Assembly: GCA_028875125.1 (NCBI GenBank)
Contig: JAPPGC010000080.1
Location: 1 to 39,370 of the forward strand
DNA length: 39,370 nt
Direction: 5' to 3'
Source: Bacteroidota bacterium
Lineage (GTDB): Bacteria > Bacteroidota > Rhodothermia > Rhodothermales > Bin80
Shown here piece by piece: positions 1-39,370 of the stretch. Position 1 is the first letter of the stretch. Each line of letters opens with the position of its first letter. The position numbers and the translations under genes were made by a program. Below the pieces are notes generated by a model. That model worked only from the letters and a program-made list of their open reading frames with translations. It did no database searches and was not told the origin of the DNA.

Positions 1-76
1 AGAGGTACCCGGTGTGGGATCGCATACGATCAAATTCGCCGTGGTGAAAAAACGCGTTCAACTGAATGTGTACTAG
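1..76 (+). CDS. 3' end of a secreted T9SS-type protein gene (partial)
   Basis: Only the last 24 codons are present, ending at TAG 74-76; the frame starts at base 2. The readable tail (EVPGVGSHTIKF, then VVKKRVQLNVY) is nearly identical to the C-terminus of the protein encoded at 321-3776. It is therefore the end of a paralogue carrying the same C-terminal sorting/anchoring module. The rest lies outside the window, so its length and function cannot be judged. The similarity continues past the stop codon into the spacer. Confidence 0.8.
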   Translation, partial: EVPGVGSHTIKFAVVKKRVQLNVY

Positions 77-233
77 ACTCGACGATGTGACAACTTCAAT
101 AGCGCAGAATACATGGCGAAACATGAAAACTTATCTGCGTATCGCCCAAGGCACTGGCTGCTCTTGATTGGGGGCTCTAGTTTCTTTTCAACCTGGTCTT
201 TGGTTGATGATTCTTAGTAACTTGATCTTTGAC
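2..233 (+). repeat. Tandem duplication, left copy (gene 3' end plus spacer)
   Basis: Bases 2-233 align without indels to 3702-3933 (offset exactly 3700), with scattered substitutions in both the coding tail and the noncoding spacer. Similarity stops abruptly after 'cttgatctttgac'. The conserved noncoding part shows a recent tandem duplication rather than independent acquisition of related genes. Confidence 0.85.
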
Positions 234-320
234 CCATAGCAACCTTATTTTTCAGTTCATCTATCTGGGGCCTGCCTGGACTCGGCTTGCTGCTTGCTCA
301 TCCAAATAAAGACGACAAAT

Positions 321-3300
321 ATGAGCAATCACAAACGCTTACTTTCGCTGATCTTGCTGGTGGTACTGGGGCTTGGTTCAGTATTCGAGACGCGTGCACA
401 GGTTGGAACGTGCACTTCGCCGCTGGGTGAGTCCTACCTGGACATCAACAATGTCCGGGCTCGTATTTTTAACAACGGTAATCTGTTCTGGCGTGGGAGT
501 CCACACGTCTATAATGTACCGAAGGGCGGGGGAGTGCAGGCTATCTTCAACAGTGGTATGTGGATTGGCGGTAAAGTGGATGGACAGTTGCGTGTAGCGG
601 CAGCACGTTACGGCAACTACCAGTTCTGGGCCGGTCCGTTGGATGATTACGGCGCGCCTCCTGCTGACTGCGCCGATTTCGATCGACTCTACAAGGTTAG
701 CATTGATGACATTCAGGATTACGAAGCCACTGGAGTTATTACACCGGACTTACGCGATTGGCCTACGGGTTTAGGGGCACCCACCTATGCTCCTCCCGGC
801 AACGGGGTTGATGACGATGGAGATGGAGAGACTGATGAGGCAGGAGAAACGATTTTCGTTTTGAGTCAGCCTCTTGCGCAACGGGTAGATCGTGTGATTG
901 ACCTCGCTGGCGGAGAGCGGCCAGCCATTCTCGGGGATCAGTCGATCTGGTGGGTCATGAATGACCGCGGGGATGAGCACAACGGAGCATCTTCGCCGCC
1001 GATTGGTCTGGAAGTGCACGCCACGGCATTTGCGTTCAGGACCGCAGGAGACATTGGTAATGCCACATTCTACAAGTACGATTTTCACTACAGGGGGAAT
1101 TGGCCCTTTACCGATGTCCACATAGCAATTTTCTCCGATCCCGATCTGGGGTACTTTGGGGATGACTGGGTAGGTTCCGATACCTCTTTGGGAGTTGGCT
1201 ATGTTTGGAATTCGGACAACGAAGATGAGCATTTTGATGGTTACGGATCTCCTCCTCCGGCGGCTGGATACGACTTATTGCAGGGGCCGATCGTGCCATC
1301 GCCTGGTGATTCGGCCAAGGTGAGTACTGAGTGGGTTCAAGATTTCAAGAACCTTGAAATGACCTCGTTCTTAAACTATTATGACGGTCCCTGTGTGATT
1401 TGCAGCCCCATTACTGCCTTGGACCAGTATAACTATATGCGTGGTCGGTGGAAGGATGGCAGGTGTATCACGGAGGGGTGGTATGGTCGAGAATTCTCTG
1501 AAAACTGTACAGCATACATGTTCCCGGGAGATCCCGGTACCAGCGATGATACTTGTCAGTACTGGTCTGAGTGCAATTCAGACGGCGCTGGAACAAACAT
1601 GGAGGCAGCAGACCGAACCTTTGCCATGGGAACGGGGCCGTTCACGATCGACCCAGGCGGCTTTCAGCAGATTGCTTTTGGATTAGTCTGGGCACGGGGC
1701 ACAGACAATTTTGATTCAGTTCAGAAAATGAAGGGGGCAAGCGCAGTTGCCCAAGCGGCATACGACATTGATTTCCAGATTCCGGCACCACCGGCTCCTC
1801 CCGAGGTAACGGTTACTGTTGTGGATGGAGGTGCAATTCTGGAGTGGACCAACTCGCCTCAGTCTAACAATTTCCTCGAGTCTTATCAGATTGAAGACCC
1901 ATTTGCCCCAGTGGCTAACAATATAGTCGAGTTCGAGGGGTATGAGGTGATTCAATATTCCAGCGCTCTGGATCAAGTGGGGGTAACTGTGGCGGTATAT
2001 GACGTAATTAATGGAGTGACGCGCGTGATCGATGGAAACCAGTTGATTTGGGATGGATTAATCCAGGAGGAGCAGGTGGTTGTGGCGAACGGTACGGATC
2101 GTGGGGTCCAGAATTTCCATATAGCCTCGGGTTTAACGAATTACACCATCTATCATTTTGGTGTTCAAGCTTATGCCCAGAACCACGATAATCCTGGGCG
2201 TAAGATATCTCGGGGACCGGTTACCCGCGTATCGGTCACGCCAACCAAACCGATGCTGGAAATTGCGCCTGCAGCGATCGCCGCAGCTGAGGACTTCACA
2301 TCTGCGGACTTTGTGGCAGCTAAGGATGGCATTGGAGATGGTTTTGTGAACGCGGACATTGTCAACCCGTCTGTAATCACGGAAGGCACGTATTCAGTCG
2401 AGTTCTTTGAGCATGAAGTTCCGGGCAAGGCTTTGAATTCGGCTACTGCGGAAGAAGAAGGGAATGTGGTTGATCCGATCAGTGCGGTGGAGGCCATTCA
2501 GAAAGTTGGCGATTTCGATGCGAGTGTGATTACATATAGTGTCAAGCGAGACGATGCTGTACTGTTTGATGGCAGATCCATTGACTATGCGGCTCCCCAG
2601 CGCGATAATGTGATGGTACTTGACGGGTTGTTGTGGACGATTCGCGGGCCGGATCCGGGATTCAAGGATTTTCAGGTTACAGCTAATGCAGGCGGACACG
2701 TAGATCCGCCGGCTTATGCCGCAATCACGTGGAACAACTTCCCCAATGCCCAGGGCATAGGCCTTAACCGGGCGAGACAGCAGACCAACGGGTCAATCTG
2801 GATGACCCATGCGGGCGGTGCTGCGCAGCCGTATACATCTTTCGTTGCCCGCAGCACGCGTAACGGTGGTAACGCTCCCTACATCGGGATTCGAGATTAT
2901 GAGATGCGTTTCACGGAGCGTTGCGCAAATGGGATCAATGGCGTCGTTGAGCCGGGCGATTGTTTGGGTCTTCGTGCATTTAGCGATGGTTCGTTGATTG
3001 AGATTCCAATTGAGTTGTGGGATACCGGAGTCGCCACGCCGAATGACGCCAGTGATGATGTGCGCCTGGTCCCGATTATTTGCGACACAAGCACCTGTGG
3101 CGGGGGAACGGAGCATGGTGTATTTGACATCGGTGGCGATCATCCTGCTTCGGGTGGGGCGAACGATCCGTTTACGGATTGGGTCTACTGGTATCCACCT
3201 GCGGATCTAACCCCTGGTGAGGTCGGTCACGACAGGTTCTTTGCCGGAGAGATCGAGGTAGGGCATGAGATCATTGCGAGGTTGGTGCTTGTGGGATGGA

Positions 3301-3776
3301 ATATTGGAACTGCTTCTCCATACACACCCGATATGCCTGAGTTGGGTACTGTGCTCAGGATCGTGACCTCCAAGCCTAACCAGCCCGGGGACGTGCATAC
3401 GTTCAGCACCGAGGGTTATGCTGCAACGGAGTTTGATCTCGCAACGAAGCAACTCCGCCTGGAGGATATAGGAATTGTGCCGAAACCGTACAAGGGCGCG
3501 TCCGCCTACGAGGTGGGTCAATTCACGGATGAGGTACGCTTAACGAATCTGCCCGACGTGGCGACGATTCGTGTGTTTACGCTCAACGGTACGCTCATTA
3601 AGACGATCAATAAGCAATCGCCGGGTGTGGCAACCATTTCATGGAATTTGACGACGGATCATAATCTACCGATAGCGAGCGGAATGTATCTGATTCATAT
3701 TGAGGTACCCGGTGTGGGTTCGCATACCATCAAATTCGGCGTGGTGAAAAAACGCGTTCAGCTGAACGTGTACTAG
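321..3776 (+). CDS. Large secreted protein with T9SS-type C-terminal sorting domain
   Basis: About 1151 aa from ATG 321; an upstream in-frame TTG at 294 would add nine residues before the signal peptide and is less likely. The N-terminus is a clear Sec signal (basic MSNHKR, hydrophobic LLSLILLVVLGLG, cleavage near TRA-Q). Around residues 165-175 an acidic run (DDDGDGETDE) resembles a calcium-binding loop. Residues of roughly 490-640 look like a fibronectin type III/Ig-like beta domain. The last ~90 residues have the family pattern of T9SS sorting domains: a PYKG motif, TNLP, IRVFTLNG, SGMYLIHIEVPG. Several Cys pairs suggest an extracellular disulfide-bonded protein. No catalytic domain is recognised; a surface structural or binding role is inference. 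A paralogue lies directly upstream. Confidence 0.85.
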   Translation: MSNHKRLLSLILLVVLGLGSVFETRAQVGTCTSPLGESYLDINNVRARIFNNGNLFWRGSPHVYNVPKGGGVQAIFNSGMWIGGKVDGQLRVAAARYGNYQFWAGPLDDYGAPPADCADFDRLYKVSIDDIQDYEATGVITPDLRDWPTGLGAPTYAPPGNGVDDDGDGETDEAGETIFVLSQPLAQRVDRVIDLAGGERPAILGDQSIWWVMNDRGDEHNGASSPPIGLEVHATAFAFRTAGDIGNATFYKYDFHYRGNWPFTDVHIAIFSDPDLGYFGDDWVGSDTSLGVGYVWNSDNEDEHFDGYGSPPPAAGYDLLQGPIVPSPGDSAKVSTEWVQDFKNLEMTSFLNYYDGPCVICSPITALDQYNYMRGRWKDGRCITEGWYGREFSENCTAYMFPGDPGTSDDTCQYWSECNSDGAGTNMEAADRTFAMGTGPFTIDPGGFQQIAFGLVWARGTDNFDSVQKMKGASAVAQAAYDIDFQIPAPPAPPEVTVTVVDGGAILEWTNSPQSNNFLESYQIEDPFAPVANNIVEFEGYEVIQYSSALDQVGVTVAVYDVINGVTRVIDGNQLIWDGLIQEEQVVVANGTDRGVQNFHIASGLTNYTIYHFGVQAYAQNHDNPGRKISRGPVTRVSVTPTKPMLEIAPAAIAAAEDFTSADFVAAKDGIGDGFVNADIVNPSVITEGTYSVEFFEHEVPGKALNSATAEEEGNVVDPISAVEAIQKVGDFDASVITYSVKRDDAVLFDGRSIDYAAPQRDNVMVLDGLLWTIRGPDPGFKDFQVTANAGGHVDPPAYAAITWNNFPNAQGIGLNRARQQTNGSIWMTHAGGAAQPYTSFVARSTRNGGNAPYIGIRDYEMRFTERCANGINGVVEPGDCLGLRAFSDGSLIEIPIELWDTGVATPNDASDDVRLVPIICDTSTCGGGTEHGVFDIGGDHPASGGANDPFTDWVYWYPPADLTPGEVGHDRFFAGEIEVGHEIIARLVLVGWNIGTASPYTPDMPELGTVLRIVTSKPNQPGDVHTFSTEGYAATEFDLATKQLRLEDIGIVPKPYKGASAYEVGQFTDEVRLTNLPDVATIRVFTLNGTLIKTINKQSPGVATISWNLTTDHNLPIASGMYLIHIEVPGVGSHTIKFGVVKKRVQLNVY

Positions 3777-3933
3777 ACTCGCCGTTGTGACAACTTCAAT
3801 AGTGCAGAATACATGGCGAGTCATGAATCCTTACCTGCATATCGCCCAGGGCATTGGTTGCTCTTGATTGGGGGCTCTAGTTTCTTTTCAACCTGATCTT
3901 TGGTTGATTATTCTTTGTAACTTGATTCCTGAC
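3702..3933 (+). repeat. Tandem duplication, right copy (gene 3' end plus spacer)
   Basis: Partner of 2-233: the last 25 codons (including the stop) of the gene ending at 3776 plus the following ~157 bp. The spacer part from about 3872 is shared by three places in the window (168-233, 3868-3933 and 15404-15466), recognisable by 'tcttttcaacctg' followed by 'ttgattga' and 'cttgat' variants. Confidence 0.8.
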
Positions 3934-4960
3934 TTGACTCTGGTTAACCTGTTCAATCACTCCTGCTTCATCAAACCACTTGGTCGGGAGGTCGGGATTT
4001 CGAAGCTACTCTGACGTGTTGAATTGATTAATGGGATATATCCATTCAGTTTTTCTGACCGTATCAGCGCTAGCCTATTTGCTGCTATTGTTTGATTTAG
4101 GTGATTCTTCTGGAACGGTTCTGCAGGCGGCCAGGATCATTCTGATATTACTGGCCCTAGTATTACTGGGGTGCCTTGTACTTCGCGTTGGGCCTGAAGT
4201 CCAATCAAAAGTACTCAAGGCCGCTCAAATTATAGCAGTTATTATGTCCGCAGTATACTACTATTAGCTGTGGAGTGCCGGTTTTTTTGCCGGACTGGAA
4301 ATCGAGATTGGCCTTTTCAGATGGCTTGTGCGCTTATTTGCTCCGATATCGGGGTATACGTTCCTCTCCCTTGCCGTCCGCACTTTAGACCGAATAGTCA
4401 AGACATTGAGTCAAGTGGGGCGGTTACGTGATTGAGACTGAGACGTTTGTCAGGCAGATCAGAAAAGCGACGCCTTCCCATGAGCAGATACTCCAATAGA
4501 ATTTGCCCTCGATAAGAGGGGAGGGCCGTCGCCTCCGTTGGTTGGGAGTAGTTTGATCGCATGCGATGTGCATCCAGATACCCGCGAATAACTGCTCGTG
4601 TTCGCTTCCATTTTCCACCTAACAGCCACGCCATGGCCACGGAATGATCCAGTATGATTCGCTGGAAAAGTACTGCTTTAAATTGGCCTGGAGGAAGGTT
4701 CTTGTATAGCATCAGAAGGCTGTTGCGGATGTTGTAATAGAGCTTGCGCTCGTTCTCACGGGGCAGTGTCGCACCACCGATGTGATAAACTTTACTTTCT
4801 GGAACCACTCCAATCTCGTGACCCGCCCGGCGGAGTCGCCAACAGAGGTCAATTTCCTCCATATGGAGGCCAAAGGTCTCGTCAAGGAGCCCTATTGTGT
4901 CAAGTGCACTTCGGCGAAGTAACATAGCCGCACCGCTTGCCCAATCGGTACGTACGGGCA
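3872..4960 (+). repeat. Segmental duplication copy A (truncated, decayed)
   Basis: Direct repeat of 15404-16485. From 4031 to 4960 the two copies align at a constant offset of 11525 with only substitutions; upstream of 4031 a few small indels occur. The homology ends sharply at 4960/16485. Copy A lacks the first ~163 codons of the glycosyltransferase gene and carries a nonsense codon in the membrane protein gene, so copy B is the ancestral intact locus. The same orientation means recombination between copies would delete the intervening 11.5 kb and leave one intact locus. Confidence 0.9.
4031..4435 (+). pseudogene. 4-TM membrane protein, copy A, nonsense mutation
   Basis: Begins at ATG 4031 exactly like the intact copy at 15556. 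Codon 79 is TAG (4265-4267) where copy B has TTG (15790-15792), a single T-to-A change. Beyond the stop the frame stays open to the shared TGA at 4433-4435. As it stands only 78 residues (three hydrophobic segments) would be made. Divergence downstream of the stop is visibly higher than just before it, consistent with relaxed selection. Confidence 0.85.
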
Positions 4961-4961
4961 C
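4398..4961 (-). pseudogene. GT2 glycosyltransferase, copy A, 5'-truncated
   Basis: 187 codons matching residues ~163-349 of the intact enzyme at 15923-16972, including the ASGAAMLLRR and MEEIDLCWRLRRAGHEIG segments. The apparent GTG start at 4961 corresponds to an internal Met of the intact gene, and homology stops there. The nucleotide-sugar-binding N-terminal half, with the NNDV motif, is gone, so this piece should be inactive. Its 3' end overlaps the converging membrane protein pseudogene by 38 bp, as in the intact copy. Confidence 0.88.
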
Positions 4962-5136
4962 CTGTCGAAGTCAGGATTTGTCCCCGCAACGGCGAGCAAC
5001 CTACACGCAAAAACTCAAGGAAGGAGGCGCCGTGCACACGCGAGTCACCTCCGAACCCGAGTTCTATCAGCGGGAGATCTATGAAGCATTAGACATAGAT
5101 CCGATCCCTTTACCCACCGTATCCACAACCGTCTGA
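4961..5136 (+). pseudogene. C-terminal fragment of an unrecognised ORF, possibly an IS transposase
   Basis: Immediately after the copy A breakpoint an open frame runs to TGA 5134-5136 and encodes about 58 residues, including TYTQKLKEGG and a tail REIYEALDIDPIPLP. It has no start codon of its own; the open frame continues backwards only into the antisense of the glycosyltransferase fragment. The tail is reminiscent of the C-termini of some DDE transposases (IS1634/IS4-like), but I cannot confirm this by eye. Its position at a duplication boundary would suit an IS remnant. Confidence 0.3.
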
Positions 5137-5309
5137 ACAAAAACTCCAAGTTCCCGTAGTGCCCTAATGGATCCAAAACAGGCCAAAATCGGCCTGTGGC
5201 TGCACCAAAACCAGTTTTTATGTCAAAGTCGGGTTGGTGGAAGGAAACAACCATAAGGTATACGAAAAAGTGTTCAATTAGTGCAAGTTTAATTGAGCTG
5301 CGCAACCAA
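5137..5309. other. Intergenic, no gene seen
   Basis: Between the ORF fragment and the end of the GH4 gene. It contains one clean hairpin (5178-5197, listed separately) and otherwise nothing recognisable. Confidence 0.5.
5178..5197 (-). terminator. Candidate rho-independent terminator downstream of the GH4 gene
   Basis: Perfect 7-bp stem ACAGGCC/GGCCTGT around a 6-nt loop. On the minus strand it is followed by a short T-run (TTTT, 5175-5178). It sits about 110 bp past the GH4 stop codon. The T-run is short, so the assignment is tentative. Confidence 0.35.
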
Positions 5310-6662
5310 TTACGCCAATTCGGGCAGTGCATCCGCTTGCAGTCGGCACATTTCAGCAAGGAAACTGGCCGCGCTCCGATAGGAGTGAATAGTGGGATCA
5401 AGCAATAACGCCTGCAGAAGGGTATGTCGGCTCTTGTCAGCATAGGCATCTACCAGCAACCGATTAATGGAACACTGGGTGCGCAGCAAGGCCAATACCG
5501 GTTCTGGAAGCTGTGGCATGTGCGCCGAATGCACGCCATCGGAGTCCACCCGGGCTGGAACTTCAACAATTGCGTCCTCGGGCAACCCCGGGACCGCTCC
5601 ATGGTTGACGACATTGACCGCGTCCAGGGCTTGTGCATGGCCAGCGGCCATGCCTTCCATTATAGGGATGGCGAGCTCTCCGGATAGCACCAGAGGGTCA
5701 GCGTCCAGGCCTTTCGTTTCCTCACCTGCGCGGCCAGGGCTAAACAGGGCATGTTCGGTGGCTTTTTCGTGCAGGTTGTAAATCCATTTCGGCACCGGTC
5801 CGGTTTCCCATGGATGGCCGTCGACCGGGTCATAGTAAAACTGAAGCAGTGAGCTGCCCAGAAATTCTGCGGCCCATCGGATATACTCACCGATATGGTT
5901 GGTGCCTGGCGAGGGATAGAGCCCGAATACGCGCAGCAGGATGCGGCTCAAGGCCATTTCATCCCACTCGCCCAGGGGATGCGCCTTTCGCTCCCGCTTT
6001 CGCAACACGGGGTAAAGGTCCTCGCCGGTGGATCGCCGGGTAATGGACTGGAACCAGGTAATATGGTTCAGGCCGCTGGCCCGCGCATCAATATCATCTG
6101 CCGGAATATCCAACAGGCGGCTAAGCTGCTGTTTTCCATGAAACACGCCGTGGCACAGCCCAATCATTCGAACAGACGACAATCGCGTCAAGGCTTCACA
6201 CAGTTTGGTTAGGGGATTGGTGTAATTGAGCAGCCAGGCATTCGGGCAGACACGCTCCATGGCCCGTGCAATTTTAAGCATTGGCGGCATGTTGCGCAGC
6301 GCATGGAACAGACCGCCCGGGCCGCCATTTTCTCCATAGATCTGGTTAAACCCGAACAAACGCGGGACATGAAAATCCTGCGCCCAATAGAAGTAGCGCT
6401 GGCGCTCAATCGCGACGACCACATAGTCTGCCCCATCCAACGCCTGGGCCAGGTCAGTTGACGCATGAATGGACATCTTGCGTCCAAGCCTTCGCGCGAC
6501 GCTTTCCGCATAGGCTTCCATCGCTGGCAGACGCGCTGCACTGACATCCATCAGCATCAACTCAACCCCTAGCGCGCAGAGTGTGTCACTGAGGCAGACA
6601 TCGCGGATCGTCGCCGGGCCAAACTCCCGGCTTCCCGCACCCACAAGTACTATTTTGACCAT
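5310..6662 (-). CDS. Glycoside hydrolase family 4 (alpha-galactosidase MelA-like)
   Basis: 450 aa, normal length for GH4. These enzymes use NAD+ and a divalent metal (usually Mn2+) to cleave glycosides by an oxidation-elimination mechanism in the cytoplasm. Visible family features: N-terminal dinucleotide-binding VLVGAGSREFG (residues 6-15), a GENGGPGG loop (110-117), LNYTNP (145-150), the metal ligands Cys170 (GLCHGVF) and His200 (LNHITWF), and the GTNHIGEY segment. These fit the MelA branch; the sugar specificity (alpha-galactoside, alpha-glucoside or glucuronide) cannot be fixed from sequence alone. ATG 6662 is chosen over TTG 6704 because 6687-6704 appears to lie inside the ISL3 terminus. 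The IS end is only about 25 bp upstream, so the original promoter is probably displaced. Confidence 0.88.
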   Translation of the reverse strand: MVKIVLVGAGSREFGPATIRDVCLSDTLCALGVELMLMDVSAARLPAMEAYAESVARRLGRKMSIHASTDLAQALDGADYVVVAIERQRYFYWAQDFHVPRLFGFNQIYGENGGPGGLFHALRNMPPMLKIARAMERVCPNAWLLNYTNPLTKLCEALTRLSSVRMIGLCHGVFHGKQQLSRLLDIPADDIDARASGLNHITWFQSITRRSTGEDLYPVLRKRERKAHPLGEWDEMALSRILLRVFGLYPSPGTNHIGEYIRWAAEFLGSSLLQFYYDPVDGHPWETGPVPKWIYNLHEKATEHALFSPGRAGEETKGLDADPLVLSGELAIPIMEGMAAGHAQALDAVNVVNHGAVPGLPEDAIVEVPARVDSDGVHSAHMPQLPEPVLALLRTQCSINRLLVDAYADKSRHTLLQALLLDPTIHSYRSAASFLAEMCRLQADALPELA

Positions 6663-6686
6663 ATCACCGCTGGAGCTTAGAAATAA

Positions 6687-8024
6687 GGGGCTTCCGTTTT
6701 CCAAGTGGGTAGGATGTCAGAATTAGGATGAACGAGTGTTAGTCGTAAAAGGTTTGGGATTGATTTCGTTGTTATTTTGGTTCTGTTTTTCGATTCAGTT
6801 CGAATTTCATCATCTATGGCTCTACGGATTGAAGATATCAATCATCTATTAGGGATTTCCCCTCCGTGGGAGGTCTCGGAGATCAAGCAAGATAAAGCGA
6901 AATTCACGGCGGAGATTCACGTGGTCTGTTCGGACCGTTCAGTTCTTCGGTGTCCAGACTGTGACAAAGTCTGTCCGGGTTACAATCATCGTCTTCGGAA
7001 GTGGCGTCACACGGGGATCTGCGACTATCGGACGCAAGTGGTGGCGCACGTTCCACGGATAACGTGTTCGGAGCATGGGATCAAGACTGTTTCGGTGCCC
7101 TGGACAGAAGCGCGCGTGCATTTTACGACGGCGTTTGAGGCGCGTGTAATCGAGTGGTTACAGGATGCCACCAGTATTTCGGCTGCGGCTTCACGGATGG
7201 GGGTGAGTTGGACGATGGTTGCCCATATCTGTGTGGATGAAACCTCCTCCAAAAAGGGGCACAACTACATTACGGTGGTCTCGAACCCGAAGACAGGCAC
7301 GGTGCTCTATGTCGGCGAGGGTCGCACGATTGCGAGCTTGGAAGGCTATTATGATGGATGTTCGTCTGCGCAACTGGATGCTCTTGAAAGTGTGAGCGTG
7401 GATATGTGGCCCGCGTACATCTCAGCCACAAAAGCACGGGCTCCAGGCGCAGACGAAAAGATTGCATTTGACCGTTTTCATGTGGCCAAATACATTGGAA
7501 CCGCCGTGGATGAAGTTCGCCGACAGGAGAACCGGGAATTACGTAAACAAGGCATTGAGGATCTTATCGGGACCAAGTATGATTGGCTGACCAATCGGAG
7601 GAACATGTCGGTTCGACAAAAGAAACGATTCCAGCAATTAAAGACCAGTTCGCTGAAAACGGCTCGGGCATGGGCCATCAAGGAACTGTCCCAGAAACTG
7701 TGGCTTTATGTCCGTCGCGCCTGGGCGCTCAAAGCCTGGAAGCGGTGGTTATCCTGGGCGATGCGTTGTCGGCTTGAACCCATGAAAAAGGCGGCCAAGA
7801 CCATCAAGACGCACCTGTGGGGAATCCTTAATGCCATCATTCTAAAAGCCAGTAACGGTCCGGCGGAAAGCATCAACAGTCGCATCAAAGCCGTAAAAAT
7901 TCGTGCCCGTGGATTCCGAAACAAACAGCGGTTTGCCAACGCCAGTTACTTCTATCTCGGAGGATTGGATCTCTACCCCGCAGGCTTACGAAAACAGGTC
8001 GCCCACTCTTAAAAGCGAAGAGCC
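6687..8024 (+). mobile_element. ISL3-family insertion sequence
   Basis: Encloses one ISL3-type transposase gene. The right end reads AAAAGCGAAGAGCC (8011-8024), whose reverse complement GGCTCTTCGCTTTT resembles GGGGCTTCCGTTTTCC at 6687, giving imperfect terminal inverted repeats. The flanks agaaataa (6679-6686) and agaaatgt (8025-8032) match in the first six of eight positions, which suggests an old or mutated 8-bp target duplication as expected for ISL3. The left end is uncertain by a few bases. The element sits between the GH4 and propeller/PHP genes. Confidence 0.7.
6816..8012 (+). CDS. ISL3-family transposase, with an apparent internal deletion
   Basis: 398 aa from ATG 6816; an in-frame TTG at 6777 is an alternative start. 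An N-terminal zinc-finger-like region (CPDCDKVCPG, later a CSEHG motif) precedes a helix-turn-helix (AAASRMGVSWT) and the DDE domain: CVDETSSKKGHNY, then VDMWPAY, then NGPAESINSRIK. Family members normally have about 20-25 residues between the GVSW helix and the first catalytic Asp (an RAV.RGL.RR-like helix). Here GVSW is followed after only about six residues by CVDE, suggesting a short in-frame deletion and perhaps an inactive enzyme. Gene and IS otherwise look complete. Confidence 0.85.
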   Translation: MALRIEDINHLLGISPPWEVSEIKQDKAKFTAEIHVVCSDRSVLRCPDCDKVCPGYNHRLRKWRHTGICDYRTQVVAHVPRITCSEHGIKTVSVPWTEARVHFTTAFEARVIEWLQDATSISAAASRMGVSWTMVAHICVDETSSKKGHNYITVVSNPKTGTVLYVGEGRTIASLEGYYDGCSSAQLDALESVSVDMWPAYISATKARAPGADEKIAFDRFHVAKYIGTAVDEVRRQENRELRKQGIEDLIGTKYDWLTNRRNMSVRQKKRFQQLKTSSLKTARAWAIKELSQKLWLYVRRAWALKAWKRWLSWAMRCRLEPMKKAAKTIKTHLWGILNAIILKASNGPAESINSRIKAVKIRARGFRNKQRFANASYFYLGGLDLYPAGLRKQVAHS

Positions 8025-8028
8025 AGAA

Positions 8029-8169
8029 ATGTATGTAGCCATAAACGCCGGTCGAAGACTCTTGACTTTGGCCCTAGTACTATCCTGGTAAGGAAGTCTG
8101 GTTGCCCAACCTGCCATCTATCCGATTGAGCCCCAAACATACGTAAATGCGCTGACGGGCGGCAATTAC
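8029..8169 (+). other. Signal peptide-coding 5' portion of the propeller/PHP gene, interrupted by TAA
   Basis: From ATG 8029, in frame with the gene at 8170, the sequence encodes a convincing signal peptide: MYVAINAGRR then LLTLALVLSW, a TAA stop at 8089-8091 (codon 21), then GSLVAQ and PAIYPIEPQTYV leading straight into the downstream frame. An AQ cleavage site follows the stop. The frame is preserved on both sides, so a single nonsense change explains the break. ATG 8029 lies inside the presumed IS target duplication, meaning the IS also removed the natural ribosome-binding region. Confidence 0.75.
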
Positions 8170-10581
8170 ATGTTTAACTATTACCTGCCGCCGCCTGGTT
8201 CAAGCTATCCGTGGTGGCCAGCCTGGCATCCCAGTGGGGAAAGAATTGCTTTCAGTATGCATGGCACGCTCTGGTCGCTGGACCTGGCTACGGGCGTGGC
8301 CCAAGAGCTCGTAAGCAGACCCGAGTATTTATCATCGCCCGCCTGGCATCCTGATGGCAAGCAGCTCGCGTTTATTGCCGACGATGGGGAAGCGATTAAT
8401 CTGTATTTGCTGGATCAGTCTGATAGTACAGTGATGGCCCTGACCGAAGGGCGGCATTTGAATCTGGACCCTGCATGGAGCCCGGATGGCACGCAGTTGG
8501 CCTATGTGTCCACAGCGCCCAACGGCTATTTCAATGTGAAAATTCGCACTTTTTCGGACGGATCAGAAATTTCCGTGACCAACGACAATTCCTTTGGGCG
8601 ACCCAGGTTGTATTTCGGCGAATATGACTTGCACATCCAGCCGGCGTGGCATTCTGGCGCGGACAGCCTGCTCATTTTATCCAATCATGGCATTGCGCTG
8701 GGATCCGGCGGCGTGTTTGCGATTCCTGCCACTTCGGATGCCATGAATCACGCACGACTGGTGCACAAGGAGGAAACGCTGTATCGCACGCGGGCCGATA
8801 TATCTCCAGATGGTACCCGCTTTGTGTACAGTTCTCATTTGGGCGGACAATTCAACAATCTCTTCGTACTTCCGGTACTGGGCGGGGAGCCGTATAAACT
8901 AACCTTTGGCACCTGGGACAGCTTCCACCCCCGCTTTTCTCCCGACGGTCACCAAATCGTCTATCTGTCGAATCAACATGGCTTGCCGAAGCTGCGTATG
9001 CTAGAGACTTTCGGCGGCAAAGATGAGGAAATCACCATCGAATCATGGCAGTGGATCGGTGATGTAGGCCAGGTACATGTTACGGTGGTAGATGATGCCA
9101 CCGGTCGCGTGTTGCCAGCCCGCATTTACACCTGGGCCAGCGATGGTAAGACCTACACGCCGCCTGACACTTACCAGCGGCAGGGTCGGATGACGGAACA
9201 TTTCTTTCATACTGATGGAAGCTACACGCAAATAGTTCCAGCCGGACCCTACACGGTTGAGGCCGTTCACGGGTTTGAGTATCATCCTGCTGCGGTCACG
9301 GTAGAGGTCATGCCGGAAGAATTGACGGAAGTAACCTTGCGACTGCGTCGCATGGCAGACCTCAAATCACACCACTGGTATAGTGGCGACAACCATGTCC
9401 ACATGAACTATGCCGGCAATCTCCGGAACACCCCGGAGAATCTCGTGGCTATGGCACGGGCGGAAGATCTGGATGTAATCGGAGAGCTCATTGCCAACAA
9501 GGACAATCGCATTCTGGACTATCAGTACTTCACGGGCAGGCCGCATCCACTTACGGACTCAAGCATCGTGCTGTACTTCAATGAGGAGTACCGTCCTCCG
9601 TTCTATGGCCACGTTTCCTTCATCAATCTAACCGAGCATCTGATATCTCCGTTCACCACCGGATACGAAGGAACAGCAATCGAAAGTCTGTATCCCAGTA
9701 ACACGCAGATGTTTAGGCTGGCCCGAGAGCAGGGAGCCCTTAATGCCTATGTCCATCCCTATTGGGGTAACGAGGATCCGCTGGACACGAACCTGGGCGT
9801 GGCCAAGGCTTTCCCGGTGGATTTGGCCCTGGGCGTGTTGGACTATCATGAATTGGTTTCGGGAGCGGGTTGGGCCGCCTACCACGTCTGGCATCAGGCA
9901 CTCAGAAATGGATTCAATCTCCCCGCTGTGGGAGGGGAGGACGCCATCAGCAGCCTGCATCGCACCGCGATTATTGGCCAGGTACGCGCCTATGCCTACA
10001 TGCCGAACGGATTAAGCTGGGATGCTTGGCTGCATGCGATTCGGTCTGGTGACATGTTCGTCACCAACGGCCCCTTGCTTGACCTTGAAGTTGACGGGAT
10101 ATCTATGGGAGACACATTGCAATTGGATGCGAGTGTCCAGTCGGTAACGGTCTCCGGACAAGTCCAGTCTATTGTCCCGCTGGATCAGATTGAGTTGGTC
10201 GCAGGAGGGCATGTAGTCAGTCTGGGGCCTGTATCGTCAAATGCTGACGGTACGCAGTTCACGTTCAGTCAGAAGGTAAACATTGAGTCCAGTACCTGGC
10301 TTACCCTGCAGGCCGCCTCGGCGTCACCCATACATCCGATTGATGACAGATTCGTCCAGGCAACCACCAATCCCGTATGGATTCTAAAAGAGGGTAAGCC
10401 GGTACGGTCGTCAAGTGCTGCCGAGTACTTCATCCGCTGGATTGACAAATTGTCGGTTATGGCCAACGACCATCCAGGCTGGCGTTCTGAAGCCGAGCGC
10501 TTGCATGTCCTTGGCGAATTTGCCGAGGCCCGCCGCGTTTACGAATCCCGTCTACAAGAGGCCCTTGAATTGGGCCGCTAA
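8170..10581 (+). CDS. TolB-like propeller fused to a CehA/McbA-type PHP metallohydrolase (probably a pseudogene 8029-10581)
   Basis: 803 aa from ATG 8170; the ancestral gene started near 8029 and is cut by a stop in its signal peptide. Residues ~15-280 contain six PD40/TolB-like blades (PAWHPSGERIAFS, PAWHPDGKQLAF, PAWSPDGTQLAYV, PAWHSGADSL, DISPDGTRFVY, PRFSPDGHQIVY). A carboxypeptidase-regulatory-like beta domain follows (~300-400), then a PHP-type metal-binding domain starting at GDNHVHMNY, with YVHPYW and GGEDAIS later. The family is normally exported. If translation restarts at 8170 the product lacks the signal peptide and about 24 mature residues and would stay in the cytoplasm. It converges with the PIG-L pseudogene, stop codons 1 bp apart. 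Substrate unknown; the neighbours suggest a role in sugar or glycoside use. Confidence 0.8.
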   Translation: MFNYYLPPPGSSYPWWPAWHPSGERIAFSMHGTLWSLDLATGVAQELVSRPEYLSSPAWHPDGKQLAFIADDGEAINLYLLDQSDSTVMALTEGRHLNLDPAWSPDGTQLAYVSTAPNGYFNVKIRTFSDGSEISVTNDNSFGRPRLYFGEYDLHIQPAWHSGADSLLILSNHGIALGSGGVFAIPATSDAMNHARLVHKEETLYRTRADISPDGTRFVYSSHLGGQFNNLFVLPVLGGEPYKLTFGTWDSFHPRFSPDGHQIVYLSNQHGLPKLRMLETFGGKDEEITIESWQWIGDVGQVHVTVVDDATGRVLPARIYTWASDGKTYTPPDTYQRQGRMTEHFFHTDGSYTQIVPAGPYTVEAVHGFEYHPAAVTVEVMPEELTEVTLRLRRMADLKSHHWYSGDNHVHMNYAGNLRNTPENLVAMARAEDLDVIGELIANKDNRILDYQYFTGRPHPLTDSSIVLYFNEEYRPPFYGHVSFINLTEHLISPFTTGYEGTAIESLYPSNTQMFRLAREQGALNAYVHPYWGNEDPLDTNLGVAKAFPVDLALGVLDYHELVSGAGWAAYHVWHQALRNGFNLPAVGGEDAISSLHRTAIIGQVRAYAYMPNGLSWDAWLHAIRSGDMFVTNGPLLDLEVDGISMGDTLQLDASVQSVTVSGQVQSIVPLDQIELVAGGHVVSLGPVSSNADGTQFTFSQKVNIESSTWLTLQAASASPIHPIDDRFVQATTNPVWILKEGKPVRSSSAAEYFIRWIDKLSVMANDHPGWRSEAERLHVLGEFAEARRVYESRLQEALELGR

Positions 10582-10582
10582 G

Positions 10583-10951
10583 TTACAGTGACAACAGATT
10601 GGCAAACAGGCGATACGCCCCGGCAACCGCATAGGGCAGCTGGCGGTGGAACGCGAGTGCACAATATGTATAGTGTCCCTGGCCGTATTCCGCCGTTAGA
10701 AATGCGCCCCTTTGCGGATCCTGACCGGTGTCATGGGTTTCGATGAGTGCCGAATAGGCCTCATCCCATTCCGTAAAGAATTTGGATCCGCGCTGCTCCA
10801 CCCAACCGTCAAAATCGGCCGCTGTAATGGCATTGGGGACCGTGATAACAGGATGGTCTGGGGCGAGAATCGTAACGGGTGCGTCCTTCTCGGATACCTC
10901 CTCGGCATCCCGAGGCAACCGGGCTGAAATCGGTGCCATCTGCTCTGGCAC
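10583..10951 (-). CDS. PIG-L fragment 3: C-terminal tail
   Basis: 122 residues after the TAG, beginning at an internal non-ATG start (MPEQMAPISARLP). It completes the amidotransferase-like domain, with an AEYGQGHYTYCAL segment typical of the end of these proteins. Translation on its own is unlikely. Confidence 0.5.
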   Translation of the reverse strand: MPEQMAPISARLPRDAEEVSEKDAPVTILAPDHPVITVPNAITAADFDGWVEQRGSKFFTEWDEAYSALIETHDTGQDPQRGAFLTAEYGQGHYTYCALAFHRQLPYAVAGAYRLFANLLSL

Positions 10952-10957
10952 AAATTC

Positions 10958-12820
10958 CTATGTCTGATACAATACAATCAGGTTGCCACCTGCATGGGCA
11001 TAGTCCATAAGCCTCCGGTTGTAGGTAAGCAAGTCCTGCCGCACTGCATAGGCCCGTGTTCCGACCATAATCACATCATAGGAATCCAAATCACCGCTGG
11101 CCAAGTCCGCTTCCTGAAGCAAAGTAACATGAGCACCCAATTGCTCAATTCCCGAGGGAACCTCATCGCCGACACCCATGACGTAGCCCACATTCAAACC
11201 CGCGGCAACTTCCACATTGAGTCCACTGACCAAAGTAGTGGCATCGCGGAACAGGTAGCGTGTTTCCATATCTCTATTACGGATAACCTGGTAGCCCCCA
11301 CTGATACGGGCGTCGCCGATCTGGGCAATGGCGCGGACTTCATATTCCTCGCCCGCTTGCAATGTTGGCACAGCTACATCAAAGGAAAACGTATGACGTT
11401 CTCCCGCTTGTGCGAAGGACAAGTCGTAACCGGCCGGATCGGCCGTCCATCCCTCGGGAAGGCCGAGCTGCAACAGGCCCTGCGTGCCACCGGCAACATT
11501 GTTAATGACCTCAGTATCCACTGTAAAAAGACTGCCGCCTTCCTGGGGGATAACGATTCGCTGCGCAGGTACCACATTGACGGCCACCGCTGGCATAACC
11601 TGAAGTTTTCTCATGACAAACCCATAGGGCAGGTCTGCTTCACGGGTTTTCACGTCCCGCATCAGCATAACAGGCACGCCCAGGACCTCCATCGTAGCGG
11701 TTACGCGTAAGCTGGCGGGTCGGGTAGGCCGATGAATCCACATGGGCTCACGCCACTGGAAGTGGTTTTCCTTGACACTTGACCGAAAGAAGTAGGGACG
11801 GGCATAGGGAACATTCTCCGGAACGGTAGCGGTAAACATCACTTGGTGATAGGGTGCTGATTGCCGGGTGTCCGACTCAATCTGCCAATCGTCTGCGGTC
11901 AATCCCGACGGATCGTCAATGGCCAGCATCACACCGTCAGCCTCGATTGCCGACGGATTATACAAGCGTGCATGCACCTCAAAGGTCTGGCCACGGACGA
12001 CTGGCCCCATTGTGCTGGGTGCTTGCCAGAAGCTTACCGCCGCCGGCGTGCCTGGCGGCTGTGCTGTCGCAGTAAGGGTAATGCCCATCGCCGTGGTTAT
12101 GGCATGCTGGAATTGCTGCTCCTTAATTCGCAGCATAAAGGCGGTTTCTGAGTCGGATGGGAGCAAGTTCAGCAGTGCCCTGATCTGATCAAGGCCAGCG
12201 ATTAGGTGGCCAACGACTGCTGCCGGACTACTCGGCTTGAGCGCCGTCATGGCCTCATGCACATGCATGGCTATTCCTGCCAAAAGGTCTGTTGCGCCCG
12301 CTGGGGGCATTTCGCCCGTCAGTTCAAATAAGCCTCCCAGCGAGACGTCCAGTCCATCAAAGATACCTTCTTCCGGTGCGGGGCCGGGCTCGGACAGGCG
12401 TTCATAGTAATAGGGAACCGGTCCCATACTGGATCGCGATCGTCCGCTGGTTTGTGAACGCTGAAGACTTAGGCCATAAACGCCAAAGTTGTAATAGGAA
12501 TCTCCGATCCACGGGCTGTGCTGTCCGGCATCAAAGTTGATACACCAAGGTTGGTTTTCGCGTACGCCGCCACGATATGATTTGCGCACGGTCCACGGCC
12601 GCAGACCTTCTTCGGTAATCTGTTCGGGAAACCGGTCTGGATCAGCTGCCGCCGCGACCGCGTCAGAGGTCAGTCCGCCAATAGCCTGATGATTGCCGTG
12701 CCCGTCTCGCACGGACCCGTGGAATCTACTGATGACCACAAGCGGCCGATTCGTCCGAATTATCCGCACCATATCGGAGAGCAGGCACTCTGTGTCCCAG
12801 CTTTTGAGCGATTCTTCCAA
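10958..12820 (-). CDS. PIG-L fragment 2: rest of deacetylase and beta-sandwich domains
   Basis: 620 residues readable from an internal start codon at 12820 (MEESLKSWD) to the TAG. It carries the HxxH-type motif (GHGNHQA), a helical linker, Ig-like domains (~260-500) and most of the amidotransferase-like C-terminus. This start is simply the first one after the upstream stop; any independent translation would give a protein with no AHPDDE motif and no export signal. Confidence 0.65.
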   Translation of the reverse strand: MEESLKSWDTECLLSDMVRIIRTNRPLVVISRFHGSVRDGHGNHQAIGGLTSDAVAAAADPDRFPEQITEEGLRPWTVRKSYRGGVRENQPWCINFDAGQHSPWIGDSYYNFGVYGLSLQRSQTSGRSRSSMGPVPYYYERLSEPGPAPEEGIFDGLDVSLGGLFELTGEMPPAGATDLLAGIAMHVHEAMTALKPSSPAAVVGHLIAGLDQIRALLNLLPSDSETAFMLRIKEQQFQHAITTAMGITLTATAQPPGTPAAVSFWQAPSTMGPVVRGQTFEVHARLYNPSAIEADGVMLAIDDPSGLTADDWQIESDTRQSAPYHQVMFTATVPENVPYARPYFFRSSVKENHFQWREPMWIHRPTRPASLRVTATMEVLGVPVMLMRDVKTREADLPYGFVMRKLQVMPAVAVNVVPAQRIVIPQEGGSLFTVDTEVINNVAGGTQGLLQLGLPEGWTADPAGYDLSFAQAGERHTFSFDVAVPTLQAGEEYEVRAIAQIGDARISGGYQVIRNRDMETRYLFRDATTLVSGLNVEVAAGLNVGYVMGVGDEVPSGIEQLGAHVTLLQEADLASGDLDSYDVIMVGTRAYAVRQDLLTYNRRLMDYAHAGGNLIVLYQT

Positions 12821-12880
12821 TGTCTTGGAATATCCGTAATCCGCAGCACTGGAAAAATAGAGGTCGTCGAGTCCATAATA

Positions 12881-13243
12881 TCAACCGGCAAGGCGTAGCT
12901 CTTCAGTTCGGATCAATCCCAGGCCGTCGAATAATTCAGGGCCGATGGCATTGGCACCAGCTTCCCCGCGATTGACCGAGAAAAGCGCCACTCGTGCACC
13001 GACTCCTCGGCTCAAGTACGTAAGCAGTCCGGCATGTTCATCATCCGGATGGGCTACGGTATGCAGCATACTGCCGGTAGTAGACAGCTTTAGCAGTTGT
13101 TGCCACAACCCCGAACTTCCCCGGTCCACGTCCAGAAGGTTTCCGCCTTCGGTATCCAAGGTGCTCAAGAGTACAGATTCTTGAGCCAAAGTCACAGAAG
13201 AGCAGAATAAACAGGCTACAAATAGGATGGTCAAGCGGCACAT
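12881..13243 (-). CDS. PIG-L fragment 1: signal peptide and AHPDDEH motif
   Basis: The 120 residues translated before the TGA: export signal, about 40 linker residues and the first metal-binding half of the deacetylase domain, ending [10 protein letters not shown]. The product lacks the second metal site and cannot fold as a complete enzyme. The next codons after the stop (YYGLDDLYFSSAADYGYSK) continue the family sequence without interruption. Confidence 0.7.
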
Positions 13244-13298
13244 GAGTTGGCAAAATTATGGTGAATAGCTGCAGAATCAATCTAGCTGGCAACGATAG

Positions 13299-15101
13299 CT
13301 ATCCTGTGCTTGGCGCATGGTCCTCAGTAGCTTGCAGCGCAACCTTTACGGTGGCCACTGCGCCCAGGGCAGCTACAATAAGCAGCAGAACACCACTCAA
13401 GGTGCGTCCGGTAACCAGATAGCCAATACCCAGGAGGCTGGACCATAAGAAGATGACGCCCAGGGCCCAAGCCATCCAGCGTTTCCACGCCGCCGGATCG
13501 GGGCTGCCGCCAGGTACGATTTTGGCGATAGGTCCCCACCACCCCCCGGGGCGAACGCGCTCATAGAAAGCGACCAGTCGGGATTCTGAGTCGGGCTTCG
13601 TGGTCAGGGCCACAATCACCCATATGACAGAGCAAGCTACCAAAATGGCAATAGCCCGAATAAAGTCATACTCTCCGCTGTAGAATGTCTGCATGGCAGC
13701 AAGCGAAGATCCACCTAGCAGACCGGTGCCCTCTAGCACACGGATCCAAAGGAATCCGTTGGCAAACACGAACGAGGCCAGGATGGCAGAGATTTCAGCC
13801 CAGGCATTGATTCGCCACCAGTACCATCGCATCAGCCATACAACAGCCAAGCCTGCCGTGATCTCAATCACATAGATCCACCCGCGTTCGATGGATTCCA
13901 TTTGCCAGGCGGTGATGGCCGCCAGCGTGACCAAAACGAGCACGGCCCCGCGCGAGGCCACTACGTAGTGACGTTCAGTAGCATCTTTACGAACGAACCT
14001 CCGGTAGACATCATTAACGAGATAGGAGGCCCCCCAGCACAAATGGGTGTCCATGGTACTCATGAAGGCAGCCAGAAATGATGCAACCATCAGCCCCTTG
14101 AGTCCCGCAGGCATCAGTTCACCGATCATCATGGGGTAGGCCAGTTCGGGATCGGCCGCCAGTTCAGGCCCAGCCAATGCAAGCGGAAATATGAGCAACG
14201 AACCCAAGCCGACAATAATCCAGGGCCAGGTCATCAGTACCGTGCCGGCAAAGCTGAACCAAAGCGCACCTAGCAGGGATTGTTTTTCGTCTTTCGTCGC
14301 GAAGAGCCGTTGGGCAATGTATCCGTCTCCCTGGCCGCTTCGAGTCCACAAGACAAAGATAAGCAGGAAAAAACTCACAGCTTCCAGGGAGCTCAGGTGG
14401 GCAGGGTTGGGAATGATGTCCAGTGTGGCCGGATTGTCGCTGATATTGGCAATCTGATTGGCCATTTCTGCTGGACCGCCAAGTTGATGCAAGACGATGC
14501 CTGCCAAAATGACGGTGCCCAGGATTCCGGTAGTAAATTGCAACAGATCCGTAACGACCACGCCCCAAAGCCCGCTGGCAACGGTGTAGACCATGGCCAG
14601 CGCAATACACACCACCAAAGTTACTTCGGGCTCCCAGCCCAACAGCACCTGGCTGAATTTGATCATGGCCAGCATCACCCAGCCCATGACCACGCAATTC
14701 TTCAGTACGCCTTGATAGACGGCCGAGAATCCGCGAAGCAGCGCGGCGGGCCGCCCGGAATACCGCAATTCAATGAACTCGGCATCGGTAATGATGCGGG
14801 CCCGCCGCCACATACGGGCATAGAAGAACACTAGCATCATAATGCCGGCGGCCTCATACCACCACAGCCAGTTACCGAATATTCCGTTGGTCCTCACCAA
14901 TGAAGAGGTGACCAGTGGTGCGTCCGTCGCAAACCATGTTGCTGCAATGGATGTGCCGGCTATCCACCAGGGGAGGCTGCGGCCAGCCACGAAAAAATCC
15001 TCAACACTGCCCCCTGCTTTTCGCGTAAACCACAGGCCGACCACCGCCGTTACGACCCCGTATGCGGCAATGACAATCCAGTCAAGAAGGACGAGCTGCA
15101 T
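13299..15101 (-). CDS. Sodium:solute symporter (SSS family)
   Basis: 600 aa, apparently intact, with about 13-15 hydrophobic segments in the LeuT-fold arrangement of SSS carriers. Family features include the N-terminal DFFVAGRSLPWWIAGTS stretch after TM1, FIELRYSGRPAALLRGFSA, and the ASFLAAFMSTMDTHLCWGASY segment that contributes to the sodium site. Such carriers import sugars, amino acids or vitamins with Na+. Its place in front of a deacetylase and near GH4 makes a (amino)sugar or glycoside the likeliest substrate (inference). It starts at ATG 15101 and is followed after 55 bp by the PIG-L pseudogene. It is the only large gene of that pair without a stop codon in frame. Confidence 0.88.
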   Translation of the reverse strand: MQLVLLDWIVIAAYGVVTAVVGLWFTRKAGGSVEDFFVAGRSLPWWIAGTSIAATWFATDAPLVTSSLVRTNGIFGNWLWWYEAAGIMMLVFFYARMWRRARIITDAEFIELRYSGRPAALLRGFSAVYQGVLKNCVVMGWVMLAMIKFSQVLLGWEPEVTLVVCIALAMVYTVASGLWGVVVTDLLQFTTGILGTVILAGIVLHQLGGPAEMANQIANISDNPATLDIIPNPAHLSSLEAVSFFLLIFVLWTRSGQGDGYIAQRLFATKDEKQSLLGALWFSFAGTVLMTWPWIIVGLGSLLIFPLALAGPELAADPELAYPMMIGELMPAGLKGLMVASFLAAFMSTMDTHLCWGASYLVNDVYRRFVRKDATERHYVVASRGAVLVLVTLAAITAWQMESIERGWIYVIEITAGLAVVWLMRWYWWRINAWAEISAILASFVFANGFLWIRVLEGTGLLGGSSLAAMQTFYSGEYDFIRAIAILVACSVIWVIVALTTKPDSESRLVAFYERVRPGGWWGPIAKIVPGGSPDPAAWKRWMAWALGVIFLWSSLLGIGYLVTGRTLSGVLLLIVAALGAVATVKVALQATEDHAPSTG

Positions 15102-15555
15102 GCAAATTGGCGTTGGATTGTCAATCTAATTTACAATTCACAGAGCATTAATGGCGGGTAACTGACCCGGACTTCGCACCGGCCCTGCGAAATCGGCTTT
15201 TTGGGATGAATAATGACCGAATCATCTTCCCCACAGGAAAGTCAAACAGAGCCGGGAAAAGGTCAGTAGCGCAGACTCCTGCAAGCCGTCGCCCGAGCGC
15301 AAGCTGCATCGGGGATAAACCGTAAATCAAACCGACCATAGGGGCGATGTCATGCCATCGTTAACCACTTGACTCTACAAGCCAGGGGAGGGATGAATAC
15401 TATGGGCTAGTATCTTTTCAACCTGATTGTTGATTGACGATTCTTAGTATCTTGATCCTTGACTCTTGTTAACCTAGTCACTGACTCCCGATTTATCTAA
15501 CCACTTGGTAAAGAGATCAGGATTTCGAGGCTATTCTGACGTGTTGAATTTATTC
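15102..15555. other. Intergenic, no convincing gene; holds the right boundary of the island
   Basis: About 450 bp upstream of the symporter and of the 4-TM gene. A 63-codon minus-strand frame (15148-15339) is unrecognised and I do not call it. From about 15404 the sequence belongs to duplication copy B and resembles the spacers at 168-233 and 3868-3933. The promoter of the symporter gene should lie near 15102-15200, but no clear -35/-10 pair stands out. Confidence 0.5.
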
Positions 15556-16485
15556 ATGGGATATATCCATTCAGTTTTTCTGACCATATCAGCGTTGGCC
15601 TATTTACTGCTACTGTTTGATTTAGGTGATTCTTCTGGAACGGTTCTGCAGGCGGCCAGGATCATTCTGATATTACTGGCCCTAGTATTACTGGGGTGCC
15701 TTGTACTTCGCGTTGGGCCTGAAGTCCAATCAAAAGTACTCAAGGCCGCTCAAATTATAGCAGTTATTATGTCCGCAGTATACTACTATTTGCTGTGGAG
15801 TGCCGGTTTTTTTGCCGGACTGGAAATCGAGATTGGCCTTTTCAGGTGGCTTGTGCGCGCGCTTGCTCCGATATTGGGGTACACGTTTCTCTCCCTTGCC
15901 GTACGCACTTTAAACCGTAAAATCAGGACGTTGAGTCAGGTGGGGCGGTTACGTGATTGAGACTGAGACGTTTGTCAGGCAGATCAGAAAAACGACGCCT
16001 TCCCTTGAGTAGATACTCTAGAAGAATTAGCCCCCGATAAGAGGGGAGTGCCGTTGCCTCCATTGGTTGGGAGTAATTCGATCGCTTCCGATGTGCATCC
16101 ACATACCCGCGGATGACTGCCCGGGTTCGCCTCCATTTTCCACCTAACAGCCACGCCAGGGCCACTGAATGATCCAGTATGATCCGCCCGAGAAGTACTG
16201 CTCTAAAGTGGCTAGGAGGAAGGTTTTTATATAGCATCAGAAGACTGTTGCGGATGTTGTAATAGAGCTTGCGCTCGTTCTCACGAGGCAATGTCGCACC
16301 GCCGATGTGATAAACTTGACTTTCTGGAACCACTCCAATCTCGTGGCCCGCCCGGCGGAGTCGCCAGCAGAGGTCAATTTCCTCCATATGGAGGCCAAAG
16401 GTCTCGTCAAGGAGCCCTATTGTGTCAAGTGCACTTCGGCGAAGTAACATAGCCGCACCACTTGCCCAATCGGTACGCACGGGCA
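15404..16485 (+). repeat. Segmental duplication copy B (intact locus)
   Basis: Partner of 3872-4960. It contains the full 4-TM protein gene, and the 3' half of the intact glycosyltransferase; that gene continues beyond the repeat boundary at 16485 to its start at 16972. The 38-bp overlap between the two converging genes is present in both copies. Confidence 0.9.
15556..15960 (+). CDS. Small four-helix membrane protein, DUF4293-like
   Basis: 134 aa from ATG 15556; TTG 15505 would add 17 residues with no signal-like character and is not present as an open frame start in copy A. Four hydrophobic segments are visible: residues ~4-22, 31-52, 60-90 and 99-118. The C-terminus ends in a basic stretch finishing VGRLRD, resembling the conserved R-rich end of the Bacteroidota DUF4293 family, which also has about this length and topology. 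The function of that family is unknown to me. It converges on the glycosyltransferase gene, overlapping it by 38 bp at the 3' ends. Confidence 0.75.
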   Translation: MGYIHSVFLTISALAYLLLLFDLGDSSGTVLQAARIILILLALVLLGCLVLRVGPEVQSKVLKAAQIIAVIMSAVYYYLLWSAGFFAGLEIEIGLFRWLVRALAPILGYTFLSLAVRTLNRKIRTLSQVGRLRD

Positions 16486-16972
16486 TGTCATACTGGCCTG
16501 AATCTTGCTCAGTGTAGTCAAAAATACGACCGCGAGCCAGAGGATATCCAAGTCGATCAAGGTACCCTCCGCAAGCTCCAGCGTATTCAAAATGATCCCG
16601 GCGACTGAATTGCAGGATCTTGGGTTGGAGTGCTGCAAAAGACGGGTTGCTTTCGGCAAACGATACGAGTGGCTGCAGCCAGTTTTCAGGAACGGCTACA
16701 TCATTGTTGAGGAGTACGATATAGTCCGCAGTAACCTCCCGAATCGCTTCATTATTCCCACGGCTGAAAAGCCAGTTTTCCGGGTGACGAATGATGCGGA
16801 TCCGGGGGAATTGGCCCGCTATCCATTCACTGGACCCGTCCGAGGAATTATTGTCCGCAAAAACAATTTCCAAGTTGGGCCAGCTCGTCTGCGCTACCGT
16901 TGGCAAGCATTTTTGGAGGATAGGCAGTGCGTTGTAAGAAACAATGATGACTGCCACGCGAGGAGTCCGCAT
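15923..16972 (-). CDS. Family 2 glycosyltransferase
   Basis: 349 aa. GT-A fold: N-terminal VAVIIVSYNALP (residues 6-17), FADNNSSDGS (~38-47), the DXD-equivalent LLNNDV (~87-92), then ASGAAMLLRR and the MEEIDLCWR acceptor/catalytic segment (~170-205). The layout matches rhamnosyl-transferase-like GT2 enzymes that extend cell-surface polysaccharide or lipopolysaccharide; donor and acceptor are unknown. C-terminal ~120 residues are amphipathic with a possible membrane-associated helix (DHSVALAWLLGGKW). It is the last gene of the minus-strand trp/lipoprotein cluster, 39 bp after the DUF4296 gene. A truncated copy lies at 4398-4961. Confidence 0.9.
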   Translation of the reverse strand: MRTPRVAVIIVSYNALPILQKCLPTVAQTSWPNLEIVFADNNSSDGSSEWIAGQFPRIRIIRHPENWLFSRGNNEAIREVTADYIVLLNNDVAVPENWLQPLVSFAESNPSFAALQPKILQFSRRDHFEYAGACGGYLDRLGYPLARGRIFDYTEQDSGQYDMPVRTDWASGAAMLLRRSALDTIGLLDETFGLHMEEIDLCWRLRRAGHEIGVVPESQVYHIGGATLPRENERKLYYNIRNSLLMLYKNLPPSHFRAVLLGRIILDHSVALAWLLGGKWRRTRAVIRGYVDAHRKRSNYSQPMEATALPSYRGLILLEYLLKGRRRFSDLPDKRLSLNHVTAPPDSTS

Positions 16973-17011
16973 AAGGAAATTCCGGGACGAAACTGAGAAC
17001 GAAAGAGGTAA

Positions 17012-17338
17012 CTAGAAGCCCGCAACTAAACGGGTTTCCTGTCCTAGACGATCCATGATCTGATTCTGTACAACCAGATAGGCTTGAGGGTGCTTGGCAT
17101 AGAAGGCCATACGATCGTCAAATTCCTTTCTAGATAGTCCTCTGCGCACGATTATTGAATCAAGCGGGGCACCATCCGACCCGTATCCTAGTTCAGCACG
17201 CGCGTTAGCCAAATGTATATCAATAAATATCTCAGCCATAAGGCTGTCAACAGGCTCCTTTCCTAGCTCTTCAGGACTGGTGGTGCAGGCCGAGAAGACA
17301 GCGAGGAGCAATACACAATACCAGCTATATACGCTCAC
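17012..17338 (-). CDS. DUF4296-family lipoprotein
   Basis: 108 aa using GTG 17338, which lies 4-10 nt after an AAGAAGAA stretch that can serve as a ribosome-binding site. It gives a lipoprotein signal (VSVYSWYCVLLLAVFSAC, acylated Cys in FSAC). The longer open frame back to 17437 runs through the coding end of the upstream gene and places the signal internally, so it is rejected. The mature part has the DUF4296 pattern: IFIDIHLANARAE, a short loop, then FDDRMAFYAKHP and a final MDRLG. Predicted to sit in the inner or outer membrane facing the periplasm. Function unknown. Overlaps the DUF4837 gene by 14 bp. Confidence 0.8.
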   Translation of the reverse strand: MSVYSWYCVLLLAVFSACTTSPEELGKEPVDSLMAEIFIDIHLANARAELGYGSDGAPLDSIIVRRGLSRKEFDDRMAFYAKHPQAYLVVQNQIMDRLGQETRLVAGF

Positions 17339-18431
17339 GTTGTTCTTCTTCAAGGGTACGAAATGTATAGGCGATGACTTCCATTTGTCGCACAAACTCA
17401 CGCTTGGAATAATTAGGTGCGAAAACCATTCCATCAATCAGGTAAAGCCGGCGGGTGGGCTCATCATAGAATGCATAGGAAACAAAAGGTCCCCCCATGC
17501 CAAAAGGAAATATGCGACCATTCTCTTCGCCAACCATGTGCCACAGGCCACGAAATTCAATTGCGTAGCGGTCATTAAAATTGATCTCTGTAGCGGTCAT
17601 GGGACGACGACGATCAACCTCAATCCATCCTCCCGCTGTGCCGCCAATGTACCGCTGTGTGAGTGCATCTCGGGCAAGAACAATCCATTCAGCGGTAAGG
17701 TTCTCGGGATTTCCGTCTTCCTCATAATACACAAACATACTTCGCCATGTATCCGAAAGTACGCGACGGAGCCAAACGAACTGTGTTGTGTCGATAGCAA
17801 CAAAAAAATCATGTTGTCCGTGCACAGCAAATCCATGTCGGTCCATCAAGGTCTGTTCCAGGCCGCGCTGGCGTCCAATATCAAACATGTTCATATGAAG
17901 ACGTGCTCGTTCGGCTTCATTAAAATGATACCTGATTTGTTCTGAGTACTGTTCAATGGAACTGGTCAGGTCATCAGGGGAGCCTGCTGCCAAATAGTAG
18001 ACCAATTGGCTTCTCCTCCAGTTGTTTGGTCGAGCGACCAGCGCGGGTGAGCCGCCCAGGATCATTTCACGTAGAGAGTCGGCACCGAAGATCGTACTCA
18101 GGTATTGGCTTTCGGGCGTAGCATCATTGTCGATTAGACCCACAAAGAGCACATTCTTGCGGTCCTGAACCATTTCAAATGCAGCACGGGAGGTAAGGCC
18201 TATTGCTTCCAGATCGAACTCAGGTTCAATGGCCGGAAGCGTTTCAATCGCTCCACCCACATGGTCTCGGACAGCGTCTCCTACGTCGCCTCGCCAGAGT
18301 GCGGAGTCAATAACAACCGTGATTTGCCCGTCTACGCCAGAGGCATTGGGACGAAAGTCATTATTGAATACGCCGTCGCCGCAGCCAGTGCAAATGAAGG
18401 CCGCTGTCAGCAAGAGGATAGTACATCGCAT
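17325..18431 (-). CDS. DUF4837-family lipoprotein
   Basis: 368 aa. Lipoprotein signal MRCTILLLTAAFICTGC (acylated Cys17), followed by a short linker and two similar alpha/beta halves. Residues ~35-180 include GQITVVIDSALWRGDVGDAV and the FDLEAIG segment; the second half contains DRYAIEFRGLWHMV and FVSYAFYD. This matches the Bacteroidota family DUF4837, whose biochemical role is not known. It starts 17 bp after trpA in the same direction, so it is likely transcribed with the trp genes, although a functional link to tryptophan is not evident. Confidence 0.82.
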   Translation of the reverse strand: MRCTILLLTAAFICTGCGDGVFNNDFRPNASGVDGQITVVIDSALWRGDVGDAVRDHVGGAIETLPAIEPEFDLEAIGLTSRAAFEMVQDRKNVLFVGLIDNDATPESQYLSTIFGADSLREMILGGSPALVARPNNWRRSQLVYYLAAGSPDDLTSSIEQYSEQIRYHFNEAERARLHMNMFDIGRQRGLEQTLMDRHGFAVHGQHDFFVAIDTTQFVWLRRVLSDTWRSMFVYYEEDGNPENLTAEWIVLARDALTQRYIGGTAGGWIEVDRRRPMTATEINFNDRYAIEFRGLWHMVGEENGRIFPFGMGGPFVSYAFYDEPTRRLYLIDGMVFAPNYSKREFVRQMEVIAYTFRTLEEEQRERI

Positions 18432-18448
18432 TATAGTTCACGCAAGAT

Positions 18449-19270
18449 TTATTTTTCGGGACCATACTTGAGAGAGCGCACAAATCGTGCCACCTGCTGA
18501 CCACGCTCGGCCATCGGCAGGTCCGGGCATGCCCACAAGCGGTCCACTTCTTTGATGACTGCCGATCCAACGATAAAACCATCAGTATGCTTCGTGAGAT
18601 CACAGGCGTTATCATAGGATTGAATTCCGAATCCCACCAGTAGGGGATTGTGTGTTATTATTTCACGTGCATGTTTCAGGTAAGAATCAATGGCATCCAG
18701 ACGTCCTGCAAGCCCAGTGCCTGTCAGGCCTGTGATGGTCACGCAATAGACAAAGCCGTCGGACAGGCGGTCAATTTCCTTCATGCGTTCATCCGGAGTG
18801 TTGGGGGCTACGAGGAACACTAAATTCAGTCTGTATTTTTGCATGTGTACGCGCACGAGAGCCGCCTCTTGCGGAGGCAGGTCAGGGATGATCAATCCAT
18901 CCACACCTGCGTCAGCTGCAAGTTCACAGAACTTTGCTGCGCCGAAGCGCAAAATGGGGTTAACATAGCCCATGAGAAGGAGTGGTGTTTCGCTGCGTTG
19001 TCTGAACCGTGCCGCGATTTCCAATGTATCCTGCATCGTGATCCCGGCCTTCAGGGCGCGCGTACTGGAATATTGTATGGGAAGGCCCTCGGCAAGGGGA
19101 TCACTGTGGGGCATTCCCAATTCAATGAAATCGGCGCCGCCCTCATCAATCGCATCCAGAAGAAGGTCTGTGACTTCAGGTGAAGGGAATCCACTTGTAA
19201 GGAAGATTCCCATGGCCTTCTCCTTATTCGAATTCAGTGTCAGCAATCGAGAGGATAAACGTGAACTCAT
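18449..19270 (-). CDS. trpA: Tryptophan synthase alpha subunit
   Basis: 273 aa from ATG 19270, which overlaps the trpB stop as ATGA; the longer open frame to 19318 extends into trpB and is rejected. TrpA splits indole-3-glycerol phosphate into indole and glyceraldehyde-3-phosphate and passes indole to TrpB. The TIM-barrel signature reads [19 protein letters not shown] (residues 49-67): the catalytic Glu (E50) is present, but the position of the usual catalytic Asp (PLAD in most bacteria) is Glu61. Other motifs are intact: [47 protein letters not shown] and GFIVGSAVI. The gene is full length and inside a complete operon, so it is probably active. Confidence 0.93.
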
Positions 19271-20451
19271 AGATGATCCATGATGGTTTGCATATCCTTG
19301 TCCCCGCGTCCAGAGCAATTCACCACAATTGTTGCGTCAGTGGCAATCTGGGGAACGATTTTTTTCAGTGCTGCGATGGCGTGAGCAGTTTCAAGCGCCG
19401 GGATGATTCCTTCCGTTCTGGACAATAACTCAACACCAACCAATGCATTCTTATCTGTTTCAGTGAGATAGGTTACCCGTCCAAGGTCCTTGAGCCATGC
19501 GTGTTCGGGGCCAACGCCAGGGTAGTCCAGCCCTGCCGAGATGGAGTGCGCCAATTCAATCTGTCCATCACTATCCTGAAGCAAATAACTCATCGCCCCA
19601 TGCAGGACCCCCTTATCTCCACGCGTGAGCGTAGCGGCATGACGTCCATCAAGTCCCTCGCCTGCGGCTTCCACACCGAACATCTGTACTTCGGGATGAT
19701 CAATGAATGGATAGAACAACCCAATTGCATTGGATCCGCCCCCCACGCAGGCTACAAGCACATCGGGAATGCCCTTACCAGTTACCATACTTAACTGTTC
19801 TTTGACTTCTTCACCGATCACCGTATGAAAGCTGCGTACCATCATTGGGTAGGGGTGCGGGCCTACGACGGAACCAATGATATAAAACGTGTCAGTCGGA
19901 TTGGAAACCCAATCCCGGATGGCCTCATTCGTAGCGTCCTTCAGGGTTTGACTACCACTGGTAACCGGACGTACTTCTGCTCCCAGGAGTTGCATGCGAG
20001 CGACATTTAGTGCCTGACGTTCCGTATCCTCGGCTCCCATGTAGACGACACACTGTAACCCAAAACAAGCAGCGACAGTGGCAGTAGCCACGCCATGTTG
20101 TCCTGCTCCTGTTTCGGCTATGATTCGCGTCTTACCCATTTTGTGGGCAAGAAGGATCTGGCCAATAGTGTTATTGATCTTATGTGCACCAGTGTGACAC
20201 AGATCCTCACGTTTAAGGAGAATACGTCCTGCCCCGAGGGCCTCGCTTAATCGGTTGGCCGGTGTCAGCGCGGTAGGGCGTCCAACATAGGTTTTAAGTA
20301 GGTCTTGGTATTGGGCGTGAAAATCCGCGTCCTGCCAGGATTCCTCAAATGCCGTACAAAGGGCATCGAGTTCTGGGACCAGAATCTCGGGTACATAGGC
20401 ACCACCATATGGCCCAAAACGCCCTGTATGGTCTGGTGCGTTATAGATCAG
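19267..20451 (-). CDS. trpB: Tryptophan synthase beta subunit, probable CTG start
   Basis: 394 aa when started at CTG 20451 (CTG ATC TAT AAC). TrpB condenses indole with serine using PLP. The N-terminal family sequence [14 protein letters not shown] follows at residues 8-21, then [16 protein letters not shown] with the PLP lysine, AETGAGQHG, the phosphate-binding CVGGGSNA and the terminal SGRGDKD. There is no ATG, GTG or TTG between the in-frame TAG just upstream and Met105 (MGKTR); starting there would delete the PLP lysine. AAGG six nt before the CTG supports this start. The gene overlaps trpF by 11 bp and trpA by 4 bp. Confidence 0.92.
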
Positions 20452-21082
20452 AGGAAACCTTAGCTATTGATTCAAAAAAATTGTTCACTAATTCAAAATC
20501 TTTTTCACCGGGTGCGTACTCGAGCCCGCTAGAAATATCAACACCCCAGGGGGATGCAGACTGAACAGCTTGCTTTACATTGCCTGGATTTAACCCTCCT
20601 GCGAGCATGATCGGGAAATCCGCCGCCAGTGACTTGGCAACATTCCAGTCAAAAGACTTGCCTGTACCACCTGCAAGCTCAGGATGCCATGTATCGAGCA
20701 GAAAGAGCTCTACACAGTCCTCGTACGCTGCAAGTATCCGGGCCAGTGATCGGGCATTCGTGCCTGGTTTGACAGAGAATGCCTTTATCACAGGGAGTGT
20801 CATGCGTCTGCAGTATGCAGGCGATTCATCGCCGTGCAGCTGCACTTGATCAAAATTTGCAATGGTGCAACTGTGATTAACCGATTCCGCATCTGTATTC
20901 ACGAACACCCCGACCGTTTTGGGACCGTAGATCCATGCTTTAATCTGTCCTACCTGATCTGGAGCAATGTAACGTGGGCTGGGAGGGTGTTGAATAAATC
21001 CCAGATAATCAGCTCCTGCACCGGCGCAAAATCGTGCGTCCGCCAGAGAAGTCAACCCGCAGATTTTTACTCTGCACTGCAT
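20441..21082 (-). CDS. trpF: Phosphoribosylanthranilate isomerase
   Basis: 213 aa TIM-barrel enzyme converting phosphoribosylanthranilate to CdRP. Visible motifs: VKICGLTS with catalytic Cys8, [28 protein letters not shown], the catalytic Asp in [26 protein letters not shown] and GVDISSGLE near the phosphate site. The length is usual. Start ATG 21082 shares its A with the trpC stop (TGATG), implying translational coupling. Confidence 0.95.
20458..20461 (-). promoter_or_regulatory. Shine-Dalgarno AAGG for the trpB CTG start
   Basis: AAGG on the minus strand inside the 3' end of trpF, followed by TTTCCT and then CTG at 20451. The 6-nt spacing is ideal and helps select CTG over the adjacent ATC codon. 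Confidence 0.5.
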
Positions 21083-21888
21083 CAGTTTGTATGCGATGTA
21101 AGGATAGTAGCGGTCATCTCTCGCAGAGACCGCAATGCGACACCGGGGTTCTCCGCTCGCATAAATGTCTCTCCAATCAATACTGCGTTTACTCCTCGAC
21201 GATGTAGGTATGCCAGATCAGCAGGCGATCGGAGTCCGCTTTCGGAAACTTTAATTACCTCGCCTCCAACCAGCTCGAATACCCTTAGCGAGTGGTCAAT
21301 ATCCACTTCAAAAGTATGTAAATCCCGGTTGTTTACGCCGAGGATAGAAACCTGATCAAAATCAATCTTGTCCAACTCAATTGGATCATAGACTTCAACC
21401 AGACACGCCAGTTTCAATTCTGCTGCCAGGGTGAGCAGGTCCTTGAGCTGTGATGCCTCAAGTATCGCTGCAATCAGCAGTACGGCGTCAGCTCCATTTG
21501 CTCGCGCCTCGTACAGTTGATAGGGGTCAATTATGAAATCTTTTCGCAGAAGCGGGCAGTTGGAGTTTGCAGCTGCCAGCGCTAAGTGTGTAAGGGAACC
21601 TCCAAAATGATCTTCTTCGGTCAGCACACTTATAGCGTTTGCCCCGGCGGCGGTATAATCCTTGGCAAGCGCCTGCACATCAAATGGTTCTCTAAGTAGG
21701 CCTTTGGATGGGGAACGACGCTTTATTTCCGCGATGACAGCGAGCTCTGGTCCAGTGAGTGCAGATTCAAAATCTCTCACAGAACGAGCAGTGCGAATTG
21801 CGGCTTCTAATTCATGTACTGGCGTGAGATTCTTGCGTCGCTCCAGTGAAAACTTGACGTCTGTTACGATACGGTCTAGGACCGTCAT
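21082..21888 (-). CDS. trpC: Indole-3-glycerol phosphate synthase
   Basis: 268 aa, closing the indole ring of CdRP. The family signature VIAEIKRRSPSKG (residues 51-63) carries the substrate-binding Lys55. ISVLTEEDHFGGS, LLRKDFIIDPYQ with the catalytic Lys, ADAVLLIAA, LVEVYD, GVNNRDL, VSESGL and AVLIGETFM follow in the expected order. It overlaps trpD by 4 bp (ATGA) and is a separate protein from TrpF, not fused as in enterobacteria. Confidence 0.96.
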   Translation of the reverse strand: MTVLDRIVTDVKFSLERRKNLTPVHELEAAIRTARSVRDFESALTGPELAVIAEIKRRSPSKGLLREPFDVQALAKDYTAAGANAISVLTEEDHFGGSLTHLALAAANSNCPLLRKDFIIDPYQLYEARANGADAVLLIAAILEASQLKDLLTLAAELKLACLVEVYDPIELDKIDFDQVSILGVNNRDLHTFEVDIDHSLRVFELVGGEVIKVSESGLRSPADLAYLHRRGVNAVLIGETFMRAENPGVALRSLREMTATILTSHTN

Positions 21889-22901
21889 GTTCTGTTGCTG
21901 ACTTCACACAGCATCTGGAGGCGCGCGTATGCGGCACCTGAATCAATACTCGTCATTGAGGCCGCAATACAATCATTCATGCTTTCATAACGGCCGGATA
22001 CCCATAGTCCAAGCGCACTGTTCAAGACAACTACATCCCGGCTGGGGCCAGTTTTTCCGTCAAGCACTGAGCGAAGGATAGATGCATTCTGTTTTGCATC
22101 CCCTCCGATAAGACTTGAAAGATTCGCCTGTTCCAGGCAGTAAGTCTCTGGACTGATACGGAAGATACTTGGTGCTTTGTCACTAGCTTGAAAATCTATG
22201 ACAGTAGTAGGGGCAGCGATAGAAGCTTCGTCAAGTCCATCTTCGGAGTGCAGGGCAATCACATGCTCCGCTCCCAAGCCATGCATAATGTTTGCAATAA
22301 CTTCTGCAGTCTCAAGGTTAAAAGCTCCAATCACTTGTCGTTTAACGCCCGCGGGGTTACAAAGCGGACCCAATATGTTGAATACTGTGCGCGCTCCCAA
22401 TGCTGTGCGGACCGGCATTACGTGACGCATTGCCGGATGGTAATGCCTTGCAAAAATGAACCCGATCCCGACCTCTTCCAGGCATACGGTAATGCCCTCG
22501 GGTCCAAGGTCCACATTCACGCCCAGTGCTTCCAGAACATCAGCACTTCCAGACTTGGAGGAGACACTTCTGTTACCGTGCTTTGCAACGGTGACTCCCG
22601 CTCCCGCGCAAACGAGGGCCGCGGCCGTGGAAATATTAAAAGTGCCAGTCCCGTCACCTCCTGTACCGCATACATCAATTGCATCTGGATCCTTGCAGGT
22701 CACAGGGACAAAGTATGTCCGCATAACACGTGCAAGGGCGATCAACTCATCTAGAGTTTCTCCACGGGCCCGCAGCCCCATCAATAGTCCCGCGATTTGA
22801 ACAGGATCAGCTTTACCCTGCATTATTAGATGCATGGCATCAGCTGCCTGATCTGCAGAGAGCGATTCGCCTCGAGACAAAATCCGCAAGTACTCCGTCA
22901 T
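21885..22901 (-). CDS. trpD: Anthranilate phosphoribosyltransferase
   Basis: 338 aa, transferring phosphoribose from PRPP to anthranilate. The glycine-rich PRPP loop reads CGTGGDGTGTFNIST (residues 78-92), followed by VAKHGNRSVSSKSGSADVLEALG, FARHYHPAM, and RTVFNILGPLCNPA. It is monofunctional, without a fused glutaminase. Start ATG 22901 overlaps the trpG stop by 4 bp. Confidence 0.96.
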   Translation of the reverse strand: MTEYLRILSRGESLSADQAADAMHLIMQGKADPVQIAGLLMGLRARGETLDELIALARVMRTYFVPVTCKDPDAIDVCGTGGDGTGTFNISTAAALVCAGAGVTVAKHGNRSVSSKSGSADVLEALGVNVDLGPEGITVCLEEVGIGFIFARHYHPAMRHVMPVRTALGARTVFNILGPLCNPAGVKRQVIGAFNLETAEVIANIMHGLGAEHVIALHSEDGLDEASIAAPTTVIDFQASDKAPSIFRISPETYCLEQANLSSLIGGDAKQNASILRSVLDGKTGPSRDVVVLNSALGLWVSGRYESMNDCIAASMTSIDSGAAYARLQMLCEVSNRT

Positions 22902-23476
22902 GATTCAACCCCGATTCGATTCAGCCAGTTATTGATCAAAACGCTACCGTTACGAGTCATGACGCTTTCGGGATGGAATTGCACGCCTTCTACGGGGTGG
23001 GAACTGTGTCTAACCCCCATGATCACGCCATCCGGCGTCGAAGCAGTGACATTGAGACAGGAAGGTATGGATTGGGGATTCAGTACCAAGGAATGATAGC
23101 GTGTAGCTTCAAACGAGCTTGGAACACCCTCAAAGAGGTCGCTGCCGTTGTGGTGGACCGCACTGGTTTTACCATGCATCAGGGTGGGGGCGTAAGTCAC
23201 TTCTGCCCCGTACACCTCCCCAATAATCTGATGCCCAAGGCAGATTCCCAGTATAGGGATCCTGCTGCCGAGTTCAGACACCACCATGTTACATATTCCA
23301 GCGTCACTGGGGCGCCCCGGGCCTGGTGAGATAACAATGCCCTTCAAGGACATTGCATCAATTTCCGAGGGGGCCAAAACATCATTGCGTACGACACGAA
23401 TGGCAGGTGTGGTGCAGCCGATGAGTTGCACCAGATTGTACGTAAAGGAATCGTAATTGTCTAAAACGAGAATCAA
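22898..23476 (-). CDS. trpG: Anthranilate synthase component II (glutamine amidotransferase)
   Basis: 192 aa class I glutaminase supplying ammonia to TrpE. The N-terminus MILVLDNYDSFTYNLVQ is classic. The oxyanion segment SPGPGRPSDAG precedes the nucleophile Cys79 in GICLGHQ, and the His-Glu pair lies in QFHPES near residue 168. In many bacteria this subunit also serves p-aminobenzoate synthesis; the location here favours tryptophan. It is separated from trpE by trpS and an unknown gene, and overlaps trpS by 4 bp. Confidence 0.94.
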   Translation of the reverse strand: MILVLDNYDSFTYNLVQLIGCTTPAIRVVRNDVLAPSEIDAMSLKGIVISPGPGRPSDAGICNMVVSELGSRIPILGICLGHQIIGEVYGAEVTYAPTLMHGKTSAVHHNGSDLFEGVPSSFEATRYHSLVLNPQSIPSCLNVTASTPDGVIMGVRHSSHPVEGVQFHPESVMTRNGSVLINNWLNRIGVES

Positions 23477-24489
23477 ACCCTGTAAGTAGTCATTAGGCCC
23501 GTCAGTTCTCGAACCTTATCCATGCAGGATTCTGCCCGGATACGGGCGTTTGTAGCGCCCTGGCGTAATACATCCCGGACATAGTCCATGTCTTTGAGCA
23601 ATGCTCTTCTGCGCTCGCGCGCCTCCCCGAAATATTCAGTAATCAGTTCAATCAACACCTTCTTGGCGTGACCATACCCATAACCGCCACGCAAATATGC
23701 TTCTCTTATTGCCGACTGCTGTTCTGCCGATGCGAACAGGCGGATCAGCGCAAACACGTTATCTGTATCAGGGTTTTTTGGGGCCTCGAGCGGAGTAGAA
23801 TCGGTTACAATGCGTTTTACACAATTTGCAAGCTGTTTGCCTTCATCGAAAATTCCAATGGTATTGCCATAGCTCTTGGACATCTTACGGCCATCAATGC
23901 CGGGCACTACCGCAACACTTTCCATAATGTGCGCATACGGCACAGGAAACAATGGTTGCTCGGGTGACCATATACGGTTAAAGCGCTGGGCGGTATCCCT
24001 CGCAATTTCAATATGCTGCTTCTGGTCGGCACCTACTGGTACCACTGTTCCCCCATAGATGAGAATATCGGAGGCCTGCAGAATAGGGTAATTGAACAGT
24101 CCGCAATTGGCCGGGAGTCCCTGTGCAACCTTGTCTTTATATGACGTTGCTTTCTCTAGAAGAGAGACTGGGGTAAGGCAGAAAAAAATCCAGGTCAGTT
24201 CGTTAAGCAGCGGCACATCACTCTGCACGAATAGATTCCCCTTTGTCGGATCAAATCCAAGGGCCAGGTAGGTTACCGCGGCGTCGAGCGTGTGATTTAG
24301 AAGCGCTTCCCGGTCGTGCAAAGAGGTCATTGCGTGATAATTCACGATGAAGTAGTACGACGGATGCTCCCTGTGAAGTGTTATATGTTGCCTTAACGCA
24401 CCGAAGTAGTTGCCCAGATGCAATGCCCCGGAGGACTGAATGCCAGATACAACCACAGTCTCGCCAGGGTTAAAGGGGTATGGAGTCAT
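23473..24489 (-). CDS. trpS: Tryptophanyl-tRNA synthetase
   Basis: 338 aa class I aminoacyl-tRNA synthetase of normal bacterial length. The HIGH-type motif is SGALHLGNYFG (residues ~20-30), with the preceding VVSGIQSSG; the KMSKS loop is DGRKMSKSYGNTI. VPVGADQKQHIEIARD is the tryptophan/ATP-binding segment. It charges tRNA-Trp in the cytoplasm. Its position between trpE and trpG, 6 bp after the unknown gene and overlapping trpG by 4 bp, means it is almost certainly co-transcribed with the biosynthetic genes. Confidence 0.95.
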   Translation of the reverse strand: MTPYPFNPGETVVVSGIQSSGALHLGNYFGALRQHITLHREHPSYYFIVNYHAMTSLHDREALLNHTLDAAVTYLALGFDPTKGNLFVQSDVPLLNELTWIFFCLTPVSLLEKATSYKDKVAQGLPANCGLFNYPILQASDILIYGGTVVPVGADQKQHIEIARDTAQRFNRIWSPEQPLFPVPYAHIMESVAVVPGIDGRKMSKSYGNTIGIFDEGKQLANCVKRIVTDSTPLEAPKNPDTDNVFALIRLFASAEQQSAIREAYLRGGYGYGHAKKVLIELITEYFGEARERRRALLKDMDYVRDVLRQGATNARIRAESCMDKVRELTGLMTTYRV

Positions 24490-24495
24490 AGGTAA

Positions 24496-24972
24496 CTACG
24501 CAGGAACGGACGCGTGCCGGACACATGTTCGGATAAACGAAAGCCGGATATCGCTGTTTGTTAACAGGCGTGTCAGTACGGCTTCCGTGCGGATCTGGTG
24601 TTCAATAGGACGCTCTGCTAACAGAAGGTCACGAAAAGCCTCTTCCTGTTTACGCAATTCCGTCAGAGCATCACGACGGCTCAAAGCGAATGTTTCTGGC
24701 TCTACTGTAGTGCCATTATAGGCCGTTCCACCGCAGCTAAAGACTACCTCCATGACCTTACCAACGTCAAGCCGGGCCGTCTTCAGGATGGCAGCGAGTT
24801 CCTGTTTGACGTCCTCCGATGTTAGTAGCGGCAGTAGACTGGTATAGGCGTGGTTCAACGCCACATGTGCTTCAATCAGCGGGTTTAGCTTTTGTACCGT
24901 TTCCTCCCGGCTGATGGTTTTTCCGGCCCATCCTTTCTTCAGAATGGTGGATTTGATCTCCTTGATCGTCAT
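24496..24972 (-). CDS. Unknown 158-aa helical protein inside the trp operon
   Basis: No family recognised with confidence. The protein is predicted largely helical, with no signal peptide or membrane segment, so cytoplasmic. Residues ~25-95 (KLNPLIEAHVALNHAYTSLLPLL, then VKQELAAILKTARLDVGKVMEVVFSCGG) have the spacing of two antiparallel helices and faintly recall DUF2383-type ferritin-like bundles, without clear metal ligands. Two tight turns around CGGTAYNGTT separate them from a second helical half. It starts 40 bp after trpE and ends 6 bp before trpS, so it is in the operon. It does not look like chorismate mutase or the TRAP inhibitor. Confidence 0.75.
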   Translation of the reverse strand: MTIKEIKSTILKKGWAGKTISREETVQKLNPLIEAHVALNHAYTSLLPLLTSEDVKQELAAILKTARLDVGKVMEVVFSCGGTAYNGTTVEPETFALSRRDALTELRKQEEAFRDLLLAERPIEHQIRTEAVLTRLLTNSDIRLSFIRTCVRHASVPA

Positions 24973-25012
24973 GAAATTATCATTGATTGCGGAATATACC
25001 TATTGAATCGAC

Positions 25013-26506
25013 TCACAGGAGCCCTTGTGATGCAATTAATAGTGCCTGTCTGAGTGCCTGGGCCTTGTTCCAGGTCTCTTGATACTCAAGTTCAGGGTCA
25101 CTGTCCGCTACGATACCGGCACCTGCCTGGATGGTGATGTTTGTTCCCTGAACCACCATAGTTCTAATAGCGATACATGTGTCCATATTGCCTGAAAAAT
25201 CAAGGTATCCCACGGCACCGGCGTAAATCCCCCTTCGGGTCGGTTCAAGCTCGTCAATAATTTCCATAGCTCTGACCTTGGGAGCTCCACTGACGGTGCC
25301 GGCCGGGAAGCAGGCCTTCAGTACGTCCATGGTATTCATATCGTCGCGCAAGATGCCAGAGACAGCACTTACGATATGCATCACATGCGAATAACGTTCG
25401 ATATAAGCGTAGCGGTCAACGGTAACACTACCGAGTTTACTGATTCTTCCGAGATCATTGCGTCCCAAATCAACCAGCATAAGATGTTCTGCCCGTTCTT
25501 TTGGGTCTGCAAGCAACTCCTCTGCGAGTGCTTCATCTTCCTCATCCGTTTTACCACGGGGCCGGGTACCTGCTATGGGAAGAAGTGTTGCTTGCGCATC
25601 CTCAACACGCACCAATACCTCGGGGGAGCTGCCAATGAGAGTGACTTCTTCTAAATCCAGGTAGAAAAGGTACGGAGATGGATTGACCTGGCGCAGGGCA
25701 CGGTACAGATTGAAGGGGTCCCCCTGGAACGAGAGGGAGAATCGCTGGGAGAGCACGACCTGGAAAATATCACCTTCGTAAATCAGTTTTTTAGCCTCCG
25801 TAACGACACTCTCAAAATCCTCCTGCGCAAAATTGGAGGTCATTTGCTCCGCACTGAGTTGTACAGATTCTGGCCGGTCAAATGTGGATCGTAAATCTTC
25901 CTCAAGGGCTTTCAATCGCACCAAGGCCTCCGTAAACGCCTCCTCAAGGTTCAACTCGGGCTCAACAAATACATTGGCCATCAGCACCATTTGATGCTTG
26001 AGTCGATCCACGGCAGCAATGGTATCGTAAAAACACCAGATCGAGTTGGCGAGGTTGGAATCGTCCAATGGGGGATTAGGCAGATGCTCAATCAGACGTA
26101 CGCTATCATAACCCAGATATCCAACCGCTCCGCAGCGAAACCGGGGTAGACCGGGCACATTGATCTCTACGTATTCGTCCATAAAGCGACGCAGGACCTC
26201 GAAAATATCGGCCTCAGGAATCTTGGTGATATTACCGGTATGAACATCTTCGACGGTAACCACACTGTTGGTAGAGCGCACAACGCGATAGGGGTTGCGA
26301 CCAAGGAACGAATAGCGCGCCATATTCTCCCCACCCTCGACGCTTTCAAGCAGGAATGTTCGACTACCGCTCTGTCTAAGGGCTAGCAGCGCACTAACTG
26401 GAGTGAGTAAATCAGCACTCAGACGACGACTTACAGGGATTACAAAGCGTTGAACCCCTTTCGCGCGTTCCTGGGCAATTATTGCGTGAAACTCGTTCCG
26501 TGTCAT
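25013..26506 (-). CDS. trpE: Anthranilate synthase component I
   Basis: 497 aa from ATG 26506 (MTRNEFHAI). The open frame extends upstream to 26623, but that part is low-complexity leader-like sequence unrelated to TrpE, so the inner ATG is preferred. TrpE makes anthranilate from chorismate with ammonia from TrpG. The N-terminal tryptophan-binding element LLES is at residues 52-55, so feedback inhibition is probably intact. The C-terminal chorismate-binding domain shows IYEGDIFQVVLSQRFS, PSPYLFYLD, GSSPEVLVR, PIAGTRPRG, HLMLVDLGRNDLGR, FPAGTVSGAPKVRAMEIIDELEP and GAGIVADSDPE. It is the first gene of the operon. Confidence 0.95.
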   Translation of the reverse strand: MTRNEFHAIIAQERAKGVQRFVIPVSRRLSADLLTPVSALLALRQSGSRTFLLESVEGGENMARYSFLGRNPYRVVRSTNSVVTVEDVHTGNITKIPEADIFEVLRRFMDEYVEINVPGLPRFRCGAVGYLGYDSVRLIEHLPNPPLDDSNLANSIWCFYDTIAAVDRLKHQMVLMANVFVEPELNLEEAFTEALVRLKALEEDLRSTFDRPESVQLSAEQMTSNFAQEDFESVVTEAKKLIYEGDIFQVVLSQRFSLSFQGDPFNLYRALRQVNPSPYLFYLDLEEVTLIGSSPEVLVRVEDAQATLLPIAGTRPRGKTDEEDEALAEELLADPKERAEHLMLVDLGRNDLGRISKLGSVTVDRYAYIERYSHVMHIVSAVSGILRDDMNTMDVLKACFPAGTVSGAPKVRAMEIIDELEPTRRGIYAGAVGYLDFSGNMDTCIAIRTMVVQGTNITIQAGAGIVADSDPELEYQETWNKAQALRQALLIASQGLL

Positions 26507-26653
26507 GATCCAATAGGGTCGAAATTGCTTATACGCGCAGCAAAGCAATTCAACCGAAAAGAATAGATGAATTGGTTCATTGCTACGTTTAACCGGAACT
26601 GCACGCCAACGCGTCGGATTCATTAACTTGGGGAGATAATTTGAACAATCGCC
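26507..26653. promoter_or_regulatory. Divergent promoter region between trpE and the VKOR-fusion gene
   Basis: 147 bp separating two divergent operons; both promoters must lie here or overlap the gene starts. On the minus strand AATTGC and GCAATT flank a 16-nt loop just before trpE, a weak hairpin. No tryptophan-codon-rich leader peptide with terminator/antiterminator stems is apparent. No -35/-10 pair is convincing by eye. Confidence 0.4.
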
Positions 26654-27835
26654 ATGACCTTATTCATCTATCGCAAAACTTTTGAGCGCCTGCTCTACAT
26701 TTTGGCGCTGGCCGGTGTTGGTCTGACGCTCCACATCGCACTGTGGTATAGTGGGGGGGCTTCCGGTGCAGAAGATCCATTCTGTGGAGTGGGTTCCAAC
26801 TGTGCAGGTGTTATTGCCAGTGATCCGGCTCCGCTGGGCCTTCCAAGTGCCTGGTGGGGATTTTTGTTTTATATGACCGTTTTTTTTGCGGGACTGTTGA
26901 TTGCCTACAATGTCGGTGGTCTAGGGGCCCATTTAAAACGGGCGCGTGCATTCGTTGTTGGCGCAGGCTGGTGTTATTCCCTGTTCCTGACGTTGCTGCA
27001 GGCAACGGCTATTGATGGGTGGTGTCAATTGTGTCTTGTTTCGTTCGCGATTGTCACACTCATTACGGTAATTACGTTCTTGGGTCTATTCCAGAGACCA
27101 ACGACGCATACGCTACGAGCAGCTCCCGCATTGGAGAGAGTTTTCCATGGCGTAGGTGTTGTTCTGCTTTTGGTCTTCCTGGCGTGGGATTACAGCAATG
27201 TTCCGAGGCAGGAAGAGAGCGTAGGGGCGATAGGGGTGGCAGAAACAGGCGTTGACCCGGCATCCTGCACGTACGTTCCGGATGCACCGGTATTTAGCAA
27301 CCTGGATCAGATCATAATGGACTACGATCCGGTTATTGGTCCGGCAGACGCCCCTATTCTGGTAATGGAGTTCCTTGATCCGAACTGTAATCACTGCAAG
27401 GCAGTTCACCCGAATATCAAGGCACTTGCTGCTGCCTACCCTGATTCTGTACGCGTGGTATACAAGCCCATCCCAATTGTAGGGAGCCCAACGCATTCTC
27501 TTGATGAGATCACGGCCCTTTACCTAGCCAATGAGGAGGGGGTATTTGAAGAAATGCTGGATCTCGTTTTTGAGCACCAGTCACCGGCAACCGGCTTGTC
27601 GATAGATCAGTTGGCTGACTTCGCCGAAGATCTCGACATGGATATGGATAATTTCAGGTCAGTTTTGAGAAATCGAGGATATGCATCCAGGACGGTTCAG
27701 ACTCGCAGATTATTCGAGGGCATGGGATTCACTGGGGTTCCGGTCGTGCTTATCAATGGTCGCGGTATAAGTAGCTCAAGCCGAAGTCTGGGTTGTCTCA
27801 GACACTTTGTTGAGCAGGCAATAACAGCCTTATAG
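26654..27835 (+). CDS. Vitamin K epoxide reductase (VKOR)-thioredoxin fusion
   Basis: 393 aa. Residues 1-180 form a VKOR domain with five hydrophobic segments, the loop cysteines Cys44 and Cys50 (FCGVGSNC) and the active-site pair WCQLC (Cys124/Cys127). Residues ~220-393 are a DsbA/thioredoxin-like domain with CNHC (Cys245/Cys248) and the cis-Pro loop GVPVV. In such fusions the VKOR part reoxidises the periplasmic thiol oxidase domain and hands electrons to quinone, driving disulfide formation in exported proteins. That fits the Cys-containing secreted proteins nearby. It heads a plus-strand cluster, 22 bp before the transketolase gene. Confidence 0.92.
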
Positions 27836-27857
27836 GTGCCAGAATAAACGTATCAAG

Positions 27858-29843
27858 ATGACGCCAATACAACTTGAGGAAACCTGTATTAACACGATAC
27901 GGATGCTAGCTGTTGATGCGGTAGAACGTGCCAGGAGTGGACATCCCGGTATGCCCATGGGAGTGGCCCCAATGGCCTATGTATTGTGGACCGAGGTTAT
28001 GCGTCATAATCCGGCAGACCCTTCCTGGTTCAATAGGGATCGTTTTGTTCTCTCCGCCGGGCATGGATCAATGCTGCTCTATGCACTACTGCATCTAACT
28101 GGATATGACCTCCCACTTGAGGAGATCAAAAACTTCAGGCAATGGGAAAGCAAGACGCCTGGACATCCAGAATATGGATTAACTCCAGGTGTTGAAACCA
28201 CTACAGGGCCGCTGGGACAGGGATTCGCGAATGGTGTAGGGATGGCCATGGCGGAAGCACATCTGGCTGCGAGATTCAATCGTGAGGATGCGACCATTAT
28301 AGATCACTTCACGTACGGTATTGTTTCGGACGGGGATCTGATGGAGGGGATTTCGCACGAGGCGGCTTCGTTGGCCGGCCATCTAGGATTAGGGAAACTG
28401 ATTTATTTATGGGATGATAACCGGATTACAATTGATGGCGGTACAGACCTTACGTTTTCCGAGGATATACCGGGACGGTTTGCAGCATACGGATGGCAGG
28501 TAATATCGGGGATTGAAGGGACGGACACGCGCACAGTTCGGAAGGCACTCAGCGAAGCCCGGGCATGTACTGATAAGCCGTCGCTGTTATGTGTGCGCAC
28601 CACGATTGCTCATGGCAGCCCGAACAAAGCAAACACAGCGGCCGCACACGGGGCTCCCTTGGGTGCTGAAGAAGTAGCCCTGACGAAGGAGGCACTTGGC
28701 TGGCGGGTGGATTTATCCTTTCATGTACCGGCCGAGGTTCGGTCGGCTATGGACTGTACATCGTCAGGAACTGAACAGCAAGCTGCGTGGAATTCCCGGA
28801 GAGCTGCCTATGAGAGGATTTATCCTGAAGCAGGAGCGGATCTGGATGCGCTCTGCAATCGAACACTTCCCGCAGATTGGACCGCGGAATTGGAAAACCT
28901 TCCCGTGGACCAAGCGATCTCAACTAGGGCCGCAAGTGGACAGGCTTTGGGGGCTCTTCTTGAGAAGGTCCCTGGTCTTATCGGTGGATCCGCTGATCTG
29001 ACTGGCTCGAACAAGACTCGTGGTGGAATGCAAGTTGATATGCAGAAGGAAAAACTGTCTGGATCGTATGTGCGCTACGGAGTCAGGGAGCACGCGATGG
29101 CGGCGATAAGTAACGGTTTGGCGCTGCACGGTGGCCTGCGTCCATATTGTGGCACATTCCTGGTGTTCAGTGATTATTTGCGCCCCGCTCTGCGACTCAG
29201 TGCTCTTATGGGGATACCCGTCATTTATGTGTTCACGCACGACTCTATTGGCACCGGCGAAGATGGTCCGACCCATCAAGGCGTAGAGCAGGTAATGTCC
29301 TTGCGAGCGATCCCCAACCTGGTGGTCATCAGACCAGCGGATGCAAACGAGACGCAATATGCGTGGAAGGAAGCGATAACTAGAGAGGATGGACCGACGG
29401 CTCTTATATTGACCCGACAGGGACTGCCATCGCTCACGGGCAAGTTCAAGGATATGAGCCGAGGGGGATATGTTGTCGTTGAGGAAAGGGCATCGAAACC
29501 TCATGTGATCCTCATTGGAACTGGCAGCGAGTTACAGTATGCAATCGCAGCTGCACCTTTACTTGAATCGGAAGGCATTCCGACTCGTGTAGTCAGCATG
29601 CCTTCCTGGGAGCTTTTTGCTGCAGAGACTGAGGCGTACAGGGAGGAGGTATTACCGCGAGCAGTTACTGCGCGTATTGCTGTTGAGGCAGGTACATCAC
29701 TTGGCTGGGATCGATATGCGAGTCATTCGATCAGCATGGATCAATTTGGCGCTTCCGCGCCTGGCAAAGTCCTGTTCAAGCAGTTTGGGTTTAGTACCGT
29801 GCGAGTAGTTGAGGTCGCGCGCAGTGTTGCAGCAGGTATGTGA
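27858..29843 (+). CDS. tkt: Transketolase
   Basis: 661 aa, full length. This thiamine diphosphate enzyme moves two-carbon units between ketoses and aldoses in the pentose phosphate pathway. The N-terminal domain has SGHPGMPMG (catalytic His), [25 protein letters not shown] and the TPP motif [15 protein letters not shown]...WDDN. The pyrimidine domain has RYGVREHAM, the TPP-binding Glu being in REH, and [13 protein letters not shown]. The C-terminal domain follows. The preceding gene is 22 bp away, and the next gene overlaps by 4 bp (GTGA). Confidence 0.96.
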
Positions 29844-30268
29844 TTATGTATCGCAGGCTGATCATCTGTGGAATGATGCTGGCCACATATGATGGTTTCG
29901 CTCAGCAGTTTAGTGGCGAAGAAGCCTGGAAGCCACTTCTTGAACACGAGGGGCTCCGCTTTCGATACATCTACTATTCTAGGGCGAATACGAATGATGA
30001 CGGTGTGGTGATAATGCTCCAAAATCTCAACGAATATTGTATCCGCTACAGGTTCACAATTATTTTTGAGTCTTCGGAAGGTTCGACATCCGCGGTTGCT
30101 GAGGGAACGCTGGCATCACTGGAAATGCGAACGGGAGAGGCGGATGGGCTTTATTGGATTCCATTTGACGATGGACGATATATCGGAGCGATTGGTCTGA
30201 GAAACTATACAGTGGACCGCATTGACGTTAGCGATCAGGCATCAGAATCAGAAAGCGAATGCCAATAA
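29840..30268 (+). CDS. Small secreted protein of unknown function
   Basis: 142 aa from GTG 29840, which overlaps the transketolase stop; ATG 29846 is an equally plausible start. Signal peptide: [20 protein letters not shown], cleaved near FAQ. The mature ~120 residues alternate hydrophobic and polar positions in the manner of a single beta-sandwich domain ([26 protein letters not shown]) and end in an acidic SESE stretch. Two cysteines (NEYC and the penultimate one) could form a disulfide. No family recognised. It overlaps the amidase gene by 10 bp, so it belongs to the same transcription unit. Confidence 0.75.
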
Positions 30269-31953
30269 GTAGACGCCATTTTATTGCCGCCTGTTCTGCT
30301 GTGGGGGCGGGGGCCACGATGCTGTCGGATGCTCTTTATCGCCTTGGTGCCCCCATCACGGCAGAAACAATTGCATGTGCAGAAGAAATTGCAGGCATCA
30401 CACTTACCGACGAGCAGCGAACCGAGCTCGTAGAAGATCTGGAACAACACGTGGAAAACTACGCCTCGGTTCGCGAATTAGCGCTCCCGAACAATGTGCC
30501 GCCTGCGTTGATGTTCGATCCGCGCGCGTCGGGTACACGTCCTCCGTCCGGTGTACAGGGGGTTAGGTGGGAGCCCGTCCCTGTGGACCGCCCGTCAAGT
30601 GACGAGGATGTGGCATTTATGCAGGTTGCAGAGCTCGCTTACTTACTCAAATCCAGACGTGTCACGTCCACAGAGTTGACTGAACTGTACATAGGGCGTT
30701 TGAAGCAATATGATGACGTCCTGCAGGCCGTGATCACGTTGACCGAAGGCTTGGCATACGAGCAGGCTGCCCGCGCAGACGTTGAACTTGATGCAGGTGT
30801 GTGGCGTGGTCCTCTGCATGGAATACCGTGGGGTGCCAAGGATTTGTTGAGTGTTCGTGGCTATCCTACGACTTGGGGAGCCGCGCCATACAAGGATCAG
30901 GTACTTGACGAGAACGCTGCTGTCGTTGACCGTTTGGAATCCGCCGGTGCAGTGCTGATTGCGAAGCTGTCACTCGGAGTTCTCGCATGGGGAGATGTGT
31001 GGTTTGGCGGGAAAACAAAAAATCCGTGGAACATTGAACAGGGTTCTAGTGGGTCCAGTGCGGGTCCTGGCGCGGCAGTAGCTGCAGGACTTGTAGGGTT
31101 TGCAATTGGGTCGGAGACGCTGGGATCGATTGTCTTGCCGTCTACGAGAAATGGTGTGACTGGACATCGTCCGACTTATGGATTGGTGAGTCGGCATGGG
31201 GCTATGACCTTGTCTTGGAGTATGGACAAACTCGGACCCATGGCACGCTCTGCACTTGACTGTGCACTGGTGTTTGAAGCTATCCGTGGGGCAGATGCAC
31301 GGGACTCGGTTACGGTAAATGCTCCCTTCCCATTCTCATTGGAGAAGAGCGTGAGTGCTCTCAGGGTCGGGTATGTGCAGGAAGCTTTTGAATCTGATTA
31401 TCCTGGAAAAGCGAGGGATTCAGCCACTCTGGATGTTTTACGGAATATGGGTATTGAGCTCATTCCAATTGAGCTTCCTGACGATCTGCCCATTGATGCC
31501 ATGCTGACTACCTTAGGTGTTGAGGCTGCAACTGCATTTGACACACTAACATTAAGTAATGGGGTTGATCAGATGGTGCGACAGGGCGAAGGGACCTGGC
31601 CGCACGAATTCCGTGCGAATCGATTCGTGCCGGCAGTTGAGTTCTTACAGGCTTCAAGGTGTCGCTGGCTCCCTATGCAGCGGATGAATACAGTGATGCA
31701 GCAGGTGGATGTCTTCGTATCTTCGTCCTTTGGAGGTCGTACATTGGCAATCACCAACTTGACTGGTCATCCAAGTGTGACGGTACCCAACGGGTTTGAT
31801 ACCCTAGAGTCAGACACGGATCCACGACGACGGCAGCCTCGCAGCATTACGTTTGCTGGTCCATTGTATGCTGATGCCGAGGTATTGCGACTTGCGAGTG
31901 CTTTTCAATCTGCCACGAACTTTCACCTGTTACGGCCGCCAATTAACGGATAG
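30259..31953 (+). CDS. Amidase-signature hydrolase with twin-arginine signal
   Basis: 564 aa. The N-terminal SRRHFI followed by a weakly hydrophobic stretch is a Tat signal, so the folded enzyme is exported. The amidase signature fold spans ~120-555: AELAYLLKSRRVTSTELTELY, the catalytic Lys194 in GIPWGAKDLL, the serine loop QGSSGSSAGPGAAVAAG (~261-277) and the nucleophile Ser290 in GSETLGSI. The common TDTGGSIR is thus SETLGSIV, a variation within the family. It hydrolyses an unknown amide; it is not GatA, given the export signal and the absence of gatB or gatC nearby. Residues ~30-75 are an extra helical segment before the amidase core. Confidence 0.88.
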   Translation: MPISRRHFIAACSAVGAGATMLSDALYRLGAPITAETIACAEEIAGITLTDEQRTELVEDLEQHVENYASVRELALPNNVPPALMFDPRASGTRPPSGVQGVRWEPVPVDRPSSDEDVAFMQVAELAYLLKSRRVTSTELTELYIGRLKQYDDVLQAVITLTEGLAYEQAARADVELDAGVWRGPLHGIPWGAKDLLSVRGYPTTWGAAPYKDQVLDENAAVVDRLESAGAVLIAKLSLGVLAWGDVWFGGKTKNPWNIEQGSSGSSAGPGAAVAAGLVGFAIGSETLGSIVLPSTRNGVTGHRPTYGLVSRHGAMTLSWSMDKLGPMARSALDCALVFEAIRGADARDSVTVNAPFPFSLEKSVSALRVGYVQEAFESDYPGKARDSATLDVLRNMGIELIPIELPDDLPIDAMLTTLGVEAATAFDTLTLSNGVDQMVRQGEGTWPHEFRANRFVPAVEFLQASRCRWLPMQRMNTVMQQVDVFVSSSFGGRTLAITNLTGHPSVTVPNGFDTLESDTDPRRRQPRSITFAGPLYADAEVLRLASAFQSATNFHLLRPPING

Positions 31954-32358
31954 TCGAGGATCCAGTTAGTGGCATAGTTTGGATGTGCCGGGTTTCCGGC
32001 TCAAGGAGACGCTTGAAGATGGTACCATTTCACTCGCGTTAGTTCTGCTGGCTGTTTCGTCGCAGCTGGACCAAACTTAGGATTGTGACCTGATTGGCTT
32101 GCGGCAAAGAGTCGGTCAGTATAGGTCCCGTGGTGCGGCGCAGCCGGAAATGACCGTCGTCATTGGCAGGATTGCCGGTTTGAAGTTAGAGCGTTATATT
32201 CTTGATGGAACTTGCAATTGATAGTGTGCTGCTTGCGCTGAATCGGCGGCAGCCTTGATCTTTTGGGTCTCTTGGCGGGTTTTCAGGGCAATTCAGCGCT
32301 GAACAGGAATGTTGCGCGTGGCGGTCCATTCGAACTGATTAAATCTTGAGATTGAGTT
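31954..32358. other. Intergenic, 405 bp
   Basis: No coding region is recognisable. It contains a 5-bp stem GCCGG/CCGGC about 35 bp after the amidase stop without a T-run, and a 12-bp palindrome near the next gene (listed separately). The TonB receptor promoter should lie here. Confidence 0.5.
32292..32303. promoter_or_regulatory. Palindrome TTCAGCGCTGAA upstream of the TonB receptor
   Basis: Perfect 12-bp inverted repeat 55 bp before the receptor start codon. The position would suit an operator, but a 12-bp palindrome in a 405-bp spacer is weak evidence. Confidence 0.25.
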
Positions 32359-35274
32359 TTGCTTCGCTTGTATTTGTGCTTTGCAGTCCTGGTGATCCTG
32401 CTCCTCGCTGAAGGTTTCGCGTATGGACAGTCTACCAGTATTAGGGGGATCGTGCGGGATGCGCAGGACGGGGAAACACTGCCCGGAGCGTCCGTGATCT
32501 TGGTTGGTTCCGGATTGGGTGCAGCAACGGACGATGAAGGCCGCTATATCATCCCGAACGTAAAGCCCGGCACTTACATCATCAGGGCAGGCTACCTCGG
32601 GTATGCACCGGTGACCGATACCTTGATTGTCGCCGGCGGGGATATTGTCGAGAAAGACTTTGACCTCCACTACACGACGCTGGAGGGTGAGGAAATAATG
32701 GTCACTGCACAGGCCAGGGGGCAAATGGAGGCGATCAACAGGCAGTTGGCGGCTAAGTCGCACGTCAACATCGTGTCTTCCGACAGAATCGAGGAATTGC
32801 CCGATGCCAATGCTGCTGAATCTGTTGCCCGTATTCCGGGAGTTACGGTGCAGCGAGAAGGTGGTGAAGGCAACAAGGTCGTTGTCAGGGGACTCTCACC
32901 CAAGTATAACGCCGTTTCGGTGAACGGCGTACGACTTGCTGCCACCGATTCGTCGGATCGTAGTACAGATCTTAGCATGGTTTCCCAGTACATGCTCAGG
33001 GGAATTGAAGTTACCAAGGCTGGTACACCAAACCAGGATGCAGACGTATTGGGCGGGACCGTCAACTTTAGGCTGAAGCGAGCCGAGCCGGGTTTCCATG
33101 CCGGTGTTCTCGCCCAAGGCATGTACAACGGACTGCGGCAATCGTATAAAGATTACAAGCTGGTGGTCGATGTCAGCAACCGGTTTTTCGGGGATCGTCT
33201 CGGCGTTCTGGGCCTACTGGACCTGGAAGACAGAAACCGCAGCTCACATGAGTTGAATGCATCGTACGACAACCCGAACGCGCAGCTGGACTCGGTCAAC
33301 GCGCTGCGCACTATCGGAGTGGGACTATTTGACGTTACTCGTCAAAATGCCCGCCTGAATAGCCTTCTGGTTGTCGATTTCAATTTGCCCGAAGGCAATG
33401 TCAGCTACAGCTTTCTACGCAGCACGATCAATTCGGACTTGGTCACATTTTCGGAAGCCTATTTACTTGCTACAAGTGCGCGCTCGTACAACTCCGGCTG
33501 GGGGCAGAGGAAAATCGGAGTCAGTACGCATATCCTCGAATACAGCCAGACGCTCTTTTCTAAATTCCACATCGATGCATCGGCGTCCATTTCCGAGTCG
33601 ACGCAGGATTCCGATACGTTCGTGGCAAGATTCCGTGATGAACGGGCATTTACTCAACTTGCTCTAGGCGTGAACGCGAGTCGTGTTCAGGACTTTCTTA
33701 CGGATGACATTGCGCCGGTCTATGCCGACGGATACTCCATCGACCGGGGAGCCAACAACGAAACGGAAATGGCATTCGATCTCGATATCGGATATGATTT
33801 CCGGGTGTTCAAGTATTTGTCCGGTGCAGTCAAGGCAGGGGGCAAATACCGCACAAAAGCAAGGGACTATGACAAGGGAGTAGAGTACGGACGGCTGAAT
33901 TACTTGTATCAGCCTGCCATGGATTCACTTTTGGTCGCGATTCCCCGTCTGGGCGAATACGGATACCCGGGGGTGAGGCGTTTGCCATACACGGCATTCC
34001 TTGGCGAGGACTACAAGGCGAGCGAGTTCCTGAATGGCGATTTCGCTCTTGGCCCATTCGCGGATCTGGATCTCCTGGAGGACGTCTCGAATTTCCTGAG
34101 CGAGCACTTCAGTTATGCTACGTACTGGGAGTTTATTGCACATACGTTTCACCAGACTAATTCAAACCTGTTTGACTACTCAGGCGAGGAGACCTACTTA
34201 GCTTCGTATTTGATGGCGGATGTTGATGTCGGCTCAAAGTTAAACCTGGTCGCCGGCGTGCGTTGGGAGAGAAACTCGACCGCCTATGACGGGTGGCAGG
34301 GCTGGCTGAACGTCATTCCGAGCTATACGTTTGCGGGTTTCGAGCAGGTAGTGCACAAGCGACAAAATGCATTCCTTCTTCCCGCACTGTTCCTGCGATA
34401 CAGGCCTCTGTCATGGCTGGAATTGCGGTTTGCCCGGACCAGAACCCTGGCTCGGCCGAACTATGCCGATCTCCTTCCGCTTTACAGCATCAACGGCGCA
34501 AACAGGGGCGTTGATTACAGGAATCCATACCTAGAGCCCGCGCTCTCCAAGAACATTGATTTGAGTGTCTCCGTCATTCAGAATCACATCGGCTTTTTCA
34601 GTGCAGGGTATTTTCAGAAGAGCATCACGGATTTGGTTTTTCCCAGCGGGCGGCGTTACATCGTGGACGCAGAACCATATGGGTTGCCCGAAGAGGTCGA
34701 AAAAGGATTCATTCGGAACTATACGGCAAACAATCCGAACGAGGTGCTGCTGCGAGGCCTCGAGTTTGACTATCAAACGCGCTTTTGGTACTTGCCAAGG
34801 TTCTTGAGCGGACTGGTATTCAATGCCAACTACACGGTCACTACTTCAGAAGTCCAATATCCTCGAACAATCATAGAATTTGTAATAGACTTCGGACCTC
34901 CGCTTCGCGTGGCGAGCGTAAACAGGGACACACTCTACGTGGACCGTTTGATTGATCAGCCTGACCAGATAATGAATTTTGCCGTCGGTTACGACTACAG
35001 AGGCTTCTCAGCCAGGTTTTCCATGCTCTACCGGTCTGATATATTCAGGAAGTCAAATTTCTGGCCCGAACTCAGGGAATCCAGTGACGGATTCAGGCGA
35101 TGGGATCTCTCGCTAAAGCAGTCCCTACCTGTACGCGGACTGGACATTTACCTCAACGTCAGTAACATGACGGCATCCGAAGATATAAACAGGTTTCTCG
35201 ACCAGACGCAGGCCATCGGTTTGAGGCAGAATTACGGCAGGACGATAGATCTGGGACTGCGATACGTGTATTAG
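32359..35274 (+). CDS. TonB-dependent outer membrane receptor
   Basis: 971 aa, using TTG 32359; an in-frame stop lies two codons upstream, so no earlier start exists. Signal peptide LRLYLCFAVLVILLLAEGFAYGQ, then a carboxypeptidase-regulatory-like domain (~24-110: IRGIVRDAQDGETLPGASV), a plug domain (~115-240: ELPDANAAESVARIPGVTVQ, VVVRGLSPKYN, VTKAGTPNQDADVLGGTVNF) and a ~22-strand barrel ending in the aromatic C-terminus LGLRYVY. The plug pattern resembles the TIGR01782-type receptors, often used for oligosaccharides, rather than SusC, and no SusD-like gene follows. It imports an unknown substrate using TonB energy. The secreted beta-helix protein downstream may act on the same substrate (inference). 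Confidence 0.93.
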   Translation: MLRLYLCFAVLVILLLAEGFAYGQSTSIRGIVRDAQDGETLPGASVILVGSGLGAATDDEGRYIIPNVKPGTYIIRAGYLGYAPVTDTLIVAGGDIVEKDFDLHYTTLEGEEIMVTAQARGQMEAINRQLAAKSHVNIVSSDRIEELPDANAAESVARIPGVTVQREGGEGNKVVVRGLSPKYNAVSVNGVRLAATDSSDRSTDLSMVSQYMLRGIEVTKAGTPNQDADVLGGTVNFRLKRAEPGFHAGVLAQGMYNGLRQSYKDYKLVVDVSNRFFGDRLGVLGLLDLEDRNRSSHELNASYDNPNAQLDSVNALRTIGVGLFDVTRQNARLNSLLVVDFNLPEGNVSYSFLRSTINSDLVTFSEAYLLATSARSYNSGWGQRKIGVSTHILEYSQTLFSKFHIDASASISESTQDSDTFVARFRDERAFTQLALGVNASRVQDFLTDDIAPVYADGYSIDRGANNETEMAFDLDIGYDFRVFKYLSGAVKAGGKYRTKARDYDKGVEYGRLNYLYQPAMDSLLVAIPRLGEYGYPGVRRLPYTAFLGEDYKASEFLNGDFALGPFADLDLLEDVSNFLSEHFSYATYWEFIAHTFHQTNSNLFDYSGEETYLASYLMADVDVGSKLNLVAGVRWERNSTAYDGWQGWLNVIPSYTFAGFEQVVHKRQNAFLLPALFLRYRPLSWLELRFARTRTLARPNYADLLPLYSINGANRGVDYRNPYLEPALSKNIDLSVSVIQNHIGFFSAGYFQKSITDLVFPSGRRYIVDAEPYGLPEEVEKGFIRNYTANNPNEVLLRGLEFDYQTRFWYLPRFLSGLVFNANYTVTTSEVQYPRTIIEFVIDFGPPLRVASVNRDTLYVDRLIDQPDQIMNFAVGYDYRGFSARFSMLYRSDIFRKSNFWPELRESSDGFRRWDLSLKQSLPVRGLDIYLNVSNMTASEDINRFLDQTQAIGLRQNYGRTIDLGLRYVY

Positions 35275-35943
35275 TTGGCGACCGTCTCTTGTGCAAGACG
35301 CTCGGAACCAAGTGCCCGGCGGGCAATGAGCTTCCGTCACTAAGCAGTGATGCCCCCGATCGTTGCTTGGATGGCTTGTCGGAAAGAGTTGCGACCGAGA
35401 GGTTGTTGTGTGCCTGTGACCTCGGATGCGGACAAGTCCTGACGAAGGCCCGGCGAGTCTTGATCCATGAACCCGGTCTTGCCAATTTCCAGCGAGTGAG
35501 AATGTTGCGACTGCCTCGGTATCAGGGCTTGGTGGGAGGCGGCGGGCTTCGCTTTCACAGCCACATGGAGCCTCGGCAGGTCGGCATGCAAATGTGCGGA
35601 AGTTGTCGGGATCAGATTCCTGGCCATAGATTCAGAGCACTTGCTGTGAAGGCACAATCCTGTCGACGATTTGCCCGGGTCTTGGCCATAAATCCTCGCA
35701 CGTCGCGGACTCGACAACCAGGTGCCGTTCGGCATACCCCTTCCGGCATAGTGAGAAACAGAGCACAATGTGTTATATTGCCTGCAGAAGGGGATACGGG
35801 CACTTGTCAGGTCCGATTGAATGCAAACCTAGGGCGCGGGATTTCGGCTCTTGGCATTGCATAAAAACACCGGGCAGCGAAGTCAGTGCGTTTCCCTTGC
35901 CATTCACTTAAGCCGTAGGGCTCACATTCCTGTATAAGATACC
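35275..35943. other. Intergenic, 669 bp, no recognised gene
   Basis: Open frames exist on both strands (plus 35289-35864, minus 35340-35768), but their translations are rich in Arg, Cys, Pro and Ser, and have no recognisable motif; they behave like chance frames in GC-rich DNA. The region could hold a decayed gene or a long untranslated region. No structural RNA was recognised. Confidence 0.5.
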
Positions 35944-37677
35944 ATGAAGAACTTGCTACCAACACTTGCCAGCGTGATGCTATTAGTTTTGATGCTTCCC
36001 GCTTCTGTCGCAGCACAGACTGAAATGACGATTCCTTGGACCGGCATACCGGGCGAACTGGAAACCACCATTGTAGCCGATACGATGGCGGACGGGACGC
36101 AGGCGCACGACGTGTACATACTGGAAAAAGGCCGGGTTTACCTGCAGATAGACCCCATAGACGTCAACGGTAGCTTCACGGTGCGCGGCCAAATGTTCGA
36201 CCCGGCGGATCCCGCAGATGTGCCTGCCACCATTCAGCCGCTACCGGGCCCGGACGGGGTGTCAAGGTATGTAGTGTGGCCGGGGGCCCATTTCAATCTG
36301 TTGGGCGACGGCGCAACCCTGAGGCTCGAAAACCTGCTCTTCAACGGCGCCATGGCCGACCAAAGCACGCATGTGTGGAGCATAGCCCTCACCTTCGGCA
36401 GCGATCAGAGGGTAGAGGTAGAAAACAACGTGTGGTCGGACTACCAAATGACGCTCATGTCACAGGGCAGTAACTCCGACTTTGTGGTCAACAATACTAT
36501 CGTCAAGGCCGTCCCCTCATATCCAGGAGGTATCTTCTTCAACGGATTTATATGGGGAGGCGGATCTTGGTTGGGAACCATCGATACACTCGTGGTCACC
36601 AACAGCAGCGTCATGAATTTCTGGGGCGAGGCCATTGTGATATATGAGCAGGTCACCCACGGACTGGTTGACCACACCTCATTCGTGAACATGGTGATGC
36701 GTCCGATCTTCAACCGGGGCGGCAACAACATGACGTTTTCGAACAACCTCATGTACAATACGAAAATCTTCGGCCAGTCCACCTATTTTTACGGCTTATG
36801 GGGAAGTATTGACGGCGGATCGGGCGTCATGGACATAAACTATCAGGATCCTCCGGACAGTGCCGCGATGGCGGCAGGCAGACATTGGGATCATCTCAAC
36901 AGAAATATTGTGTGGCACAACAACGCCTGGGTAAATGACGAGCAGGTATTGGATTTCTGGCAAAAGGGGCCGTGGGAGTGGGAAGTGATCAATGCCGAGG
37001 GCGAGACGGAAGTGCGTCGGGATACGATGCTTGCTATCGAAATTCAGAATAAATTCGTCGGGGATTCGACGCTGGCGTTGATGGCAGCCGATCCCTCTAT
37101 CATGGAATACGACAACGTCGAGACGACTCCGACATTATTGCTGAACCCCGAATACCTCAGGCGAATTATTCAGCGGATAACGGATTTCCGCGACAATGAA
37201 GCGCACGATACGTTCCTCGACGAGTGGTGGCAGTTCGAGCATGACAACGATCCCATCAACGTAGAATGGCCTATACACGAAGACTTGCGCTATGCATACA
37301 ATTCGCCAGCCGCCACTGCTAGTGAGACGGGCGGTCCGGTCGGCGATCCAAGATGGGTGCCGTACACAAACGTGAATGTGGAAGAGGCGGGCGTGCCCAG
37401 CTCGTTTACGCTTGACCAGAATTACCCAAACCCGTTCAATCCGTCCACAGACATCACGTTCTCACTGCACCAGCTATCCGATGTCAGGCTTGTCGTCTAC
37501 AATGTAATGGGTCAGCCTGTGTCAGAACTGGTCAAGGGGTCACTTCCCGCCGGTACATACAAGGTTCGATGGGACGGAACGAATAGTGCGGGGTACAGGG
37601 TCGCGAGTGGTGTGTATCTCTACACTCTGAGTACCGGGAGCGTAATCGCCTCGAAGAAGATGACACTGATCAAGTAG
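35944..37677 (+). CDS. Secreted beta-helix protein with T9SS sorting domain
   Basis: 577 aa. Sec signal MKNLLPTLASVMLLVLMLPASVAAQ. Residues ~60-330 show the repeated short beta-strand/Asn pattern of right-handed parallel beta-helix (pectate-lyase-like) proteins: LRLENLLFNGAM, VEVENNVWSDY, FVVNNTIVKA, LVVTNSSVMNFWG, MTFSNNLMYNTK. Residues ~485-577 form a T9SS type A sorting domain: FTLDQNYPNPFNPST, LVVYNVMGQPVSEL, PAGTYKVRWDG, SGVYLYTL and the basic end KKMTLIK. The protein is exported through T9SS to the surface or medium, most likely binding or cleaving a polysaccharide; no catalytic residues can be assigned by eye. It lies 669 bp behind the TonB receptor. Confidence 0.88.
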   Translation: MKNLLPTLASVMLLVLMLPASVAAQTEMTIPWTGIPGELETTIVADTMADGTQAHDVYILEKGRVYLQIDPIDVNGSFTVRGQMFDPADPADVPATIQPLPGPDGVSRYVVWPGAHFNLLGDGATLRLENLLFNGAMADQSTHVWSIALTFGSDQRVEVENNVWSDYQMTLMSQGSNSDFVVNNTIVKAVPSYPGGIFFNGFIWGGGSWLGTIDTLVVTNSSVMNFWGEAIVIYEQVTHGLVDHTSFVNMVMRPIFNRGGNNMTFSNNLMYNTKIFGQSTYFYGLWGSIDGGSGVMDINYQDPPDSAAMAAGRHWDHLNRNIVWHNNAWVNDEQVLDFWQKGPWEWEVINAEGETEVRRDTMLAIEIQNKFVGDSTLALMAADPSIMEYDNVETTPTLLLNPEYLRRIIQRITDFRDNEAHDTFLDEWWQFEHDNDPINVEWPIHEDLRYAYNSPAATASETGGPVGDPRWVPYTNVNVEEAGVPSSFTLDQNYPNPFNPSTDITFSLHQLSDVRLVVYNVMGQPVSELVKGSLPAGTYKVRWDGTNSAGYRVASGVYLYTLSTGSVIASKKMTLIK

Positions 37678-37779
37678 CGGGATTGCGCGCCTCGTGGCTG
37701 GATGGCAAAACCGACTACTCCATGTGATGGCACTCTTTACCGGTGCCGGCGCTTGTTTGCAAGACGCTCGTGCCTTGGA

Positions 37780-38472
37780 ATGCAACGGAGAGGCAGGGTG
37801 CTGGGGGTAATCTTATGGTCGACGCTTTGCGCACAGTCACTTCCTGCGGCTGCGCAATCTGCCAGCATTTCAGGTACAGTGACGGACGCCGACGTAGGGG
37901 AGGCAATAAGCGGTGTACCAGTCTATCTCATTGGGCTGCCCCGTGTTGCGGTTACGACGGTCGACGGAAGGTATGAGCTCTTAGGCGTTGAGGCCGGGAC
38001 ATATGTCTTGACGGCTGTGGCCCGCGGCTATGTACCCTTCAGTGATACGCTCGATGTCTCCGGCACGTCCCGCATTAAATATGATTTCAGACTTCAACCT
38101 GATCCCGGCGACAGCCAGGCAGGGCAACGGCAAATGCAGGAGCGAGACAAAAGCGTCCCACATCCTGTATTGGAAGACAGCGAGATTCTGCGCCTTTCTC
38201 AATTGAGCACAGTCTGCAGCTGCTTTAAATCTGCCAATGCGATCTTGGGGGAGGCCCTGCGGCTAAGAACGGAATACGATAGCTTGGTACAGTTCGAACG
38301 TGATAGTGGGGCTGTGGATCAGATGGGCGGGCTGCTGAAGTCTTGGCGGACGGCCCAACAAATCTGCTTGACAAGATTTGGCTCGAAGTTGTTCGAGGAT
38401 ACCTGGTGCAACAGTCCAGGTGAAATCTCCGAGAAGCGCCGCGCGTTGGACAGTCTGGGCATAGCTATCTAG
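37780..38472 (+). CDS. Secreted protein with carboxypeptidase-regulatory-like domain
   Basis: 230 aa from ATG 37780, chosen because it begins a signal peptide (MQRRGRVLGVILWSTLCAQSLPAAAQ); the longer frame from ATG 37702 adds a Cys/Arg-rich stretch with no signal character. Mature residues 1-80 form a CarboxypepD_reg-like beta-sandwich (ISGTVTDADVGEAISGVPVYLIG, GRYELLGVEAGTYVLTAVARGY), the same fold as the receptor's N-terminus. The C-terminal ~110 residues are helical with four cysteines (STVCSCFK, AQQICL, DTWCNS), likely disulfide-linked in the periplasm. Function unknown; the position suggests a partner of the preceding secreted protein. Confidence 0.78.
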   Translation: MQRRGRVLGVILWSTLCAQSLPAAAQSASISGTVTDADVGEAISGVPVYLIGLPRVAVTTVDGRYELLGVEAGTYVLTAVARGYVPFSDTLDVSGTSRIKYDFRLQPDPGDSQAGQRQMQERDKSVPHPVLEDSEILRLSQLSTVCSCFKSANAILGEALRLRTEYDSLVQFERDSGAVDQMGGLLKSWRTAQQICLTRFGSKLFEDTWCNSPGEISEKRRALDSLGIAI

Positions 38473-39317
38473 CTCGCGTCCGGTGATGCGAGGGAACATC
38501 GAAACAGCGAGATGTGGGCTCCGGTCCGAGGCTGATTCTACTCTGATCCTGAGCGCGTTAAGCTCTTGGATCTGCGGAGGCCTCGCTCGGGAGTGTGTGC
38601 CGGGTCACAGGATGCCAGCAACGGGCGGATCACCCGCCCAATTCGCAATACACGCCAAGCTCTTCGTGTCGGACGTGGATTGTATCTATTGATTCTCTGT
38701 TGTGCCTAGCGCCGTCCGGGAGTTGTGCAGAATAAATGCGATAAACTGCGTCTGTGTATTGAGTACTTGGATCCACTCCGAGTGGACCTGCCCTATAGCG
38801 CTGAGCAGGATGTATAAGTATCCACAAGGCCTTTTGTGGCATGTAGGATCCGGCAAAATTCACAAGATCTATCCAGCTGTGGAGTTTTGTTATATGATCG
38901 GACAGATAGACCGAGTCCCCGCGGTCAATAAGTCCCGGGCCAGCCATCCCAAAGAAATGACGTTGACCAGTATTACCCGGATTGCACGTGTGCATCTTAA
39001 ATGAGCGCAATTCTCCCAGAAACGGCTGATTTCATGCCCTCTATCACGGCGAACCCTAGAAGCGACTAAGAGCAAGGCGTTACCCTTTGGTATGCATTGC
39101 AGGAGCAACTTCCGAATAAACAGTACCAATCGCTGATCCATTCTCTAAATCCTCGAAGTTCCCAGTCATCCCCTTTTGACAGCAACTGCGGAAGGCTATC
39201 TCCCACCTAAATGACAAATGCCTTAGGTCTCCGAGTAGGGGGTTGCAGATATAATGGACATTTATATCTTCGCTGTTGCTGGTTGGTTTAGAATGCGCCA
39301 ATTATTGTTATTATTAG
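38473..39317. other. Intergenic, about 845 bp, no recognised gene
   Basis: No open frame here gives a recognisable or compositionally convincing protein; the longest (minus 38630-39010, 126 codons) has no family features. A 15-bp inverted repeat (TCCACTC/GAGTGGA around one base) lies at 38772-38786. No tRNA-like cloverleaf was found by eye. Confidence 0.5.
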
Positions 39318-39370
39318 TGTCTAGCGTCAATTAGAATTTAAGTCGGCGACAATTAGAATTTAAGTTTTTG
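39318..39370 (+). mobile_element. Probable terminus of an IS21-type insertion sequence (runs off the window)
   Basis: The 16-bp sequence CAATTAGAATTTAAGT occurs twice, at 39328-39343 and 39350-39365, with a period of 22 bp (about two helical turns), preceded by TGT at 39318. Multiple repeated terminal sites beginning with TG are typical of IS21-family ends that bind the IstA transposase. No transposase sequence is visible because the window stops at 39370, so the family assignment is inference. Confidence 0.45.

Follow-up and report, generated by a model that had tools for sequence, protein, structure and literature searches.

In this study, we identified a catabolic island without an integrase in an uncultured Rhodothermaceae bacterium. 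On balance, we favour the reading that this island was laterally acquired, is bracketed by a long target duplication in the clade formed by two genomes of one genus (G000 and G004), and moved through its flanks, and we hold it with moderate confidence. The window that we analysed is the entire 39,370-nucleotide contig C37 of G000, a 3.3-Mb MAG in 129 contigs, and G004 is its same-genus relative. A first-pass annotation of the window had proposed an acquired island between direct repeats; this was upheld by an empty site in a third genome (G009) and by the sharing of the island with a fourth (G008).

Results

The island lies between two direct repeats, copy A at 3877-4960 (1084 bases) and copy B at 15407-16485 (1079 bases), neither assigned a strand, which are 91.5% identical over the aligned bases. 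A match of more than 1 kb at 91% cannot be due to chance. The first-pass annotation had aligned 4031-4960 with 15556-16485 at a constant offset of 11525 and with no indel, which is true, the sole indel (5 bases, at about 3927-3934) lying to the left of that stretch; it had placed the start of the repeat at 3872, which the alignment corrects to 3877. Identity in the alignment is only about 80% at the left end. Copy A comprises an intergenic tail, a 4TM pseudogene with a TAG stop at about 4266 and a GT2 gene that lacks residues 1-161 and retains residues 162 to the end. Copy B comprises the tail, an intact 4TM ORF and the 3′ part of a full-length GT2 glycosyltransferase gene (15923-16972, minus strand, 349 aa, PF00535), and it starts abruptly, 100 bases past the stop of the left-flanking gene in its match to A. 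No further copy of the repeat was found in the 3.3-Mb G000 genome, the one exception being a short match to its tail at contig position 100-226. At a threshold of E<=1e-40, GT2 was single-copy in 36 of 39 genomes, the extra matches being those of G000 and G004 plus one paralogue in G027.

The left flank is a large gene with a type IX secretion (T9SS)-type C-terminus (294-3776, plus strand), recognized as an ORF with weak C-terminal T9SS hits. Upstream of it lies the 3′ end of a paralogue of this T9SS-sorted surface gene (1-233, plus strand) with the same downstream tail, and positions 1-233 are 90% identical to 3702-3933. More full or partial copies of these tandem paralogues are present on G000 contigs C61, C115 and C117, and others on several contigs of G004, G008 and G009. 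At the right end of the contig, the final ~50 bases (39317-39369) recur on several G009 contigs and at least once in both G004 and G008, and are probably another repeat end.

At the left edge of the island, copy A is cut at 4960, inside the GT2 gene and beside insertion-sequence (IS) debris, as had been claimed. Joined to it is the 16-base sequence CCTGTCGAAGTCAGGA (4961-4976, plus strand), which occurs in exact form 8 times in G000, in most cases at a distance of 35-55 bases from a contig end. Because conserved sequence adjoins each of the other copies on one side and unique DNA adjoins it on the opposite side, we read it as the terminal repeat of a multicopy IS, whose interior is absent here and which is fused to GT2. 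It is followed by a 3′ fragment of about 258 bases from an IS1634-family transposase element (4976-5234, plus strand), 95% identical to G007 C42:83439-83697, where the 544-aa ORF is of the IS1634 family. A possible transposase fragment had been noticed next to copy A; this IS1634-family fragment is what had been seen, although the 16-base end of a different IS stands between the two. The right edge is an orphan sequence (15193-15406, no strand assigned) present only in G000 and G004, with no IS match in its own genome or in relatives and no match of any kind outside these two genomes.

Between these edges lie a GH4 glycosidase gene, an ISL3-family element, a propeller/hydrolase gene, a PIG-L deacetylase pseudogene and a symporter gene, identities that the first-pass annotation had assigned, together with that of GT2, and that domain and profile matches bear out. 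The GH4 gene (5310-6704, minus strand, PF02056/PF11975) is an open frame whose true start is likely near 6662, and relatives of the family align from residue 14-15. The ISL3 element (6688-8023, plus strand) has imperfect end repeats with 13/18 matches and a transposase gene at 6777-8012 (NF033550/PF01610), the frame of which is open in G000. In G008, this transposase gene is split by a TnpB (OrfB_IS605, Cas12f-like) element (L084 7913-9181), with a 16-base overlap at window positions 7537-7552. The next gene encodes a TolB-like propeller and a CehA/McbA (PHP-type) metallohydrolase (8029-10581, plus strand, NF038032); a TAA stop at 8089 in its signal peptide occurs in G000 and is absent from G004 and G008. 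The PIG-L pseudogene (10583-13243, minus strand) is interrupted by stops, one of which, at 12881-12883, is common to G000, G004 and G008, so that the gene must already have been inactive when the island spread. Another, at 10958-10960, is private to G000, and each genome has further private lesions. Directly left of its island, G008 also has an intact 899-aa PIG-L paralogue with about 70% DNA identity (L084 183-2882). The SSF sodium:solute symporter gene (13299-15101, minus strand, PF00474) is an open frame and is 99% identical in G004 and G008. The island had been described as decaying. This decay is real in the PIG-L gene and, in G000, in the N-terminus of the propeller/hydrolase gene, but it is partial, the GH4, symporter and ISL3 frames being open.

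No integrase ORF or tRNA was found in the window, and no known RNA family in the island. An integrase-type genomic island or ICE was rejected on both counts, and no tRNA or RNA gene was found that could serve as an attachment site. A megablast search with the island gave no plasmid or phage match, and carriage by plasmid or phage was likewise rejected; no excised circle was seen. The same set of cargo genes, at about 70-75% DNA identity, occurs in other genera of the family (G010, G011 and G012). Within the genus, the cargo was found only in G000, G004 (where the symporter side is assembled) and G008.

G004 carries both repeat copies and both junctions, the same to the base as in G000. Its contig C21 corresponds to 1975-5154 of the window and its contig C84 (8778 bases) to 7896-16673, the assembly lacking the island part 5155-7895 (the GH4 gene and the greater part of the ISL3 region); contig C9, which overlaps C21 by 39 bases, provides the upstream T9SS gene pair, tandem as in G000. 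Among the ten genus members surveyed, G000 and G004 were the only two with junction A. Comparison with relatives for presence or absence of the island, which the first-pass annotation had called for, revealed an empty site with one 4TM/GT2 copy on contig C32 of G009, where the order is T9SS gene, LRR gene, single 4TM and full GT2, without the island. The T9SS gene is near the GT2 locus in G009 as well, and the LRR gene occupies the place that the repeat and island have in G000 and G004, the cargo there being different. The LRR protein has 875 aa and a T9SS tail (L055 17060-19687). In G008, there is one GT2 locus, and the island lies on another contig, without the repeats, between IS1634 and ISL3 fragments. 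None of the genomes examined has a post-deletion locus, both carriers of the insertion having kept the island, and none has a two-copy GT2 locus without the island.

Averaged over 300-base windows, the islands of G000 and G004 are 99.1% identical, as compared with 95.4% for the core as represented by the right half of the window itself (Mann-Whitney p = 3e-9, an indicative value because adjacent windows are non-independent). Between G000 and G008, the island is 99.1-99.2% identical, against about 88% for the core. The numbers of private changes in the three islands are nearly equal, at 27, 35 and 33 in 7,178 bases. The G000-G004 left flank, from the T9SS gene to copy A, is 86-92% identical in most windows, and the block of low divergence extends from about 4954 to about 15510, so that its right end lies ~100 bases into copy B. 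The contrast between an island at about 99.1% and a core at 95.4% or about 88% indicates recent spread, and we interpret these identities to mean that the island moved recently between species. For G000 and G004, we infer transfer from divergence contrasts at one locus; an island inherited vertically amid heavily imported DNA would leave a similar picture, given that core identity between these genomes varies from one window to another between 87 and 99%.

An alignment of four copies, A and B from both G000 and G004, revealed 50 concerted sites, at which A equals B within a genome and differs between genomes, all within 4036-4898. The 15 orthologous sites, at which A matches A and B matches B across genomes, all lie within 3882-4009. 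In both genomes, the longest runs shared by A and B exceeded those of all 20,000 shuffles (p = 5e-5). Copies A and B of G004 are identical over 878 bases, which could be an assembler consensus. Judged from these alignments, A and B undergo gene conversion in both G000 and G004, the left end of the repeat being unreached. Such conversion makes the 11.5-kb deletion predicted by the first-pass annotation mechanistically plausible: the repeats do recombine in both carriers, as the claim that they make the island unstable would require, but no genome with the deletion was seen. The 15 fixed sites at the left end imply that differences between A and B predate the split of G000 and G004, and since they fall within ~140 bases, as against 0.9% divergence of the island, the copies look older than the present island allele or of other origin, having perhaps come from different lineages. 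Simple duplication at island insertion, as first proposed, is one possible origin of the repeat.

Discussion

In the reading that we favour, lateral acquisition would have brought in the GH4, propeller/PHP hydrolase, PIG-L and SSF symporter genes together with ISL3 and IS1634 debris, and insertion in the G000/G004 clade would have left them bracketed by a 1.08-kb direct duplication of the target, the 4TM/GT2 locus. Spread within the clade may have occurred by homologous recombination through 4TM/GT2, the island entering either as linear DNA that included both flanks or as an 11.5-kb circle by a single crossover. Such a circle would be freed by one crossover between A and B, after which a single intact 4TM/GT2 locus would remain. 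Entry through 4TM/GT2 would explain why a left flank diverged by 10-12% stands beside a near-identical island and the near-identical first ~100 bases of B. A stronger version, in which the island and one repeat copy together form an enzyme-free mobile element of 11.5 kb that propagates itself and has the duplication as its attachment site, kept by conversion, seems doubtful to us; in it, the 1-kb 4TM/GT2 segment of the freed circle would act as a homology arm for the same locus in other strains.

The age of the copies bears directly on an alternative order of events, in which a tandem duplication of 4TM/GT2 preceded the island, and the latter then inserted between the copies with the help of IS elements. 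The IS that ends exactly at the edge of copy A fits this order, as do the at least 15 A/B differences fixed in about 140 bases before the split, far above the 0.9% divergence of the island. However, A ends at an IS remnant and B starts abruptly, as if duplication and insertion shared breakpoints, and no two-copy, island-free genome was seen among those examined; we regard this order as possible but unlikely. Junctions common to the base and the mosaic of G000-G004 core identity would also be expected if a single insertion with simultaneous duplication had occurred in the ancestor of G000 and G004 and been inherited vertically, the diverged flanks being imported later. We consider such descent rather improbable, because the left end of copy A would need replacing in both lineages and a neutral, partly dead island would be expected to have diverged by about 4-5%, not by the 0.9% observed.

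An IS-bounded composite transposon of ISL3 or IS1634 type is brought to mind by the IS1634 debris at the left edge, the ISL3 copy inside and the IS1634 and ISL3 fragments that flank the G008 island, but the right edge (15193-15406) has no IS of the same family as the left, the single ISL3 copy is internal, and the flanking duplication is 1.08 kb rather than a short target repeat. This candidate was rejected as very improbable. Least probable of all is an assembly artefact fusing two loci or strain variants. Short-contig metagenome assemblies and a contig that ends in a repeat invite the suspicion, but the copies differ by 9%, B runs on into full GT2, and a separate MAG, G004, has both junctions as well, which counters the artefact of a single assembly that the first-pass annotation had named as a way to refute its proposal.

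The set of genomes available for comparison is unusually complete. In this natural case, an empty site, an occupied site and a second island location, together with gene conversion, can be compared directly in uncultured Rhodothermaceae. The question of whether catabolic islands can be moved and lost through long direct repeats alone, in the absence of an integrase, thereby becomes open to testing. The PIG-L gene, with its stop common to three genomes, is a dead gene carried between species as a passenger.

Our literature search for islands in Rhodothermaceae found nothing useful, and the closest parallels come from other bacteria. Insertion with long target duplication was described in Helicobacter pylori (Nobusato et al. 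2000, via PMC1643837 and PMC3154945); as described there, it involves mostly restriction-modification genes and differences between strains. As in that portrayal, foreign genes here lie inside a long direct target duplication and a relative has the empty site. Long target repeats are present at both edges (1084 and 1079 bases), as the class requires, and the one-copy, insert-free relative that it also calls for is found in G009 C32, though an LRR gene adjoins 4TM there. Copies made in a single event would be expected to be almost identical; those seen here are 91.5% identical overall and about 80% at the left end, with conversion tracts. Unlike the H. pylori case as so described, the insert is a catabolic island, the hosts are Rhodothermaceae, and the two copies have undergone gene conversion in both carriers. 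Minimal mobile elements and islands that spread via homologous flanks (PMC3082526, PMC2617782) have cargo between conserved genes and are incorporated by homologous recombination in the flanks. The present island may have been exchanged in a like manner, given its 99.1% identity beside flanks at 86-92% in most windows and the different cargo at this place in G009; its flanks are a duplicated segment and not two different genes. The H47 island of E. coli (PMC5426353) is mobile without a recombinase of its own and is lost by recombination between direct repeats. Our island likewise has no recombinase of its own and lies between direct repeats, but these are 1.08 kb long, whereas those of H47 are short, and H47 is lost independently of RecA, with excision shown by PCR. 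In the B. thailandensis megacircle (PMC6350997), a composite region circularises and re-enters beside a matching copy, much as the circle proposed here would re-enter at its matching copy; that circle is transposase-driven and has IS2-like ends, whereas no paired IS is present here. Taken together, insertion with long target duplication is the known kind to which this layout corresponds, and its spread resembles that of minimal mobile elements and flank-mediated islands.
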